A stretch of 56,811 bases of DNA from Clostridia bacterium (GTDB lineage Bacteria > Bacillota > Clostridia > Oscillospirales > Acutalibacteraceae): positions 1-56,811 of the forward strand of contig JAFQGI010000023.1 in NCBI GenBank assembly GCA_017415515.1. Direction: 5' to 3'. The stretch's first letter is position 1; each line of letters opens with the position of its first letter. A program made the translations under genes and the position numbers. A model generated the notes under the pieces. The model was not told the DNA's origin. It saw nothing but the letters and a program-made list of their open reading frames with translations, and did no database searches. Below are positions 1-56,811 of this stretch, in pieces.

Positions 1-475
<475 letters not shown>

Positions 476-525
476 TTAAGATAAATGTTGTTTGTTTTCT
501 ATCTAAAAGGTTTCCCTTATTAGCC

Positions 526-1065
526 TCAGTTGGCTACCTTGACCATAGCGGGGCGCAGGACTTTGTCGCCCAGTTTGTAGCCCTTTTGGAAGACGGCGGT
601 GACCGTCTCCTCCTCTACCCCATCGGCATCCTCACGCATCACGGCGTTGTGGACGTTGGGGTCGAAAGGCTCGCCCTCCACGCCGACAGGCTCCAGACCC
701 ATCTTGCCGAGGGTGTCCATAAACTGACGCAGCACCATATCCACGCCGGTCTTGTAATCCGCGCCGTCGGGGGCGGCGATCGCCTTTTCCATATTGTCGA
801 TGCTTACGAGCAGCTCGGTGAGCAGCTCCGCCTTAGTGAACAGGCCGATCTGCAACTTCTCCTGCTCGGTGCGGCGCTTATAATTGGCGTATTCCGCCAG
901 CATACGCTGGTACTGGTCGGTGAGAGCGGTCAATTCTTCCTCTTTGGCCGCCAGTTTCTTTTCCAACTCAGCGGTCTTGCCGCCCTTTTTGGGCTTTTTC
1001 TCCTCTGCGACAGGGGGTTCAACGGTTTCTGCCGTTTCGGGAGTGGTCATCTTTTCGTTATCCAT
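526..1065 (-). CDS. grpE: Nucleotide exchange factor GrpE
   Basis: GrpE releases ADP from DnaK and so drives the chaperone cycle. The 179-residue product has the usual layout: a charged, disordered N-terminal tail (about residues 1-35, Glu/Lys/Pro-rich), a long coiled-coil helix (about 35-75, with the YANYKRRTEQEK segment typical of the family), and a C-terminal beta domain carrying the signature EPFDPNVHNAV followed by VFQKGYKLGDKVLRPAMVKV. The ATG at 1065 has AAAGGAG seven bases upstream. The gene lies between hrcA and dnaK. The whole hrcA-grpE gap is filled by a 161-bp palindromic element that ends next to this ribosome-binding site, so GrpE translation might be influenced by RNA structure (inference). 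Confidence 0.97.
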   Translation of the reverse strand: MDNEKMTTPETAETVEPPVAEEKKPKKGGKTAELEKKLAAKEEELTALTDQYQRMLAEYANYKRRTEQEKLQIGLFTKAELLTELLVSIDNMEKAIAAPDGADYKTGVDMVLRQFMDTLGKMGLEPVGVEGEPFDPNVHNAVMREDADGVEEETVTAVFQKGYKLGDKVLRPAMVKVAN

Positions 1066-1080
1066 TGTGAATCTCCTTTG

Positions 1081-1241
1081 GTAACCGCTGATGAAAGCGG
1101 TTTGTGATTATCGGTGAGACGGTTTTTCGCCAAGGAAGGCCAAAAGCGCAGGTAATACTGTATGTATTACTGAGCATTTTGGGCGATGTTGGCGGAAAAG
1201 CAGCCACCGAGAATTACGAACAAGATTGAATCAGTGGTTAC
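1081..1241 (-). repeat. 161-bp imperfect palindromic repeat, copy 1
   Basis: This sequence recurs at 16901..17061 with the same length and roughly 85% identity by eye. Its ends are inverted (GTAACCGCTGA at one end, TCAGTGGTTAC at the other). Inside, a long arm beginning CGGTGAGACGGTTTTTCGCC pairs imperfectly with the right side ending GCAGCCACCG, and the centre holds the hairpin GTAATAC-tgtat-GTATTAC. It starts 3 bp after the hrcA stop and ends about 3 bp before the grpE ribosome-binding site, so it fills the intergenic space and would be transcribed as a long hairpin. It looks like a non-coding, MITE-like intergenic repeat; no transposase is seen. Confidence 0.85.
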
Positions 1242-1244
1242 TTT

Positions 1245-2288
1245 TTAACCGAAGTCTAAGGCTTCGGTGTCGTCAAACAATTCGCTCATCATCCTGCCCA
1301 AGTGGGCGGCAAAATATTCCAGCCGCGGGATGAGGGTGACGTAATCCTGACGAATGGGGCCGATGACGCCGATGGTGCCCTGCCCCCGCTTGCCCAGCGC
1401 ATAGGGTGCCAAAATCACAGCGCTGCCCGCCAACAACGGGGCGTTGTCGCTGCCCAAAATCACCCTGGTCCCCTGTGCCGATCCATTGGTCAGCAGGTCG
1501 GACACGTTCTGGCGATCCGACAGGTGGTGTGCCAGCGCACGACCGGTGGGATAATCCGGCTGGCGCAACAGATTCATTTGGCCCGCCACCGTCACGCGGG
1601 AGGAGGCGCACTCCAACGCCAGCTCGTAAAAAGCGGAAAGGATGGGCGCCACCGCCAAACCCGCCTCGCCCAAATCGATCAGAATGGTCTGCATCGCCTC
1701 CACCGTCACGGCGGTGAGGGGGCCGCCGAGGAAACGGCGGGAAAGATACTCGGACAAGGCCACCACAAACTTGGTGGGGATGTCACGCTGACAGCGGCAC
1801 ATCCGGGTGCGCATAAAGCCGTTATCCTGCACCAGCAGGACGCCCATATTGCGGGGGGACATCTGCATCACGTCGATGCGGCTGATGCTGGCACCCACGT
1901 GGGCGGGACGGCAGGCCACCGCACACAGCCCCGTCAGGTCAGCCAACACACGGCAGGCCTCCTCCTGCATACGGGCGGCGTCACCCGACACCGCAGACAA
2001 GGCAGATTTGATATCCACCTTTTCCTGCAACGTAAGGGGACGGCGGTCCATCATCTCCTCCACATACCAGCGCAGAGCCGCCGGGGTGGGCAAACGACCT
2101 GCCGAGGTGTGGGGCTGAGCCAGATAGCCGGCGGCGGTGAGCACCGCCATATCGTTACGGATGGTGGCGGAGGACACGCAGTTGCCCAGCATATCGGCCA
2201 ACGCCTTAGAGCCCACCGGCTCACCGGTTTGGATGTAGCTCTCCACAATCGCCGCCAAAATGCGACCTTTGCGAAAATCCAGTTGCAT
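1245..2288 (-). CDS. hrcA: Heat-inducible transcription repressor HrcA
   Basis: HrcA binds the CIRCE operator and represses the class I heat-shock genes; its folding depends on GroEL in well-studied Firmicutes. The 347-residue product matches the usual length. It begins MQLDFRKGRILAAIVESYIQ, with an N-terminal winged helix (SSATIRNDMAVLTAAGYLAQPHTSAGRLPT, about residues 39-68) that is diagnostic for HrcA. It ends with the GAF-like core (IGVIGPIRQDYVTLIPRLEY) seen in the family. The ATG at 2288 is preceded by GGAGGTGAG. The CIRCE element lies directly upstream, so the operon is autoregulated. First gene of hrcA-grpE-dnaK. Confidence 0.97.
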   Translation of the reverse strand: MQLDFRKGRILAAIVESYIQTGEPVGSKALADMLGNCVSSATIRNDMAVLTAAGYLAQPHTSAGRLPTPAALRWYVEEMMDRRPLTLQEKVDIKSALSAVSGDAARMQEEACRVLADLTGLCAVACRPAHVGASISRIDVMQMSPRNMGVLLVQDNGFMRTRMCRCQRDIPTKFVVALSEYLSRRFLGGPLTAVTVEAMQTILIDLGEAGLAVAPILSAFYELALECASSRVTVAGQMNLLRQPDYPTGRALAHHLSDRQNVSDLLTNGSAQGTRVILGSDNAPLLAGSAVILAPYALGKRGQGTIGVIGPIRQDYVTLIPRLEYFAAHLGRMMSELFDDTEALDFG

Positions 2289-2326
2289 AGCCTCTCACCT
2301 CCGTTAGCACTCTGCATCTTGTTGCG

Positions 2327-2353
2327 TTAGCACTCTCACTAATTGAGTGCTAA
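2327..2353 (-). promoter_or_regulatory. CIRCE operator (HrcA binding site)
   Basis: Perfect inverted repeat TTAGCACTC - 9 bases - GAGTGCTAA, the consensus CIRCE element. It lies just downstream of the -10 box of the hrcA promoter, where bound HrcA would block transcription. A third half-site, TTAGCACTC at 2304..2312, lies between CIRCE and the hrcA ribosome-binding site. Confidence 0.97.
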
Positions 2354-2357
2354 CCTT

Positions 2358-2386
2358 ATTGTAGCAGGCATTTTTCAAACTGTCAA
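2358..2386 (-). promoter_or_regulatory. Sigma-A promoter of hrcA-grpE-dnaK
   Basis: On the minus strand, TTGACA (2386..2381) and TACAAT (2363..2358) are separated by exactly 17 bp. The CIRCE operator follows immediately, which fits the expected arrangement. Confidence 0.9.
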
Positions 2387-2492
2387 TAGGTAATTGTGAA
2401 TTCTTTGTAAATCTGTTGATTTTTTCGCTTTTTTACCATCTTTATTTTACACCGAAAGCGGCAACACTATGCAAGAAAGGAGGCGGTGCGCT

Positions 2493-2732
2493 GTGGAAGG
2501 TGTGCGGATCCGCGACTTTGATTTCAACAAGCTGATGGACTTTGCCGCCAACGCGAAGGGAAGCGTGTTTCTCAAAACCGACGAGGGAGACGTGCTCAAC
2601 CTGCGCAGCCAACTGACAGGGCTGTTGGTGCTGTCGGGGGCGTTGGAGCAGGGCCTCATTCGGGAGGCCACGATCGTATGCGGCGACAAAGAGGACGAAT
2701 CCCGCTTGTTTCGACAAAATCTATATAGGTAA
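2493..2732 (+). CDS. Small conserved protein of unknown function
   Basis: A 79-residue product starting at GTG 2493, chosen because AAAGGAGG lies nine bases upstream; an earlier in-frame start at 2469 lies before that site. The sequence has a short helical start (RIRDFDFNKLMDFAANA), a strand-like GSVFLKTDEGDVLNLRS segment, then a hydrophobic helix (LTGLLVLSGALEQGL). The pattern resembles small Clostridia proteins sometimes labelled 'polya polymerase', a label not supported by any catalytic domain here. No Cys, signal peptide or membrane segment is seen. It is transcribed alone, divergently from hrcA and convergently with the pseudokinase, and ends at a shared terminator. Function unknown. Confidence 0.7.
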   Translation: MEGVRIRDFDFNKLMDFAANAKGSVFLKTDEGDVLNLRSQLTGLLVLSGALEQGLIREATIVCGDKEDESRLFRQNLYR

Positions 2733-2734
2733 TA

Positions 2735-2776
2735 AAAAAGACCGAGGTTGTTATGCGAACAACCTCGGTCTTTTTG
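2735..2776. terminator. Bidirectional intrinsic terminator
   Basis: Perfect 13-bp stem GACCGAGGTTGTT / AACAACCTCGGTC with a 5-base loop, an A-run on the left and TTTTT on the right. It can end both the plus-strand small gene (stop 2732) and the minus-strand pseudokinase (stop 2789). Confidence 0.92.
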
Positions 2777-2788
2777 CTTATTCAGATT

Positions 2789-4687
2789 TTACCACGGAAC
2801 GATGGGGGTATCAACGGTGGGGTCGTCAACCACAGGCTCATCCACAGAGGGACCCTGGCTGACATAAATGACGATGGTGGTGCCGATGGCCTGCTGGGTG
2901 CCGGCCTGATCCACGCTTTCCACCATGCCCTGCTCCAACAAAGACGACTCGGCGGGCTGGGACTGCACCACGAAGCCTAACAATTCCAATGCCGTCTTGA
3001 CCTCTGTCTCAGAAGCACCTGCCAGATTCGGAACCGTTTTGGTGGGCTTTTTGGTGCTGACGTGCAATTCCACCGTGGAGTTAAAGGGGGCTTCGCTGCC
3101 GGCACCGGGGTGGACAGCACACACCAAGCCCTCATCCTGCGTCTTGTCGTTACTGCGATAAACAACCTCGACCGTAAAGCCCATATATTCCAAGAAAAAT
3201 TTGGCGTTTGCCTCTTTCCAGCCAATCAGATTCGGAACAGAAACCGTAGTGCTGTCGTTGCCGGGGGTGCTGTTCACCACCACGTAGATGGGGTCACCTA
3301 CCTCCTGCACGTCACCGGCAAGAGGATATTGCTTAACGATGGCGCCCACCGGCATGGTGCTGTCATGGACAAAACCAATCAGCTCCAAAGGCATACCGTT
3401 GGGAGCCTCATCCTGCTTCTCTTTATACTTCCAGCCCAATACGTCTGCAACCGCCGCTTCGCCCTCACCGGCAACGGGAGGGGTATCGGTTTGGGACGCC
3501 GTGGTGGAGGTATCCTTGCCGGAATCCATGGTGCCGCCGGATTTCTTGCCGCCGCCAAGGCCCTGCACGATCATCCACACGATGACACCCACCGCGATCA
3601 GCAGCAGCGCCAAGCTGATGATCAGCATAGCGATCAGGCCGCCGCGGCTGTTTTTCCTCGGCTCCTCCTCTTCATCCGTTTCGTCCGACTGGGCGATATC
3701 TGCCTGGGCCTCGGTCACCAGAGCCGACACCTGCGGATTCACCGACAGCTGGTCACGCAGCTGAGCCAAGCCGGCGGTGCGGCGCTCGGGAAGCACCTGC
3801 AGAGCGTTGAACAGCGCCACGCAAACGGGCTGGGTCAGCTCCTCTGCCACCTCGGCAGACATAAACAGATCGTCGGAATTCTTGGCACGGTTGTCGCCTG
3901 CGGGAGGCTCGGTGCCGGTGACGGTGCGGAAGATGGTGGCCGCCACGGCGTACACGTCCGCAGGCACGCCCACCTCTTCATCGGTGCAATACTGCTCGGG
4001 GGCAGCATAGCCGGTGTGAAGGTCGGGAGTCAGATCGGTGCCGGAGGTGTGAGCGGCGGCGATGGAGAAGTTACGCAAACGCGCCTTGCCGTCGCTGCCG
4101 ATCAGAATGTTATCGGGACAAATGGCCAGATGGCAGATGCCCGCATCGCTGAGCTGGCTCAAACTGCTCAGCAGGGACATAAAGATGCTGCGCGCCTCCG
4201 GCCAGGGAATGCGGCCGCCGGACAGCTTGATCTTTTTGGTCAGAGTCATCCCCTGGCAATAGTCGGACACCGCATAGACCGTGCCGTTTTCTTCAAAAAT
4301 GTCATACACGGGAACCACCGCAGGCAACTCACGCATACGCGCCAGAATGCGCATGGTGGTGCGGAAGCGGTCGGCGTATTCCTCAAACACCTTGTTGCAG
4401 CCGTCCAAAGGCTGCACGCCGCCGATGGTGTCGCGGCGACCAATAGCGGCGGGGAAAAATTCCTGAATGAAGCAAGGCTCCTTCATCTGACGGTCATAAG
4501 CCAGATACAGCAGGTGATCGGGGAACTCGCCCATCAGGCGGCCCACGATATAATGCCCCTGCAACGAAGCGGTCACCGGCAAGCAATGCTCGGGATTTCG
4601 ATCCTTCGTGATGTCAAAACCACACACCTTGCACTCTAAGCTGTCCTCCGACAGCGGATTCATACAACCCATACATAATTTAGCCAT
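2789..4687 (-). CDS. Membrane Ser/Thr pseudokinase with zinc ribbon and PASTA repeats
   Basis: 632 residues. Order: zinc ribbon (CMGC 5-8, CKVC 19-22); kinase-like fold (about 45-320); charged linker; one membrane helix (about 350-375); Thr/Ser-rich linker; then PASTA-like repeats outside the cell (about 410-472 degenerate, 482-545 and 550-610, each with a VPNL start in the last two). PASTA kinases sense peptidoglycan fragments and phosphorylate division and wall proteins. Here the catalytic residues are replaced: the VAIK lysine position reads FIQEF (Gln75), HRD reads HLA (186-188, catalytic Asp to Ala) and DFG reads NFS (206-208). The APE motif (229-231) and fold are kept, so a catalytically dead scaffold or sensor is inferred. 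AAGGAGG precedes the start, 13 bp after the upstream ATPase gene. Confidence 0.88.
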   Translation of the reverse strand: MAKLCMGCMNPLSEDSLECKVCGFDITKDRNPEHCLPVTASLQGHYIVGRLMGEFPDHLLYLAYDRQMKEPCFIQEFFPAAIGRRDTIGGVQPLDGCNKVFEEYADRFRTTMRILARMRELPAVVPVYDIFEENGTVYAVSDYCQGMTLTKKIKLSGGRIPWPEARSIFMSLLSSLSQLSDAGICHLAICPDNILIGSDGKARLRNFSIAAAHTSGTDLTPDLHTGYAAPEQYCTDEEVGVPADVYAVAATIFRTVTGTEPPAGDNRAKNSDDLFMSAEVAEELTQPVCVALFNALQVLPERRTAGLAQLRDQLSVNPQVSALVTEAQADIAQSDETDEEEEPRKNSRGGLIAMLIISLALLLIAVGVIVWMIVQGLGGGKKSGGTMDSGKDTSTTASQTDTPPVAGEGEAAVADVLGWKYKEKQDEAPNGMPLELIGFVHDSTMPVGAIVKQYPLAGDVQEVGDPIYVVVNSTPGNDSTTVSVPNLIGWKEANAKFFLEYMGFTVEVVYRSNDKTQDEGLVCAVHPGAGSEAPFNSTVELHVSTKKPTKTVPNLAGASETEVKTALELLGFVVQSQPAESSLLEQGMVESVDQAGTQQAIGTTIVIYVSQGPSVDEPVVDDPTVDTPIVPW

Positions 4688-4700
4688 AGTTAAGACCTCC

Positions 4701-5687
4701 TTAACCTAAAGATTGTCTGCGAATGATCTGACGAATGTCGTTGCCCACGCAAAACAGCGGCACAAACCCGCCGCTGATGCGGCTGGCGATTTGTTCACCG
4801 TACCGCTCCTGCATGGCGGAAATGCTCAGGTTGGTGCTCACCACCGTGGGGCGGCCCTCCAACAGACGAGCGTTGAGAATATTGTAAAGACAAGCGCGGG
4901 AGAAGGGGGTGTCAAACTCCATCCCCAAATCGTCCAGCACCAACAGGTCGCAGGAGATGAGCTGGTTCTCGCTGTCCCCCTGCTCGCGGCCGAAATGCTC
5001 CGCCTCCAAACGGCGGACGAGGGGCTGCACCGAGCCATACACCACCCCGAAGCCCTGCTCGGTGACGCCGCGGGCAATGGCGAGGCACAGGTGGGTCTTG
5101 CCCAGGCCGGTGGCACCCTGCAGCAACAAACTGTCGCTGTGGGGGGTGAAGGCAGCGGTGTAATCGCGGCAGTAATCAATGACCGTCTTCATCTGCTCAC
5201 GCGGTGTAACTCCCCTCTTGGGATCTATCGTGCTGTTGTCGTAATAATCCAGCCGCATCGAGCCGAAATCCGTCAAGCGCATAGCCGACAGACCCGACAG
5301 GGTGTTGCAAGCCTCCTCCTGTAACAGGCGTCGGTAACAATCGCACATCACGCCGCCCACATAGCCGGTGTCACCGCACTTTGGGCAGGTGTAGCGTGGC
5401 TCAAAGTTATCAAAGGCACACCCGTTGGCGTGCAGGATGTCTGCCATCTCCCGTTGAAGCTGTAAATTCTTCTGCTGAATGCGTTCCACCTCGCCGTCGG
5501 CGTTGCCGGAGAGGATCGCGTGGGTCAGCTCGGGGATGGCAGCCGCCTTTTCCCGCTCGATCTCCCGCAGGCGAGGAATCTGCTCACACAAAACCTCCCG
5601 CAAGGCGGCGGCAGAGGTTTCGGCGTCACGGCGGCGCTTTTCCAACCGCCGTTTGGCGGCACGCACCACTTTTTCATCATAAGCCAT
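4701..5687 (-). CDS. DnaC/DnaI-like replicative helicase loader ATPase
   Basis: AAA+ ATPase of the DnaC/IstB/DnaI group that loads the replicative helicase onto DNA in the primosome. The 328-residue product has a long basic coiled coil (residues 1-85), a zinc-binding cluster (CPKC 101-104 and CDC 115-117) as in the DnaI N-terminal domain, Walker A GATGLGKT (191-198), Walker B LLVLDDLGME, and a sensor segment VVSTNLS followed by ASRISGGF with the arginine finger. The ATG at 5687 is preferred over the GTG at 5699 because that GTG overlaps the AAAGGAGG ribosome-binding site. It follows the DnaD-domain gene by 18 bp, an arrangement typical of Clostridia, so the two probably work as a primosome pair. 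Confidence 0.9.
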   Translation of the reverse strand: MAYDEKVVRAAKRRLEKRRRDAETSAAALREVLCEQIPRLREIEREKAAAIPELTHAILSGNADGEVERIQQKNLQLQREMADILHANGCAFDNFEPRYTCPKCGDTGYVGGVMCDCYRRLLQEEACNTLSGLSAMRLTDFGSMRLDYYDNSTIDPKRGVTPREQMKTVIDYCRDYTAAFTPHSDSLLLQGATGLGKTHLCLAIARGVTEQGFGVVYGSVQPLVRRLEAEHFGREQGDSENQLISCDLLVLDDLGMEFDTPFSRACLYNILNARLLEGRPTVVSTNLSISAMQERYGEQIASRISGGFVPLFCVGNDIRQIIRRQSLG

Positions 5688-5705
5688 GGAGAAAAGCACC
5701 TCCTT

Positions 5706-6650
5706 TTAGTTCTTCTTGTTGAATTTGGGGCGATATTTGAGCAGTTGCTCCTCAAACTCGCTGTCCAGACTGCTCTGCTCCGGGTTGGTGGAGGCAGGGC
5801 CTTTCTTTTTCGTTTTGGGGGCGGCGATGCGGTCGGGAGAGTGAATCCCCTCGGCGTGCCACCGCTCCAAAATCTTGTCCATATAAGCAACGGAGAACTT
5901 GTCGCAGTTTTCCAGCGTCAAGGTCTGGGCGTGCTGCAACATAACATCGCTGAAGCACCACACCGTCAGCCACTTGTGGGCCGTCTTAGCCTGGGTGGCG
6001 TTGAGGGGGCGAGGCAAGGCGAGAACCTTTTCCACCTTGTCGGCGCTCTTGCGGGTTTCGGTCAGGTCGCGGATTTTCTCGTCCACCTGTTCGGGGGTGA
6101 TGATATCCTCATCCGCCCAGCCCAGCACCAAGCTCTCGATGTACCGCATACTGGCCTTGTCGATAGACACGGCATAGGCGGTGGCCATCAGCACCGAGGC
6201 CTGGGACAGACCGGCGGTGGTGATGAGATACAGGAGAGTGGCGTTGTCGCCGTGGTTTAAGGGGCGACCCAAACGCGCACTGACCTCCTGCAAGAAAGCG
6301 TTAAACTCTTTATGCTCCTGCTGGTAGGCCAGCACCTCTTTCCACAACGGTTTGACCGCCGCAGGGCGAGCCTGCTTGACAGGGGCAGGCTCGGCAGAAG
6401 CGGCAACCGCCGCGCCGTCACAGCGAAGAATTCCCTTCTCTACCCAATAGTTGAGGCATCCCACGCACTCCGGCTCGCTCATACCGAGAGCGGCGGCGCA
6501 GGAGGCGACATCAAAGTCGGTTCCACGGCGAGAGAACCATAAAAGCACCCGCAACTGCTCTGCACCGGCAGAAGATAGGCAATCCGCCACCTCACCGGGC
6601 AACACCAATAGGGTATTCAAGTCACCGTCATTCCATACATAGCGGGACAC
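5706..6650 (-). CDS. DnaD-domain replication initiation protein
   Basis: DnaD/DnaB(Gram-positive) family proteins remodel origin DNA and recruit the helicase loader. The 314-residue product starts at GTG 6650, chosen for AAAGGAGGG just upstream; the frame is open further upstream but through non-coding sequence. An N-terminal helical or winged-helix part (LRVLLWFSRR, CAAALGMSEPECVGCLNYWVEKGIL, about residues 25-75) is followed by a first DnaD-like helical domain (LGRPLNHGDNATLLYLITTAGLS region) and a second, C-terminal one. The second ends with the diagnostic YMDKILERWHAEGI motif (YxxxIxxxW). It is the first gene of the operon with the loader ATPase and the PASTA pseudokinase. The short Lys-rich tail is ordinary for the family. 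Confidence 0.88.
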   Translation of the reverse strand: MSRYVWNDGDLNTLLVLPGEVADCLSSAGAEQLRVLLWFSRRGTDFDVASCAAALGMSEPECVGCLNYWVEKGILRCDGAAVAASAEPAPVKQARPAAVKPLWKEVLAYQQEHKEFNAFLQEVSARLGRPLNHGDNATLLYLITTAGLSQASVLMATAYAVSIDKASMRYIESLVLGWADEDIITPEQVDEKIRDLTETRKSADKVEKVLALPRPLNATQAKTAHKWLTVWCFSDVMLQHAQTLTLENCDKFSVAYMDKILERWHAEGIHSPDRIAAPKTKKKGPASTNPEQSSLDSEFEEQLLKYRPKFNKKN

Positions 6651-6687
6651 GGCTCTCCCTCCTTTCGACATAAGTTCCCATGCTAAT

Positions 6688-6716
6688 ATTATATAATAGC
6701 ACAACTGTTTCACCAA
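6688..6716 (-). promoter_or_regulatory. Promoter of the dnaD-loader-pseudokinase operon
   Basis: On the minus strand, TTGGTG (6716..6711) and TATAAT (6693..6688) are 17 bp apart, with the GTG start of the DnaD-domain gene 38 bp downstream. It is arranged back to back with the thiT promoter. Confidence 0.6.
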
Positions 6717-6741
6717 TTCAAGAGGGAGAGAAAATTTTCCG

Positions 6742-6770
6742 TTGACAACCAACAAGGATGGTGGTATAGT
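6742..6770 (+). promoter_or_regulatory. Sigma-A promoter of thiT
   Basis: TTGACA (6742..6747) and TATAGT (6765..6770) are 17 bp apart, about 25 bp upstream of the TPP riboswitch. Confidence 0.88.
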
Positions 6771-6792
6771 GTAGACACAACCGAACAGACAA

Positions 6793-6881
6793 AACAAGGG
6801 GTGCTGCTCCATTGAGAGTGGCTGAGAGGGCGAATGCCCAACCCTGAACCTGATCCGGATAATGCCGGCGGAGGGATGTTT
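6793..6881 (+). ncRNA. TPP riboswitch (THI element)
   Basis: Contains the conserved THI-box pieces in order: GGGGTGC, CTGAGAGGG, ACCCTGAACCTGATCCGGAT and AATGCCGGCGGAGGGA. It binds thiamine pyrophosphate and turns expression off when thiamine is plentiful. The thiamine transporter gene thiT follows, and a terminator hairpin lies between them, so control is probably by transcription attenuation. Confidence 0.96.
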
Positions 6882-6912
6882 TATCACAAAACACCGACAG
6901 TGTATGCTGTAT

Positions 6913-6944
6913 CACCTCCGTCCATTTTGGGCGGAGGTTTTTTG
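6913..6944 (+). terminator. Riboswitch-controlled intrinsic terminator
   Basis: Stem ACCTCCG(tc) / (gg)GCGGAGGT with loop CATTTT followed by a T-run, just downstream of the TPP aptamer and upstream of thiT. This position fits the expression platform of the riboswitch. Confidence 0.88.
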
Positions 6945-6981
6945 TTTGTCCGATTGAATTTATAAAAAGGAGACAAACAAA

Positions 6982-7791
6982 ATGCAAGCAAACAAACAAC
7001 AAAAGATGCTCCGTCTGGTGGAAAGTGGTCTGATGCTGGCCATGGCCACGGTACTCAGCTTTGTAAAAGTACTGGATCTGCCCTATGGCGGAAGCATCAC
7101 CGCCTTCTCCGCCCTGCCCATCCTGCTGGTGGCCTATCGCCATGGTCTGTGGCAGGGTCTGCTCACCGCCTTTGCCCATGCTCTGATCCAGTTGATGTTG
7201 GGCACCAGCGTCTTTTCTTACGGCTTCACCATCCAAGCGGTGATCGCCATCGTCATGCTGGATTACATCCTCGCCTTCACCGTGCTGGGCTTGGGCGGCC
7301 TCTTCCGCCGCAAGTGCGACAGCCAAGGCACAGCCTTGGTGCTGGGCACCCTGCTGACCGGTGCCCTGCGCTACACCCTGCACACCATTGCCGGCTGCAC
7401 CGTGTGGGCAGGTCTCTCCATCCCCGACAGTGCGGCACTGGTTTATTCGCTGGCCTACAACGCCACCTATATGATCCCCGAAACCATCGTCACCGCTTTG
7501 GGCGCCTGGTATCTTTCCAAGGCGGTGGATCTGCGGGAGGAAATGCCCACCCGTGCTAAGCAGGTGGCGAAAAGCGGCAGCTTTGCCCTGTCCCTCATCG
7601 GCAAGGCGGCTCTGCTGACCGCCGCCGTATGGGACGTGGTGGAGATCTTCCGCCCCCTGCAAGACGCCGACACGGGCGATTTCGTCATCACCAATCTGGC
7701 GTTGGTGAACTGGGGCTTGGTAGGCATCGTCACCGCCGCAGGCGTGGCAATATGGGGCGTGTGTGCGCTGTTGGGGAAAAAGAGAAAATAA
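6982..7791 (+). CDS. thiT: Thiamine ECF transporter substrate-binding subunit ThiT
   Basis: Membrane S-component that binds thiamine and is energised by the shared ECF module (EcfA/A'/T), which is not in this window. The 269-residue product has about six hydrophobic segments in residues 1-185 and family patterns such as the N-terminal LVESGLMLAMATVLSFVKVL, the PYGGSITAFSALPILLVAYRHG loop and a tryptophan/aromatic region near the ligand site (GLWQGLLTAF). ThiT is usually near 190-200 residues. Here a C-terminal stretch of about 70 residues adds two more possible membrane helices (SFALSLIGKAALLTAAVWDVV and LVNWGLVGIVTAAGVAIWGVC). AAAGGAG precedes the ATG. The TPP riboswitch directly upstream supports the substrate. 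Confidence 0.93.
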   Translation: MQANKQQKMLRLVESGLMLAMATVLSFVKVLDLPYGGSITAFSALPILLVAYRHGLWQGLLTAFAHALIQLMLGTSVFSYGFTIQAVIAIVMLDYILAFTVLGLGGLFRRKCDSQGTALVLGTLLTGALRYTLHTIAGCTVWAGLSIPDSAALVYSLAYNATYMIPETIVTALGAWYLSKAVDLREEMPTRAKQVAKSGSFALSLIGKAALLTAAVWDVVEIFRPLQDADTGDFVITNLALVNWGLVGIVTAAGVAIWGVCALLGKKRK

Positions 7792-7793
7792 AT

Positions 7794-7821
7794 ACGGGCA
7801 GTCGAGGACGCCCGCCCCTAC
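7794..7821. repeat. Dispersed short repeat B, copy 1
   Basis: 28-bp sequence that is nearly identical (27 of 28) to 14170..14197, with GGGCG-type inverted ends flanking GTCGAGGACGC. Both copies sit just outside gene ends, next to terminator hairpins. Confidence 0.75.
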
Positions 7822-7845
7822 GCTCTCTGTTTTAGACGTAACTAT

Positions 7846-7882
7846 AAAAACCGCTGTCCATCTGTGGGGACAGCGGTTTTTC
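7846..7882. terminator. Bidirectional intrinsic terminator
   Basis: AAAAACCGCTGTCC - atctgtg - GGACAGCGGTTTTT, a perfect stem with A-run and T-run. It separates thiT (plus) from the licD-family gene (minus, stop 7881). Confidence 0.92.
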
Positions 7883-8681
7883 ATTTCATATATTCTCGCC
7901 AATCGCGGTGGGGATCGAAGAAAACGCCCTCGTGATAGGTGGGCTCTTGACGCGGGGTGAGATAATCGCCGTAGGCGGTGGTGAGAATGGTGTCAAAGCC
8001 CACGGGGATCGGAATGCGCGTGCGTTCAAACGGCCACCACACCGCCCCCGCAAAGGCGGTGGCAGGCATCACCCAACGATCCGACTGCGGATCAAAGCTG
8101 AGGAGTGCCACCCGCTTTGTGTTGGAAAAGCGGCGGCACTCCTGCTCCATTTTTCGATAGATCCACCGATACGAAAGCGGGGACAGCAGGTGGTGAAGCG
8201 CCGTTTTGAGTGGGGTCTTGTGAGGGCTGCCGGGGTAGCGCACGGTGGCGGCCAGCCATTTGTTAAAGCGGGCCAGTCGGCGGCGCTGAGCAGTCTGCTC
8301 CGTCGGGTCATCGGGGACAAAATCCAGCGGAAAAACGTCGATAAAGATGCCCTGATGGAAGCGATAGTGCCCCCGCTCCCCCGCCAAGATGGCGGTGGTG
8401 CCGTCCAGACGAAGCTGGGCGTGGCCACGGCTGTAACCCACGTCGTTATACGCCGTTTGCAGAAAAAAAGGAGCGGCAAAATCCGCCGAAAGCGTCAGCA
8501 GACGGTCGTAATCCTTGCGGAACATAAACAGGTCGATGTCGTCGTCCCACGGAATGTAGCCACCGTGACGGACGGCTCCCAAAAGAGTACCGCCACCGGC
8601 AAAATAGGTCAGCCCACGGCGGCGGCAAACCTCGTCAAAGGCGGCCAGCAGCCGCAGCTGTGCCGCCCATACCTCATTCAT
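7881..8681 (-). CDS. LicD-family phosphotransferase
   Basis: LicD proteins belong to the nucleotidyltransferase fold and attach phosphocholine or related phospho-groups to surface polysaccharides or teichoic acids. The 266-residue product shows the family hallmarks: GGGTLLGAVRHGGYIPWDDDIDLFM, in which the glycine loop is at about 29-36 and the acidic metal ligands DDDID at 46-50. The downstream half contains FIDVFPLDFVPDD, also typical. It is the last gene of the surface-polysaccharide operon, and its ATG overlaps the flippase stop (ATGA). The actual group transferred cannot be told: no licA/licC choline genes are seen in the window. Confidence 0.9.
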   Translation of the reverse strand: MNEVWAAQLRLLAAFDEVCRRRGLTYFAGGGTLLGAVRHGGYIPWDDDIDLFMFRKDYDRLLTLSADFAAPFFLQTAYNDVGYSRGHAQLRLDGTTAILAGERGHYRFHQGIFIDVFPLDFVPDDPTEQTAQRRRLARFNKWLAATVRYPGSPHKTPLKTALHHLLSPLSYRWIYRKMEQECRRFSNTKRVALLSFDPQSDRWVMPATAFAGAVWWPFERTRIPIPVGFDTILTTAYGDYLTPRQEPTYHEGVFFDPHRDWREYMK

Positions 8682-10108
8682 CCATCGTCACCGCCTTTTC
8701 GCAAATTTTTCCACACATGCCACACAGGGTCGCGAAACAGGGCGAGCAACACCCCATACACCACCACCCCCACCGCCGTCTGCGCCAGCACCGCCAAAAA
8801 AGTGGGCGGCATTCCCCACCCCACACCCCACGCCGCGGCGAACACCGCCACACCGTAGAGAGCATAGCGTCCCGCCACCCGCAAAAGGCTCCACGCCGGC
8901 AAAAAGGGATGGGTGAACCGCAGGTAGAGAGCGGAAACGGTTAGCTCCGCCACCACCGAGGCCGCCACAGCCCCATAGCCGCCGAAGCGGGGAATCAGCA
9001 ACAAATTCAGCAACACGTTCACCCCTGCGCCGGCGAGGATGGCGCGGTTGCTCAGACGCCGATAGCCGCCGGGGGTGAGGTACAGACTGCCCAGCACGTT
9101 GCTGGTGCCGATGATAAACAGAAGCGGGGCAAACAGCGTCAGCATTCCGCCCGCTTCGGCAAAATCCGCCCCGAAAAAGGACACCGCAAAGCCATAGCCG
9201 CAGGCCATCAGCCCGCCGCACAGCGGAAAGGCCAATGCGCACATAAAGCGGTAGGTGTCCAACAGATGGGTGCGCACCTCCTCCTCCCGCTTTTGCCCGA
9301 ACAAATAGGAAGTGCGTACCCCCACCACCACGTTGAGCGATGTGAGCAACGCCAGCAGCAGGCGGATGATCTTGTGGGCGCTTTCGTAATAGCCGTTTTG
9401 CGCCATGTCGCGGGTGATAACGCCCAGCATGGTCTTGTCCAGCACGGTGTACACCGAGGTGGCGATAGCGGGGACAAAATACACCAACGATGGGCGCAGA
9501 TGAGCAAGAAAACGACCGCTTTGCGCCTTGCCGACCAACCCCCGCACATAAGGCCACAGCAGAAGATTGGACAGCAGGGTGGTGCCCGTCTGGATGAGGG
9601 CGTATACCGCCACGTCCCCCTCGTCCCGCACCAAGGCAAACACCAGCACCACCCCCAGCACCTTCACCGCCAAATGGCGGAGCATCAGGGTGCCGAAGTG
9701 CTCCAACGCCTGAAAAAACCAGGTGAGGTCCAGGCTGGTGGCGAGAATGAGCAGACTCATCGCCCCATACACCCGCCCATCCTCCGCCCACAGGCAAAGC
9801 AGAGCGTACACCGCCCCCGTCAGCAGAGTGGTGACGAAGCGCAGCCGCGTCAGCTCCCAAAACAAGCGGGAGACGGCGACGGGATCGTCCCGCACGCGGG
9901 ACACCTCCCGCAGGCCGTAGGCGCTGAGCCCCAAGGCGGCAAACAGCGAAAACACCGTGGCCACCGACAGCACGTAGCTGTACGTGCCCACCCCATCCGA
10001 ACCAAGCACCCGCGCCACATAGGGAGCGGTGACCAGCGGAGCGAGCATGGACACCAACTGAATGACCACGGTATAGAGATAGTTTTTACGCAGATTGGGG
10101 ACGGTCAC
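8678..10108 (-). CDS. Polysaccharide flippase (Wzx/MATE-like)
   Basis: Moves lipid-linked oligosaccharide across the membrane. The 476-residue product has about 12-14 hydrophobic segments, and its N-terminus (NLRKNYLYTVVIQLVSMLAPLVTAPYVARVLG, about residues 4-35) is characteristic of the PST/Wzx branch, followed by GVGTYSYVLSVATVFSLFAALGLSAYGLREVSR. The GTG start at 10108 is chosen because it has GGAGG upstream and overlaps the stop of the polymerase gene by 4 bp (GTGA). The longer open frame to 10276 runs inside the upstream gene. Translationally coupled to its neighbours in the operon. Confidence 0.92.
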   Translation of the reverse strand: MTVPNLRKNYLYTVVIQLVSMLAPLVTAPYVARVLGSDGVGTYSYVLSVATVFSLFAALGLSAYGLREVSRVRDDPVAVSRLFWELTRLRFVTTLLTGAVYALLCLWAEDGRVYGAMSLLILATSLDLTWFFQALEHFGTLMLRHLAVKVLGVVLVFALVRDEGDVAVYALIQTGTTLLSNLLLWPYVRGLVGKAQSGRFLAHLRPSLVYFVPAIATSVYTVLDKTMLGVITRDMAQNGYYESAHKIIRLLLALLTSLNVVVGVRTSYLFGQKREEEVRTHLLDTYRFMCALAFPLCGGLMACGYGFAVSFFGADFAEAGGMLTLFAPLLFIIGTSNVLGSLYLTPGGYRRLSNRAILAGAGVNVLLNLLLIPRFGGYGAVAASVVAELTVSALYLRFTHPFLPAWSLLRVAGRYALYGVAVFAAAWGVGWGMPPTFLAVLAQTAVGVVVYGVLLALFRDPVWHVWKNLRKGGDDG

Positions 10109-11331
10109 GGCACGACCTCCCTCCCCACCGACAGGAACAGAGCAATCAGCACCAGAGTGAGAAAATGATAGGTGATGTTGCCGCTGAACAGCAGGCCGGC
10201 ATAGATGAGGGCAAAAGCCACCCAACGGCGGCGATCGCCGCGGCTGCGGCGAATCGCCCCCACCGCAGGAAGCCAATACAGCGTGGAAAGATACAGCCCA
10301 CCCTGGGCCAAAATCACCGCCGCGCCCATGCTCAGACCGTTGTTATAGCGGTCGGGATAAGAGAAAAAGGGGATGACGGAGGCATCGTTCCAATACCCCG
10401 TGCCGAACAGCGGCGCGGTGGTAAAGGCGCGCCAACAGGCCACCACATCGTCCAGCCGCATCACTCCCGACACCGAATTGAGCTTATCCCACAGCAGCAC
10501 CGCGGCCGCCAAGGTCATCCCCACCCCTAAGAGGGGGAACAGCCACATCCTCAGCCGTCGGGAAAGCCACTCCGGCGGCCACAGCACATACCGCAGGGTG
10601 AACACCGCCGCCATCAGAAGAAACGCCTTCACCGACACGGTGGTAACCGTCGCCACAGCGAACAGCACACACCGCCACAAGCGAGGGCGGGCGCGGAGCA
10701 ACACCTCGGTGGCGGTAGCGGTCACCAAAAACACCGCGAACCCCGGCGCCTCGGGGAACACACCGCAATTTCGCGGCAGATCCCAACCGAAAAAGGTGAT
10801 CTGCTGTGCCTCATAGTAAAGATGAAAATAGGAAGGGCAGGTGCGCCAACCGCCGCCCCAATAGAACGCCGCCACATCGGTTTTGGGAATCCAATGAAGG
10901 ATCGTCCCGAAAAGATAGAAAAAGAGGGACAAGGCGGTGAGCACCGCCACAATATCCGACAGGCGGTGCAACAAGCGCACACCGCCGTCCGATTGCCCTC
11001 CCATATACAGCGCCAGCAACAGAAGCGGGGTGAAATAATACAGCAGATAGCGGACGGCATTGTAGCGGGTGGCAAGGACATACACCGCCAAAAACACTGC
11101 CAGCACCCCCACCCGCCGCCACAGCCGAGGCGAAACGGGGCCCGTCCCGCACAGGATCAGCACCGCCAACAACGGCACGCCAAAGCGCAGGGCGGTGTTG
11201 CAGTTGGCGGAGGTATACAGGCACCACACGGCGGAATAAAACACCACCAACAGCATAAGGAGATACTCCCCCGCCGCCACCCACCGCGGGCTCAGCCGCG
11301 GGATAACCGATTTTTTTGCCGCCTCAGCCAT
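10105..11331 (-). CDS. Wzy/O-antigen-ligase-like polysaccharide polymerase
   Basis: A 408-residue membrane protein with roughly ten hydrophobic segments and a large hydrophilic loop (about residues 150-200, including the segment around WGGGWRTCPSYFH), the layout of Wzy/WaaL polymerases. These join repeat units on the outer face of the membrane. Sequence conservation in this group is low, so the call rests on topology and context: it lies between glycosyltransferases and the flippase. The ATG at 11331 has AGGAGG seven bases upstream, which makes it overlap the end of the DUF4422 gene by 40 bp, long for this operon but well supported by the ribosome-binding site. Confidence 0.75.
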   Translation of the reverse strand: MAEAAKKSVIPRLSPRWVAAGEYLLMLLVVFYSAVWCLYTSANCNTALRFGVPLLAVLILCGTGPVSPRLWRRVGVLAVFLAVYVLATRYNAVRYLLYYFTPLLLLALYMGGQSDGGVRLLHRLSDIVAVLTALSLFFYLFGTILHWIPKTDVAAFYWGGGWRTCPSYFHLYYEAQQITFFGWDLPRNCGVFPEAPGFAVFLVTATATEVLLRARPRLWRCVLFAVATVTTVSVKAFLLMAAVFTLRYVLWPPEWLSRRLRMWLFPLLGVGMTLAAAVLLWDKLNSVSGVMRLDDVVACWRAFTTAPLFGTGYWNDASVIPFFSYPDRYNNGLSMGAAVILAQGGLYLSTLYWLPAVGAIRRSRGDRRRWVAFALIYAGLLFSGNITYHFLTLVLIALFLSVGREVVP

Positions 11332-12026
11332 AGCCGCACCTCCTGCGCCACCGTTTGCTCCGTATTTTTGACCGGCAGAGCACACACCCGTAAGCTGTGG
11401 TGTGTCACCCACACATTCAGCAAGCGCTCCCCCAAAAAGCCGTAGAGCCGCTGCTGATAGGGGGTGTAATCGGTCATATCCACCTGCCGCTCCACCTGGG
11501 TCAGCACCGCAAACAGCCACCGGCAATAGGCGTCAAACACCTCTCGGGAAGCAATCAGCATATTGTAAAGATGCAGACTTCTGCCATTCATCACCGCATC
11601 AAAAGCAGGGAGCATCTCCCCGCTCACCAGCTCCACCGCCTGACGGGTGAGAAGCAAATCTTTTTCGAAGCCGCTGTGGAGGCAAAACTCCTGCCACGCA
11701 CATTCACGCAACGGCTCGGGGCGGGGCAGGATGACGTCGTGTTCGGCAAGAAGCCGACGGGCGTGTTCCTCGGTAAGGATTTCTCCGTGGTGAGTGAAAA
11801 AACGGCGGTAATGCACCAGCCCTTTGTAGTCGTCACGGGTATTCTGCCATATCCAAAACAGCCCCGTCAACTCGCAATAATGAGGGTTTTTCTCCGAAAT
11901 GTGGATGCCCGTATCATCCCGCAGATACGGCAACGGCGGGTGCAACGCCGCCCCCACCTGCAACGGAACGTAGCCCTTCTCCTGCGGGAGAGGGGCATCT
12001 TTATGCACCGCGATATACACCGCCAT
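11292..12026 (-). CDS. DUF4422 glycosyltransferase
   Basis: Members of this family occur in capsule and exopolysaccharide clusters and are thought to transfer a hexose. The 244-residue product starts AVYIAVHKDAPLP and has the recognisable core GIHISEKNPHYCELTGLFWIWQN (broken here as IHISEKN...YCELTGLFWIWQN) and GLVHYRRFF, all typical of DUF4422. The start is taken as ATG 12026, which overlaps the upstream TGA (TGATG) and has GAGGAG eight bases upstream; GTG 12029 is an alternative. It sits between a GT4 gene and the polymerase. The donor sugar is unknown. Confidence 0.85.
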   Translation of the reverse strand: MAVYIAVHKDAPLPQEKGYVPLQVGAALHPPLPYLRDDTGIHISEKNPHYCELTGLFWIWQNTRDDYKGLVHYRRFFTHHGEILTEEHARRLLAEHDVILPRPEPLRECAWQEFCLHSGFEKDLLLTRQAVELVSGEMLPAFDAVMNGRSLHLYNMLIASREVFDAYCRWLFAVLTQVERQVDMTDYTPYQQRLYGFLGERLLNVWVTHHSLRVCALPVKNTEQTVAQEVRLWLRRQKNRLSRG

Positions 12027-13141
12027 CACACCATCTCCTCATAACGCCGCTGCATCTCCCATGCGGCGGCATGCACATCATAGCCGCAGGCGGTCATCTC
12101 GGCGGCGGTGTCACGACGAGGGGTGGACAGTGCCTTCCGCACCACCTGTGCCCACTGCTCCGCCGTGTCGGTGAGGGGGAGATAGGTGGCAAGGCCCTCT
12201 ATGGGAAGTTCTCTGGTCACACCGGTGGAGGTGACAACGGGAAGCCCTGCCGCCTGCGCCTCCACCCCCACCACGGGCAGACCCTCGAAAAAGGAGGGCA
12301 AGAGCAACAGGTCAAAAGCGTTCATCAGGGCGGGAATATCCTGTCGGGTGCCGAGATAGTGCACCCGATCCTCCAACCCCAGCTTGTCCACCTGCTCCAG
12401 CACCTCGTCCACCAGTTCCCCCTCCCCCGCCAGCACCAGCTGGGCATCGGGCTCTAATTCCGTAAGGGCGTGAAAGACCTCCACAAGAAAGCGGTGATTT
12501 TTTTGCAAGGCAAACCGCCCCACGTGGCCGATGACCGGCTTGTCCTCCACTCCCAGTTGAAGGCGGGTGGCTTGCCGCAGGGTCGGGTCGTAACGCAGTT
12601 TGGCGGTGTCCACCGCATTTTTCATCACCGTATAGTTCCCCTTGCGGATCACCGACGGGGGAAATTTCCACCGCGCCGCCAAATGAGAGCAGGCATAATA
12701 ATCGGTGGGATAACGGAGCAGAGCAGAGCGGGTGACCAAACGCGCCACCCGATAGCGCAGATTGGCAAAGCCGCCGCAATGGGAATGGACGATGACACGG
12801 GCGGCACCGCTACGGCGCGCTAATTTCGCCCCCATCGCCAGGGCGTAGATGCTACCCGAATGGATGTGAACGATGGTATACCGGTGCTCCTCCAAAAAGG
12901 CGGAAAGTCCCCGCCGAAAATATCCCCGATTGTCCTCGCCAAACGGAAAACCGGACGCCCACAGCCGTCCGCCCAGCCGCTCGATCTCCCGTTGCATGGG
13001 GATGGCGCGGTTTTCAAAGGGGGTGTAAAAATCAAACTGCACCCGCTCGCGGTCGACGTGGCGATACATATTCATCAGAAAGCTCTCCTGCCCGCCGCCG
13101 GCAAAAGGTTCTCCGCATACCTGCAAAACGCGTATCGGCAT
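12026..13141 (-). CDS. GT4-family glycosyltransferase
   Basis: Retaining GT-B glycosyltransferase. The 371-residue product begins MPIRVLQVCGEPFAGGGQES, the glycine-rich acceptor loop, followed by IVHIHSG and VIVHSHCGG. The C-terminal half has VIGHVGRFALQKNH, LVLAGEGEL and the family signature FFEGLPVVGVEAQAAGLPVV with the two glutamates (E-x7-E type) that bind the nucleotide-sugar. The ATG at 13141 lies one base after the stop of the upstream GT2 gene. The pattern is close to the EpsF-like branch found in exopolysaccharide clusters; the donor sugar cannot be read from sequence. Confidence 0.92.
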   Translation of the reverse strand: MPIRVLQVCGEPFAGGGQESFLMNMYRHVDRERVQFDFYTPFENRAIPMQREIERLGGRLWASGFPFGEDNRGYFRRGLSAFLEEHRYTIVHIHSGSIYALAMGAKLARRSGAARVIVHSHCGGFANLRYRVARLVTRSALLRYPTDYYACSHLAARWKFPPSVIRKGNYTVMKNAVDTAKLRYDPTLRQATRLQLGVEDKPVIGHVGRFALQKNHRFLVEVFHALTELEPDAQLVLAGEGELVDEVLEQVDKLGLEDRVHYLGTRQDIPALMNAFDLLLLPSFFEGLPVVGVEAQAAGLPVVTSTGVTRELPIEGLATYLPLTDTAEQWAQVVRKALSTPRRDTAAEMTACGYDVHAAAWEMQRRYEEMV

Positions 13142-13142
13142 T

Positions 13143-14024
13143 CTACCGCACCTCCTCAATATGGGGATGAAACCGCCACCCCGCCGCAAAGGAGGAGAGG
13201 ATCACCCGCATCCGCTTCCACTTATCAGGCGAACGCAGCCATATCTTGCCCAAGTGCAGTCCCACCCGCGCAAACAAATACAGCCAGCCAACCACACCCT
13301 CGCGGCGGTAGACGTACACCTCGTTGCGATAGAGATAGGCGTAGCGCCCCATACGGTCAAGGGAGTCGGTGGCGATGTTCACCTTGTTGTTGTGCCGCAT
13401 ATCGTGCAACACCCGACAGCCGTTGACGGCATAGCAGGGATAGCGGCGGGACAGACGGCGGGTATACTCCAAATCGTCCGACCAGATGAAAAACTCCCGA
13501 ATGGGCAGACCCACCTGACGCACCCGATCGGCAGGGATGAAAGCCGACACGAAGGTGGCCATCACCACCGGCACCAAGGGGGTGGTGTAATCGTCCAGCT
13601 TGCGCCACAGGGTGGTCTTTTGGATGTTCATCTGGCAGGGGGTGCCGTCCCGCCAGCGGGCAATACCGGAGAGAAAGCCGTAATTGCCCTCCAAGCGGCG
13701 ATCCGCCCACATAAGGGCGGAAAGGGCGGAGGAATCGGGGATGCAATCGTCATCCATCACCCACAGGCGGTCGTAGCCCGCCTCCACCGCCAGCCGCATG
13801 CCGAAGTTGAAGCCGCCGGCGCCGCCCAAATTCTCACCGGTGTTGCGATAAAGGATTTCCCCCGTCTCCATCAAAGGCGCCAGCGTTTCTGCGGTGCCGT
13901 CGGTGGAGGCATTGTCCACCACCAGTATATCCGTCGAGGCGCCGTGCTGATGTCGCAAGGCGTCGAGGCATTTGAGCAAACTCTCTTTTCGGTTATAGGT
14001 CACCACCACCGCCACCACACGCAT
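13143..14024 (-). CDS. GT2-family glycosyltransferase
   Basis: Inverting GT-A glycosyltransferase. The 293-residue product starts MRVVAVVVTYNRKESLLKCLDAL, then ILVVDNASTDGT and NLGGAGGFNFGMRLA, and carries the metal-binding acidic motif VMDDDCIPD. This combination (VDNASTDG, GGAGGFNFG, DDDC) is typical of the rhamnosyl/galactofuranosyl-transferase branch (GlfT2-like). The ATG at 14024 is preferred over one four codons earlier that overlaps the AAAGGA site. It is the first gene of the six-gene surface-polysaccharide operon; no initiating sugar-phosphate transferase (WbaP/PglC type) is present next to it. Confidence 0.92.
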   Translation of the reverse strand: MRVVAVVVTYNRKESLLKCLDALRHQHGASTDILVVDNASTDGTAETLAPLMETGEILYRNTGENLGGAGGFNFGMRLAVEAGYDRLWVMDDDCIPDSSALSALMWADRRLEGNYGFLSGIARWRDGTPCQMNIQKTTLWRKLDDYTTPLVPVVMATFVSAFIPADRVRQVGLPIREFFIWSDDLEYTRRLSRRYPCYAVNGCRVLHDMRHNNKVNIATDSLDRMGRYAYLYRNEVYVYRREGVVGWLYLFARVGLHLGKIWLRSPDKWKRMRVILSSFAAGWRFHPHIEEVR

Positions 14025-14129
14025 ACGCCATCCCATCCTTTCGTTATAGATTGCCCGTGATGATTATGTGTATGCAAAAAGAATGCAAAATTAGAAATGA
14101 GGAGTGAGAAATCGTAGAAGGTTGCATAA

Positions 14130-14162
14130 AAGCAGGCCGCTATCCTGACGGATAGCGGCCTT
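14130..14162 (-). terminator. Intrinsic terminator after the NMT1-type ABC operon
   Basis: On the minus strand, GGCCGCTATCC - gtca - GGATAGCGGCC followed by TGCTTTTATG. It lies downstream of the substrate-binding protein stop at 14277 and before the GT2 start. Confidence 0.75.
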
Positions 14163-14169
14163 CTCCTAT

Positions 14170-14197
14170 ACGGGCGGTCGAGGACGCCCGCCCCTAC
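14170..14197. repeat. Dispersed short repeat B, copy 2
   Basis: Matches 7794..7821 at 27 of 28 bases. It sits beside a terminator hairpin in the gap between the polysaccharide and ABC-transporter operons. The rest of the 14025-14276 gap shows no gene. Confidence 0.75.
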
Positions 14198-14276
14198 TTG
14201 TTTACAATGCATTTGTGCGAAAGGAATTCCCTCCGTCACCGCCGGCAGGCAGCGAATGGAGCACTACGTTTTCTTG

Positions 14277-15281
14277 TTACCCTTTCGCTTTGTTGGCGAA
14301 GGTGTTGTTGACCACCTTGTCGTAGTCGGCGGTTTTGGTCAGCTCCCCTGCCTCGGTCATCACGGTTTGCAGGCGATTAAAACTCTCCTCACTCATGACG
14401 GGGTCGGTGTTCCACGCGTCAATGGCGCGATAGGACGCCACCGAGGCGGTGAGCAATTCCAAGGAGGTGTCGGGGAAAAACTCCGCCACCGCCTGCGCCA
14501 CCTCGGCATCGGTGTGGGTGGCGACCCATTGCTGTCCTTTGTAGACCGCGTTGGTAAACCGCTGGATGAGATCGCTGTTTTTGTCGATGTAGCTCTTTTT
14601 GGCAAAATAGGCGGTGTAGGGAATGTCCCCTGCCGCTTCGCCAACCGAGGCGACGATATAGCCCTTGCCCTCCTGTTGGAGCATAGAGGCCGTCGGCTCA
14701 AAGGCGGTGACGTAGTCCCCGGTGCCGCCGGTGAAGGCCGCCGTCATCATGGAAAACTGCACGCTGTTGTCCAGATTGGTGTCCTCATAGGGGTCGATGC
14801 CGTTCTGCCGCAGGACGTATTCCAGCGCCATATAGGGCACACCGCCCTTGCGTCCGGGAAGGACGGTTTTACCTTTCACCTTATCCCAAGTAAAGTTATC
14901 GTCCGGCTCGCGGCCGATGAGGAAAGAGCCGTCACGGCGGGTGACCTGAGCGAACACCTGCGTGTGATCCTTTTTGCCCTCGTTGTAGACGTAAATGGAG
15001 GCCTCGGGCCCGGCGAAGCCCACGTCGATATTCCCTGACAGCACCGCCGCCATCACCGCATCGGCACCCTGTCCGTTGGAAAGCTCGATCTCGATGCCCT
15101 CCTCCTCAAAAAAGCCCAGCGCAATCGCCGCATACTGGGGCGCATAGAAGATGGAATGGGTGACCTCGCAGACACGCACCGTATCCAGGCCGTTATCCTT
15201 TTTCTTGCACCCCACGCAGCCTGCCAGCAACAGCACCGCCGCCAGCAGCAGAGAAAGCCCTCTGCACCATCGTTTATTCAA
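14277..15281 (-). CDS. NMT1/SsuA-type ABC transporter substrate-binding lipoprotein
   Basis: Captures a small solute outside the membrane for the permease and ATPase encoded just upstream. The 334-residue product has a lipoprotein signal (hydrophobic LSLLLAAVLLLAGC, lipobox LAGC with the modified Cys at about 22), then the NMT1/THI5-like core: VTHSIFYAPQYAAIALGFFEEEGIEIEL, GADAVMAAVLSGNIDVGFAGPEA and GKTVLPGRKGGVPYMALEYVL. This family takes up thiamine-pyrimidine precursors, sulfonates, nitrate or riboflavin precursors. No riboswitch is seen here to decide among them. The order on the minus strand is ATPase-permease-binding protein. Confidence 0.9.
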   Translation of the reverse strand: MNKRWCRGLSLLLAAVLLLAGCVGCKKKDNGLDTVRVCEVTHSIFYAPQYAAIALGFFEEEGIEIELSNGQGADAVMAAVLSGNIDVGFAGPEASIYVYNEGKKDHTQVFAQVTRRDGSFLIGREPDDNFTWDKVKGKTVLPGRKGGVPYMALEYVLRQNGIDPYEDTNLDNSVQFSMMTAAFTGGTGDYVTAFEPTASMLQQEGKGYIVASVGEAAGDIPYTAYFAKKSYIDKNSDLIQRFTNAVYKGQQWVATHTDAEVAQAVAEFFPDTSLELLTASVASYRAIDAWNTDPVMSEESFNRLQTVMTEAGELTKTADYDKVVNNTFANKAKG

Positions 15282-15305
15282 TGGAAAAACACCCTTTCAT
15301 ACGTA

Positions 15306-16127
15306 TTAGGCTCCGTGACCGAAGCGGCGATTGACCAGCTTTTGGGTCAGCGCCACGCTCTCATACAGCAAGGCCGCCACCACCGCCAAAATGATCACCG
15401 ATGCCATCACCAGATCCATACGGAACACCTGGCCGCCATAGACGATGAGATAACCAAGACCTGCCCGCGACACCAAAAACTCGCCGGCAATCACACCCAC
15501 CAACGACAGGCCGATATTCACCTTCAGCGAGTCGAAGAGGGTGGGGATGTTGTAGGGCAGAACCACCTTGCGGAAGATCTGCCCCTTGGTGGCACCGAAG
15601 GTGTGGGCCATCCGCAGGGCTCCCGCATCGGTATCCCGAAAACCGGACAGCATCTCCAGCACCGTCACCACCAGAGAAATCGCCAACGCCATAAAGACGA
15701 TGGCACGGGTGCCCGCCCCCGCCAAAATGATGATCACCGGTCCCAAGGCGATCTTAGGCAGGCTGTTGAGCACCACCAAATAAGGCTCGCTGACCTTAGC
15801 CACAAACGGACTCCACCAGAGGAGAATCGCCAACAGAACGCCTGCCGCCGCACCCAGCAGAAAGCCTGCCAACGTTTCCCCCACCGTCACCCGTATGTGA
15901 TACCACAGATCGTTTTGCCCCATCGACAAATAGGTGTGCAAAATGCGGGAGGGCTGGCTGAAAATGAAGCTGTCGATCCACTCCCGTTCAGCCGCCACCT
16001 CCCACGCCAGCAGAAAGGCCGCCAAAAACCCCCACCGACACAGGCGGACGGTTAGGTTACGGCGTCGGTTCTGTCGCAGGTAGTGCGCTCTCTCCTTGGA
16101 GAGAGCTGGCCGAATCGTGTGCTTCAT
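15306..16127 (-). CDS. SsuC/ThiX-type ABC transporter permease
   Basis: Membrane subunit of the NMT1-type importer. The 273-residue product has about six hydrophobic segments and the canonical beginning of this family, WEVAAEREWIDSFIFSQPSRI followed by VTVGETLAGFLLGAAAGVLLAILL. The cytoplasmic coupling helix is EMLSGFRDTDAGALRMAHTFGAT, an EAA-like motif, with the G and hydrophobic spacing kept. The proposed ATG 16127 lies inside the end of the ATPase gene (71-bp overlap). A later start cannot be excluded, because the first 30 residues (basic, hydrophilic) are not family-conserved. Confidence 0.9.
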   Translation of the reverse strand: MKHTIRPALSKERAHYLRQNRRRNLTVRLCRWGFLAAFLLAWEVAAEREWIDSFIFSQPSRILHTYLSMGQNDLWYHIRVTVGETLAGFLLGAAAGVLLAILLWWSPFVAKVSEPYLVVLNSLPKIALGPVIIILAGAGTRAIVFMALAISLVVTVLEMLSGFRDTDAGALRMAHTFGATKGQIFRKVVLPYNIPTLFDSLKVNIGLSLVGVIAGEFLVSRAGLGYLIVYGGQVFRMDLVMASVIILAVVAALLYESVALTQKLVNRRFGHGA

Positions 16128-16884
16128 ACATCCCCAATTCCTTCCATATATGATTAAAATAGGAGCCGAATTCGGGACAGGCACGGCACCGCAAGGGGGT
16201 ACGCTCCGCCAGGTCGAAGCGGATGGGCAACTCCTCGCGGATGACGGCGGGACGGCCGGACAAAATCAGCACCTTATCCCCCATACAAATGCTCTCGGGG
16301 ATGTCGTGGGTCACCATCAGCGCCGTCACCTGCTCCTGTCGGATGATGCGATAGACATCCTCCGTCACCGCCAAACGAGTTTGATAATCCAGGGCGGAAA
16401 ACGCCTCGTCCAGCAGAAGGATGTCCGGCTCCACCGCCAAGGTGCGAATCAGCGCCACCCGCTGACGCATACCGCCGGAAAGCTGGGAAGGGTGGCGATC
16501 GGCAAACTCCGACAAGCCATAGGTTTCCAACAGGCGGTCGGCGTGGGCCCTCGTTTCGGGGGTAAGGCGACGGCGAATCTCCAAGCCAAACAGCACGTTT
16601 TGCCGCACGGTGCGCCATTCCAACAGATTATCCTGCTGCAGCATATAGCCGATATGGGGGCAAGGACCGGACACGGTCTGCCCCGCCACCTGCACCCGCC
16701 CTGCCGTGGGGGTCAACGTGCCGGCAATAATGGAAAGCAACGTGGATTTTCCGCAGCCGCTGGGACCCACCAAGCTGTAAAAATCCCCCTTTTCCATCGA
16801 AAACGAAATGTCCTGCAACGCCACCGTTTCCCCTTGCGGAGTTTGATAGGCCTTGCGAATCCCCTCCACGCTCAACACCGCCAT
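16057..16884 (-). CDS. SsuB/TauB-type ABC transporter ATPase
   Basis: Energises the NMT1-type importer. The 275-residue product has Walker A GPSGCGKST, Q-loop, signature LSGGMRQRVALIRTLA, Walker B ILLLDEAFSALD and the switch histidine in MVTHDIPE. The ATG at 16884 is chosen for the AAAGGGTGG site upstream. The frame remains open to 17175, but that extension runs through the 161-bp palindromic repeat and is not protein-like. The C-terminal 25 residues (after KELGMYEAHD) overlap the permease gene and look unconserved, so the real stop context may have been altered by mutation. First gene of a three-gene operon. Confidence 0.92.
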   Translation of the reverse strand: MAVLSVEGIRKAYQTPQGETVALQDISFSMEKGDFYSLVGPSGCGKSTLLSIIAGTLTPTAGRVQVAGQTVSGPCPHIGYMLQQDNLLEWRTVRQNVLFGLEIRRRLTPETRAHADRLLETYGLSEFADRHPSQLSGGMRQRVALIRTLAVEPDILLLDEAFSALDYQTRLAVTEDVYRIIRQEQVTALMVTHDIPESICMGDKVLILSGRPAVIREELPIRFDLAERTPLRCRACPEFGSYFNHIWKELGMYEAHDSASSLQGESALPATEPTP

Positions 16885-16900
16885 AGCCGCCACCCTTTCT

Positions 16901-17061
16901 GTAACCGCTGATGAAAGCGGTTTGTGATGATCGGTGAGATGTTTTTTCGTCAAAAAAGTCCAAAAGCGCAGGCAACACGGTATGCATTGGCGAGTATTTT
17001 GGGCGATGTTGGCGAAAAAACAGCCACCGAGCATTGCGAACAAGATTGAATCAGTGGTTAC
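16901..17061 (-). repeat. 161-bp imperfect palindromic repeat, copy 2
   Basis: Same length and about 85% identity by eye to 1081..1241, in the same orientation relative to the downstream gene. Ends GTAACCGCTGA / TCAGTGGTTAC; the long arm CGGTGAGATGTTTTTTCGTC pairs with the right arm that reads GGCGAAAAAACAGCCACCG on the plus strand. It ends about 3 bp before the ribosome-binding site of the ABC ATPase gene, as copy 1 does before grpE. Confidence 0.85.
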
Positions 17062-17386
17062 TTGTTCCGATTTCGGTCTCCTGCTACCACTATATGCATT
17101 CCGCCGCCGGTTGTGCGGTAAGAAAAGGAAGAGAGAATTGGCTATTTTTGGGATTTTCCCCCTTGACAATACCACAAGATATAGTGTAGTATAGTATCTG
17201 GTGGTATTTAGGGTTTTTCACCCTGTTTTCACCCTTCGATCCACGTATTTATGGCGACCCCGTGGGGGTAAACGCTTTTTTATGAAGGCTGCTGTGGCCT
17301 ATCGCTTGACAACTGAAAAAGTACCCCGCTGGGAGCGCCTTACCGTGACAACAATTTTTTGACAGAAAGTAGAGGTGTATCCCACA
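17062..17386 (+). other. Gap between ABC operon and rny: promoter region and leader
   Basis: 325 bp without a recognised conserved gene. It holds a probable rny promoter with an overlapping inverted repeat (17163..17206), a GACCCCGTGGGGGT hairpin near 17250, and a 26-codon open frame (17282..17362) with a poor ribosome-binding site. The promoter of the minus-strand ABC operon should also lie here but I could not place it convincingly. Confidence 0.6.
17163..17206 (+). promoter_or_regulatory. Probable rny promoter with overlapping inverted repeat
   Basis: TTGACA (17163..17168) and TAGTAT (17187..17192) with an 18-bp spacer. An inverted repeat with 12-bp arms, TACCACAAGATA (17170..17181) and TATCTGGTGGTA (17195..17206), pairs at 11 of 12 positions and has the -10 box in its 13-bp spacer. 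This looks like an operator for an unidentified repressor. Confidence 0.6.
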
Positions 17387-18952
17387 ATGGATCTGATGTA
17401 CGCAATCCTGATGGCTGCCGGCTCTTTGGTCGGTGGCGGTGCGGTTGCCGGTATCATCGCCTACCGTGCCGGCGGTAAACACCGCCAGAAGGTGGCCGAG
17501 GCCGCCATCGGCTCTGCCGAGGCGGAGGCCGAGCGCATCCTCAAAGATGCCCACGAGAAGGCCGAAGCCAGCCGAAAAGAAGCCGTGGTGAAGGCCAAGG
17601 ACGAGATCTACCGTCTGCGCAACGAGTCGGAGAAGGAGATCAAAGAGCGCCGCGCTGACGTACAGCGTCAGGAAAACCGTCTGCACCAGAAAGAGGAAAC
17701 TCTGGACCGCAAGATGGAAAACTATGAGAAAAAAGAAGAAAAACTGGCAGAGCGTGTCAAAGAGGTGGAGGCCCGCATGGCCGACGCCGAGGCGCTGAAA
17801 AAGAGCCAGTACGAGCTGTTGGAGCGTCTCTCCGGCTTCACTCAGGAGCAGGCGAAAGAATATTTGCTCAACAGCCTGAGCCAGGAGCTGGAGCACGAAA
17901 AGGCGGTCAAGATGGCCGAATTTGAGGCTCAGCTCAAAAACGACGCCGATCAGCGCGCCCGCAACCTGATCTCCCACGCCATCCAGCGTGTGGCCGCCGA
18001 CCAGGTGGCGGAGGCCACCGTGTCTGTGGTGGCGCTGCCCAACGACGAGATGAAGGGCCGTATCATCGGCCGCGAGGGCCGCAACATCCGCGCCATCGAG
18101 ACCCTGACCGGCATCGACCTGATCATCGACGACACCCCCGAGGCCATCACCCTGTCCGGCTTCGATCCCGTTCGCCGCGAGATCGCTCGCATTGCCATGG
18201 AGCGTTTGATCGCCGACGGTCGTATCCACCCTGCCCGCATCGAGGAGATGGTGAACAAGGCCCGCCGTGAGGTGGAGACCACCATCAAGGCCGAGGGCGA
18301 GCGCGCCATCCTGGAGACCGGTCTGCGGGGCATCAACCCCGAGATCGTCAAGCTGTTGGGGCGCCTGCGCTACCGCACCAGCTATGGTCAGAACGTGCTG
18401 CAACACTCCATGGAGGTTGCTTTCCTGTCCGGCATCATGGCCAGTGAATTGGGCATCGATCCCGAGATCGCACGCCGTGCCGGTCTGCTCCACGATATCG
18501 GTAAGTCTGTGGACCATCAGGTGGAGGGTAGCCACATCGAGATCGGTGTGGACATCGCCCGCAAGTTCAAAGAGAGCGAGGCTGTGGTGCACGCCATCCA
18601 GGCTCACCACGGCGACGTGGAGGCTCAGACCGTGGTTGCCTGTCTGGTACAGGCTGCCGACGCCATCTCCGCCGCCCGCCCCGGTGCTCGCCGCGAGAAT
18701 CTGGAGAACTACATCAAGCGCTTGGAGAAGCTGGAGGAGATCGCCAACAGCTTCGAGGGCGTGGAGAACTCCTTTGCCATCCAGGCCGGTCGCGAGGTGC
18801 GCATCATCGTGCGCCCCGACAAGGTCAACGACGACCAGATGATTATCCTGGCCCGCGAGATCGCCAAAAAGATCGAGGGCAATATGGATTACCCCGGTCA
18901 GATCAAGGTCAACCTCATCCGCGAGAACCGCGCCGTGGACTACGCGAAATAA
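17387..18952 (+). CDS. rny: Ribonuclease Y
   Basis: Membrane-anchored endoribonuclease that starts mRNA turnover in Firmicutes. The 521-residue product has the full layout: N-terminal membrane helix (about residues 3-25, rich in Gly/Ala), long coiled coil (about 30-190), KH domain with [26 protein letters not shown] split here as [12 protein letters not shown] and [12 protein letters not shown] (about 215-250), and the HD phosphohydrolase domain with LLHDIGK and AHHGDV metal ligands, ending at a conserved C-terminal domain. The ATG at 17387 has GAGGTG nine bases upstream; a GTG at 17375 overlaps that site. Single gene with its own terminator. Confidence 0.97.
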
Positions 18953-18963
18953 TGGGCATAACG

Positions 18964-18997
18964 AAAGCCGACCAACATCCTGTTGGTCGGCTTTTTT
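18964..18997 (+). terminator. Intrinsic terminator of rny
   Basis: AAGCCGACCAACA - tcc - TGTTGGTCGGCTTTTTT, twelve bases after the rny stop. Confidence 0.93.
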
Positions 18998-19035
18998 CTG
19001 TTCAATGGAACGGTGGCGCGGGGGCTTTGCTCTCT

Positions 19036-19500
19036 TTACAAAAGCTGTTCCATACCGATTTTCAGCGGGGTCATGCCCAGGGACTCGTAAAAACGCAGGG
19101 CGGTGGGGTTGCAACTCCACACGTTGAGGGTGACGTTGTAGCACCCATTCTCCCGTGCCATCGCCACGGCGGCGTCGTAGAGAGTGTGCCCGATATGCTG
19201 ACCGCGAAGATTTTCGTCCACGCACAGATCGTCGATATACAGCGTTTTGATCGCGGTGAGGGCTCCGTCATCGAGGTGCTGCTGATAGACGCAGAAGCAA
19301 TAACCCTGCACGCAGTCGACGTCGTCCACCGCCACCAAGATGGGGCGGTCTTTGTCCCTCAACAATTCCGCCAATTCCTCATCGGAATATTTGCGTCCCG
19401 CCTTGAAAATATCGGGGCGCCCCTTGTGATGCACCAAGCAGACCTGTCGCAGCAGGTCGCCGATTTTGGGGATATCCTTTTCCATAGCCAAACGAATCAT
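19036..19500 (-). CDS. GNAT-family N-acetyltransferase
   Basis: Acetyl-CoA-dependent acyltransferase fold. The 154-residue product begins MIRLAMEKDIPKIGDLL and contains IDDLCVDENLRGQHIGHTLYDAA, where the R/Q-x-x-G-x-G/A motif for acetyl-CoA appears as RGQHIG, then NVWSCNPTALRFYESLGM, the typical C-terminal motif B. The ATG at 19500 has AAGGAGT seven bases upstream. It is transcribed on its own after the dispersed-repeat segment that follows the dehydrogenase gene. The substrate (a small amine or a protein N-terminus) cannot be told. Confidence 0.9.
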   Translation of the reverse strand: MIRLAMEKDIPKIGDLLRQVCLVHHKGRPDIFKAGRKYSDEELAELLRDKDRPILVAVDDVDCVQGYCFCVYQQHLDDGALTAIKTLYIDDLCVDENLRGQHIGHTLYDAAVAMARENGCYNVTLNVWSCNPTALRFYESLGMTPLKIGMEQLL

Positions 19501-19520
19501 ACTGATAACTCCTTTGTCAG

Positions 19521-19647
19521 CCTCCCTCTCCGAGCGAGGTGGATTTCGCCGCAGGCGAAAGACGGAGGGAGTGAAACACCCGCCGCCTATCGGCGGCAAC
19601 TCCCTCAGTCACGGCTTCGCCGTGCCAGCTCCCTCAAAGAGGGAGCC
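19521..19647. repeat. Dispersed repeat C, copy 1
   Basis: About 127 bp framed by CCTCCCTCTCCGAG on the left and CTCCCTCAAAGAGGGAGCC on the right. It contains several small hairpins (GGATTTCGCCGCAGGCGAAA, CACGGCTTCGCCGTG). The same framing sequence occurs at 44943..45044 with a different, shorter middle. It lies between the GNAT and dehydrogenase genes. A non-coding repeat; no open frame is believable. Confidence 0.8.
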
Positions 19648-19650
19648 TTT

Positions 19651-20595
19651 TTACACCCTATTTATCGGATCGCCGGCGAGGAAGCGGCGGAGATTCTCCG
19701 CCACCACGCCCATCAGGCGGTGGCGGGTTTCCAGACCCGCCCAAGCGATGTGAGGGGTGATGATGAGATTGGGGGCGCCATACAGCGGGCAATCCGCCGT
19801 CATGGGCTCCACCTGCAACACGTCCACGCCCGCGCCCAGCAGATGACCGCTCTCCAAAGCGGCACGAAGCGCCCGCTCATCCACCAGACCGCCCCGAGAA
19901 GTGTTGATAAAGATCGCCCCCTCCTTCATGGCGACAAAGGCGGCGGCGTCCATCATCCCTTGGCTGTCGGCATTGAGGGGACAGTGCAAGGTCACAATGT
20001 CGGAACGACGGAGAAGCTCCTCAAACGGCACCTGCTCCACATCCGTGTCGGGGATGGGGCGGCGGCCGTGAACCAGCACCTGCATACCAAAGGCACGCGC
20101 CATATCCCCCACCCGACGACCAATGGCGCCATAGCCAACGATGCCGATGGTCTTGCCGCACAGCTCCGTCAGCGGAATGGGAAAACAGGCGAAGGTGCGA
20201 CTGCGTATCCAGTCCCCCTGTGCCACGGTGGCGTTGTACTCGTGGACGCGGTCGGTGAGTGCCAACAAAAGGGCAAAGGTGTGCTGGGCCACCGCCTCGG
20301 TGGAATAGCCGGGGACGTTGCACACCGTCACCCCGTGGGAGGCGGCGTAGGCCACGTCGATATTGTTAAATCCCGTGGCGAACAACCCCACGTATTTTAG
20401 GGTGGGGCAAGCCGCCATCACCTCGGCGGTGATGGGCACCTTGTTGCACAGCACCGCATCGGCACCCTGCAAACGGGGGATGATCTCTTCCTCGGAGGTC
20501 AGATCGTATTCGATCACCTCGCCGAATTCTTTCAAAAACGCCAGATCCACACCGTGACCCACCACGGTGGCGGCATCGGCAACCACAATACGCAT
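19651..20595 (-). CDS. D-2-hydroxyacid dehydrogenase
   Basis: NAD(P)-dependent reduction of a 2-keto acid to the D-2-hydroxy acid. The 314-residue product has the split catalytic domain and a central Rossmann fold: IGIVGYGAIGRRVGDMARAFG (broken: GYGAIGRRVG), LHCPL, NTSRGGLVDERAL with the substrate-binding Arg, and the catalytic His in PHIAWAG. The HIAWA ending is characteristic of the glycerate dehydrogenase/hydroxypyruvate reductase branch, so that activity is the best guess. The ATG at 20595 is chosen for GGAGG eight bases upstream. The stop is followed at once by dispersed repeat C. Confidence 0.92.
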   Translation of the reverse strand: MRIVVADAATVVGHGVDLAFLKEFGEVIEYDLTSEEEIIPRLQGADAVLCNKVPITAEVMAACPTLKYVGLFATGFNNIDVAYAASHGVTVCNVPGYSTEAVAQHTFALLLALTDRVHEYNATVAQGDWIRSRTFACFPIPLTELCGKTIGIVGYGAIGRRVGDMARAFGMQVLVHGRRPIPDTDVEQVPFEELLRRSDIVTLHCPLNADSQGMMDAAAFVAMKEGAIFINTSRGGLVDERALRAALESGHLLGAGVDVLQVEPMTADCPLYGAPNLIITPHIAWAGLETRHRLMGVVAENLRRFLAGDPINRV

Positions 20596-20718
20596 TTGCA
20601 AAGCCTCCTTTTACGAGGATAGTGTACCACAATTTTATCGCGTGTGCAATTCCCTCTTTTCTTTTGTATCAAAACGTGGTATACTACATACGATAACCGA
20701 AAGAGAGGAGGAATCTCC

Positions 20719-21642
20719 ATGACCCAAACCATCCAAGCCATCAACCAAGCACTGTGCGCCGATGCCGCCGCCTTTGTGCAGGCGTGCGAGGCGGACTATC
20801 ACCGCCAACTCACCGAAATCGCCGACCATATTGCCGCCCACCGCGACACCTGCCCCATCGTGCTCATTTCCGGGCCCAGCGGCAGCGGCAAAACCACCAC
20901 CGCACGCATGCTGGAGGCGGAATTGGACCGCCGCGGTCTGGAGACCCACACCCTCTCCCAAGACAACTATTTCCGCACCAACACCCCCGAGGAAACCGCC
21001 CTGCGGCAGGCGGGCATGCTGGATCTGGAATCCCCCGCCCGTGTGGACGAGGTGCTGCTGGCACAGCAGCTGGAGGACATCATTGCCTGCCGACCGGTGG
21101 AATTGCCGGTGTTCGATTTTCGGGAGTGCGTGTGCAAGCCCTCCGGTGTCACCTTCACCCGCCAACCGGGAGAGATCGTGATTTTGGAAGGCATCCACGT
21201 GCTGAATCCTGCGGTGGTGCCGCTATCCGAAAACCAAACGGTGCGGCTGTACGTCAGCGTGCGCACCCGCGTGGAGGGGAAGGACGGCGGCCTGCTCCAC
21301 CCCAAATACGTGCGCTTACTGCGGCGCATGCTCCGCGACGTGGGCGGCCGCGGCCGCCCCGCCGAAGGGACCCTCTCCATGTTCCACAACGTGGAGGAGG
21401 GAGAGCAGAAATACATCATGCCCTACAAGCACCGCTCCACCTTTGACGTCGACACCTTCTGCCCCTACGAGCTGAACGTCTATCGCGCCGTACTGCCCGA
21501 CGAGGTGGCGGCGCTGAAAGACCACCCCGATATGCAGGAGTTGCTGAGCCTGCTCACCGAGGCGTTGCCGTTGGAGCCGACGGTGGTTCCCCCCACCGCC
21601 CTCATCCGCGAATTTGTGGGCGGCAGTATCTATGAAGACTAA
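20719..21642 (+). CDS. Uridine kinase-like nucleoside kinase
   Basis: P-loop kinase of the phosphoribulokinase/uridine kinase family. The 307-residue product has Walker A GPSGSGKTTTARMLE (about residues 51-65), the substrate loop LSQDNYFR, PVFDFR, and ILEGIHVLNP, matching uridine kinases. The C-terminal part (RRMLRDVGGRGRPAEGTLSMFHNVEEGEQKYI, given here in pieces) has the R-x4-GR-x4 lid typical of the clostridial uridine-kinase-like group that is often found without or with an N-terminal TGS/threonyl-tRNA-synthetase-like domain; no such domain is present. AGAGGAGG precedes the ATG. Exact nucleoside not determined. A small membrane protein gene follows 18 bp later. Confidence 0.85.
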   Translation: MTQTIQAINQALCADAAAFVQACEADYHRQLTEIADHIAAHRDTCPIVLISGPSGSGKTTTARMLEAELDRRGLETHTLSQDNYFRTNTPEETALRQAGMLDLESPARVDEVLLAQQLEDIIACRPVELPVFDFRECVCKPSGVTFTRQPGEIVILEGIHVLNPAVVPLSENQTVRLYVSVRTRVEGKDGGLLHPKYVRLLRRMLRDVGGRGRPAEGTLSMFHNVEEGEQKYIMPYKHRSTFDVDTFCPYELNVYRAVLPDEVAALKDHPDMQELLSLLTEALPLEPTVVPPTALIREFVGGSIYED

Positions 21643-21660
21643 CACGAAGGAGTGTCAACT

Positions 21661-21912
21661 ATGGATTTTCCTTTCACGAAATTGAGTTACAGAAACAGCG
21701 AAACGGTATTGGGCGTTCTGCTGATCCTGCTTCTGTTGGCGTTGGTGGTGCTGTTGCTGTCGCTGCCGTGGATCGAGTGGTTTCGGCAGGAACTGAAATA
21801 CATCAACACCGAGATCGAACGCAACGCCGAAAACGAACGGGAGCAAAACCGTTGGAAGCGACGTAAAAAACGACTGTTGCTGTCCATTATCCCCGGTATA
21901 AAATACGAATAA
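21661..21912 (+). CDS. Small membrane protein, function unknown
   Basis: An 83-residue product with one strong hydrophobic stretch (about residues 17-40, VLGVLLILLLLALVVLLLSL) and a charged, Arg/Lys/Glu-rich cytoplasm-like tail that ends IIPGIKYE. The ATG at 21661 has AAGGAG eight bases upstream; a GTG three codons earlier overlaps that site. It is 18 bp downstream of the uridine-kinase-like gene, so they are probably co-transcribed, and it ends at a bidirectional terminator. No family recognised. Confidence 0.7.
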   Translation: MDFPFTKLSYRNSETVLGVLLILLLLALVVLLLSLPWIEWFRQELKYINTEIERNAENEREQNRWKRRKKRLLLSIIPGIKYE

Positions 21913-21915
21913 GAA

Positions 21916-21954
21916 ACAGTGCCGCTGTGGTTGAGCCCACAGCGGCACTTTTTT
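21916..21954. terminator. Bidirectional intrinsic terminator
   Basis: AGTGCCGCTGTGG - ttgag - CCCACAGCGGCACTTTTTT, between a plus-strand gene (stop 21912) and the minus-strand mnmM gene (stop 21953). Confidence 0.9.
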
Positions 21955-22528
21955 ATGCTTCTTTGATGATAAACACAGGGATGGGGACGTCGCCGGTGCG
22001 ATTGGCAAAATCGCCGCGAATGACGGTGAAGCGGCGGTTATCGATAGTAGGAAGAAAATCCAGAATGGCGTCTCGCTCGGTGGTGCCGTTTTGCCGTCCG
22101 TAATAAAGGCAAAGGGTCATCACACCGCCCACCTTCAGAATGTCGAGGGCGGCCCGCACCGCCGCCACGCTGGTGTCGGCGTGGGAGAAGGTGTTGTGAT
22201 CCCCACCGGGGAGCCAGCCGAAATTGAACATAATGCCGTCGGCGGAACAAGGGGCGGCGTAATCGCCCAAGCGGCTGTGGCAATCCTGCACCACCTGTGC
22301 ACGGTGGGCCATCCCCTCCCCGGTCAGCAGGGCGGCGGTCTGCGCCACGGCATCGGACTGAATATCCAACGCCAGCACCCGACCGCTCTCCCCCACCAAG
22401 CGGCAGAGAAAGAGGGTGTCCCGCCCTTTGCCGGCGGTGGCGTCGATGCAGAAAGCGCCCTCACGAATGTGGGCGGCCATAAACTGATGGCTCAGCCCTA
22501 AGGCGTTGAGGGGAAAGTTATTCTCCAT
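21953..22528 (-). CDS. mnmM: tRNA (mnm5s2U34) methyltransferase MnmM (YtqB family)
   Basis: SAM-dependent methyltransferase; the Gram-positive YtqB family was shown to finish the mnm5 group on U34 of certain tRNAs, a job done by MnmC in E. coli. The 191-residue product, the usual length, has motif I FCIDATAGKGRDTLFL, LALDIQSDAV for SAM ribose binding, MFNFGWLPGGDH (the NxGxLPGGDH segment that marks this family) and TLCLYYG. It overlaps the end of the preceding hypothetical gene by 11 bp and is the last gene of the holB-to-mnmM run. Fits beside other RNA-modification genes (RsmI, TrmN6-like). Confidence 0.92.
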   Translation of the reverse strand: MENNFPLNALGLSHQFMAAHIREGAFCIDATAGKGRDTLFLCRLVGESGRVLALDIQSDAVAQTAALLTGEGMAHRAQVVQDCHSRLGDYAAPCSADGIMFNFGWLPGGDHNTFSHADTSVAAVRAALDILKVGGVMTLCLYYGRQNGTTERDAILDFLPTIDNRRFTVIRGDFANRTGDVPIPVFIIKEA

Positions 22529-23096
22529 CGTTGGGTTCCTCGGCGGGCTCTTCGCCCATCAATTCGGCAATATGGTCACGGATATAGGTCACGCACAGGG
22601 ACAGGGGGCACTCGCTCTCCACGGCGTGGTGGAAGGCGGTTTCCGCAGCGGTGGTGTCCTCTCCCTCTTTATGCAAGGCAATCACGTCGTTCAGCGCCGC
22701 AGCAGTGGCGGGAGCGCCGATGAGCGGCAGACCGTCACAGGCGTCCTGCACCACGTCACGGGTGGCGGTGTGGGTCAGGGCGGGATAATCGCCGCGAGCC
22801 AGCTCCTTGCATACCGCCCAAATGCTGTATACCACCAGATAGGGCTGAGGCTTTTTCGACAGGGTGTAGAGGGGGTCGGGCTTGCGACTCTCGGCGGCTT
22901 CCGCCAGCACGTGAGCCACCACCGCCTCCACCAGCTCGTCATCGGGGGTGTCCGCCAGCAGCTCGGGGGTTAGTGTTTTGTATTTCTTCATCAGCCGTGC
23001 CGAACGGCTGTCGTCGCCACGACGGCGACCCAACTTCTGAATGGCCAAAAAGCAGACCACCAAGGCCAGCATAATGCCAATTTCTTTCCAAGGCAT
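22518..23096 (-). CDS. Hypothetical membrane-anchored protein
   Basis: A 192-residue product with one N-terminal hydrophobic helix (about residues 5-20, IGIMLALVVCFLAIQ) followed by a basic patch (KLGRRRGDDSRSARLMKKY), and then a mostly helical soluble domain ending in an acidic tail (EEPAEEPNDGE). No known family was recognised. It lies two bases after rsmI and overlaps mnmM by 11 bp, so it is translationally coupled to both. The ATG at 23096 follows the rsmI stop at 23099 directly. Context suggests nothing firm about its role; clade-specific conservation of this neighbour would be informative. Confidence 0.75.
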   Translation of the reverse strand: MPWKEIGIMLALVVCFLAIQKLGRRRGDDSRSARLMKKYKTLTPELLADTPDDELVEAVVAHVLAEAAESRKPDPLYTLSKKPQPYLVVYSIWAVCKELARGDYPALTHTATRDVVQDACDGLPLIGAPATAAALNDVIALHKEGEDTTAAETAFHHAVESECPLSLCVTYIRDHIAELMGEEPAEEPNDGE

Positions 23097-23098
23097 GA

Positions 23099-23944
23099 TT
23101 AATCCTCCTTATCGTTAAGCAACAGGCGATAAATATCGCCCTTTTTCAATCCGGTGTCGGCGGCGGCGGCCTTCGCCGCCTCGGAGGGGGACATTCCCTC
23201 CCGCAGATAGGCGCGGGCGACGTCTGCCGCCTCCTCAGGGGTGGCGGGGGCGGTCTCGGCGGGGGTGGCTCCCCCCACGATCAGCACAAACTCGCCCCGG
23301 GGATCTTCACGGTCGTATTTCTTCACCGCCCCGGACAGGGTGGTGCGGATCACCTCTTCGTGAATCTTGGTGATCTCCCGCACCAAGGCGATGGGGCGGT
23401 CACCCAACGCCGCCAACAGGTCGGCAAGGGTATATTTCAGTTTATGGGGGGCTTCGTAAAACACCATGGTGCGGGTTTCGCATCTCAGGCTGTCCAGATG
23501 GGTGCGGCGAGAGCGCTTGTTCACACTGAGGAAGCCCTCAAAGGTGAAACGCCCCGTGGGCAACCCCGCCAAAGCCAGCGCCGTCGCCACGGCGGTAGGG
23601 CCGGGAACGACCCCCACGGGAATCCCCTTTTGGTGGCAGAGATTCACCAGATCCTCGCCGGGGTCGGAGATGGCGGGCATACCCGCATCGCTGACCAACA
23701 CACCGCACTCGCCCGAAAGCAGGCGGGCACACAGGCGCTCACCGCTTTCCCGCTTGTTGTGCTCATGATAGCTCACCAGCGGCTTAGTGATCCCAAAATG
23801 ATTGAGCAGTTTCAGCGTCACGCGGGTGTCCTCGGCGGCGATGAAATCGCAGGTTTCCAACGCCTCGATGGCACGCGGAGAAAAATCCGACAGATTGCCG
23901 ATGGGGGTTCCCACCAGCGTCAGCCGTCCTATGGTATCGCTCAT
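23099..23944 (-). CDS. rsmI: 16S rRNA (cytidine1402-2'-O)-methyltransferase RsmI
   Basis: Methylates the ribose of C1402 in the decoding centre of 16S rRNA. The 281-residue product has the tetrapyrrole-methylase fold: LTLVGTPIGNLSDFSPRA at the start, AAEDTR, VSYHEHN, LVSDAGMPAISDPG, VPGPTAVATALALAGLP and FYEAPH, all diagnostic of RsmI. The C-terminal region keeps GEFVLIVGG followed by a small helical domain. Its start overlaps the upstream methyltransferase stop by 4 bp (ATGA). Order holB-ricT-...-trmN6-like-rsmI follows the Firmicutes pattern. Confidence 0.96.
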   Translation of the reverse strand: MSDTIGRLTLVGTPIGNLSDFSPRAIEALETCDFIAAEDTRVTLKLLNHFGITKPLVSYHEHNKRESGERLCARLLSGECGVLVSDAGMPAISDPGEDLVNLCHQKGIPVGVVPGPTAVATALALAGLPTGRFTFEGFLSVNKRSRRTHLDSLRCETRTMVFYEAPHKLKYTLADLLAALGDRPIALVREITKIHEEVIRTTLSGAVKKYDREDPRGEFVLIVGGATPAETAPATPEEAADVARAYLREGMSPSEAAKAAAADTGLKKGDIYRLLLNDKED

Positions 23945-24663
23945 ACCGTCACCTCCCGATAAATCTCCCGCAAAGCGGGGGTGGGGTCACCCTCGTCGGT
24001 ATACAGCACCAACGGCGGCAACCACGTTAAGCCTGCATGGGCATCTTTTTTCGCTTCCAACAAAAACAGCCAGGGGGCGGTGTCCCCACGCTTTTGCACC
24101 GCCTGCAACCGCTTAGGCTCTAAACGGTGCGCCGTCAAGGCCGCCAGCACATCGCTGAGCCGCTCGGGACGGTGGCAGAGGAAAAAGCGTCCGCCGCTTG
24201 TAAGCAACCACGCGGCGGCGGCGCACAGGCTATCCAGCGTATCCTCCTGCTCGTGACGAGCGATGGCGGAAGCCTCCTCTGCGTTGGTGGGGCCGCTACC
24301 CGCCGGAAAATAGGGCGGATTGCACACCACCCGACGAAAAGAACCCGCAGGAGCAAGCGAACGGGGATCATGCCAATCCCCCACCGCGAAGGTGGGCTTG
24401 GGCTCACCCACGAAGCGGGCGGCCCCCAACTGCGCCAGTTCAATGGCAGTCGGCTGTATATCCACGCCGTGCACAGACGAGGGTCGGCCCCCTGCGGCCA
24501 ACCGCAGGGCGATGGCGCCGCAGCCGGTGCCCAGCTCGCACACCGCCTCACCCACGCAGGGCATGGCAAAATGGGACAACAGCATGGCATCGGTGCCGAA
24601 GCGATGGGTGTCGTCCACCGCCGCCACGACATCGCCGTAGACGGGAACATAGGTGATGGCCAT
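23941..24663 (-). CDS. TrmN6/YfiC-like tRNA adenine-N6 methyltransferase (YabB type)
   Basis: SAM-dependent N6-adenine methyltransferase; the E. coli relative YfiC modifies A37 of tRNA-Val, and YabB is the B. subtilis counterpart. The 240-residue product has HRFGTDAMLLSHF, motif I VCELGTGCGAIALRLA, HGVDIQPTAIELAQ and the catalytic VCNPPYF (N-P-P-Y) typical of amino-methyltransferases. The ATG at 24663 is preferred for GAGGAGG eight bases upstream. The gene overlaps rsmI by 4 bp. Family call is firm; the exact tRNA substrate is inferred from relatives. Confidence 0.9.
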   Translation of the reverse strand: MAITYVPVYGDVVAAVDDTHRFGTDAMLLSHFAMPCVGEAVCELGTGCGAIALRLAAGGRPSSVHGVDIQPTAIELAQLGAARFVGEPKPTFAVGDWHDPRSLAPAGSFRRVVCNPPYFPAGSGPTNAEEASAIARHEQEDTLDSLCAAAAWLLTSGGRFFLCHRPERLSDVLAALTAHRLEPKRLQAVQKRGDTAPWLFLLEAKKDAHAGLTWLPPLVLYTDEGDPTPALREIYREVTV

Positions 24664-24697
24664 AACGCTGTCCTCCTCGCAATACTTCATAGAGTGC

Positions 24698-24730
24698 AAA
24701 ACGCCGGACAGTGCACACTGTCCGGCGTTG
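24698..24730 (-). terminator. Intrinsic terminator after the ferredoxin gene
   Basis: Near-perfect palindrome ACGCCGGACAGTG / CACTGTCCGGCGT, followed on the minus strand by TTTTGC. It sits between the ferredoxin stop (24742) and the TrmN6-like start (24663) and would reduce read-through between them. Confidence 0.75.
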
Positions 24731-24741
24731 CCAATGTACGA

Positions 24742-24909
24742 TTAGCCCTCGATCGCACCCACGGGGCACTGATCGGCGCAAGCACCGCAATCGATGCAAG
24801 CATCGGCGTCGATCACATACTTGCCGTCGCCCTCGGAGATCGCACCCACGGGGCAGCCCTCGGCGCAAGCGCCGCACATGATGCAAGCATCACCAATAAC
24901 AAAAGCCAT
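24742..24909 (-). CDS. 2[4Fe-4S] ferredoxin
   Basis: Small low-potential electron carrier. The 55-residue product has two cysteine motifs, CIMCGACAEGCP and CIDCGACADQCP, each binding one [4Fe-4S] cluster as in clostridial ferredoxins of about 55 residues. The two halves are also similar at DNA level (each with GCACCCACGGGGCA on the plus strand), an internal duplication. The ATG at 24909 follows GGAGGTGTAAAG. It has its own terminator and sits between ricT and the TrmN6-like gene, where B. subtilis has yabA. Confidence 0.95.
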   Translation of the reverse strand: MAFVIGDACIMCGACAEGCPVGAISEGDGKYVIDADACIDCGACADQCPVGAIEG

Positions 24910-25002
24910 TTCTTTACACCTCCGTTTCGTTTGTAACTTAATAATAGCACACTTTAATAAAAATGCAACTGTTTTTTCTTGGTTTGTTCGGATTCTCAAC
25001 AA

Positions 25003-25986
25003 TTAGCCCTGCCGCTTGTTGCGGGGATGGTGTCCGCGGCGGCGGTGGTCGGTGCGGCCCTGAGGCTTGTCACCTTGGGGCTTGTTGACGGGTTGAGGCT
25101 TGGGCTGCTGAGGCTTTTCCTGCTTAGGCGCTTCCTCGGCAGGGGCAGTAGCAGGATCCGCCTCTGTGTGGGGACGGGTGTCCCGCACCACGGCGTTCAG
25201 ATCGTCACGGTGCATATCCACCGCAGGGCCGTCCACATTCTTATCCAAACGCACCTTGATTTTGCCGGTGAGAATGTTGCTGTCGGTGACCACGCCGCGT
25301 CCCTCGGGGGTCATCACCACCGCGCCCACCTTGGGGCTCATCTTGATCAGCTCCTCATAGGTGTCCTGCTCGTATTTCAGACAGCACATCAGACGACCGC
25401 AGGAGCCGCTGATTTTGGTGGGGTTGAGGGACAAGCCCTGCTCCTTCGCCATCTTGATGGACACCGGCTGGAAATCCCGTAAAAAGCGGGAACAGCAGAA
25501 GGGCTGACCGCAGATGCCGATGCCCCCCAGCTTCTTCGCCTCGTCACGGACGCCGATCTGGTGCAACTCAATGCGGGTGTGGAGGGTGGCGGCCAGATCC
25601 TTGACCAAATTGCGGAAATCCACGCGGCCATCGGCGGTGAAATTAAAGGTGATCTTGGAATTGTCAAAGGCGTATTCCGCATCCACCAGCTTCATCTCCA
25701 AGCCGTGGGCGGCGATACGCTCTTGACAGATCCGCATCGCCTCACGTGCTTTTTGGGCGTTCTCCTCTTGACGGCGGCGATCCTCGGCGGTGGCGCGGCG
25801 CAGAACCGGTTTGCGGTCCTCCCGCTCCTCCGAGGCGGTGCGGTTGGCACGGGCCACCGTGCCGCACTCGATGCCGCGGGCGGTCTCCACCACCACCAAT
25901 TCCCCCGGAAGGAGGGTCAGCTCGCCCGGGTCAAAATCGTATACTTTTCCGTTTTCCTGAAAACGGATACCAACAACCATAGACAT
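25003..25986 (-). CDS. ricT: RicT (YaaT), PSP1-domain regulatory protein
   Basis: In B. subtilis RicT works with RicA and RicF as a complex that carries Fe-S clusters and guides RNase Y cleavage. The 327-residue product has the PSP1 core: FDPGELTLLPGELVVVET, ERIAAHGLEMKLVDAEYAFD, LHQIGVRDEAKKLGGIGICG and the Cys-rich segments GICGQPFCCSRFL and GSCGRLMCCLKYEQ, diagnostic of YaaT. The last 65 residues are Pro/Gln/Lys-rich and basic (ending HHRRRG-like, PRNKRQG), a tail not essential to the family. The ATG at 25986 has AAAGGCTGG upstream. It lies 23 bp after holB, and rny is also present in this window, which fits the RNase Y link. Confidence 0.93.
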   Translation of the reverse strand: MSMVVGIRFQENGKVYDFDPGELTLLPGELVVVETARGIECGTVARANRTASEEREDRKPVLRRATAEDRRRQEENAQKAREAMRICQERIAAHGLEMKLVDAEYAFDNSKITFNFTADGRVDFRNLVKDLAATLHTRIELHQIGVRDEAKKLGGIGICGQPFCCSRFLRDFQPVSIKMAKEQGLSLNPTKISGSCGRLMCCLKYEQDTYEELIKMSPKVGAVVMTPEGRGVVTDSNILTGKIKVRLDKNVDGPAVDMHRDDLNAVVRDTRPHTEADPATAPAEEAPKQEKPQQPKPQPVNKPQGDKPQGRTDHRRRGHHPRNKRQG

Positions 25987-26009
25987 AGTGATAATCCAGC
26001 CTTTCGTAA

Positions 26010-26990
26010 TCAATAACCGGCGGCTTGCCTAAGGCAAGCGCACAGGCGGGTCAAAAACAAGGTGTTATTCATATTGCGAGAGAGAGCAAACTGCAAACGC
26101 TCCACCTGCTCCATCAAGGCGGTGAGCCGCTGTGCTGTTAGGCGGGAGGCCAGCTGTGCCGCCGCCTCGGGGGCGGTGGACAGAGTGGTGGTGCCGCCGT
26201 ATTTGCCCACCAGTGCATCCCGCAGGATAAGGGACAAGCCCGCCAATACGCCGGCGGTAAGCTGTTTTTCCTTTTCCAAAGCGCCGGTCAGCTCCAGCAG
26301 TTCCGCCTCCTTCGGGGCGACGATGGCGGCGGCGATGCGGGGGGTGAGATCCAGCACCTGACGGAAGGTACCGTCCCCCACGCCGTCAATCACCTGTCCG
26401 ATGCAACCGCCAAACAGGCTATGGGCACGCTGTAACTCGGCGGGGTCTTCCTTGGGTAAGCGGGCGGTGAGGATCGGCGCTGCCTCCTCCCACGCAGTGG
26501 GGGCGAGGGTCAGGCACACGCAACGGGAACGGATGGTTTCCAACAGGGAGGTGCGGGTGTCGCAGGTGAGGATAAACAACAGGTGAGCGGGCGGCTCTTC
26601 CAAAATTTTCAGCAGAGCGTTCTGCGCCTGGGGGGTCATGGCTTGCGCCTCGGCCAAAATCATCACCCGATACGCCGACTCGTTGGGGAGCAGGAAGGCG
26701 TCCTCCCGCAGGCGGCGGATGGTGTCCACCGACAAAGAGGTGCCGTCGCCGCCCAGCTCGGTCAGGTCGGGGGGCGTCGCCTTTTGGCAGGCGGCACACA
26801 CGCCGCAGGGACGGGCGGAATGGTCGGTGTCCCGACACAATGCCGCACGGGCAATCAGCCGCGCCAAAGTGCGGCGGCCACTGCCGAGAGGGCCCTCAAT
26901 GAGCAAGGCGTGGGGATAGTGTCCGGCGTCAATCTCTGCCGCCAGACGCTGTTTGATGGGGGCGTTGCCCGCAAAATCGCGAAATTGCAT
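26010..26990 (-). CDS. holB: DNA polymerase III delta-prime subunit
   Basis: Clamp-loader subunit that helps load the beta clamp. The 326-residue product starts with FAGNAPIKQRLAAEI and HALLIEGPLGSGRRTLARLIA. The P-loop-like GPLGSGRRT has Arg where ATP-binding members have Lys, which fits delta-prime being a non-hydrolysing subunit. A four-cysteine zinc site follows (C..CGVCAACQ, about residues 49-67), then ILAEAQAMTPQAQNALLKILEEPP and SRCVCLTL, the SRC motif. The ATG at 26990 has AAGGAGG ten bases upstream; the frame open to 27032 is not conserved. First gene of the holB-ricT run. Length fits HolB rather than DnaX. Confidence 0.93.
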   Translation of the reverse strand: MQFRDFAGNAPIKQRLAAEIDAGHYPHALLIEGPLGSGRRTLARLIARAALCRDTDHSARPCGVCAACQKATPPDLTELGGDGTSLSVDTIRRLREDAFLLPNESAYRVMILAEAQAMTPQAQNALLKILEEPPAHLLFILTCDTRTSLLETIRSRCVCLTLAPTAWEEAAPILTARLPKEDPAELQRAHSLFGGCIGQVIDGVGDGTFRQVLDLTPRIAAAIVAPKEAELLELTGALEKEKQLTAGVLAGLSLILRDALVGKYGGTTTLSTAPEAAAQLASRLTAQRLTALMEQVERLQFALSRNMNNTLFLTRLCACLRQAAGY

Positions 26991-27122
26991 CCCTTGACTC
27001 CCTCCTTGCTCATAGATAGATTTATTATACACTAAGAAAGCCGCCGTGACAAGTTTTTTTTGACGGCAGGGAAGAAAGAGGAAAAATCATTAAAAATGAT
27101 GGGATTTTCCTGCTTTTTTACC

Positions 27123-27151
27123 TTGTTTTGGGGACAAAAATATGCTATGCT
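27123..27151 (+). promoter_or_regulatory. Possible promoter of the DUF1846 gene
   Basis: TTGTTT (27123..27128) and TATGCT (27146..27151) are 17 bp apart, upstream of the GTG start at 27183. The -35 box is weak. Confidence 0.4.
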
Positions 27152-27182
27152 GAGTGTGTATTTTGTTTTGGGGGTGGTATGG

Positions 27183-28664
27183 GTGAACATCGGCTTTGAT
27201 AACGAGCTGTATATGACCAAGCAAAAGGAGCATATTCTGGAACGAATTTCCCGCTTTGACGGCAAATTGTATCTGGAATTCGGCGGTAAGCTCTTTGACG
27301 ACTATCATGCCGCGCGGGTGCTCCCCGGCTTCATTCCGGACGCCAAAATTCGGCTGCTCCGCTCTCTGTCGGATCAGGCGGAATTGGTGTTCTGCATCAG
27401 CGCCGACAACATCGAAAAAAATAAAATCCGCGCGGATTTGGGCTTGAGCTATGACCAAGACCTGCTGCGCCAAATCGATATGGTGCGGGGCATGGGCATC
27501 GAGGTCAACAGCGTGGTCATCACCCGCTACACCGGTCAGGCTGCCGCCGATCAATTCAAGCAAAAGCTGGACGCCCTGGGCATCCGCAACTATATCCACT
27601 CCCCCATCAAAGGCTACCCCTCCGACGTGGATCACATCGTCAGCGAGGAGGGCTATGGTGCCAACCCCTACATCGTGACCACCAAGCCGCTGGTGGTGGT
27701 GACCGCCCCCGGCCCCGGCAGCGGCAAGCTGGCCACCTGCCTGTCTCAGATCTATCACGAGCACAAGCGCGGCGTGGTGGCGGGATACGGCAAATACGAA
27801 ACCTTCCCCGTGTGGAACCTTTCGCTTAAACACCCCGTCAACCTGGCCTATGAGGCCGCCACCGCCGACCTGCAGGACGTGAACATGATCGACCCCTTCC
27901 ACCTGGAGGCCTACGGCGTCACCACCGTCAACTATAACCGCGACGTGGAAGCGTTCCCTCTGGTGCGTACCATTTTGGCACGCATCACCGGCAACGACCA
28001 TTTCTACCGCTCCCCCACCGACATGGGGGTCAACATGGCAGGCTATGCCATTGTGGACGACGCCGTTTGCCGAGAAGCCAGCTGTCAAGAGGTCATTCGC
28101 CGCTACTATAAAGGCTTGACCGATCTGAAAATGGGGCGGGAACAACAAGCCACCGTGGACAAGCTGACCACCATCATGCAGCAGCTGGGCATCAAGACCG
28201 GCGACCGCGCCGTGGTGCAGCCCGCCTTGGATAAGCATGACCGCGTGGGTACCCCCACCGCCGCCATTCAGCTTCTCGACGGACGCATCATCACCGGCAA
28301 GGCCAGCCCCCTGCTGTCTGCCTGCTCGGCGGCGGTGCTCAACGCCGTCAAGGTGCTGGCGGACATTCCCAAGGCCACCCTGCTGATGAGCCCCGCCGTG
28401 TTGGAGCCCATCATCGACCTGAAAAACAACCTGTTGGAAAGCCGCAGCAGTGCCATCAAGCTGGACGACTGCCTGACGGCGCTGTACATCTGCGCCGCCA
28501 CCGACGAAACCGCCGCCAGCGCCGTGGCGCAACTGCCCAACCTGCGGGGTTGCGAAATCCATTCCACCGAAATCCTCCATTCGGGAGATGAGTCTATTTT
28601 GCGAAAGCTGCGGATGAACCTGACCTGCGAGCCGGTCTTCCCCAATCGCACCATTCTGTATTGA
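27183..28664 (+). CDS. DUF1846 family protein
   Basis: Cytosolic protein of about 490-510 residues, common in Firmicutes, with no settled biochemical role. The 493-residue product starts at a GTG giving NIGFDNELYMTKQKEHILERI, which matches the conserved family start, and includes LYLEFGGKLFDDYHAARVLPGF, VVTAPGPGSGKLATCLSQIYHE (a P-loop-like glycine stretch, PGPGSGK) and FPVWNLSLKHPVNLAYEAAT. GGGGGTGG lies upstream. The longer frame from 27060 is not conserved. An SGNH hydrolase gene follows 17 bp later in the same operon. The P-loop-like motif suggests nucleotide binding but this is inference. Confidence 0.9.
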   Translation: MNIGFDNELYMTKQKEHILERISRFDGKLYLEFGGKLFDDYHAARVLPGFIPDAKIRLLRSLSDQAELVFCISADNIEKNKIRADLGLSYDQDLLRQIDMVRGMGIEVNSVVITRYTGQAAADQFKQKLDALGIRNYIHSPIKGYPSDVDHIVSEEGYGANPYIVTTKPLVVVTAPGPGSGKLATCLSQIYHEHKRGVVAGYGKYETFPVWNLSLKHPVNLAYEAATADLQDVNMIDPFHLEAYGVTTVNYNRDVEAFPLVRTILARITGNDHFYRSPTDMGVNMAGYAIVDDAVCREASCQEVIRRYYKGLTDLKMGREQQATVDKLTTIMQQLGIKTGDRAVVQPALDKHDRVGTPTAAIQLLDGRIITGKASPLLSACSAAVLNAVKVLADIPKATLLMSPAVLEPIIDLKNNLLESRSSAIKLDDCLTALYICAATDETAASAVAQLPNLRGCEIHSTEILHSGDESILRKLRMNLTCEPVFPNRTILY

Positions 28665-28681
28665 TAAGGAGCTTAAAACGT

Positions 28682-29341
28682 ATGGAATTGAAGGGTAAAA
28701 AAATCAATTTTCTCGGCGACAGCATCACCGAGGGTGCCTGTCTCAACGATTGGAACAACGTCTATTGGATGCAGGTGGGCCGTGACACCGGCGCCACCGT
28801 CCGCGGCTATGGCATCGGCGGCACCCGCATCGCCCCCCGTCTGATGCCGGAGCGTCCCGGCGAGGAGGGCTTCGGTCAATATTTCGGCTCCCGCGTGGCG
28901 GGGATGGACCCCGATGCCGACATCATCGTGGTGTTCGGCGGCACCAACGACTTCGGTCACGGCGACGTGCCCCTGGGCACCATCGCCGACCGCGACAACA
29001 CCACCTTCTACGGTGCGCTCCACACCCTGTATCGGCAACTGTGGGAGAAATATCCCACCGCCACCATCGTGGTGATGACTCCCCTCCACCGCGTAGGTGA
29101 GCACGACAGTCTCAACGAGCATGGCCACCCCGTCATTGCCTCCCTCAAGGGCATTTCCGAAGCCATCAAGGAGGTGGCGGCCTATTACAGCTTCCCCGTG
29201 TTGGATCTGTATGCCGTCAGCAACCTCAACCCCGAACTGCCCATCATTAAAGAAACCTTTATGCCCGACGGTCTGCACCCCAACGATGCCGGTCATACCC
29301 GCATCGCCAGCCGTTTAGAGGGCTTCCTGAAAGCACTGTAA
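28682..29341 (+). CDS. SGNH/GDSL-family hydrolase
   Basis: Serine esterase or acylhydrolase, apparently cytosolic because no signal peptide is seen. The 219-residue product has the four blocks of the SGNH fold: block I INFLGDSITEGACL with the catalytic Ser, block II YGIGGTRIA with Gly, block III VVFGGTNDFGHG with Asn, and block V PDGLHPNDAGH with the Asp-x-x-His pair. The ATG at 28682 is preferred for AAGGAG ten bases upstream. Co-transcribed with the DUF1846 gene. The ester substrate is unknown. Confidence 0.92.
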   Translation: MELKGKKINFLGDSITEGACLNDWNNVYWMQVGRDTGATVRGYGIGGTRIAPRLMPERPGEEGFGQYFGSRVAGMDPDADIIVVFGGTNDFGHGDVPLGTIADRDNTTFYGALHTLYRQLWEKYPTATIVVMTPLHRVGEHDSLNEHGHPVIASLKGISEAIKEVAAYYSFPVLDLYAVSNLNPELPIIKETFMPDGLHPNDAGHTRIASRLEGFLKAL

Positions 29342-29345
29342 GGAT

Positions 29346-29381
29346 AAAAAGCCGCTGTCTCGACAGACAGCGGCTTTTGTT
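29346..29381 (+). terminator. Intrinsic terminator, copy 1 of an identical pair
   Basis: AAAGCCGCTGTCT - cgac - AGACAGCGGCTTTTGTT. The same hairpin recurs at 30316..30354. Its T-tract overlaps the -35 box of the next promoter. Confidence 0.92.
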
Positions 29382-29408
29382 GACTTTTTCTGCCAAAAAT
29401 GCTATACT
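29380..29408 (+). promoter_or_regulatory. Sigma-A promoter of the zinc-ribbon membrane gene
   Basis: TTGACT (29380..29385) and TATACT (29403..29408) are 17 bp apart; the -35 box overlaps the tail of the preceding terminator. Confidence 0.82.
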
Positions 29409-29456
29409 TGCACTATTGGATTCTTTCCAATAATGTACTTAAGAGGAGTGTTTGAT

Positions 29457-30302
29457 ATGTTCTGTCCCAAATGCGGTGCCAACATCGCCGACGATTCCAC
29501 CTTCTGTGGTCATTGCGGTTGCGCTTTGACCGCCACCGCGGCTCCCGCAGCACCGGTGGCACCTGCGGCTCCCGCGGCCGTTGCCCCCGTAGCCCAGTCC
29601 GGGCTGTCCGCCAAAAAGCGCGGCTTATCCAAGAAAGAATTTTTGTCCACCGAAGCGGCCCCCGGCGTGAGGATGGCCGGCAAGCTGTCTTTGGCCTTCT
29701 TTGCGGTGATCCTGGTGCTGATTCTGTTGGCCACCATCACCGTGAACACCATCGCCGTTGTGGATCTGCCCATCATTAAGATGGCAGTGGATGATAGCGA
29801 ACGCGATGACCTGATCGACTCCGTGGAGGTGGCCGACGAGACGATGGAGGAGATGGAGGAGCTGTTGGAAGAAATTGAGGACGAATTCGGCAGCAAAGCC
29901 GCCCGCCAAGCCAAGAAAGTGGTCAACAAGTGGGAGAAAGCCACACGCAAACTCTCCTTGGCCAATCTGATCGGCGTGGTGGATGCCACCCACAGCCTGG
30001 CCAACGATGTTTCGGACAAATTGGGCATGAACGAGGAAATAGAAGCGTTGGAGGAAGTCTCCAAGATTCTTAAAATTGTCCGCGTCGTCACCTATGCGGT
30101 CGGCATTGTGATCGCCCTGCTGGCTCTGTGGGCCGCCACCGCCAAGAAAACCGGTCTGTGCGTGCTGGGCATCCTGCTGTACGTTCCTGCCTGTGCGCTA
30201 CTGTCCAGCGTGCTTCTGGCAGTGCTGATCTTCGTGGCGTTTGTGGCATTGGCCGTATGCACCTCCAAGGTTAATAAAGCGTGGAAAAAAGCCGCTGTCT
30301 AA
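29457..30302 (+). CDS. Zinc-ribbon membrane protein, function unknown
   Basis: A 281-residue product beginning MFCPKCGANIADDSTFCGHCG, a double CxxC zinc ribbon common at the start of Firmicutes membrane proteins. It is followed by an Ala/Pro-rich linker (about 28-45), a membrane helix (about 75-100), an extracellular or cytosolic acidic coiled-coil segment (ETMEEMEELLEEIEDEF, about 128-144) and two further membrane segments near the C-terminus (about 205-270). The ATG at 29457 has AGGAG upstream. Own promoter and terminator. No enzymatic motif is visible. Confidence 0.82.
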   Translation: MFCPKCGANIADDSTFCGHCGCALTATAAPAAPVAPAAPAAVAPVAQSGLSAKKRGLSKKEFLSTEAAPGVRMAGKLSLAFFAVILVLILLATITVNTIAVVDLPIIKMAVDDSERDDLIDSVEVADETMEEMEELLEEIEDEFGSKAARQAKKVVNKWEKATRKLSLANLIGVVDATHSLANDVSDKLGMNEEIEALEEVSKILKIVRVVTYAVGIVIALLALWAATAKKTGLCVLGILLYVPACALLSSVLLAVLIFVAFVALAVCTSKVNKAWKKAAV

Positions 30303-30315
30303 TCCCTACATAAAT

Positions 30316-30354
30316 GAAAGCCGCTGTCTCGACAGACAGCGGCTTTTGTTTTTT
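30316..30354. terminator. Intrinsic terminator, copy 2 of an identical pair
   Basis: AAAGCCGCTGTCT - cgac - AGACAGCGGCTTTTGTTTTTT, the same hairpin as at 29346..29381. It ends the zinc-ribbon gene and can serve the convergent peptidase gene. Confidence 0.92.
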
Positions 30355-31543
30355 ATGGGATTTCGCTCACGCAGGTATCCAGATAGAAGGGGTCTGTGGT
30401 GTACCGCTCCCCCACCATCGTCTTGGTTTCCAAATCGTTAAAATGCCACCACTCGGAGGCCAAGGGGGACATCCCCGCCTCCGTACAGAAGGCTTTGAGT
30501 TTGAGAGCATCCTCTGTCATAGAGGTGGCGGGGGAAATGCTTTGCCATGCGGTGGGGTGGTAAGAATTCACCGGCTTGGCCAGAGAAACCGCCGCCGCGC
30601 TCAGCTCGTGAATGGGGGTAGGCATCTCACAGGGTGTGTAGCCGGTCACCTCACGATAACGGTAATCGCCGCACCGGCGATAGGTCACCTCGGTCACCTT
30701 TGCCAACGAGGTGTCGATGGCACAGCCCATCTGGTGGGTAGAGGGGCGGCTGGCAATAAACCAAGAGATGTTCCAAGGGGCGGTGTCGATGCCCGCTTTG
30801 ACCTCAGGGTCGGTGTTGTACATCCCTTTCAGGGTGGCGGCAACCTTTTGCTGGACGTCATTGGGGCGGAAGGCCTCGTTGATCACCAGGGTGTAGCCCG
30901 CCGCCAGCGCCGCCTGCTGGGCAAGATAAATCTTCTGCACCATCTGCCAGTTGCAGGCCACCAAAAACTCCTCTCGTCCCAAACGGGGGTTGTAGGCTTT
31001 GGCGTCATACAGCGGCTCCCCCGTGATTTCGGGAAGCTCCTTGCCGGACGACAGAAACACAGAGGAATAGCTGTTGGTGTTGTCCAACACAACGGAAGGG
31101 ATCACATCCGCAATATTGAGATAGCAGGTGGTATTCTCCACATAGCCCTCGACGCCGTCGGCAAGACGGACGCGCCACGTATCGGGGGCGGTCTGTGCCA
31201 ACACCGTGAAGGCATCCCCCGCCGCCAAAGTGACTACGAGGGAGGTGCGGGATGCATCGCTGTACAGCGGGGTCTCCACCGAGATAAAGCCGGTGGCACC
31301 GCGCAGGGGCAATTCAAAATCCGTGGCGGTCAACCCCGCCTCGGCGTCTCCCACATAGGTGACGCCGTCAACGGTGACACGGGTGGGAGCGGTGGTGGGA
31401 ACGGTGGAGGACGACGGAGTGGTGGCGGTGGGAGCGGAAGATGCCACCTGCCCACCCACGGGAGAGGTCGCCTTTTCATCGGGGCGGCCGCAGGCGGTGC
31501 ACAGCACCGCCAACACCGCCGCCCAGAGCAACAATCGTTTCAT
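30353..31543 (-). CDS. M15-family D-Ala-D-Ala peptidase lipoprotein with SH3-like domain
   Basis: Secreted zinc peptidase acting on D-Ala-D-Ala ends of peptidoglycan stems or dipeptides. The 396-residue product has a lipoprotein signal ending in LCTACGR (Cys modified), a Thr/Ser/Pro-rich linker, an SH3-like segment (about 80-145, VETPLYSDASRTSLVVTLAAGD and GYVENTTCYLN), and an M15 catalytic domain with INEAFRP, the zinc motif STHQMGCAIDTSL (SxHxxGxAxD) and EWWHF. These fit the VanX/DdpX-VanY group; the spacing resembles D-Ala-D-Ala dipeptidases. The start at 31543 is the second ATG, seven bases from GGAGG and overlapping the upstream TGA; 31546 is the alternative. Operon with the transglutaminase lipoprotein. 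Confidence 0.88.
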   Translation of the reverse strand: MKRLLLWAAVLAVLCTACGRPDEKATSPVGGQVASSAPTATTPSSSTVPTTAPTRVTVDGVTYVGDAEAGLTATDFELPLRGATGFISVETPLYSDASRTSLVVTLAAGDAFTVLAQTAPDTWRVRLADGVEGYVENTTCYLNIADVIPSVVLDNTNSYSSVFLSSGKELPEITGEPLYDAKAYNPRLGREEFLVACNWQMVQKIYLAQQAALAAGYTLVINEAFRPNDVQQKVAATLKGMYNTDPEVKAGIDTAPWNISWFIASRPSTHQMGCAIDTSLAKVTEVTYRRCGDYRYREVTGYTPCEMPTPIHELSAAAVSLAKPVNSYHPTAWQSISPATSMTEDALKLKAFCTEAGMSPLASEWWHFNDLETKTMVGERYTTDPFYLDTCVSEIP

Positions 31544-32613
31544 CATTTTGCCTCCGGATGGACGTTAGGATTCCACTTATACCCGATCTCTTTGCACCGC
31601 TGGGTGGTAAGCTTCGCACTGCGCACATAAAGGGAGTCCATAAAATACCAGCCGTCGGTGTCCTTGAACATAATCCAGCAATGCTCGGTGCCGTTTTGCC
31701 AGCCCAAGCCACGGACGAAATCCACCTCGTAGCCGGCCTCTTTCATCAACAAATAGGTGAAAGCGGCGAAATAATAGCAGGACGCAGACTTGTGGGTCAA
31801 CATATAATAGGCCATCTGCTCAATGCTTTGACCCTCCGCCTTGTTAACATAGGTTTTATTCTTGTTGACATAGGTGTAAATGCTCTGATAGTCCGAGCCT
31901 TTTGTGGCAATAATATCTTGCAGACCCTCATACAGCTCGGTGCGCTGCTCTTCGGTGAGGCCGCCTTTGAGCGGAGGGATGCTGGCGTCGGGATAGGTGC
32001 CGGTGGGCGCCTTGATTGCGGTCGTGGTGGTGGGCACCGCCGTCACACCGGAGGGCGGGGTGACCGAAAGAAAATCGGAACGGATGTAACCGGTCTGGCC
32101 TTCAAACTTGACGCAATACCAATTCTCCTCGGTGGCCACCAATTCCACCACCGAGCCATAGGCCAACCGACACAACACATCGCCGTTGATCGGCTCTTTT
32201 CGCATATTCACCTTATCCGCCGTGAGATAGAGGACGGTATGAGGAGCCAAGGTGGTGGCGGTGGTGGGAGGCAGGGTGGAGACCGGCGTCTGGGACACAT
32301 AATCCGCGCTGATATAGCCGGGGACGCCGTTAAAGGTGATGCGATACCAACCGTCCACCGTTTCCAAAATCTCCACCGGCGTGCCGTAAGACAGCTTGCC
32401 GAGAATGTTCTGCTCCTCGATGGCGGGCGCACTGCGCACGTTGAGGGTGGTGGCCGTCACGTAATAAACGGGAAAAGCAGACGTGGTGGTTGTGGTGCTC
32501 TTGTTGGCGGTGGTAGCGGGGGTTTTCGGTTTCTTTTTGTCCGCGCCGCAGGCGGTGAGCCCACCCACCAACAGCAACGCCGCCAACAGCACAGAAAGCA
32601 GTCGTTTGGTCAT
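31543..32613 (-). CDS. Lipoprotein with two SH3 domains and transglutaminase-like domain
   Basis: A 356-residue secreted protein: signal ending in the lipobox GLTACG (Cys about 22), a Thr-rich linker, two bacterial SH3 domains (about 50-108 with TLNVRSAPAIEEQNILGKLSYG, and about 128-185 with KVNMRKEPINGDVLCRLAYGS), another Thr/Pro linker, and a C-terminal transglutaminase-like cysteine-protease fold. The catalytic triad is visible: Cys in HKSASCYYFAAF, His in GTEHCWIMF and Asp in WYFMDSLY. Probably binds cell wall by SH3 and cleaves or cross-links a wall-linked substrate. AAGGGAGC precedes the ATG. First gene of a two-gene operon with the M15 peptidase. Confidence 0.9.
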   Translation of the reverse strand: MTKRLLSVLLAALLLVGGLTACGADKKKPKTPATTANKSTTTTTSAFPVYYVTATTLNVRSAPAIEEQNILGKLSYGTPVEILETVDGWYRITFNGVPGYISADYVSQTPVSTLPPTTATTLAPHTVLYLTADKVNMRKEPINGDVLCRLAYGSVVELVATEENWYCVKFEGQTGYIRSDFLSVTPPSGVTAVPTTTTAIKAPTGTYPDASIPPLKGGLTEEQRTELYEGLQDIIATKGSDYQSIYTYVNKNKTYVNKAEGQSIEQMAYYMLTHKSASCYYFAAFTYLLMKEAGYEVDFVRGLGWQNGTEHCWIMFKDTDGWYFMDSLYVRSAKLTTQRCKEIGYKWNPNVHPEAK

Positions 32614-32642
32614 AAAAATCGCTCCCTTTCGTTTACACCCTT

Positions 32643-32671
32643 ATCATACACCATTTTCACCGCTTTTACAA
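32643..32671 (-). promoter_or_regulatory. Promoter of the SH3-transglutaminase operon
   Basis: On the minus strand, TTGTAA (32671..32666) and TATGAT (32648..32643) are 17 bp apart. Arranged back to back with the MBOAT promoter. Confidence 0.6.
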
Positions 32672-32683
32672 GTAGGGATTACA

Positions 32684-32712
32684 TTGACAAAAAAGCCGAA
32701 TTTTGGTAAAAT
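32684..32712 (+). promoter_or_regulatory. Sigma-A promoter of the MBOAT operon
   Basis: TTGACA (32684..32689) and TAAAAT (32707..32712) with a 17-bp spacer, 33 bp before the GTG start. Confidence 0.85.
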
Positions 32713-32745
32713 AACTTGAAAATTGTCAGAAAAGGAGGTGGGACT

Positions 32746-34182
32746 GTGGTTTTCAGTTCGGTGGAGTTTTTATTCATGCTGTTTCCGGGCACGCTGGCAC
32801 TGTATTTTCTGCTGTCCCGCCTGCCGGACAAAGCAAAACGTGTGCGGGATCCCCTGCTCAATTTCCTGCTGATTGCCGCCAGCCTGCTGTTTTATGCCTG
32901 GGGTGAGCCGGTGCTACTGATTCTCCTGCTGACATCGGTGGCCGCCAACTGGCTGTTTGGTCTGGGCATCGCCCACGGAAAAGGGCGCAAGCTCCTATTG
33001 ACGGCGGCGGTGGTGCTGAACATCGGGCTGTTGGGCGTGTTTAAGTATGCCGGCTTTGCCACCGACATTCTCAACAGCGTCACCGGTCTTTCTCTTCCGG
33101 TGCCGCAGATCGCTCTGCCCATCGGCATTTCCTTCTACACCTTCCAAGCGCTGTCCTACGTCATCGACGTATACCGCGACCCCGCGCTGGTGCAAAAGAA
33201 CGGGTTTCGCCTGCTGCTATATATCTGCTTCTTCCCCCAGCTGATCGCCGGTCCCATTGTGCGGTACGGCGACATCGCCGATCAACTGAAATCCCGTACC
33301 CTCACCCTCGATGGGGCGATGATCGGCTTTCGTCGGCTGTTTATCGGTCTGGGTAAGAAAATTCTGATTGCGGACGAGCTGGCGGTGCTGGCCAACGTCT
33401 GCTTTGCCCACAACGCAGAAAACCTGCCCATGGCCGGAGCGTGGCTGGGTGCCATCGCCTATCTGCTGCAAATCTATTTCGATTTCAGCGGTTACAGCGA
33501 TATGGCCATCGGCATGGGTCACATCTTCGGCTTCCGATTCCCCGAAAACTTCAACTATCCCTATGCCTCCCTGGGCATCAAGGATTTCTGGCGGCGGTGG
33601 CACATCACCCTGTCCACCTGGTTCCGGGAGTATCTGTATATCCCCCTGGGCGGCAACCGCAAGGGCAAGAGGCGGATGCTGCTCAATCAGCTCATCGTTT
33701 TCTTCTGCACCGGTCTGTGGCACGGTGCCAACCTGACCTTTGTGGTATGGGGACTGTATAACGGACTGTTCCTCATTTTGGAAAGCAACGATATCCTGCC
33801 TGTGCGGCGAGTAAAATCGGCGGTGGGCAAACTATTGGTGCGGGTGTACACGCTGTTGACGGTTACCATCGGTTTTGTCATCTTCCGCGCCGACAGCCTG
33901 ACGGTAGCCGTGCGCTATCTGGGGCGGATGTTCGCCTTTGATGGTGGCTGGTGGGGCGAGGTGCTCCCCTGCCTGACCCCCTATTTCTTCACCATCTTAG
34001 GGCTGGCCGTCATCGGTGCGGCTCCCCTCACCCCCGCCCTCAAACGGCTGTGTGACACCCGTCCCCGCCTGGACGGCGTGGCACAGCGGCTGTCGCTGGT
34101 GTGGGCGCTGATGATGCTGGCGCTGTGCGCCATGAGCTTAGCGGCCGGCACCTATTCGGCGTTTATCTATTTCCAATTCTGA
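32746..34182 (+). CDS. MBOAT-family O-acyltransferase (AlgI-like)
   Basis: Membrane channel that passes acyl groups, usually acetyl, across the membrane for O-acetylation of extracellular polymers. The 478-residue product has about 10-12 hydrophobic segments and the AlgI/PatA hallmarks: FSSVEFLFMLFPGTLALYFL at the start, YAWGEP, PIGISFYTFQALSYVIDVYR, FFPQLIAGPIVRY, FSGYSDMAIGMGHIFGF, FWRRWHITLSTWFREYLYIP and GLWHGANLTFVVWG with the catalytic His. The GTG at 32746 has AAGGAGG seven bases upstream. The gene after it encodes an AlgJ-like partner, which supports polysaccharide or wall O-acetylation. Confidence 0.94.
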   Translation: MVFSSVEFLFMLFPGTLALYFLLSRLPDKAKRVRDPLLNFLLIAASLLFYAWGEPVLLILLLTSVAANWLFGLGIAHGKGRKLLLTAAVVLNIGLLGVFKYAGFATDILNSVTGLSLPVPQIALPIGISFYTFQALSYVIDVYRDPALVQKNGFRLLLYICFFPQLIAGPIVRYGDIADQLKSRTLTLDGAMIGFRRLFIGLGKKILIADELAVLANVCFAHNAENLPMAGAWLGAIAYLLQIYFDFSGYSDMAIGMGHIFGFRFPENFNYPYASLGIKDFWRRWHITLSTWFREYLYIPLGGNRKGKRRMLLNQLIVFFCTGLWHGANLTFVVWGLYNGLFLILESNDILPVRRVKSAVGKLLVRVYTLLTVTIGFVIFRADSLTVAVRYLGRMFAFDGGWWGEVLPCLTPYFFTILGLAVIGAAPLTPALKRLCDTRPRLDGVAQRLSLVWALMMLALCAMSLAAGTYSAFIYFQF

Positions 34183-34301
34183 TCGACATCCTCGATAGAA
34201 AAATAAGGGCGGTGAGGATCCGCCCACTTTCCCCTCAAGGGGAAGGCTATCTCTATTTTTGTTTTATACGGTATCTCAACCGGAAAGGAGGGTTTGCCTC
34301 G

Positions 34302-35654
34302 ATGAAAAAGTGGGAAAAGATTGCCTTTGCGGCGATTTCGTCAGCGTTGTTGCTCATCCCCGTATACACCATGCCGTTTATGGGGCAATCCTCCTCGGCA
34401 GACAACACGGAAAAGCGGGAATTGGCGCAAAAACCCGCCCTGTTGGAAGAGGGTCAGTTCAACACGGAATTCTTTGAGGGGATGGGCGACTATCTGGCCG
34501 ACCATTTCACCCTCCGCGCGCAACTGGTGGCCGCCCAAAGCGGGCTGAAAGGGCTGTTCGGCGTATCCTCCTCCGAGGACGTGGTGATGGGCAAGGACGG
34601 CTGGCTGTATTTCGACAAGACCATGCCGGACTATATGGGGGAAACCTCCCTCAGCGAAATCCAAGCCCTTCGCTTGCAACGGGTGGGCACCCTGATGGAA
34701 GAATACGTAGAGAGTCACGGCGCCACCTTTGTGCTGACCATCGTCCCGAATAAGGCCACCATCTATCCCGAATACGTGCCCTACTACTATCCCGCGACCA
34801 CCTCCCCCACCCCGTTACACACCCTAAATAACGTGCTCAAAGACGAGAATTGGTACGTGGATATAACGGCGGCGCTCACCGCCGAAAAGGGCACCCAACT
34901 CTATCACAAGCGGGACTCCCACTGGAACAATTTAGGCGCACGCGTCGGCTATGACGCGCTAATGACCGACGTGGGCGGCAAGACAGGCGCCTATGCCGAC
35001 ACCCCCTACACCATCGAAAAGGTGTGGGACGGCGATCTGGACAAACTGTTGGGCAGCTCCCACAAGGATGAACAAGCCGTGTGGCAGACGGAATTCACCT
35101 ATGAGTACACCTCCCGCTTCCGCGGCGAAGAGGACGTGCTGATCACCACCGCCTGCGCCGACGGCGAGGGACATCTGGTGATGTTCCGCGACTCCTTTGC
35201 CAACGCCCTGCTCCCCCTGCTGGCGGAGCAATACGCCACCGCCACCTTCTCCCGCGCCCTGCCCTTTGCCTTGGATTTGACCGAAACCGAGGAGGCAGAC
35301 GTGGTGATGGTGGAGATCGTGGAGCGCAACCTCACCAATCTGCTGGCCTACGCCCCAAAAATGGCGGCCCCTGTGCGGCGGATGCCCACCGCCACCGACC
35401 ATGGCAACTATGTAACGGCCAAAGCAGAAAAGAAAGGCAATTATATCCAGGTGAGCGGTTTCACCGACGGGATAGCCGACCGCATCTATCTGGCGGTGGA
35501 CGGCGTAGCCTACGAGGCCTTCCCCATCGCCGAGGGTGACCCCGCCGCCGACAACGGCTTCACCGCCTATCTGCCTGCGGAACACGCAGGAAAGACCATC
35601 ACACTGCTGTGCGAACAAGACGGCGTGTGGACGACACAAGGTACCATTCAGTAA
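34302..35654 (+). CDS. AlgJ/AlgX-like (DHHW family) acetyltransferase partner
   Basis: Extracytoplasmic SGNH-like protein that receives the acetyl group from the MBOAT protein and places it on a glycan. The 450-residue product has one N-terminal membrane anchor (about residues 8-25, AAISSALLLIPVYTMPF), then ENREL-like KRELAQKPAL, a DH-type FNTEFFEGMGDYLADHFTLR segment, GKDGWLYF, YHKRDSHWNNLGA with the catalytic Asp-x-x-His/Trp pattern, and MFRDSFANALLPLLAE with the Ser. The ATG at 34302 has AAGGAGGG upstream. The 119-bp gap after the MBOAT gene holds small GC-rich hairpins (GGCGGTGAGGATCCGCC). A lipoprotein gene follows 13 bp later. Confidence 0.88.
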   Translation: MKKWEKIAFAAISSALLLIPVYTMPFMGQSSSADNTEKRELAQKPALLEEGQFNTEFFEGMGDYLADHFTLRAQLVAAQSGLKGLFGVSSSEDVVMGKDGWLYFDKTMPDYMGETSLSEIQALRLQRVGTLMEEYVESHGATFVLTIVPNKATIYPEYVPYYYPATTSPTPLHTLNNVLKDENWYVDITAALTAEKGTQLYHKRDSHWNNLGARVGYDALMTDVGGKTGAYADTPYTIEKVWDGDLDKLLGSSHKDEQAVWQTEFTYEYTSRFRGEEDVLITTACADGEGHLVMFRDSFANALLPLLAEQYATATFSRALPFALDLTETEEADVVMVEIVERNLTNLLAYAPKMAAPVRRMPTATDHGNYVTAKAEKKGNYIQVSGFTDGIADRIYLAVDGVAYEAFPIAEGDPAADNGFTAYLPAEHAGKTITLLCEQDGVWTTQGTIQ

Positions 35655-35667
35655 GGAGGACATGGAT

Positions 35668-36162
35668 ATGAAACGCATTTTGGCTTTGACGATTGCCGCG
35701 ATGCTGCTGTTGGGCGGTTGCGGCGTCAAGGAAAACAACGACAGCAAAAAGCCCGCCGACCACACGGAGAAAGGCATCCAAATCGGCGGCGTCACCCTAA
35801 CTATCGGCGGCGTGCTCACCGACGAGAAAAAAGAAGCATTGGGCGAGCCGATCAGCACCTCCGAAGCGCCCAGCTGCCTTTACGAGGGCTTTGACATCGT
35901 ATACGAATACGAAGGCTTCACCCTGCAAACCAACCAGCAGAGCGAGGACGAGATCGTGTGCATCCTCACCGTCGAAACGGAGAAATACCCCACCGCCCAA
36001 GGCGTTAAGGTAGGCGATACCGCCGAAGCGGTGAAAGAAGCCTACGGCGAGGCTGAGGAGGACACCAAGTATTATCTGACCTACACCGTGGACAACACCG
36101 CCATCACCTTTTCGCTGAGTGGCGGTAAGGTTTCCGCCATCGAATACGCCGTCCCCTCTTAA
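35668..36162 (+). CDS. Small lipoprotein, function unknown
   Basis: A 164-residue product with a lipoprotein signal: MKRILALTIAAMLLLGGCG, where Cys18 would be lipidated. The mature part is hydrophilic and shows two internal strand-rich blocks (GIQIGGVTLTIGGVLTDEKKEALGEP and VKVGDTAEAVKEAYGEAEEDTKYYL, each in family-like 'G-x-T-x-x-V-x-x-x-x-G' spacing) reminiscent of SmpA/BLIP-like or DUF-type beta lipoproteins, but no firm family. The ATG at 35668 is eight bases from AAGGAGG; an ATG two codons earlier is too close. Third gene of the MBOAT operon, so it may assist the O-acetylation pair (inference). Confidence 0.75.
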   Translation: MKRILALTIAAMLLLGGCGVKENNDSKKPADHTEKGIQIGGVTLTIGGVLTDEKKEALGEPISTSEAPSCLYEGFDIVYEYEGFTLQTNQQSEDEIVCILTVETEKYPTAQGVKVGDTAEAVKEAYGEAEEDTKYYLTYTVDNTAITFSLSGGKVSAIEYAVPS

Positions 36163-36170
36163 ATCACACC

Positions 36171-36206
36171 AAAGCCGCCGAGAGCATAGACTCTCGGCGG
36201 CTTTTT
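36171..36206 (+). terminator. Intrinsic terminator of the MBOAT operon
   Basis: AAAGCCGCCGAGAG - cataga - CTCTCGGCGGCTTTTT, nine bases after the lipoprotein stop. Confidence 0.93.
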
Positions 36207-36209
36207 GCA

Positions 36210-36238
36210 TTGCATTTCGGCGGGGGCTATGCTATAAT
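36210..36238 (+). promoter_or_regulatory. Sigma-A promoter of the alkaline phosphatase gene
   Basis: TTGCAT (36210..36215) and TATAAT (36233..36238) are 17 bp apart, immediately after the preceding terminator. No PHO-box repeat was recognised. Confidence 0.78.
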
Positions 36239-36276
36239 CGACACAAAGGGACCGTTTTTGAGAAAGGATGATGCTA

Positions 36277-37905
36277 ATGAAACGCATATTGGCTTTGTTT
36301 ATGGCCTTGGTGATGCTGCTGGGTGTCACCGCCTGCGGCAAGGACGGCAAATCGGAGAAAACGCCGCAGACCACCACGGCAACGGCGATCTCCACCACCG
36401 CCTCCACAACAGGCACCACCGCCACCGAAAGCACCGACGGCACCACCGAGGGCTCTTCCTCGGCTACCGAGACCAGCCTTGCCACCACCACAAGCTCTCA
36501 CTCCACCGTCACCGTGACCGTTCCCTCCTCCTCCGCCACAAAGGCACCCACCACCACCGCCCCCACCAAGCCGGCGGTGAAGGCCAAGCTCAACGGCGTC
36601 AGCCTGTCGGAATACACCATCGTCATTGACGACGAGGCGCTGGACTATGCCGACCGCGCGGCCACCTATATCCGCACCGAAATCTTTGCCCGCACCGGCG
36701 CCTATCTGGACATCGTCACCGACGACACCACCCCCACCAAGCACGAAATCGTGGTGGGCGAAACCAACCGTTCCATCTCCAAGGCGCTCAACGCCAAAAC
36801 CGAGGGCTTGGAATTCTCTTTGATGGCGAAGGACGGCCACGTGGCCATGGAGGGCGACTATTTCATCATCGCGGCCGCCGCCTATTATTTCGTTGCCACC
36901 TACATCGGCGGCACAACCTCCAACACCGCCGTGCCCACCAAAGCGACGGTGTGTGAGCCCATCCAAGAGAAGCCGGATAACTTCATCTTCCTCATCGGTG
37001 ACGGCATGGGGGTCAACCACACCCTGCTGCCCAACGAATACAACCACAACCGCTTTGACAGCGATGCGGTGGACGCCAACGACTTCACCGACGGCGAAAA
37101 CTTCTTCTACGGCTATCTGTTCCCCAACCAGGGTACGGCCCGCACGCACAACGTGTACGGCCAAGTCACCGACTCTGCCGCCTCCGCCACCGCCCTGGCC
37201 ACCGGCTATAAAACATCCAACGGACGCATTGGCAAGGATAAGGATACCAACGACCTGAAATCCCTCACCGAGCTGGCGGGAGATTTGGGCATGAACACCG
37301 CCATTATGTCCACCGAGGGGCGCAAAGGCGCCACCCCCGGCGGCTTCTCCGCCCACGCGGATATGCGAGACATGTACGACGATATTGTGGCCGACCAGGA
37401 TGCGATGACCAAAAAATACGGCACCATCGTCGACTGCAACTACGACTATTATACCGGCATGAGCATCACCTTCTACCTCGAAAAGGCCATCAACAATACG
37501 CTGAACCAGATAAACCAAGGTGACAAGGGTTTCTTTATGATGTATGAGGAGGCCTTCATCGACAAACACAGCCACAATCGGGAAAAAGAAAAGGCCACCT
37601 GGGCAGTATTCCGATTCAATCAGGCCATCGCCTTGTTTATGGAATTTGCTTTCTACCACCCCAACACCTTCATCCTCATCACCGCCGACCACGAGACCGG
37701 CAGTCTGACCGATATGGGCGGCGTCCTCACCTATGGTACCGGCGATCACTCCGACCGTGTGGTGCCGGTGTTCGCCTACGGTATGGGAACAGAGGTGTTC
37801 GACGGTCAGGAGATCGAGAACGTGCAGATTCCCAAGACCATCGCCAAGATGTGGGGACAAACGCTGGCAGAGGACACCGACGAGCAATATCCGCCCCTGA
37901 ATTAA
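36277..37905 (+). CDS. Alkaline phosphatase lipoprotein with N-terminal extra domain
   Basis: Secreted metal-dependent phosphomonoesterase. The 542-residue product has a lipoprotein signal (LVMLLGVTACGK), a Thr/Ser-rich linker (about residues 28-100), a separate domain (about 105-210; EYTIVIDDEALDYADRAATY, HEIVVGETNRS) resembling the N-terminal domain found before some glycoside hydrolases, and then a PhoA-type catalytic domain. Metal ligands and nucleophile look intact: LIGDGMG, TDSAASATALATG (Ser nucleophile), EEAFIDKHSHN, ITADHETG and GDHSDRVVPVFAYG. The ATG at 36277 is preceded by AAAGGATG. Monocistronic, ended by a bidirectional terminator. Phosphatase identity is firm; the role of the extra domain is a guess (cell-surface carbohydrate binding). 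Confidence 0.92.
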   Translation: MKRILALFMALVMLLGVTACGKDGKSEKTPQTTTATAISTTASTTGTTATESTDGTTEGSSSATETSLATTTSSHSTVTVTVPSSSATKAPTTTAPTKPAVKAKLNGVSLSEYTIVIDDEALDYADRAATYIRTEIFARTGAYLDIVTDDTTPTKHEIVVGETNRSISKALNAKTEGLEFSLMAKDGHVAMEGDYFIIAAAAYYFVATYIGGTTSNTAVPTKATVCEPIQEKPDNFIFLIGDGMGVNHTLLPNEYNHNRFDSDAVDANDFTDGENFFYGYLFPNQGTARTHNVYGQVTDSAASATALATGYKTSNGRIGKDKDTNDLKSLTELAGDLGMNTAIMSTEGRKGATPGGFSAHADMRDMYDDIVADQDAMTKKYGTIVDCNYDYYTGMSITFYLEKAINNTLNQINQGDKGFFMMYEEAFIDKHSHNREKEKATWAVFRFNQAIALFMEFAFYHPNTFILITADHETGSLTDMGGVLTYGTGDHSDRVVPVFAYGMGTEVFDGQEIENVQIPKTIAKMWGQTLAEDTDEQYPPLN

Positions 37906-37911
37906 GAGCAT

Positions 37912-37948
37912 AAAAAAGGTCGCATCCTGACGGATGCGACCTTTTTTT
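37912..37948. terminator. Bidirectional intrinsic terminator
   Basis: AAAAAAGGTCGCATC - ctgac - GGATGCGACCTTTTTTT, between the phosphatase (plus) and the Nudix gene (minus, stop 37947). Confidence 0.93.
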
Positions 37949-38327
37949 ACATAGCCATTATGGGTTTAAGAATGTCCGCGTCGGCAGGGCAAAAGGCAAA
38001 CTGCGGAATTTCGGAAGGGGTGATCCACCGCAGGTCATTGTGCTCCAGCATCTGCGGCTCTCCCTCGGCGATGGTGGCGTGAAACAGGGTCAGGTGCACG
38101 TGTATGTCGGGGTACTGATGGGTGGCCTCCATAAACGGCTCCCCCACCGCCACGGTGATCGCCAGCTCCTCCCGACATTCCCGCACGAGCGCCTCCGGCA
38201 AGGCCTCGCCGGGCTCCACCTTGCCCCCCACAAACTCCCACAGCAGGGCGTTGCCCTTATGGGCGGGGCGCTGGCAGATGAGAAATTTCTCTCCGCGCCA
38301 AATCAGCGCGGCAACCACTTCGGTCAT
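37947..38327 (-). CDS. MutT-type Nudix hydrolase (8-oxo-dGTP diphosphatase-like)
   Basis: Hydrolyses damaged nucleotides such as 8-oxo-dGTP. The 126-residue product, the usual size for MutT, starts MTEVVAALIWRGEKFLICQRP and contains WEFVGGKVEPGE followed by ALVRECREELAI, the Nudix box (G-x5-E-x7-R-E-x-x-E-E). GGKVEPGE with the downstream WITPSEIPQFAFCPAD matches the MutT rather than the ADP-ribose branch. A GGAGGATGC site precedes the ATG. Stands alone between terminator and a very small membrane gene. Confidence 0.92.
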   Translation of the reverse strand: MTEVVAALIWRGEKFLICQRPAHKGNALLWEFVGGKVEPGEALPEALVRECREELAITVAVGEPFMEATHQYPDIHVHLTLFHATIAEGEPQMLEHNDLRWITPSEIPQFAFCPADADILKPIMAM

Positions 38328-38392
38328 AATGCATCCTCCGTTTTGCGTAGCTTTTCCCCATTATACCACCGATCCGATCGGGAGGCAATGCG

Positions 38393-38542
38393 TTATTTGC
38401 TGTTTTTTATCAGTGCAAAAAGGATGCCAATGGGGAGATACAGCAAAGCCGCCACGCCGCCGAGAAACCGGCGGCGTTGTTCTTTGCCCTTGGCCAAACA
38501 CAAACCAATGCCCAGAAAAACCAAAAACAGCCAAAAACCCAT
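38393..38542 (-). CDS. Very small membrane protein (49 aa)
   Basis: A 49-residue product starting at ATG 38542 with AAAGGGAG eight bases upstream. It has two hydrophobic stretches (GFWLFLVFLGIGLCLA, about 2-17; GGVAALLYLPIGILFALI, about 28-45) joined by a basic loop KGKEQRRRF, a clear helical hairpin. Codon use matches the neighbourhood. No family recognised. The frame is open upstream to 38638 but that part has no such pattern. It lies in a gap between the Nudix and AEC genes. Confidence 0.55.
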   Translation of the reverse strand: MGFWLFLVFLGIGLCLAKGKEQRRRFLGGVAALLYLPIGILFALIKNSK

Positions 38543-38610
38543 ACCACAACTCCCTTTCGCTTCGTTGTGAGTACAGTATAGCAGGAACATTGGGCTATAA
38601 AAAGGACAGT

Positions 38611-38648
38611 AAAACCAAATCTCCCCGACTTTTTTCAAAATCGGGGAG
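38611..38648 (-). terminator. Intrinsic terminator of the AEC transporter gene
   Basis: On the minus strand CTCCCCGA - ttttgaaaaaag - TCGGGGAG followed by ATTTGGTTTT, six bases after the stop at 38655. The loop is long and the T-run is interrupted. Confidence 0.7.
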
Positions 38649-38654
38649 GAAACA

Positions 38655-39587
38655 TCACAGCAAGCGGTCGCAAAGATTGGTCAGCGCCACCATCAGAGGT
38701 AAGGTGACGATGGATAGGAGAGTGCTGAGAGAAACCAGATTCACCGACAGGCGAGGATTGCGGTCAAAGCGGGTGGCAAACATGGTGCAGGCGGTAGCCA
38801 CCGGGGTGGCGATGCAGATCATCAGGGAGGTGAGCAGGTCGCCCCGCACACCGCACAGCAACAGGACCCCCAACGCCACCAGCGGCGCCGCCACCAGCCG
38901 CAGAGCCATACACAGCCAGCCGCGCCCATCTTTGAGGGCGGCGACCAGGTTGGTCTGCGCCAGATAATAGCCCACGATGAGCATGGGGACAGGAGTGTTG
39001 AGGGCCGCCAGATGGCCGATGCCGTCGGCGATCAACGCAGGCACGGGGATGGGGAGCACAAACAGGAGCAGACCCACCACCACGCCGATGACACCGGGGT
39101 TGAGCAAGATCTTTTTTGCCGACAGGTGGCGCTCGCCGCTCATTTCGGCAAGGCCGTAGGTCCAGAGGAACACGTTGAACACGATGACGTAAGCGGCGCA
39201 ATAGAACACCCCCACGTCACCGAGAATGGCCTGTTGGAGGGGGATCGCCATATAGCCGGCGTTGGAAAAGACAGTGGCAGAGCGAAACACCCTGCGGCGA
39301 TTCTCGTCGCTGTCGCGGAACACTACCTTTGCCAGCAGAATCAGCACGGCGTGGGTGAAAGCCGCCACCGCCACCACCGTGAGAAACCCCCACAGCATGG
39401 CAGGATCAAACGCGCGGATGCAGGATTTGACGATGACGCAGGGGGTGGCAATATACAGCACCAGATTAGCCAGCGCTTTCACCGCCCCATCGGACAAGAG
39501 TTTGGTTTTGGCGCAGACCACACCCACCCCCATCAACAAAAAGAGAGTCAGCACGTTGACCGCCACCGTGAGAAAATCTTGCAGCAT
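38655..39587 (-). CDS. AEC-family (auxin efflux carrier-like) transporter
   Basis: Membrane carrier; bacterial members export or import small carboxylates such as malate. The 310-residue product has ten predicted helices in two five-helix halves, and shows LFLLMGVGVVCAKTKLLSDGAVKALANLVLYIATPCVIV, the conserved start with the N/P pair, then FSNAGYMAIPL with the functionally important NxGxxxxPL, and the second-half ATPVATACTMFATRF. AAGGAG precedes the ATG. Monocistronic. The substrate cannot be deduced from sequence. Confidence 0.92.
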   Translation of the reverse strand: MLQDFLTVAVNVLTLFLLMGVGVVCAKTKLLSDGAVKALANLVLYIATPCVIVKSCIRAFDPAMLWGFLTVVAVAAFTHAVLILLAKVVFRDSDENRRRVFRSATVFSNAGYMAIPLQQAILGDVGVFYCAAYVIVFNVFLWTYGLAEMSGERHLSAKKILLNPGVIGVVVGLLLFVLPIPVPALIADGIGHLAALNTPVPMLIVGYYLAQTNLVAALKDGRGWLCMALRLVAAPLVALGVLLLCGVRGDLLTSLMICIATPVATACTMFATRFDRNPRLSVNLVSLSTLLSIVTLPLMVALTNLCDRLL

Positions 39588-39697
39588 AACAAAACTCCTT
39601 CGTATATCGAGTTTTCTCTATCATACCACATTTTACCGCTTTTCAACACCCAAAAACAGAAAAAACGGAAAAATTTTAGCCTTTTAACGAATTAATA

Positions 39698-39727
39698 CTT
39701 TACAACAGTAAAGTTTTGGTGTATAAT
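39698..39727 (+). promoter_or_regulatory. Promoter of the amino-acid ABC operon with overlapping inverted repeat
   Basis: TTTACA (39699..39704) and TATAAT (39722..39727) are exactly 17 bp apart. The inverted repeat CTTTAC - AACA - GTAAAG (39698..39713) covers the -35 box and looks like a repressor site. The start codon is 48 bp downstream. Confidence 0.75.
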
Positions 39728-39774
39728 AGCCTCACTCAAAGGGGCAATCCCCCGAAAAAAAGGAGGAAATCATT

Positions 39775-40572
39775 ATGAAAGCTGTTAGAAAAGTGTTGTG
39801 CGTCGTTCTGGTGCTGCTGATGGCAGTCGCCTGCTTCACCGGATGCAAAAAGGAGAACAAGTCCGACAAGGAATACGTCCAGGAAAAGGGCGTGCTGGTG
39901 GTGGGCATCACCGATTTCGCCCCCATGGACTATCAGGATGAGGACGGCAACTGGATCGGCTTTGACGCCGATTTGGCAAAGGCTTTTGCCAAAAAGCTGG
40001 GTGTGAAGGTGGAGTTCCAGCTCATCGACTGGGACAACAAGGCTTTCGAGCTGGAGGGCAAGGCCATCGACGTGGTGTGGAACGGCATGACCATCACCGA
40101 CAAGGTGAAGGCCGCCATGGACTGCTCCAACCCCTACTGCAACAACCAGCAGATGGTAATCGTCAAAAAGAGCGTAGCAGACCAATACACCACCAAAGAC
40201 AGCGTCAAGGGACTGAAATTTGCCGTTGAGGAAGGCTCTGCCGGTCAAGAGCAGGTGGAGGCGCTGGGCGCCGAATTCACCCCCGTGGCCGACCAGACCG
40301 CCGCCCTGCTGGAGGTGAAGGCGGGTACCGCCGACGCCGCCGTAATCGATAGCTTGATGGCCGCCGCCACCGTGGGCGAGGGCACCGACTATGCTGATCT
40401 GATGTACACCGTTGGCCTCAACGACGAGCAATACGGCGTGGGCTTCCGCAAGGGCTCCGATCTGGTGGACGAGCTCAACGCTTTCTTTAAGGAATACTAC
40501 GAGAGCGGCGAGATGTTGAAACTGGCCAAGAAATATAAAATCGTCGAGTCCGCCATCATCGAGCAAAAATAA
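39775..40572 (+). CDS. Polar amino-acid ABC transporter substrate-binding lipoprotein
   Basis: Family 3 solute-binding protein. The 265-residue product has a lipoprotein signal (VLVLLMAVACFTGCKK, Cys about 23), then GVLVVGITDFAPMDYQDEDGNWIGFDADLAKAFAK (broken as GITDFAPMDYQDEDG, WIGFDADLAKAFA), the family signature, and IDVVWNGMTITD. The GF-D-x-D/E-L pattern and the N-G-M-T-I-T segment fit binding of glutamine, histidine, arginine or related amino acids. AAAAAAAGGAGG precedes the ATG. First gene of a three-gene importer operon (binding protein, permease, ATPase). Confidence 0.93.
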   Translation: MKAVRKVLCVVLVLLMAVACFTGCKKENKSDKEYVQEKGVLVVGITDFAPMDYQDEDGNWIGFDADLAKAFAKKLGVKVEFQLIDWDNKAFELEGKAIDVVWNGMTITDKVKAAMDCSNPYCNNQQMVIVKKSVADQYTTKDSVKGLKFAVEEGSAGQEQVEALGAEFTPVADQTAALLEVKAGTADAAVIDSLMAAATVGEGTDYADLMYTVGLNDEQYGVGFRKGSDLVDELNAFFKEYYESGEMLKLAKKYKIVESAIIEQK

Positions 40573-40593
40573 ATCAACTAAGGGATTTTCGCT

Positions 40594-41262
40594 ATGTTTA
40601 TGACCGTTATCCGATCCCTCAACGAGGGATTTTTGGAAACACTCAAATTATTCGCCGTCACCCTGCTGGGCGCCCTGCCGTTGGGTCTGGTGATCTCCTT
40701 CGGCTCCATGTCCCGCTTCACCCCCCTGCGGTGGTTCACCCGCACGGTGGTGTGGGTGGTGCGTGGCACCCCGCTGATGCTCCAACTCATCATTTTGTTT
40801 TACGTGCCCGGCTTCGTGCTGGACAGTAACCCCTGGGCTATCGAAAACGGACGCTTTTGGGCGGCGGCGGTGGCCTTCATCCTCAACTATGCCTGCTACT
40901 TCTCCGAGATCTACCGCGGCGGCATCCAAGGCGTGCCGGTGGGTCAGCAGGAGGCCGGTCAGGTGTTGGGTATGACCAAACGGCAGATCTTTTTCAAGGT
41001 CACCCTGTTGCAGATGATCAAGCGCATCGTGCCCCCCATGTCCAACGAGGTCATTACGTTGGTCAAGGATACCGCCATCGCCCGCATCATCGCGTGGCAA
41101 GAGCTGATCTATGCCGGTTATGCCTTTTTGAAGGGCTCCCACGGCTATGCGGGATTGATGTGGCCGCTGTTTTTCACCGGCCTGTACTATCTGGCGTTCA
41201 GCGGCGTCCTCACCCTGTTCTTCGGGTGGCTGGAAAAGAAAATGAGTTATTTTAGGAGTTAA
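40594..41262 (+). CDS. Polar amino-acid ABC transporter permease
   Basis: Membrane subunit of the HisM/GlnP type. The 222-residue product has five hydrophobic segments and family blocks: GFLETLKLFAVTLLGALPLGLVI, VVWVVRGTPLMLQLIILFYV with the R-G-T-P motif, and the EAA coupling loop YRGGIQGVPVGQQEAGQVLGM followed by PPMSNEVITLVKDTA. A weak AAGGG lies nine bases before the ATG. It sits between the binding protein and the ATPase gene; the ATPase starts 5 bp after its stop. Confidence 0.94.
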   Translation: MFMTVIRSLNEGFLETLKLFAVTLLGALPLGLVISFGSMSRFTPLRWFTRTVVWVVRGTPLMLQLIILFYVPGFVLDSNPWAIENGRFWAAAVAFILNYACYFSEIYRGGIQGVPVGQQEAGQVLGMTKRQIFFKVTLLQMIKRIVPPMSNEVITLVKDTAIARIIAWQELIYAGYAFLKGSHGYAGLMWPLFFTGLYYLAFSGVLTLFFGWLEKKMSYFRS

Positions 41263-41267
41263 CGGCT

Positions 41268-42074
41268 GTGGAGATTTTACGTGTAGAAAACATCGTCAAG
41301 AGCTTCGGCAAGGTGGAGGTGCTCAAGGGCATCGACTTTTCCTTGGAGGAGGGGCAGGTGCTGTCTATCATCGGCTCCTCCGGCTCGGGAAAAACCACCC
41401 TCTTGCGATGCCTCAACTTTTTAGAAACCCCTCAACAGGGGCGCATCACCGTGGAGGACGAGGTGCTGTTTGACGCCGCCGACAAGCAGAAGATGACCGA
41501 TCGTGTTATCCGACAGAATCGTCTGCATTTCGGCTTGGTGTTCCAGCAGTTTAACCTCTTCCCCCAATACACCGTCAAGCGCAACGTCACCTTGGCGCAA
41601 GAGCTGCTGGCGAAGGAGAAAATCAAAAAAGAGGGCAGCTATAACGGTCACGCCACCATTAAGGAGGCGCTGGCCGCCATCGACCGAAACGCCGACCGTC
41701 TGCTGGAAGAAGTAGGGCTTTCCGCCAAAAAGGACAGCTATCCCTGCCAGCTCTCCGGCGGCCAGCAGCAGCGCGTCGCTATCGCCCGCGCCTTGGCGAT
41801 GGATCCCCGCATTTTGTGCTTTGACGAGCCCACCAGCGCCCTTGACCCCGAGTTGACCGGAGAGGTGCTGCGGGTCATCCGCGAACTGAAGGAGACCGGA
41901 CGCACCATGATCATCGTCACCCACGAGATCGGATTTGCCCGGGAGGTGTCCGACGTGGTGATGTTTATGGACGGCGGCGTCATCGCCGAGATGGGCCCTC
42001 CCGCACAGGTCATCGACAACCCGCAAAATCCGAGAACAAAAGAATTTTTGGCTCGTTTCAGCGAAAGAGGATAA
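41268..42074 (+). CDS. Polar amino-acid ABC transporter ATPase (GlnQ/HisP type)
   Basis: Energises the importer. The 268-residue product starts at GTG 41268 (AGGAGTTAACGGCT before it) and has Walker A GSSGSGKTT, Q-loop LVFQQFNLFPQYT, signature LSGGQQQRVAIARALA, Walker B ILCFDEPTSALDPE and switch VTHEIGFARE. The VFQQFNLFP and DEPTSALDPEL forms are characteristic of polar amino-acid transporters. It has an insertion of about 20 residues (KEKIKKEGSYNGHATIKEA) between the Q-loop and signature compared with shorter relatives. Ends at a strong terminator. Confidence 0.95.
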   Translation: MEILRVENIVKSFGKVEVLKGIDFSLEEGQVLSIIGSSGSGKTTLLRCLNFLETPQQGRITVEDEVLFDAADKQKMTDRVIRQNRLHFGLVFQQFNLFPQYTVKRNVTLAQELLAKEKIKKEGSYNGHATIKEALAAIDRNADRLLEEVGLSAKKDSYPCQLSGGQQQRVAIARALAMDPRILCFDEPTSALDPELTGEVLRVIRELKETGRTMIIVTHEIGFAREVSDVVMFMDGGVIAEMGPPAQVIDNPQNPRTKEFLARFSERG

Positions 42075-42111
42075 AAAAAACAGTCCGTGGCAGACGCCAC
42101 GGACTGTTTTT
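42073..42111. terminator. Intrinsic terminator of the amino-acid ABC operon
   Basis: AAAAACAGTCCGTGG - cagacg - CCACGGACTGTTTTT. Works in both directions, so it also serves the convergent membrane gene (stop 42115). Confidence 0.93.
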
Positions 42112-42114
42112 GCG

Positions 42115-43233
42115 TTACATCCCCGTCTCACTGTAATGAAGAATGGGCTTTCTCTTGTTAGACAAATAGACTGCCAGCACCACGTCGCCCTCTCGCGCGC
42201 GACCAAACACTTTGCCGTTGACGCTCGTCTTCCACGTCCGATCTCCACTGCGATAACACAAAATGTAATGAGAGCCCTCGGAGTCGCTCTTGTCCTCCTT
42301 GCTTACCAAAACATCCTCGCGCAATTCGAACAACCCCTTTTGGGTATCGCGGTAGTCCCGGATGGTAGTGCACATACACCAAATCCAACCGACAAAGCAC
42401 AAGCCGGCAATGGCTAACGGTATCCAGCCAAACACTGTGCCATACCGCAAATACAGAAACCCATAGCATAGCCAGCTGAACAGCAGGAACGGTCGCAACA
42501 TACGGCTGCGAACCATCACTTTGATGTCTGCTTCAATCGTTTGTCTGTCCGGCATGATTCCATCTCTTTTAGAGCGGCGGGTGCGCTGAGCCAGCATGCA
42601 CAGCACCGCCAAACCGGCGAGCAAGAACGGTAGCGAAACGCACACGAGCCAACTGTTTCTTCTTAAATCGTCCACCTGCTGACGGGGGTCTTCGGGGCTG
42701 ATTTGGAGAGATACCGTCTTTCCGACAGGCGCCAATTTTTCTTTTTGACCCTTGACTTCATAAAGAAAATCCTTATAGCGCACATCGTCGTACACATACG
42801 TGACAAAGGATTGGTATCGTGTGCCATCTTCGGTATCCTCGTAGGAGGAGTGTTTGGTGACCTTAGCCATGACGGTGACGGGATTGTCGGCAATCCGCCG
42901 GCAATGCTCCAAATCGACCCACGGCTGCACAACGCCCACATTTATCATGGCCGTCAAAGCGGCACAGACAATGCCGCCGGCAATCAGACTCAAAATACCT
43001 ACCAGGATTCCCTGCGCCAGACGATGACCCGGATGGGATTGGAGAAACTTGAATATAGCACCCATTAGCAAAACCGCCGCACCGAGAACAATACAAACGA
43101 TAGCGCCAACAACGTGCTCCCCCACCGCCACCAAAAGACAACCGCCCAAGATTAGAAATAGCGGACCGGCAAGGAGCAAAGAAATGACGCATATTTGTCC
43201 AAAAGAACGCTTGTTTTTGGATGCTTGTTTCAT
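42115..43233 (-). CDS. Multi-pass membrane protein, DUF3592-like
   Basis: A 372-residue product with about five or six membrane segments: two at the N-terminus (about 15-60), one at about 75-95, then an extracellular beta-rich region (about 110-190, VMAKVTKHSSYEDTEDGTRYQSFVTYVY in pieces) and further segments at about 195-215, 248-285. The beta-rich region with 'V-x-A-x-V-T/S ... F-V-T-Y-x-Y-D' and KTVSLQISPEDPR is like the DUF3592 fold. Base composition is visibly less GC-rich than the surrounding genes. No catalytic motif. The gene lies 17 bp downstream of the Nudix gene on the same strand. Confidence 0.75.
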   Translation of the reverse strand: MKQASKNKRSFGQICVISLLLAGPLFLILGGCLLVAVGEHVVGAIVCIVLGAAVLLMGAIFKFLQSHPGHRLAQGILVGILSLIAGGIVCAALTAMINVGVVQPWVDLEHCRRIADNPVTVMAKVTKHSSYEDTEDGTRYQSFVTYVYDDVRYKDFLYEVKGQKEKLAPVGKTVSLQISPEDPRQQVDDLRRNSWLVCVSLPFLLAGLAVLCMLAQRTRRSKRDGIMPDRQTIEADIKVMVRSRMLRPFLLFSWLCYGFLYLRYGTVFGWIPLAIAGLCFVGWIWCMCTTIRDYRDTQKGLFELREDVLVSKEDKSDSEGSHYILCYRSGDRTWKTSVNGKVFGRAREGDVVLAVYLSNKRKPILHYSETGM

Positions 43234-43250
43234 AACCTATTCCTCATTCC

Positions 43251-43724
43251 TCATTTTTCGTAATTCTTACCATTCAGCACAGCCGAGGTTAGGGTTTCGC
43301 CCTCGTAGCACAGTTTCAGCGAGAAGAAGGGGGCGTCCTCGGCGATCAGCCGCAGGAAGATGCGATCCCCCTCCCAGGTGGGCAAGGTGGGGACAAGGGC
43401 GTTATCCACCCATTCCAGCGTGCCCTCGTCACAGTCGATGAGCTCCCCCTCATAGCCGTCGGCGGTGAAGAGGTGCATATACTCCGTCTCCCACTGATCC
43501 GACACGAAAGTGACGATGCCGCGATAGCGATAGGAGGTGAGGGTCAGGCCGGTTTCCTCGTACACCTCGCGAAGCAGGCAATCCTCAGGGCTTTCCTTGT
43601 CCTCAAAGCCGCCTCCCACGCCGATCCACTTGTCTTTGTTCAGGTCGTTTTCCTTTTTCACCCGATGGAGCAAGAGGGTTTGCCCCTTGTCGTTTTGAAT
43701 GTAGCAAAGCGTGGTGTTCCGCAT
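43251..43724 (-). CDS. Nudix hydrolase
   Basis: A 157-residue pyrophosphohydrolase. The Nudix box is complete: GGGFEDKESPEDCLLREVYEETGL (here given as GGGFEDKESPEDC then LLREVYEETGL), with the R-E-V-x-E-E-T-G-L metal-binding helix. The N-terminal MRNTTLCYIQNDKGQTLLLHRVKK and the WIGVGGGFE form resemble the 8-oxo-dGTP/2-hydroxy-ATP (MutT/MTH1-like) group. The C-terminal region (PFFSLKLCYEGETL) also occurs in that group. AGGAGAGG precedes the ATG. Likely co-transcribed with the downstream membrane gene. Confidence 0.9.
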   Translation of the reverse strand: MRNTTLCYIQNDKGQTLLLHRVKKENDLNKDKWIGVGGGFEDKESPEDCLLREVYEETGLTLTSYRYRGIVTFVSDQWETEYMHLFTADGYEGELIDCDEGTLEWVDNALVPTLPTWEGDRIFLRLIAEDAPFFSLKLCYEGETLTSAVLNGKNYEK

Positions 43725-43797
43725 ACCAATCCTCTCCTTTTACCTCGTTATTCTACCATTTTTCCGCATTTTGTGCAAGAGGTGAGGCAAATGTTGA

Positions 43798-43826
43798 TTG
43801 ACTTGTGAAAAAAAGTGTGCTACAAT
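43798..43826 (+). promoter_or_regulatory. Sigma-A promoter of the SCIFF gene
   Basis: TTGACT (43798..43803) and TACAAT (43821..43826) with a 17-bp spacer, 34 bp before the ATG. Confidence 0.85.
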
Positions 43827-43860
43827 AAGGAAAAATAAGCAAATAGGAGGGACTTTCCTT

Positions 43861-44001
43861 ATGAAGCGCATTCAGACTCTGGAGACCAAGAACCTGTGCG
43901 ACAGCGCCAAGAACGGCGGCTGCGGCGAGTGCCAGACTTCCTGCCAGTCCGCTTGCAAGACCAGCTGCGGCATTGCCAATCAGGAGTGCGAGAACAAGTA
44001 A
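43861..44001 (+). CDS. scfA: SCIFF ranthipeptide precursor
   Basis: Short ribosomal peptide that a radical SAM enzyme modifies by thioether bridges from cysteines to gamma- or other non-alpha carbons. The 46-residue sequence matches the SCIFF (six cysteines in forty-five) family: start MKRIQTLETKNLCDSAK and core CGECQTSCQSACKTSC, then a last Cys six residues on. Core Cys positions are 21, 24, 28, 32, 36 and 43. There is an extra Cys at 13 in the leader part. The ATG at 43861 has AGGAGGG upstream and a strong promoter. The maturase gene lies 1.07 kb downstream rather than next to it. The function of SCIFF peptides is unsettled; roles in signalling have been proposed. Confidence 0.95.
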   Translation: MKRIQTLETKNLCDSAKNGGCGECQTSCQSACKTSCGIANQECENK

Positions 44002-44012
44002 TTGGCCTAACC

Positions 44013-44045
44013 AAATGTCGCCATCATTCGATGGCGACATTTTTT
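44013..44045 (+). terminator. Intrinsic terminator of the SCIFF gene
   Basis: AAATGTCGCCATC - attc - GATGGCGACATTTTTT, twelve bases after the SCIFF stop. It would separate SCIFF expression from the maturase. Confidence 0.93.
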
Positions 44046-44349
44046 ATGCTTTGGCTCGACAACGCTTGCAGAGTGGTATGAAACGCTGTCTCGGCGCCCG
44101 TAATTGGTTTTCGGCTCAATTCCGTGGCGGGACGTCGCAAGCGCCGTCCCCTACGGGCTCTAATCCAACCCGTGGATTACGCCGCAGGCTTCATCGTAGG
44201 GACAGATGTCCTCATCTGTCCGCCTTTGGAAACGGTGCAACCTCTTGCGGACAGGTCGGAGACCTGTCCCTACAACCGAGTTACGTGCCTCGCATTGGGC
44301 AAGGCTTTGATCCCAACCGACCGATGCAGCGAAAGGAGTTGAATCCTTT
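44046..44349. repeat. Dispersed-repeat cluster upstream of the inserted membrane gene
   Basis: About 300 bp without a gene. It contains a GGCGGGACGTCGCAAGCGCC unit (44125..44155) related to repeat B, and two mutually inverted units, GTAGGGACAGATGTCCTCAT (near 44195) and GACAGGTCGGAGACCTGTCC (near 44250). Such units are common between genes of gut Firmicutes. No promoter could be placed with confidence. Confidence 0.6.
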
Positions 44350-44907
44350 ATGTTTTTCCAAAAAAAGAGTAACAAACCTATCCGCACCATCACACAACAA
44401 TGGGTGTCTTGCTTCGGCATCCTTTATCTTTCGTTTAGTATAGCGCTCGTCGTGTTGTTCATCGTCCAAATTCCTTTGGGTTTGATCATCGGGAAAACCA
44501 ACACTTTGTTGTCGAACTCGCTCTACTTCATCGCTGCTCCGATCACGCAATTTGTTGAGAGTTATCGTGACGGTCAAAGCAATTACCAATTTCGATTGGG
44601 ACGGTTGTTGTTGGCACTGCTGTTGACGCTGGCTACTCAGGTGGCGTTGGTGCTCATTATCGGCGGACACGCTATCTATTTTTCGGGTCCGGCTATCGTG
44701 TTTGACGAGTATTTGCTGAGGATATACAATCCCATTGAGGTGCCCACCAGAACGGTGTTGGATACCTACGAATGGGCTTTGATGTTTGCAGCGGACCTGT
44801 TTGTCTACGTCCCCACTATTCTTTTAGGCGAGTATTTGGGCAACAAGAAACGCATCAAGGAATTCAACGAATCGGAAGAAACCGAACCCGTCAACGAGGT
44901 AGAATAA
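44350..44907 (+). CDS. Membrane protein of unknown function between SCIFF and its maturase
   Basis: A 185-residue product with about four hydrophobic segments (about 20-48, 58-70, 85-108, 145-165), a basic start (MFFQKKSNKPIR) and an acidic tail (EFNESEETEPVNEVE). Base composition is lower in GC than in the genes on either side. AAAGGAG precedes the ATG. It separates the SCIFF peptide from its maturase, which are usually neighbours, and is itself bordered by dispersed repeats on both sides (44046..44349 and 44943..45044). No family recognised. Either a recent insertion or an accessory (for example, transport or immunity) gene; the first is more likely given the repeats. Confidence 0.7.
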   Translation: MFFQKKSNKPIRTITQQWVSCFGILYLSFSIALVVLFIVQIPLGLIIGKTNTLLSNSLYFIAAPITQFVESYRDGQSNYQFRLGRLLLALLLTLATQVALVLIIGGHAIYFSGPAIVFDEYLLRIYNPIEVPTRTVLDTYEWALMFAADLFVYVPTILLGEYLGNKKRIKEFNESEETEPVNEVE

Positions 44908-44942
44908 AGATGGTAGGGGGCGATGCCCACATCGCCCCATTA

Positions 44943-45044
44943 GCCTCCCTCTCCGAGGGAGGTGGCCGAGCGTAAGCGAGGTCGGAGGGAGTGAAAACTC
45001 CCTCAGTCAGCCTAACGGCTGACAGCTCCCTCAAAGAGGGAGCC
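44943..45044. repeat. Dispersed repeat C, copy 2
   Basis: Framed by CCTCCCTCTCCGAGGGAGG and CTCCCTCAAAGAGGGAGCC, as at 19521..19647, with a shorter middle (GGCCGAGCGTAAGCGAGG, CAGCCTAACGGCTG hairpins). It lies directly upstream of the SCIFF maturase gene. Confidence 0.8.
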
Positions 45045-45071
45045 TAATTTAGAATTTTTGGAGTGATACTT

Positions 45072-46454
45072 ATGGTACACCGTTATCAATTAGGCGGTTA
45101 CAATATCGTGCTGGACATCTGCTCCGGCTCGGTGCACGTGGTGGACGAGGTGGCCTACGATATGATCGGGCTGTATGAAACCACCGACCGCGAGGACATC
45201 CTCGCCCGGATGTGGGAGAAATACGGCGACCGCGAGGACGTGACCGCGGAAGAACTGGCCGAGTGCTACGACCAGATCGGAGAGCTGAAAGAGGCGGGCA
45301 AGCTGTTTACCCCCGACACCTTCCGTCCCATGGCGGACACCCTCAAGCAGAAGACCGCCGGCGTGGTGAAGGCGCTGTGCCTCCACGTAGCCCACACCTG
45401 CAACCTCAACTGCTCCTACTGCTTCGCCAGCCAGGGCAAATACCACGGTGACCGCGCCCTGATGAGCCTGGAGGTGGGCAAGCGGGCGCTGGATTTCCTC
45501 ATCGAGAACAGCGGCAGCCGCCACAATCTCGAGGTGGACTTCTTCGGTGGCGAGCCGCTGATGAACTGGGATATGATCAAAGAGTTGGTGGCGTATGCCC
45601 GCCGGCGGGAGAAAGAGACGGGCAAGCGCTTTCGTTTCACCCTCACCACCAACGGCGTGCTGGTGGACGAGGACGTCATCGCATTCTCCAACCGCGAGAT
45701 GAGCAACGTGGTGCTCAGCCTGGACGGTCGCAAAGAGATCCACGACGCCTACCGCGTGGACTACGCGGGTAACGGAAGCTGGGAGAAGATTGTCCCCAAA
45801 TTCCAGCAGTTTGTGGAGGCCCGCGGTGGCAAGAACTATTATATGCGGGGCACCTTTACCCACGCCAACCCCGATTTCCTGAAGGACATTCAGCAGATGC
45901 TGGATCTGGGCTTCACCGAGCTGTCCATGGAGCCGGTGGTGTGCGCTCCCGACGATCCCTCTGCCCTCACCGCCGAGGATCTGCCCGTCGTCCTCGACCA
46001 GTATGAAAAATTGGCCGAGCTGATGTTAGAACGGCACAAGGCGGGCAAGCCCTTCACCTTCTACCACTATATGATCGACCTCAAAGGCGGCCCTTGCATC
46101 TATAAGCGTGTGTCCGGCTGTGGCAGCGGCACCGAGTATATGGCGGTGACCCCCTGGGGTGACCTGTATCCCTGCCACCAGTTTGTGGGTGAGGAGGCTT
46201 TCAAACTGGGCGACATCTGGAACGGTGTCACCAACACCGCCACCCAGTGCGAATTTGCCGCCTGCAACGTCTATGCCCGCCCTGACTGCGCCGACTGCTG
46301 GGCGAAGCTCTACTGCTCCGGCGGCTGTGCCGCCAACGCCTACCACGCCACCGGCTCGGTGACCGGCGTGTACCAGTACGGTTGCGAACTGTTCCGCAAG
46401 CGTATGGAATGTGCCATCATGGTGGAGGTCGCCAAGGCCTTGGGTGATGCGTGA
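45072..46454 (+). CDS. scfB: SCIFF maturase, radical SAM thioether-forming enzyme
   Basis: Installs thioether links in the SCIFF peptide using SAM radicals. The 460-residue product has an N-terminal peptide-binding (RRE-like) region (residues 1-90, VHRYQLGGYNIVLDICSGSVHVVDE in pieces), the radical SAM motif HTCNLNCSYCFA with Cys110, Cys114 and Cys117, and the FFGGEPLMNW segment. A C-terminal SPASM-type domain follows with many cysteines (CGSGTEY, DLYPCHQF, CNVYARPDCADCW, LYCSGGCAANAYH, CELF) for two further Fe-S clusters. Length and motifs match the SCIFF maturase family. The ATG at 45072 has GGAGTG upstream. The next gene starts inside its stop (TGATG). Confidence 0.95.
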   Translation: MVHRYQLGGYNIVLDICSGSVHVVDEVAYDMIGLYETTDREDILARMWEKYGDREDVTAEELAECYDQIGELKEAGKLFTPDTFRPMADTLKQKTAGVVKALCLHVAHTCNLNCSYCFASQGKYHGDRALMSLEVGKRALDFLIENSGSRHNLEVDFFGGEPLMNWDMIKELVAYARRREKETGKRFRFTLTTNGVLVDEDVIAFSNREMSNVVLSLDGRKEIHDAYRVDYAGNGSWEKIVPKFQQFVEARGGKNYYMRGTFTHANPDFLKDIQQMLDLGFTELSMEPVVCAPDDPSALTAEDLPVVLDQYEKLAELMLERHKAGKPFTFYHYMIDLKGGPCIYKRVSGCGSGTEYMAVTPWGDLYPCHQFVGEEAFKLGDIWNGVTNTATQCEFAACNVYARPDCADCWAKLYCSGGCAANAYHATGSVTGVYQYGCELFRKRMECAIMVEVAKALGDA

Positions 46455-47773
46455 TGAAAACCCCCATTTGTGATTTTGTGAAAAAATATAGTGACAGCGA
46501 TACCGTGCGCCTGCACATGCCGGGGCATAAGGGCGTGAGCCGTTTGGGTTGCGAGGGGCGTGACATCACCGAGATCGGCGGTGCCGACGTGCTGTATCGC
46601 TCGTGCGGCATCATCCGCGAGAGCGAGGAGAATGCCGCCGCCCTGTTCGGTGCGGCGCGGACGGTGTATTCCACCGAGGGAAGCTCCCTCTGCATTCGCG
46701 GTATGCTGTATCTGGCGATGCAGGCAACGGGACGGCGCACCTTTTTGGCGGGTCGCAACGCCCACTCCGCCTTTGTCACCGCCTGCGCCCTGCTGGACGC
46801 GGAGGTGGAATGGCTGTGGGGCGGGGATACCCTGACGGCTTGCGCCGTGACTGCCGAGATGGTGGAACAGGCTTTGCGCAAGACGGCGGAAAAACCGGCG
46901 GCGGTGTACGTGACCAGCCCCGATTACCTGGGAAACATTTTGGATATTGCCGCCATCGCCGCCGTGTGCCATCGCCACGGCGTGCTGCTATTGGTGGACA
47001 ACGCCCACGGTGCGTATTTACGCTTTCTCTCTGAGGACAAGCACCCCATTTCGTTGGGGGCCGACCTCTGCTGTGACTCGGCCCATAAGACCCTGCCGGT
47101 GCTGACGGGGGGTGCCTATTTGCACATTTCCACCACCGTGGCAGAGCTGGGTGAGCAGGCGGAGCACGCCCTCTCCCTCTTTGCCTCCACCAGTCCGTCC
47201 TATCTCATTCTGCAATCGCTGGATGGAGTCAATCCCTATTTGAAGGACGAGTTTGCCGCCGATTTGGCGACCTGTTGCGACAAGGTGCAAGAGTTGAAAA
47301 CGGCTCTCACCACCCACGGCTATACCCTTGTGGGAGATGAGCCGTTAAAGGTAACGGTGGCGACAAAAGGGTACGGCTATACCGGAGAAGAGGTAGCGGC
47401 ACGTCTGGAAAAAGAGGGCATTGTCTGCGAATTTGCCGATCCTGATTACATCGTGATGATGTTTGCCCCCTCCCATACCGTGGAGGATTTTGAGCGGGTG
47501 CAAACCGCGTTGTGCGCTCTCCCTAAACAGGAAGCGTTAACCGCCACCCCGCCCAAAATGGGAAAACCGCAGGTGAAAATGAGCCTGCGGGAAGCCTTGT
47601 TTGCCCCTGCGGAGGAATTGCCGCTGACCGACTGCGTCGGTCGGGTGTTGGCCTCCCCCACTGTCAGCTGTCCCCCTGCCGTCCCCATTTTAGTGGGCGG
47701 CGAGGTGGTGGACGAGGACGCCATTCGCGTATTCCGCTATTACGGTTACAAAACGTTACGGACTGTAAAATAA
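46454..47773 (+). CDS. Orn/Lys/Arg decarboxylase-family PLP enzyme (YaaO-like)
   Basis: PLP-dependent enzyme of the fold I decarboxylase group, small form without the N-terminal wing domain. The 439-residue product starts with RLHMPGHKGVSRL (the HMPGHK motif of this family), ITEIGGADVLY, STEGSSLCIRGMLYLA, VTSPDYLGNILDI, LLVDNAHGAYLRF and the PLP-lysine motif DSAHKTLPVLTGGAYLH. This arrangement is that of the arginine/lysine decarboxylase-like YaaO and SpeA proteins of Firmicutes. The substrate is not certain. Translational overlap (TGATG) with the SCIFF maturase suggests co-expression. comEC begins 19 bp later. Confidence 0.9.
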   Translation: MKTPICDFVKKYSDSDTVRLHMPGHKGVSRLGCEGRDITEIGGADVLYRSCGIIRESEENAAALFGAARTVYSTEGSSLCIRGMLYLAMQATGRRTFLAGRNAHSAFVTACALLDAEVEWLWGGDTLTACAVTAEMVEQALRKTAEKPAAVYVTSPDYLGNILDIAAIAAVCHRHGVLLLVDNAHGAYLRFLSEDKHPISLGADLCCDSAHKTLPVLTGGAYLHISTTVAELGEQAEHALSLFASTSPSYLILQSLDGVNPYLKDEFAADLATCCDKVQELKTALTTHGYTLVGDEPLKVTVATKGYGYTGEEVAARLEKEGIVCEFADPDYIVMMFAPSHTVEDFERVQTALCALPKQEALTATPPKMGKPQVKMSLREALFAPAEELPLTDCVGRVLASPTVSCPPAVPILVGGEVVDEDAIRVFRYYGYKTLRTVK

Positions 47774-47792
47774 TTAAAAGGAACGAAAACGT

Positions 47793-49901
47793 ATGCTCAG
47801 ACGCACTCTGGCTTGGCAAGTGAAGCGTCCTCTGTTTGTCAGTGGTGGGATAGCAATCGCTGTCACCGCCATTGCGCTGAAAGCCTCCCTCGCTGTGACG
47901 CTAGGCTGTGTCGTTCCTCTCATTGTGCTTCTCTACTGGAAGCGATTGCATCTATGCGCCGTGATTGCTCTGTGTTTTCTCTTGGTGGCGGTGGGATACC
48001 GCCACACCTACGTCCTGCCCGCCGAAAGGCTGGACGGACAAAGCGACACCGTCACGGGAACCATCGTTGCCGAGCCATCCCACGGACGGATGTATACGCT
48101 GCGGGTGACGGCCTCACGCCATCTGCCAAAGGGCAGTCGGGTGATGCTCTATTTCCCCGACGGAGAGCTGCCCGCCCTGCAAGACACCGTTCGTGCACGG
48201 GTGGAGCTGCACAAAGCCCACGATAATCAGACCTATTATACCGCTCGGGGCGCCTTTGTCTGCGCTTTTCCCACCCAAGAGGACGGGTCCGTCCGCATCA
48301 CCCATCACGCCGTCCCCGATGGGGTCCCAACACGATGCCGCACCGCCTTGACGAGCCGGGTAAGGACCGTTCTTCCCACACGGGAAAGTGCCATTCTCTC
48401 TGCCATGTGCTTCGGACAAAGAGAGCACCTGTCCCCCTCAGACGAAGCCGCCTTTCGCGGCAGCGGTCTGAGCCATCTGCTGGTGGTGTCGGGTCTGCAT
48501 CTGTCCATGGTTGCCCTCGCCATACGGCGGTTCTTCCGCCGTAGCGGCATGGTGGCTTGTTGTTTGATAACCTTTTGTGCCGTGTGGCTGTTTGCCCTGC
48601 TTGTGGGGCTCACCCCCTCGGTGATCCGAGCGGCGGTTATGATTTCGCTGTGGCTGGCAGGATGCCTGCTGTTTTGCCGATCCGATGGACTCAACGCTTT
48701 GGGGCTGGCCGCCATGCTTTTGCTGGTCTGCCACCCCTATACCCTGTTTGACGTCGGATTCCAGCTTTCCTTTGCCGCCACAGCCGGGGTGCTGACGCTG
48801 GCCCATCGGCTGACACCCCACACCCCCTCCTCCCACGAAGAAATACCATGGCAGAAAAGGCTGTGGCGCACCACAAAGAAAACCCTCAAAAATGGGGCGG
48901 TGGTCTGCATTTCCGCCCTGCTGTTTTCCCTCCCCGTGGCTTGCTATCATTACGGTGGGTTTCCTCTCACCTCGCTGCCGTCCAATCTGTTGGCGGCTCC
49001 GATTGCCGGCGCCACCATGCTGTTCGGGTGGTTGGGCGCCCTTTGCGGGCTGCTTCCCTTTATGAGTTGGCTGAGCAACGGACTGCTGTTGATTGCCGGA
49101 CTGTTGGCGCGCTGTTTGGCGGGGATCGCCCGTTTGCTCTCCCCCGATTGGGGATGGATCACCGTATCCCAACGCTGGCAATGGCTGTTGCTGTGCGGCG
49201 TGTGCGCCGTAACGGTGGGAGGTATCCTCTGCCGCATTCCGTGGCGGCAGGTAGCGGCGGGGTTGACGGCTTTGATTCTGCTGACGGCAGGGATCGCCAT
49301 TCCTTTTGTCACCCAGCCGATACACCTAACGGTGGTGCCTATGGATAACGAAAGCGGATTCCTGCTGCAACAAGGCGGCCACTGCGCCTTGATCGTTACC
49401 GATGCCGCCAAAATCGAAAACGTTACTTATGAAACCTCGGCTTTTCAGCCCGACGTGGTGTTTGTGTTGGGCGGAGATACCTCCGCCGTCACACAGCTCG
49501 CCCTTTGGCCCAACGCCACCGTGATGGTGGCCACCCCCGCCGAATGGACGGTCGGTGCCGACCAAGCCGTTTGCCCTTGCCCCATCGGCGGCTCCGCCGC
49601 GCTGTGGCAGGGTTGCCGCCTGACCCGTCTGTCTGCGGGATGGACCCTGTTGCAAGCAGGAGACCAAGCGGTGTGCATCAGCACCGATCCCGACGAGCCC
49701 TGTCCCCATCCCGATGGATGGCACATCTATGTGGGTGGCGCCCCCACGGTGCCGCCCGACACCCCCTATACAGTGGTGTGCAGCGATGCTTGGCTGCGCC
49801 GCCACCACTCCGCCCTCACGGGGCGAGAAACCCTCCTTTGCGACGAAACCGTTACCTTCACGCCCCTACGGGGAGAATGGAGAGCATTGCCATGGCTATG
49901 A
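47793..49901 (+). CDS. comEC: ComEC/Rec2-family DNA-uptake channel protein
   Basis: Membrane channel for single-stranded DNA in natural competence. The 702-residue product has an N-terminal hydrophobic region, an OB-like part (about 85-175; TVTGTIVAEPSHGRMYTLRV), the Competence domain with multiple helices (about 215-480; FRGSGLSHLLVVSGLHLSMVALAI, with the conserved GLSHLLVVSGLH, then VGLTPSVIRAAVM and DVGFQLSFAATAGVL) and a C-terminal beta-lactamase-like region (about 505-700). In that C-terminal part the metal motif HxHxDH is not seen; the position reads LGGDTSAVTQL. No comEA is next to it. AAAGGAAC precedes the ATG. holA starts inside its last codons. Confidence 0.93.
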   Translation: MLRRTLAWQVKRPLFVSGGIAIAVTAIALKASLAVTLGCVVPLIVLLYWKRLHLCAVIALCFLLVAVGYRHTYVLPAERLDGQSDTVTGTIVAEPSHGRMYTLRVTASRHLPKGSRVMLYFPDGELPALQDTVRARVELHKAHDNQTYYTARGAFVCAFPTQEDGSVRITHHAVPDGVPTRCRTALTSRVRTVLPTRESAILSAMCFGQREHLSPSDEAAFRGSGLSHLLVVSGLHLSMVALAIRRFFRRSGMVACCLITFCAVWLFALLVGLTPSVIRAAVMISLWLAGCLLFCRSDGLNALGLAAMLLLVCHPYTLFDVGFQLSFAATAGVLTLAHRLTPHTPSSHEEIPWQKRLWRTTKKTLKNGAVVCISALLFSLPVACYHYGGFPLTSLPSNLLAAPIAGATMLFGWLGALCGLLPFMSWLSNGLLLIAGLLARCLAGIARLLSPDWGWITVSQRWQWLLLCGVCAVTVGGILCRIPWRQVAAGLTALILLTAGIAIPFVTQPIHLTVVPMDNESGFLLQQGGHCALIVTDAAKIENVTYETSAFQPDVVFVLGGDTSAVTQLALWPNATVMVATPAEWTVGADQAVCPCPIGGSAALWQGCRLTRLSAGWTLLQAGDQAVCISTDPDEPCPHPDGWHIYVGGAPTVPPDTPYTVVCSDAWLRRHHSALTGRETLLCDETVTFTPLRGEWRALPWL

Positions 49902-50923
49902 CTATGACCGAAACCCAACTGAAAGAGTGCATCAAAAACGGAGAAGCCAATCTGTACGTATTCTACGGTGCGGAGGGGTATCTTGTGGAGCAATACGCTC
50001 GCCTGGTGGCACGCGAAACGGTAGAGGAGGGCTTTGACGCCTTCAACCTCCAGCGCTTTGACGGGCAGGAGGTCACCGCCGCCGAGCTGGAGGACGCGGT
50101 GGAGGCGCTGCCGCTGATGACCGACCGCAAATGCGTGCTGGTGCGGGATCTGAACCCCTGCGGTGGCGACACCGACCGCCTGCTGACCTTGATGGAGCAG
50201 GTGCCGGAGAGCTGTGTGCTGGTGTTTTGGCAAATGACCGTCCAGCCCGACAGCCGCAAAAACGGATGGAAAGCCTTTCTGAAAATCGCCGGCGAAAAAG
50301 GCGTGGCGATGAAATTTGAGCACAAAGACGTGAACGACATCGCCAAAATGCTGGCGGGCGGCGCCAAGCGCCGCGGCTGTTGTCTGGAGGTGGCGGATGC
50401 CCGCTATCTCACCGAGCAGGTGGGCAACGACCTCAATCTGCTGATTCACGAGCTGGACAAGCTGTGCGCCCTGGCGGGCGAGGGCGGCGAGATCACCAAG
50501 CAGATGATCGACACCGCCTGCCCCAAGAATTTGGAGGCCAAGGTGTTTGATCTGTCCAAGGCTATCCTCTATCGCCGTCAGCAAGAGGCTTTTGACCTGC
50601 TTTACCAACTGCGGGTACAGCGGGAGGAGCCCATCGCGGTGCTGGGCACCCTTTCCAACGCCTTCTCCGACCTCTACCGCGGCAAGGTAGCCACCGCATC
50701 CGGCGTCAACCCCGAGGCGTTGGCACGTGCCTTCAAGAGCTATCAAAAGAAAGAATGGAAGCTGAAAAACGGAGCCAGGGACAGCGCTCGACTGAGCACG
50801 GACGCCCTGCGAACATGTCTGGCCGTTTTGGCTGAGGCCGACACCACCCTCAAACTGCGTAGCGGTGACGAATGGGTGCTGTTGGAGCAGACCGTTGCCC
50901 GGCTGGCGGAGGCGGTGCGATGA
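49892..50923 (+). CDS. holA: DNA polymerase III delta subunit
   Basis: Clamp-loader subunit that opens the beta clamp. The 343-residue product begins MAMTMTETQLKECIKNGEANLYVFYGAEGYL, with the L-Y-x-F-Y-G-x-E start typical of Firmicutes HolA, and includes DAFNLQRFDGQEVTAAELEDAVEALPLMTDRKCVLVRDL (shown by FNLQRFDGQ and LPLMTDRKCVLVRD) and AKVFDLSKAILYRRQQEAFDLL in the C-terminal domain. The ATG at 49892 is preferred for GGAGAG seven bases upstream; ATG 49898, which overlaps the comEC stop, is the alternative. The order comEC-holA is the usual one in Firmicutes. Confidence 0.93.
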   Translation: MAMTMTETQLKECIKNGEANLYVFYGAEGYLVEQYARLVARETVEEGFDAFNLQRFDGQEVTAAELEDAVEALPLMTDRKCVLVRDLNPCGGDTDRLLTLMEQVPESCVLVFWQMTVQPDSRKNGWKAFLKIAGEKGVAMKFEHKDVNDIAKMLAGGAKRRGCCLEVADARYLTEQVGNDLNLLIHELDKLCALAGEGGEITKQMIDTACPKNLEAKVFDLSKAILYRRQQEAFDLLYQLRVQREEPIAVLGTLSNAFSDLYRGKVATASGVNPEALARAFKSYQKKEWKLKNGARDSARLSTDALRTCLAVLAEADTTLKLRSGDEWVLLEQTVARLAEAVR

Positions 50924-51522
50924 AACGGGTGCGGCAAGCCATCGTGGTGGAAGGCAAGCACGATGTCATTCGGGTGCAATCCGCCGTGGAGGCCGTGGTG
51001 GTGCCCACCGACGGCTTTCGCATTTTCAAAGACAAAGAAAAGATGGCAATGCTCCGCCGACTGGCTCAGGTGCGGGGGCTGATCGTGCTCACCGACAGCG
51101 ATTCCGCCGGCGGAGTGATCCGCAACCATCTGCTGTCCTGCATCCCCGCCGAACAACTGCGGCAGGCCTATATCCCACCCGTTAAGGGCAAAGAAAAGCG
51201 CAAACCCGCCCCCTCCAAAGAGGGGTTGCTGGGCGTAGAGGGCATGGACGCCGCCACCGTGGTGGAGGCGCTCAGACGCGGCGGCGCCGTCTTTGAGGAC
51301 GAGGACGGACCCGCATTCCCCTCGTTGGGGTTCACCAAAGCGGATTGGATGGCACTGGGTTTATCCGGCACCGCCGAAAGCAAAGGACGCCGCGAGCGCC
51401 TGGCACAGGCGTTGGGGGTGCCCACCTATCTCTCCGCCAACCGCCTGCTGGAATTGGTGAACGCCACCGTCACGGCGGAGGAATGGGAACGATTAAGGAG
51501 CGTTTGCGATGAACCGATTTGA
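50920..51522 (+). CDS. rnmV: Ribonuclease M5
   Basis: Toprim-domain nuclease that trims 5S rRNA precursor. The 200-residue product has the Toprim start AIVVEGKHDVIRVQSAVEAVV with the catalytic Glu, LIVLTDSDSAGGVIRN (the D-x-D metal motif), and KEGLLGVEGMDAATVVEAL, which marks the RNase M5 family. Its ATG overlaps the holA stop (ATGA). In B. subtilis rnmV is next to ksgA, whereas here it follows holA. Ends inside the start of a gene remnant at 51509. Confidence 0.93.
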   Translation: MKRVRQAIVVEGKHDVIRVQSAVEAVVVPTDGFRIFKDKEKMAMLRRLAQVRGLIVLTDSDSAGGVIRNHLLSCIPAEQLRQAYIPPVKGKEKRKPAPSKEGLLGVEGMDAATVVEALRRGGAVFEDEDGPAFPSLGFTKADWMALGLSGTAESKGRRERLAQALGVPTYLSANRLLELVNATVTAEEWERLRSVCDEPI

Positions 51523-51598
51523 TAACGAAGTGAAACAGCGATGGGGTGACACCGCCGCGTATGCCGCGACAGCCATCAAAGTCTATTGCGATAGATAA
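51509..51598 (+). pseudogene. Remnant of a TipAS-like domain gene at the island boundary
   Basis: A 29-codon open frame from ATG 51509, overlapping the rnmV stop (ATGA), reading MNRFDNEVKQRWGDTAAYAA and ending CDR-stop. The segment F-x-x-E-V-x-x-R-W-G-D-T-x-A-Y matches the start of the TipAS effector domain found in MerR-family regulators and free-standing TipAS proteins. The rest of such a domain (about 100 residues) is absent. The following DNA switches to terminator, tRNA-like and repeat sequence, so the gene was probably truncated by the insertion. A real short peptide is the less likely alternative. Confidence 0.5.
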
Positions 51599-51600
51599 GA

Positions 51601-51634
51601 AACAGGGAGAAGGCTTTTGCCTTCTCCCTGTTTT
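51601..51634 (+). terminator. Intrinsic terminator of the comEC-holA-rnmV operon
   Basis: AACAGGGAGAAGGC - tttt - GCCTTCTCCCTGTTTT, a perfect stem, right before the AT-rich island. Confidence 0.9.
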
Positions 51635-51668
51635 CGGTCGAGGTGACAGGAGTCGAGCCTGCTTGGAC

Positions 51669-51990
51669 TTGTTCCCAAATGATAGGAAAGCCCTACTTTA
51701 TAGACATTTCCGGTTATTTCTAACCCTTTCTGCTCAAAACCACATCCTCTTTGGCGCTTTTGTTTCCGTTGTCTCCGCATGTTCCGATTCGAGATGTGGG
51801 ATAAACTGTGGTCAAAAAAACAACCTCGCAGTGTTGGGGTTTTCAGACGCTGCAAGGTTGTTTTTATTTACAGCTATTCTCTATATCAAAATTTGATCCG
51901 CAGTAGACAAAGAATGAGTTTCTGTTGAAACAGCAGTTGTTCATAAACAGTAAGAGAAGTCATAAACCGAGCTTTGAAAAGTGCAGAAAT
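51669..51990. repeat. Island flanking direct repeat, copy 1
   Basis: Matches 56503..56811 in the same orientation, at about 75-80% by eye. Well-kept blocks include TTTCTGCTCAAAA, CACATCCTCTTTGG, TTTCCGTTGTCTCC and the identical block CTATATCAAAATTTGATCCG + CAGTAGACAAAGAA. A hairpin at 51818..51866 (AACAACCTCGCAG / CTGCAAGGTTGTTTTT) is present in both copies with compensating changes. No open frame fits both copies, so it is non-coding. Confidence 0.85.
51818..51866 (+). terminator. Hairpin with T-run inside island repeat, copy 1
   Basis: AACAACCTCGCAG ... CTGCAAGGTTGTTTTT, 12 of 13 pairs. The equivalent hairpin in copy 2 has a T-A pair replaced by G-C. Likely an intrinsic terminator. Confidence 0.65.
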
Positions 51991-52085
51991 ACGCAAAATA
52001 CCCGAAAGTGTATATTGACTTATAATATTGGCTATGATATAATAGTCTCCGAAAAAAGTGAGTAAATACGCAAAATTTCCGAAAG
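51987..52085 (+). promoter_or_regulatory. Island promoter bracketed by duplicated operator-like motif
   Basis: TTGACT (52015..52020) and TATAAT (52038..52043) are 17 bp apart. The motif AAATACGCAAAAT + 2 bases + CCGAAAG (22 bp in all) occurs at 51987..52008, just upstream of the -35 box, and again at 52064..52085, in the leader touching the ribosome-binding site of the ATPase gene. Copies are direct, 77 bp apart, and differ at only a couple of positions. Suggests binding of a regulator or of one of the island's own proteins. Confidence 0.7.
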
Positions 52086-52095
52086 AGGTTTGGCT

Positions 52096-53394
52096 ATGAT
52101 TGAAAGAAAAAAGTATCTTGAAAGACTCATCGCTAAGAAAGAAAACGGCTTGGTAAAGGTTATTACCGGTATTAGAAGATGTGGAAAATCGTACTTGTTG
52201 TTTAATATTTATAAGGATTATCTTAAGTCCATCGGCGTAGAAGATGAGTGTATCATCTGTCTTGCACTCGATGATGACGAGAATATCAAGTACCGTAACC
52301 CTCTTGAACTTGGCAAGTATATCCGCAGCTTAACTGTAGATGAAAGCAAGACTTATTACGTGTTTCTCGATGAGATTCAAAAGGTTGTTACCATTCAAAA
52401 CCCCTATGTGGAAGGTGTCGAGGATAAGATCGGCTTTGTGGACGTTGTGCTCGGACTGATGAAACACGAAAACATTGACGTATACGTGACCGGCAGTAAC
52501 TCGAAAATGTTATCCTCAGACATTCTCACCGAATTCCGCGGACGCGGTGACGAGATCCGTGTGAATCCTCTTTCTTTTGAAGAGTTCTATCATGCGTACG
52601 AAGGCGATAAGCGTGATGCTTGGCAAGAGTATTATACCTACGGTGGTCTGCCTCTTGTGATGAAGAAAAAAGGACACGAGGAAAAAGCGAAATACCTGGA
52701 GTCTTTGTTTGGTAAAATATATATCGGTGATATTATAGAACGAAACAAGATTTTGCACGATAAATCCGTTCTTGACGACCTTTTGAATATTATATCTTCC
52801 TCCGTAGGATCGCTTACGAATGCGGGCAAGATAGCAAAAACTTTCAAAAGCGAAAGACAAGTTAATATAAGCGATGAAACCGTCAGCAGGTATTTGGACT
52901 TCTTCATTGACGCATTTATGATATATAAAGCCGAACGGTATGATGTTAAAGGTAGAAAATATATTGGATCTCCGCTCAAGTATTATTTCAGCGATGTTGG
53001 TCTGCGTAATGCAAGGCTCAACTTCCGCCAGCAAGAAGAAAATCATATTATGGAAAATATCATCTATAATGAGCTTTGTAACAGAGAGTTTAACGTGGAC
53101 GTTGGCGTGGTTGAGTACTGCTATAAGGACAAAGACAAAAAAAGTAAGCGTGCACAACTGGAAATTGATTTTGTGGCGAATAAAGGAAGTAAAAAGTATT
53201 ATATTCAATCTGCACTTACCGTAAGCGAGAAAGAAAAACGTCAGCAGGAAGTTAGATCTCTTATCCGTGTTGGCGATTCATTTAAAAAGATCGTGGTAGT
53301 GAAAGACAACATTATCCCGTGGCACGATGACAACGGTATTCTCTATGTTGGAATCGAGCAATTTCTTCTTGATGACAGTGCCATTGATATGTAA
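52096..53394 (+). CDS. DUF4143-type AAA ATPase
   Basis: A 432-residue P-loop ATPase of the AAA_14/DUF4143 group, common on mobile elements and in archaea/anaerobes, with no agreed function. It has Walker A GIRRCGKS (25-32), Walker B YYVFLDEIQ (87-95), the sensor segment VTGSNSKMLSSDI (131-143), FRGRGDEIRVNPLSFEEF (148-164), and a C-terminal DUF4143 region with a nuclease-like core (AQLEIDFVANKG, D and E-x-K-like residues near 353-365). The ATG at 52096 is preferred (GAAAGAGG seven bases upstream); a TTG at 52090 is an alternative. AT-rich codon use differs sharply from the genes up to 51.5 kb. It lies 46 bp before the primase-helicase gene, probably one operon. Confidence 0.9.
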   Translation: MIERKKYLERLIAKKENGLVKVITGIRRCGKSYLLFNIYKDYLKSIGVEDECIICLALDDDENIKYRNPLELGKYIRSLTVDESKTYYVFLDEIQKVVTIQNPYVEGVEDKIGFVDVVLGLMKHENIDVYVTGSNSKMLSSDILTEFRGRGDEIRVNPLSFEEFYHAYEGDKRDAWQEYYTYGGLPLVMKKKGHEEKAKYLESLFGKIYIGDIIERNKILHDKSVLDDLLNIISSSVGSLTNAGKIAKTFKSERQVNISDETVSRYLDFFIDAFMIYKAERYDVKGRKYIGSPLKYYFSDVGLRNARLNFRQQEENHIMENIIYNELCNREFNVDVGVVEYCYKDKDKKSKRAQLEIDFVANKGSKKYYIQSALTVSEKEKRQQEVRSLIRVGDSFKKIVVVKDNIIPWHDDNGILYVGIEQFLLDDSAIDM

Positions 53395-53440
53395 AGGAAT
53401 GCATCGCTGATTTTCATCTACTGCGAGGAGAAGTGTTGCT

Positions 53441-56293
53441 ATGGATTATAACGCTTTGTTGCAAAAGTATAATCAAATACTTGAAGAAAATGAGAGCCTC
53501 AGGCGTGAGAACGCAAAACTTCGCAATTTGCTTTCATTGAAAGAAGAGAACGAATACAGCGATGAATGCTTTTCAAACGCTACGGTGACTCAGCACAGTT
53601 CTTCGGATGCCAAAATCGCTTTGTTTCGTTCATTGTTTTGCGGCAGAGAGGATGTGTTTGCACGTCGGTGGCACAGCAAGAGAACTGATAAAAGTGGTTA
53701 TCAACCTGTTTGCGGAAACGAATGGGTAGATGGTTTGTGTGATAAACGCAAATATAAGTGTTCCGTTTGCCCGAATCGAAAATTGTTGCCTTTAACAGAC
53801 GGGGATGTTTTTAAGCATTTGGCAGGTAAGGATGAGTATGGGAGAGATGTCGTCGGTATTTATCCTATGCTGAAGGACGAAGTTTGCAATTTTTTGTGCG
53901 TTGATTTCGATGAAGAAGATTATAAATATGCCGTTACCGCCTTTCGCAATACGTGTAAAGAGTATGATATTCCCGTATGTGTCGAACGATCGCGTTCCGG
54001 TAATGGCGCACATATATGGATATTATTTGCGTCTCCTATTTCAGCGATCCTCGCCCGTAAGTTGGGGAGCGGCCTTTTGACAAAGGCGATGGAAAGCAAT
54101 GCTAGCATTTCATTCAAGTCCTACGATCGGTTATTTCCCAATCAAGATACTGTGCCGGACGGTGGTTTCGGCAATTTGATCGCCTTGCCGTTACAAGGAA
54201 AAGCTCGCAAGATCGGCAATTCGGTTTTTGTGGATGAGAATTTTTTGCCCTATGAAGATCAGTGGGCTTATTTGAGTTGTGTACGAAAAATATCGGCAGA
54301 CACAGTAGAACATTTGGTTAGCGGATTGTGCAAAAACGGAGACCTTGGGACTCTTGTCAGTGATTCTGATGAGAAACCTTGGGAATCACGAAAAGAAGCA
54401 ATGTTATCAGCACTTGATTTTCCAAGTAAGACTACATTCGTTAAAGCTAATATGTTATATGTTCCCACATCGGGGATTTCTCCCGCCGCACAAAACGCAA
54501 TAAAGCGATTGGCTGCATTTCGCAACCCGGATTTTTATCGTGCCCAGGCGATGCGCCTACCTATCTATGATAAGCCCAGAATTATTTGTACGGCGGAAAC
54601 ATCAAAGGAATATATCGGTCTGCCTCGCGGATGCGAAAATGCACTTCGCAAGTTGTTAGAAGATTGTAATGTTGAGTATTCTTTTGATGACAAAACGAAC
54701 TGTGGTCATGTAATCCCTGTGACTTTTAACGGGGTCTTGCGAGAGGAACAGCAACCTGCCGCAGATGCATTACTGGAATACAGTACAGGAGTTTTGTCTG
54801 CAACTACCGCATTTGGCAAAACGGTGATCGCGTCCTATTTAATCAGTAAACGTAAAGTTAATACGCTGATCCTTGTACATACGCAAAGTTTAATGCAGCA
54901 ATGGAAAAAGTCACTTGAGTACTTTTTGAATTTAGAGACAGAACCGCTATTGACTAAGAGAGGGAAAGTGAAAAAGAATTGGTCCCCGGTCGGTGTACTC
55001 GGTGCCGGAAAGAACACATTGTATGGAAATGTAGATGTGGCGGTGATGCAATCGCTGGTAAACGGTGACAAAATAAAAGCGCTTGTGCGGGATTACGGCA
55101 TGATCATCGTAGATGAATGTCATCATGTTTCAGCCGCCAACTTTGAAAAAATACTGAAATTTGCTAATGCAAAGTATGTATATGGACTTACAGCAACACC
55201 AACCCGTCAAGATGGGCATCATCCGATCATATTTATGCAATGCGGACCGATACGTTATAGAGTAGATGCTAAAGCACAATCTGAAAAACGAGCATTTGAG
55301 CATTATCTAATTCCGCGGTTCACCTCATACCGCAGTCTTAATACCGATAAAGGGATTGCGACAATCTATCGGGATTTAGCAGAAAATGAGATTCGAAATG
55401 CACAGATCATCCGAGATGTTGTAAAAGCTTTGCAGCAGGGGCGTTGTCCGATCATTCTGACCGAGCGCCGCGAGCATGTCTTGCATCTCCAAGAGCGATT
55501 ATCTGGTCATTGCAAAAATATCATTACTTTGTTTGGAACTGCCTCTCAAAAAGAACGCAGAGAGACGTTAGAACGGTTGGAATCTATCCCGAGCAATGAA
55601 TCACTTTTGATTATTGCCACCGGAAAATATGTAGGCGAGGGATTTGACTATCCACGTCTTGATTCCTTGTTTCTTGCTCTTCCTATCGCGTGGAAAGGCA
55701 AAGTCGCTCAATACGCAGGCAGATTGCATCGCAATTATCCCGGAAAATCAGAAGTGCAGATATATGATTATGTGGATATCCATATTCCTGTCTTGGAGAG
55801 AATGTATCAAAAGCGCGTGAAAGGATATGCCGCAATCGGCTATAAAATCAAAATAGATTCTGCTCCGAAAACCGAACCGGACCTGATCTATGACGGTAAA
55901 ACCTTTTATAGCTCCTATTGTCAGGACATCCGAACTGCATCAAAAGAAATTTTGATCGTCAGTCCTTTTATGAGAAAAGGACGTATTACTCAGCTTATGA
56001 GATTTTTAACCGAGGCTGTTCTGAACGGCATTTCTGTAACCGTCGTCACCCGTCCTCCGGAAGATTTTAAGAAGAAAGACTGCGAAACGGTTGAGAAAAA
56101 CATTTCAACACTTCAAGAGTATGGAGCCAAGGTTGTTACGAAATCGGGATTTCATCAAAAGTTTACGGTTATTGACGGCGAAGTGGTGTGGTACGGCAGT
56201 GTGAACTTTTTGAGTTTTGGGATCTCCGAAGAAAGCATTATGCGTTTCACCAATGCGGATATCGCAGGTCAGTTGATGGATACTGTACTGTAA
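53441..56293 (+). CDS. TOTE-type primase-helicase-PLD nuclease fusion protein
   Basis: A 950-residue protein. Order: leucine-rich coiled coil (1-36); archaeo-eukaryotic primase domain of the TOTE conflict-system type (about 55-290) with Cys91/100/107/110 as a possible zinc site, the catalytic FLCVDFDEED (Asp155, Asp157), and ERSRSGNGAHIWILF (His191), then SYDRLFPNQDTVPDGGFGN; linker; SF2 helicase (about 430-800) with Walker A TTAFGKT (455-461), DECHH (558-562), TATPTR (584-589) and QYAGRLHR (757-764); and a C-terminal phospholipase-D-like domain (about 825-945) with one HxK motif, GFHQKFTVIDGEVVWYGS (His905, Lys907). One HxK suggests a dimeric nuclease. GAGGAG precedes the ATG. Likely a DNA- or RNA-targeting defence or conflict effector (inference). 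Confidence 0.9.
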   Translation: MDYNALLQKYNQILEENESLRRENAKLRNLLSLKEENEYSDECFSNATVTQHSSSDAKIALFRSLFCGREDVFARRWHSKRTDKSGYQPVCGNEWVDGLCDKRKYKCSVCPNRKLLPLTDGDVFKHLAGKDEYGRDVVGIYPMLKDEVCNFLCVDFDEEDYKYAVTAFRNTCKEYDIPVCVERSRSGNGAHIWILFASPISAILARKLGSGLLTKAMESNASISFKSYDRLFPNQDTVPDGGFGNLIALPLQGKARKIGNSVFVDENFLPYEDQWAYLSCVRKISADTVEHLVSGLCKNGDLGTLVSDSDEKPWESRKEAMLSALDFPSKTTFVKANMLYVPTSGISPAAQNAIKRLAAFRNPDFYRAQAMRLPIYDKPRIICTAETSKEYIGLPRGCENALRKLLEDCNVEYSFDDKTNCGHVIPVTFNGVLREEQQPAADALLEYSTGVLSATTAFGKTVIASYLISKRKVNTLILVHTQSLMQQWKKSLEYFLNLETEPLLTKRGKVKKNWSPVGVLGAGKNTLYGNVDVAVMQSLVNGDKIKALVRDYGMIIVDECHHVSAANFEKILKFANAKYVYGLTATPTRQDGHHPIIFMQCGPIRYRVDAKAQSEKRAFEHYLIPRFTSYRSLNTDKGIATIYRDLAENEIRNAQIIRDVVKALQQGRCPIILTERREHVLHLQERLSGHCKNIITLFGTASQKERRETLERLESIPSNESLLIIATGKYVGEGFDYPRLDSLFLALPIAWKGKVAQYAGRLHRNYPGKSEVQIYDYVDIHIPVLERMYQKRVKGYAAIGYKIKIDSAPKTEPDLIYDGKTFYSSYCQDIRTASKEILIVSPFMRKGRITQLMRFLTEAVLNGISVTVVTRPPEDFKKKDCETVEKNISTLQEYGAKVVTKSGFHQKFTVIDGEVVWYGSVNFLSFGISEESIMRFTNADIAGQLMDTVL

Positions 56294-56502
56294 AAGTATC
56301 AATTTAAGATTCAATAATAATCGACGATGTACTGTTGATGTTGAACAAATCAGCAAGACTTTGCGACAGATGAATCAAGTGGATAAACTGTGGTCAAGTG
56401 TCAAAAAGATGATAGGTTCGAATAAAGTTCAAATGCTGAAATATCGCATAAAATAAGGCTTTTTCCTGAATTTGAGCCTGCCAAAATCCGACGTTTTTCG
56501 AC
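56294..56502. other. AT-rich intergenic segment with an out-of-frame coding remnant
   Basis: No complete gene. One frame, shifted relative to the preceding gene, is open from about 56292 to the stop at 56456 and gives protein-like sequence (ISKTLRQMNQVDKLWSSVKK in the middle) without a good start or ribosome-binding site. It looks like the tail of a lost gene. Confidence 0.35.
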
Positions 56503-56811
56503 ACTGTCCCAAATGGTAAAAGATACCTGATTTATAGACGTTTCCGGTTGTTTCTAACCATTTCTGCTCAAAATCACATCCTCTTTGGTGCTTTTATTTC
56601 CGTTGTCTCCACCTATTCCGGTCCTGGAAGTGGGATGATATGTGGTCAAAACAATCGCGCAGTCATTGGATTTTCGCCAACACTGCGCGGTTGTTTTAAT
56701 TTCTATATCAAAATTTGATCCGCAGTAGACAAAGAAGAAATTTTTTTTCATCGCAACCTGTACGTAGACAGCAAGCAAAAAACGGTAGCAATTTTGCAAA
56801 GTGTAGAAATA
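56503..56811. repeat. Island flanking direct repeat, copy 2 (cut by window edge)
   Basis: Diverged copy of 51669..51990 in the same orientation. It keeps TTTCTGCTCAAAA, CACATCCTCTTTGG and the block CTATATCAAAATTTGATCCG + CAGTAGACAAAGAA, and ends at the window edge in GTGTAGAAATA, where copy 1 reads GTGCAGAAATA and then continues into the bracketed promoter. Confidence 0.85.
56648..56696 (+). terminator. Hairpin with T-run inside island repeat, copy 2
   Basis: AAACAATCGCGCAGT ... ACTGCGCGGTTGTTTT, pairing along its length with one G-T wobble. Equivalent to 51818..51866 with base changes that keep the stem. Confidence 0.65.

Follow-up and report, generated by a model that had tools for sequence, protein, structure and literature searches.

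A putative integrase-less, CIME-like unit beside a tRNA-Pro-like half in a Clostridia bacterium, with an ATPase gene and a primase-helicase-PLD gene as cargo

PLD proteins and helicases belong to several defence systems, among them Mokosh (MkoB/MkoC) and DISARM (DrmC). TOTE conflict systems comprise TPR, OB, TBP and Effector components (PMC12458937). The tRNA-associated element ICETh2 of Thermus thermophilus encodes an AEP with a helicase, and this AEP limits the uptake of environmental DNA (PMC7693054). In Streptococcus salivarius, CIMEs and microCIMEs of 130-220 bp are described in tandem with ICEs and IMEs (PMC7563491). The locus presented here is similar to CIMEs in having att-like ends on both sides, in being without recombination or transfer genes and in its tandem accretion at one gene, and gene-free mini-units of 186-198 bp before tRNA-Pro in relatives are comparable to microCIMEs. 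Unlike the CIMEs of that account, its core is the tRNA-Pro anticodon loop, its tandem units have no visible ICE or IME, and its cargo consists of one- or two-gene defence-type modules swapped at ORF boundaries (PMC7563491). Multiple tandem site-specific islands with low-GC cargo also occur at one RNA gene, ssrA, in Dehalococcoides, although in that case with a serine recombinase, a site in the T-loop of tmRNA and dehalogenase cargo; 15 of these islands are without an integration module (PMC3146451).

We refer to the whole stretch of 56,811 nucleotides as the window. It is the complete contig C22 of an assembly of 39 contigs that is 68% complete, and its AT-rich island therefore extends to the contig end. 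GC content falls near 51.6 kb from about 0.6 to 0.4 (0.618 at 50001-51000, 0.392-0.435 at 52001-56000), in agreement with the sharp drop described in an earlier note on this DNA, and the gene fragment that the note placed at the boundary is present as an ORF of 29 codons. This fragment presumably belongs to a TipAS-type regulator family, and we take its neighbour to be a toprim/RNase M5-like gene. The direct repeats claimed on both sides were also recovered, and they delimit a discrete unit of 4834 bp (51673-56506). The features of the locus are:

51509-51598, plus strand: truncated ORF of 29 codons, read directly, on the host side of the boundary and overlapping the end of the toprim-type gene
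51600-51633, called on the minus strand: terminator-like perfect hairpin of 15 bp between the host gene fragment and the island
51635-51672, minus strand: degenerate 3' half resembling that of tRNA-Pro(UGG), with T arm and acceptor, which flanks the insertion on the host side
51673-51680, no strand assigned: left core TCCCAAAT, which corresponds, in reverse complement, to the anticodon loop of tRNA-Pro UGG (TTTGGGA) with one base added
51673-51926, plus strand: left-end block of the unit, with a second copy at 56507-56748 and matched strongly in 7 other genomes of the order
51816-51865, plus strand: strong terminator-like hairpin in the left end (-25.9 kcal/mol; z -5.9 for 51815-51875)
51977-52008, plus strand: operator-like repeat, copy 1, 84% identical to copy 2
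52015-52043, plus strand: promoter-like site TTGACT-17-TATAAT, 11/12 consensus matches, the best such site
52054-52085, plus strand: operator-like repeat, copy 2, 84% identical to copy 1
52096-53394 (stop included), plus strand: ORF1, AAA_14/DUF4143 ATPase of 432 aa, from Pfam and PADLOC PDC-S01
53441-56293, plus strand: ORF2, AEP primase/SF2 helicase/PLD protein of 950 aa, from Pfam, motifs and PDB relatives
56378-56506, plus strand: right-end block of the unit, conserved ahead of internal left ends in genomes G161 (two places) and G096, and also at locus L133
56507-56811, plus strand: second left end, the start of the next unit, cut off by the contig end

The first repeat pair is 148 nt long (51673/56507, 82% identity) and the second 52 nt (51875/56697, 87%); both pairs taken as a single block are 78% identical. 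The motif GTGGGATAAACTGTGGTCAA occurs three times when up to 3 mismatches are allowed, against 0 in 100 shuffles. Homology, both between genomes and between copies, starts at the left core at 51673, and recombination-site-like borders made up of TCCCAAAT and conserved ends lie on both sides of the unit, at 51673 and 56507, and recur in other genomes. As read from the sequence, the direct repeats are the ends of a site-specific unit beside a tRNA-Pro-like half, which the earlier note had overlooked; its view that the island is mobile and sharply bounded is supported. The flank at 51635-51672 matches the tRNA-Pro(TGG) 3' half at 27 of 38 positions, a score reached by none of 300 shuffles, and the equivalent flank matches at 38/38 in G201 and 36/38 in G161. 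The claim of a tRNA half is based on this comparison with shuffles because ARAGORN gave no complete tRNA in the whole window; Rfam gave nothing reaching the gathering score in 51400-56811. The left-end hairpin at 51816-51865 may shield the cargo against outside transcription. Two long ORFs fill the unit, and neither is an integrase or relaxase. Neither is phage structural, and prophage identity was dropped.

A BLAST query with the left end matched 14 of 394 genomes of the order, 8 of them strongly, the window's own included, and copies are undercounted because the survey scored only two candidates per genome. A class-wide pattern search, which differs from BLAST in sensitivity, found the left end in the window's genome only (1/391). 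Several units stand on one contig, without an integrase, in two of the seven other strong genomes (G161 and G096). In 6/8 genomes the outer left flank is similar to the 3' half of tRNA-Pro(TGG) beyond all 300 shuffles each, and among internal junctions this holds for 0/4; the flank in G250 is weakly tRNA-like (6/300 shuffles were equally good), and in G208 the unit ends stand at non-tRNA sequence. In G284 (L151), which has a variant right end, the right-hand junction consists of the right end, TCCCAAA and the tRNA-Pro 5' half. The mini-units, which lie between two TTTGGGA cores, hold right-end-like sequence and the tRNA-Pro 5' half, and they precede tRNA-Pro(TGG) in five of seven loci with an ARAGORN call and in two further loci without one. 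The cell would need another tRNA-Pro copy if the units really split this gene; a narrow pattern found no second copy in G000, and the same pattern missed ARAGORN-found tRNAs in three sister species. No complete array with both junctions on one contig was found among the left-end contigs, most of which stop in or near the repeat. Arrays of exactly the window's end type yielded no integrase, and our searches returned no parental element bearing such ends; an integrase lies near related ends in L119 and at another site, tRNA-Pro(GGG), in L028. Neither plasmids nor phages gave a match to the left-end DNA, and viral contigs gave none to the exact left-end patterns.

It could be argued that assembly or binning placed an AT-rich fragment on the wrong contig, as the island is at a contig end that lies inside a repeat, in an assembly only 68% complete, and as the window's own is the only one of the 14 left-end genomes to come from its family. 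We regard such an artefact as very improbable. The junction of tRNA-Pro half and TCCCAAAT recurs in independent genomes, and tRNA-Pro is found near the same host gene in sister species, with ARAGORN placing tRNA-Pro(TGG) at most about 1.1 kb from the island-bordering gene in three of nine other species of the genus (L154, L156, L160). Furthermore, G008, whose toprim-type protein is closest to the window's (85%), carries sequence related to the left end behind this gene.

ORF1 starts at TTG 52090 or ATG 52096 and stops at 53394. The AAA_14 P-loop ATPase (1.1e-27) and DUF4143 (1.5e-19) Pfam matches account for the whole protein, and G25, G30, K31, D92 and E93 are invariant among 10 aligned proteins. 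It also matches PADLOC PDC-S01 (6.6e-106) over residues 1-427 of 432, PDC-S01 being, as we understand it, a candidate class only; beyond that class, the gene here has a conserved operator pair and shares a unit with ORF2. A live nuclease in the ATPase was considered and dropped: the window-type subfamily has YIQS where the L024-type has LEVK, a difference which we take to mean that no live nuclease is present in the window-type protein. No confirmed relative of ORF1 was found in viral contigs. The duplicated operator proposed earlier is borne out by two copies, at about -108 and -31 of the ATPase start, which flank the promoter-like site; promoter-like sites overall are no commoner than in shuffles, and this one is the best site only. 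Both copies recur in G161, G096 and L120, one in L122 and two weaker ones in L193, with none in L194, and 2 of 2200 shuffled upstream sequences contained a match.

ORF2 comprises an AEP (residues 58-291), a ResIII/XPB-type SF2 helicase (432-589) with its C-terminal part at 659-765 (Helicase_C slightly below the Pfam cut-off), and a single-HKD PLD domain (826-945). Pfam matches to AEP-TOTE (PF22548, 1.3e-97), ResIII (5.3e-20) and PLDc_2 (2.2e-12) uphold, with those of ORF1, the domain calls made earlier, and the predicted folds of both proteins are derived from such profile matches. DFD is kept in 26/33 aligned rows and HxKx4D in 21/33; the PLD motif is degenerate in 9/33, so that cutting may be dispensable. 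The PDB relatives are XPB and, for the AEP, 7nqd. Although ORF2 shares the AEP-TOTE effector domain with TOTE systems, there is no TPR, OB or TBP in ORF1 or ORF2, and the unit contains no other long gene. ORF2 also has a PLD domain, and its partners are ATPases and regulators that vary. The AEP matches PADLOC PrimPol (1.3e-87); as for a CRISPR-associated context, 51500-56811 contains no family of regularly spaced repeats, and neither ORF has a cas domain. The PLD part matches MkoC (4.4e-12, residues 815-926) and DrmC (6.7e-08), and the match is limited to this part: MkoC covers the PLD end without a Mko-type helicase joined to it, the helicase part fits other families, and an AEP is present. 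Among 500 plasmid records matched by ORF2, the 20 listed stop at residue 801-842 and so exclude the PLD part; of 1680 phage records none covered >80% of the query, and the 20 listed cover the middle, helicase part only.

ORF2 begins 46 bp after ORF1 on the same strand, and the two-gene operon recognised earlier is confirmed. The proposal that a DUF4143 ATPase and a primase-helicase-PLD protein form one dedicated defence system, in which the ATPase senses or targets, its partner opens invading DNA and cuts it, and both genes travel as a pair, fared less well. Besides the operon, it finds support in the DUF4143 ATPases, 19-50% identical to ORF1, directly before ORF2 in L012/L013, L024 and L029; in this position DUF4143 is apparently commoner than one would expect from a count of 5 DUF4143 proteins across 20 genomes, the window's own included. 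However, such a gene lies directly upstream of ORF2 in just 5/28 loci, two of them near-identical; the other 23 have Schlafen-AlbA (AlbA_2), SWIM, YhcG, nucleotidyltransferase and other genes, also before close kin of ORF2. Seen from the ATPase, ORF2 follows in 1/24 loci with downstream sequence, that of the window, and of the last 20 loci to be added, 13 lack any ORF on the same strand within 50 bp. We therefore consider a dedicated pair unlikely.

Exchange takes place at ORF boundaries. The ATPases of G161 and G096 are 95-96% identical to ORF1 and are followed by HNH or DUF6933 genes, and DNA homology (86% and 88%, respectively) stops exactly at the ATPase stop, 53394. The nearest relative of the ORF2 protein (84%) likewise shares DNA over this ORF alone, the ORF2 DNA match to L009 (81%) does not extend beyond the ORF, and L022 and L029 share ORF2 DNA (87%, from about -11) behind different upstream genes. 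On the ORF2 tree, with 16 of 31 rows labelled, the partner changes 9 times, against a minimum of 7 and a shuffled mean of 10.1, and it is kept in some sisters (L027/L043, L012/L013). Relatives of ORF2 are also found at tRNA sequences: in L028 the gene accompanies an integrase at tRNA-Pro(GGG), in L017 it is enclosed by tRNA 3'-end repeats, and in L097 its neighbour is a tRNA-Pro(TGG) half that agrees with that of G182 at all of 38 bases. Direct repeats as a mark of ORF2-PLD loci only were dropped as a candidate, both-sided repeats being found in 8/33 loci and in at least 6/40 control loci, the latter among the repeats listed, six per locus.

It is also possible, though rather doubtful, that ORF2 served former mobile elements in replication or repair, with the ATPase as a stabilising gene under autoregulation, neither being defensive. 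Among solved structures, XPB/Rad25 are closest to the helicase, and the source on ICETh2 mentions the suggestion that primase-polymerases of mobile elements act in replication; yet in the same account loss of the ICETh2 primase-polymerase left element replication unaffected and raised transformation (PMC7693054). A unit of two long genes without integrase or relaxase, and sister units in a related array carrying SoFic (1.2e-36), a WYL pair and ResIII/Mrr genes, also argue against element maintenance. By analogy with that cargo and with ICETh2, a defence role for the unit is plausible. The likeness to ICETh2, drawn without a sequence comparison with ORF2, lies in an AEP with a helicase in an element between tRNA 3'-end repeats; its AEP and helicase are, unlike ORF2, separate proteins, and it has its own integrase and excisionase (PMC7693054).

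We favour the view, with a probability of roughly 0.6, that a CIME-like, site-specific unit without an integrase makes up the island, its defence-type genes being exchanged gene by gene. The 4834-bp unit would lie beside half a tRNA-Pro gene, with at least one more unit beginning behind it. Recombination would occur at the 7-8 bp core TTTGGGA, common to the unit ends and the tRNA, through a tyrosine recombinase that another element provides in trans, and units could thus accrete head to tail. The cargo is modular: first comes an ATPase gene, which has a promoter of its own and two copies of an operator, through which it might be autoregulated, and then an ORF-sized effector. ORF2 most likely targets foreign or abnormal DNA, which the AEP and XPB-like helicase would engage and open and the PLD domain, probably dimeric, would cut, and the upstream gene, here the ATPase, may gate or sense. 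As the upstream gene is exchangeable, the arrangement would be a combinatorial defence cassette and not a dedicated pair.

More speculatively, and with considerable doubt, these could be parts of a working cassette system. Units ending in the tRNA-Pro anticodon loop would be moved in trans by a tyrosine recombinase and dock at a conserved mini-unit before tRNA-Pro, collecting complete defence operons head to tail and swapping single ORFs (ATPase, AEP-helicase-PLD, HNH, Fic, WYL) between units, as an integron-like stockpile of immunity genes and not merely decayed islands. An integron gene cassette is one promoterless ORF with attC and an integron integrase in cis; the unit in the window has two genes, a promoter-like site and no integrase.

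Defence genes cluster, and to our knowledge the entry and recombination of individual modules within defence islands are mostly unknown. One operon is not sufficient to name a two-gene system. Here the sequence itself reveals the unit boundaries, a probable core site and the exchange of single genes, and the process is therefore testable. It can now be asked what recombinase is responsible for moving the units, and whether the AEP-helicase-PLD protein can function alongside different upstream genes.

The window is contig C22 of a 1.50-Mb assembly of 39 contigs with a completeness of 68%. Its GC content is 0.618 at 50-51 kb but falls to 0.39-0.44 past 52 kb, and two genes 46 bp apart occupy the AT-rich part, which confirms the island and two-gene set described in an earlier note. 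The features discussed here are as follows.

51673-51926: left-end repeat of the unit
51977-52008 and 52054-52085: operator pair upstream of ORF1
52096-53394, + strand: ORF1, an AAA_14/DUF4143 ATPase
53441-56293, + strand: ORF2, with AEP-TOTE primase, ResIII/XPB-type helicase and PLD domains
56507-56748: second copy of the left-end repeat, beyond which the contig end is reached

Sequences matching the left-end repeat occur in 14 of 394 genomes of the order and are strong (E below 1e-50) in eight, including the window's own. In the aligned copies conservation begins at TCCCAAAT. Internal copies, of which there are four (one at window 56507, two in genome G161 and one in G096), are preceded by a second conserved block, the right end, terminating in TTTTCGACACTG; at the outer copies host sequence stands in its place. 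In six of the eight genomes this flank is similar to the tRNA-Pro(TGG) 3' half, above 300 shuffles each. In G201 it agrees at 38/38 bases with the tRNA-Pro(TGG) found in G250 and in three sister species of the window; the figure is 36/38 in G161 and 27/38 in the window. The flank of G250 is weakly tRNA-Pro-like (6/300 shuffles equally good), that of G208 shows no such likeness (221/300 as good), and none of the four internal junctions is tRNA-Pro-like. Read on the opposite strand, the core TCCCAAA becomes TTTGGGA, which is the tRNA-Pro(UGG) anticodon loop, and the right-hand junction in G284 consists of a variant right end, TCCCAAA and the tRNA-Pro 5' half. ARAGORN places tRNA-Pro(TGG) near the same host gene in 3/9 other species of the window's genus. 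The shared ends, the core, the tRNA-Pro-like flanks, the G284 junction and this nearby tRNA lead us to interpret the island as one 4834-bp site-specific unit (51673-56506), behind which another begins. The mobility proposed earlier is well supported. Two distant left ends (L117, L118) have the core CCCGAA, which by eye fits the anticodon loop of tRNA-Pro(CGG). Remote from the island, the window also has a 166-bp direct repeat of 88% identity (1081-1246 and 16901-17066).

A second TTTGGGA lies 186-198 bp upstream of tRNA-Pro(TGG) at five of seven loci called by ARAGORN (G820, G250, G006, G002, G003), and at the same kind of distance in two loci lacking a call (G005, G284). The called locus in G116 does not have it, and in G182 the spacing is 182 bp, with a different sequence that does not align with the others. 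The seven mini-units so delimited can be aligned end to end, the spacing being exactly 198 bp in five, with TTGACCACAGTTT(A/G)TCCCAC at the centre and the tRNA 5' half terminal. This gene-free mini-unit looks like the microCIMEs of streptococci, which PMC7563491 describes as gene-free and 130-220 bp long. The same paper presents CIMEs (cis-mobilizable elements) as decayed elements that keep att sites, have lost recombination and transfer genes and accrete in tandem; they are the nearest known kind to the window unit. At L134 8991-11311 (G820), an intact tRNA-Pro(TGG) with the 198-bp mini-unit on its 5' side is followed by a SIR2_2/ThsA-like protein.

The cargo of these units is modular. Three consecutive left ends in G161 carry ATPase and HNH genes, Fic and ResIII/Mrr helicase genes, and WYL and WCX genes, while the cargo of G096 is an ATPase and DUF6933. 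In PADLOC the Fic protein is SoFic (1.2e-36), the WYL proteins are CRISPR-associated WYL regulators, DUF6933 is PDC-S63, and ORF1 matches candidate PDC-S01 over almost its full length. DNA homology of the window to the G161 and G096 loci spans the left end through 53394, the final base of the ATPase stop, with none beyond; for more distant ATPases (L193, L194, L120) it is limited to the operator region and ATPase gene. Relative to the ATPase start, the two operators occupy about -108 and -31 in four of five close ATPases (the fifth has a single copy); this constancy of position assigns the pair to the ATPase. Among 54 ATPase matches in 38/394 genomes, 25 were inspected, window included. ORF2 follows the ATPase in the window only, among 24 loci with visible downstream sequence, and 13 of the 20 loci examined last lack an ORF on the same strand within 50 bp. 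Direct repeats flank four of those 20 on both sides (L193, L194, L201, L210). At L201 (2169-3796, G058) a lone DUF4143 ATPase is enclosed by a repeat (93%) that duplicates the 3' end of the 584-codon gene upstream of it, and reads as a 1.5-kb unit without integrase at a protein gene.

ORF2, like the ATPase, behaves as an exchangeable module. One search returned 69 loci with relatives and another added four beyond the window. Those of Proteobacteria and most Actinobacteria are without the PLD domain, the matches stopping near residue 801; the domain is reached or its region present in 32 loci (27 Clostridia-type, one Coriobacteriales, L031, and the four from the second search). Partners were surveyed at the 28 loci whose ORF2 start was usable (window, L005-L029, L031, L043), omitting L040, L042, L045, L068 and L073, where the start is missing or broken. 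A same-strand gene ends within 50 bp upstream in 17/28, those of L009 and L024 being placed by DNA homology. It encodes a DUF4143 protein in five (window, L012, L013, L024, L029; L012 and L013 are 99% identical in DNA), a Schlafen AlbA_2 protein in four (L008, L011, L017, L020) and a SWIM-type protein in two (L043 by Pfam, and L027 by homology to L043). Single loci have YhcG, a DUF6036 nucleotidyltransferase, AAA-ATPase_like/PDDEXK_9, a MerR-type HTH protein, a 138-residue protein behind HTH-DUF3990, and a doubtful 85-codon ORF (L014) that coincides in part with a repeat and is perhaps not a real gene. With DUF4143 upstream in 5/28 ORF2 loci and ORF2 downstream in 1/24 ATPase loci, the dedicated DUF4143 and primase-helicase-PLD system that the earlier note had proposed is not supported. 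The partner hardly tracks descent, since its label changes nine times on the ORF2 tree (minimum 7, shuffled mean 10.1, 37/200 shuffles as low; 16/31 rows labelled); only SWIM clusters among the groups tested. Sister genes with 81-87% DNA identity carry different partners, homology starting no more than about 11 bp from the ORF2 start in window/L009 and L022/L029 and about 160 bp inside ORF2 in L010/L011. Against a simple picture of exchange, the partner is retained in L027/L043 and L012/L013.

Relatives of ORF2 are found at other integration sites. At L097 (G072; AlbA_2 and ORF2) the left side is a tRNA-Pro(TGG) 3' half that shares all of 38 bases with its G182 counterpart and is followed by TCCCAAA. 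L028 has on one side an intact tRNA-Pro(GGG), next to which lies a phage-type integrase gene, and repeated tRNA 3' halves on the other; at 3967-13382 these tRNA-Pro(GGG) halves are in tandem, with a 450-bp, 94% repeat around a broken ORF2 relative. L017 lies between repeats that read as a tRNA 3' end, and L016 and L045 have repeats in common, which in L016 start within an AbrB/SpoVT-like gene (named by eye). L016 (557-7949) has three tandem repeat copies, the first of them being the one that starts in that gene; one unit holds a DUF4143 ATPase and the following one ORF2, whereas the two are adjacent in L024. Direct repeats were rejected as a special mark of ORF2 loci (on our own reading of the repeat lists, 8/33, against 6/40 controls without PLD).

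Membership of the TOTE conflict system, as defined in PMC12458937, fails for the window unit because TPR, OB and TBP components are absent. Neither the DUF4143 and AEP-helicase-PLD pair nor CIME arrays of defence genes were found described in the literature searched, which mostly excludes subscription papers and so does not prove absence. An AAA_14/DUF4143 gene is among those changing with plasmid DNA in T. thermophilus in a table of PMC4406477, which is only a hint.

The AEP motif DFD is kept in 26/33 rows (six are without that part and one is broken), and helicase motifs in nearly every row reaching that region. HxKx4D of the PLD domain is present in 21/33, degenerate in nine and outside the coverage in three. 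The presence of just one HKD motif points to a dimer. ORF2 would attack incoming or abnormal DNA, and the exchangeable upstream gene may sense or gate it; a defence role of the island genes is plausible.
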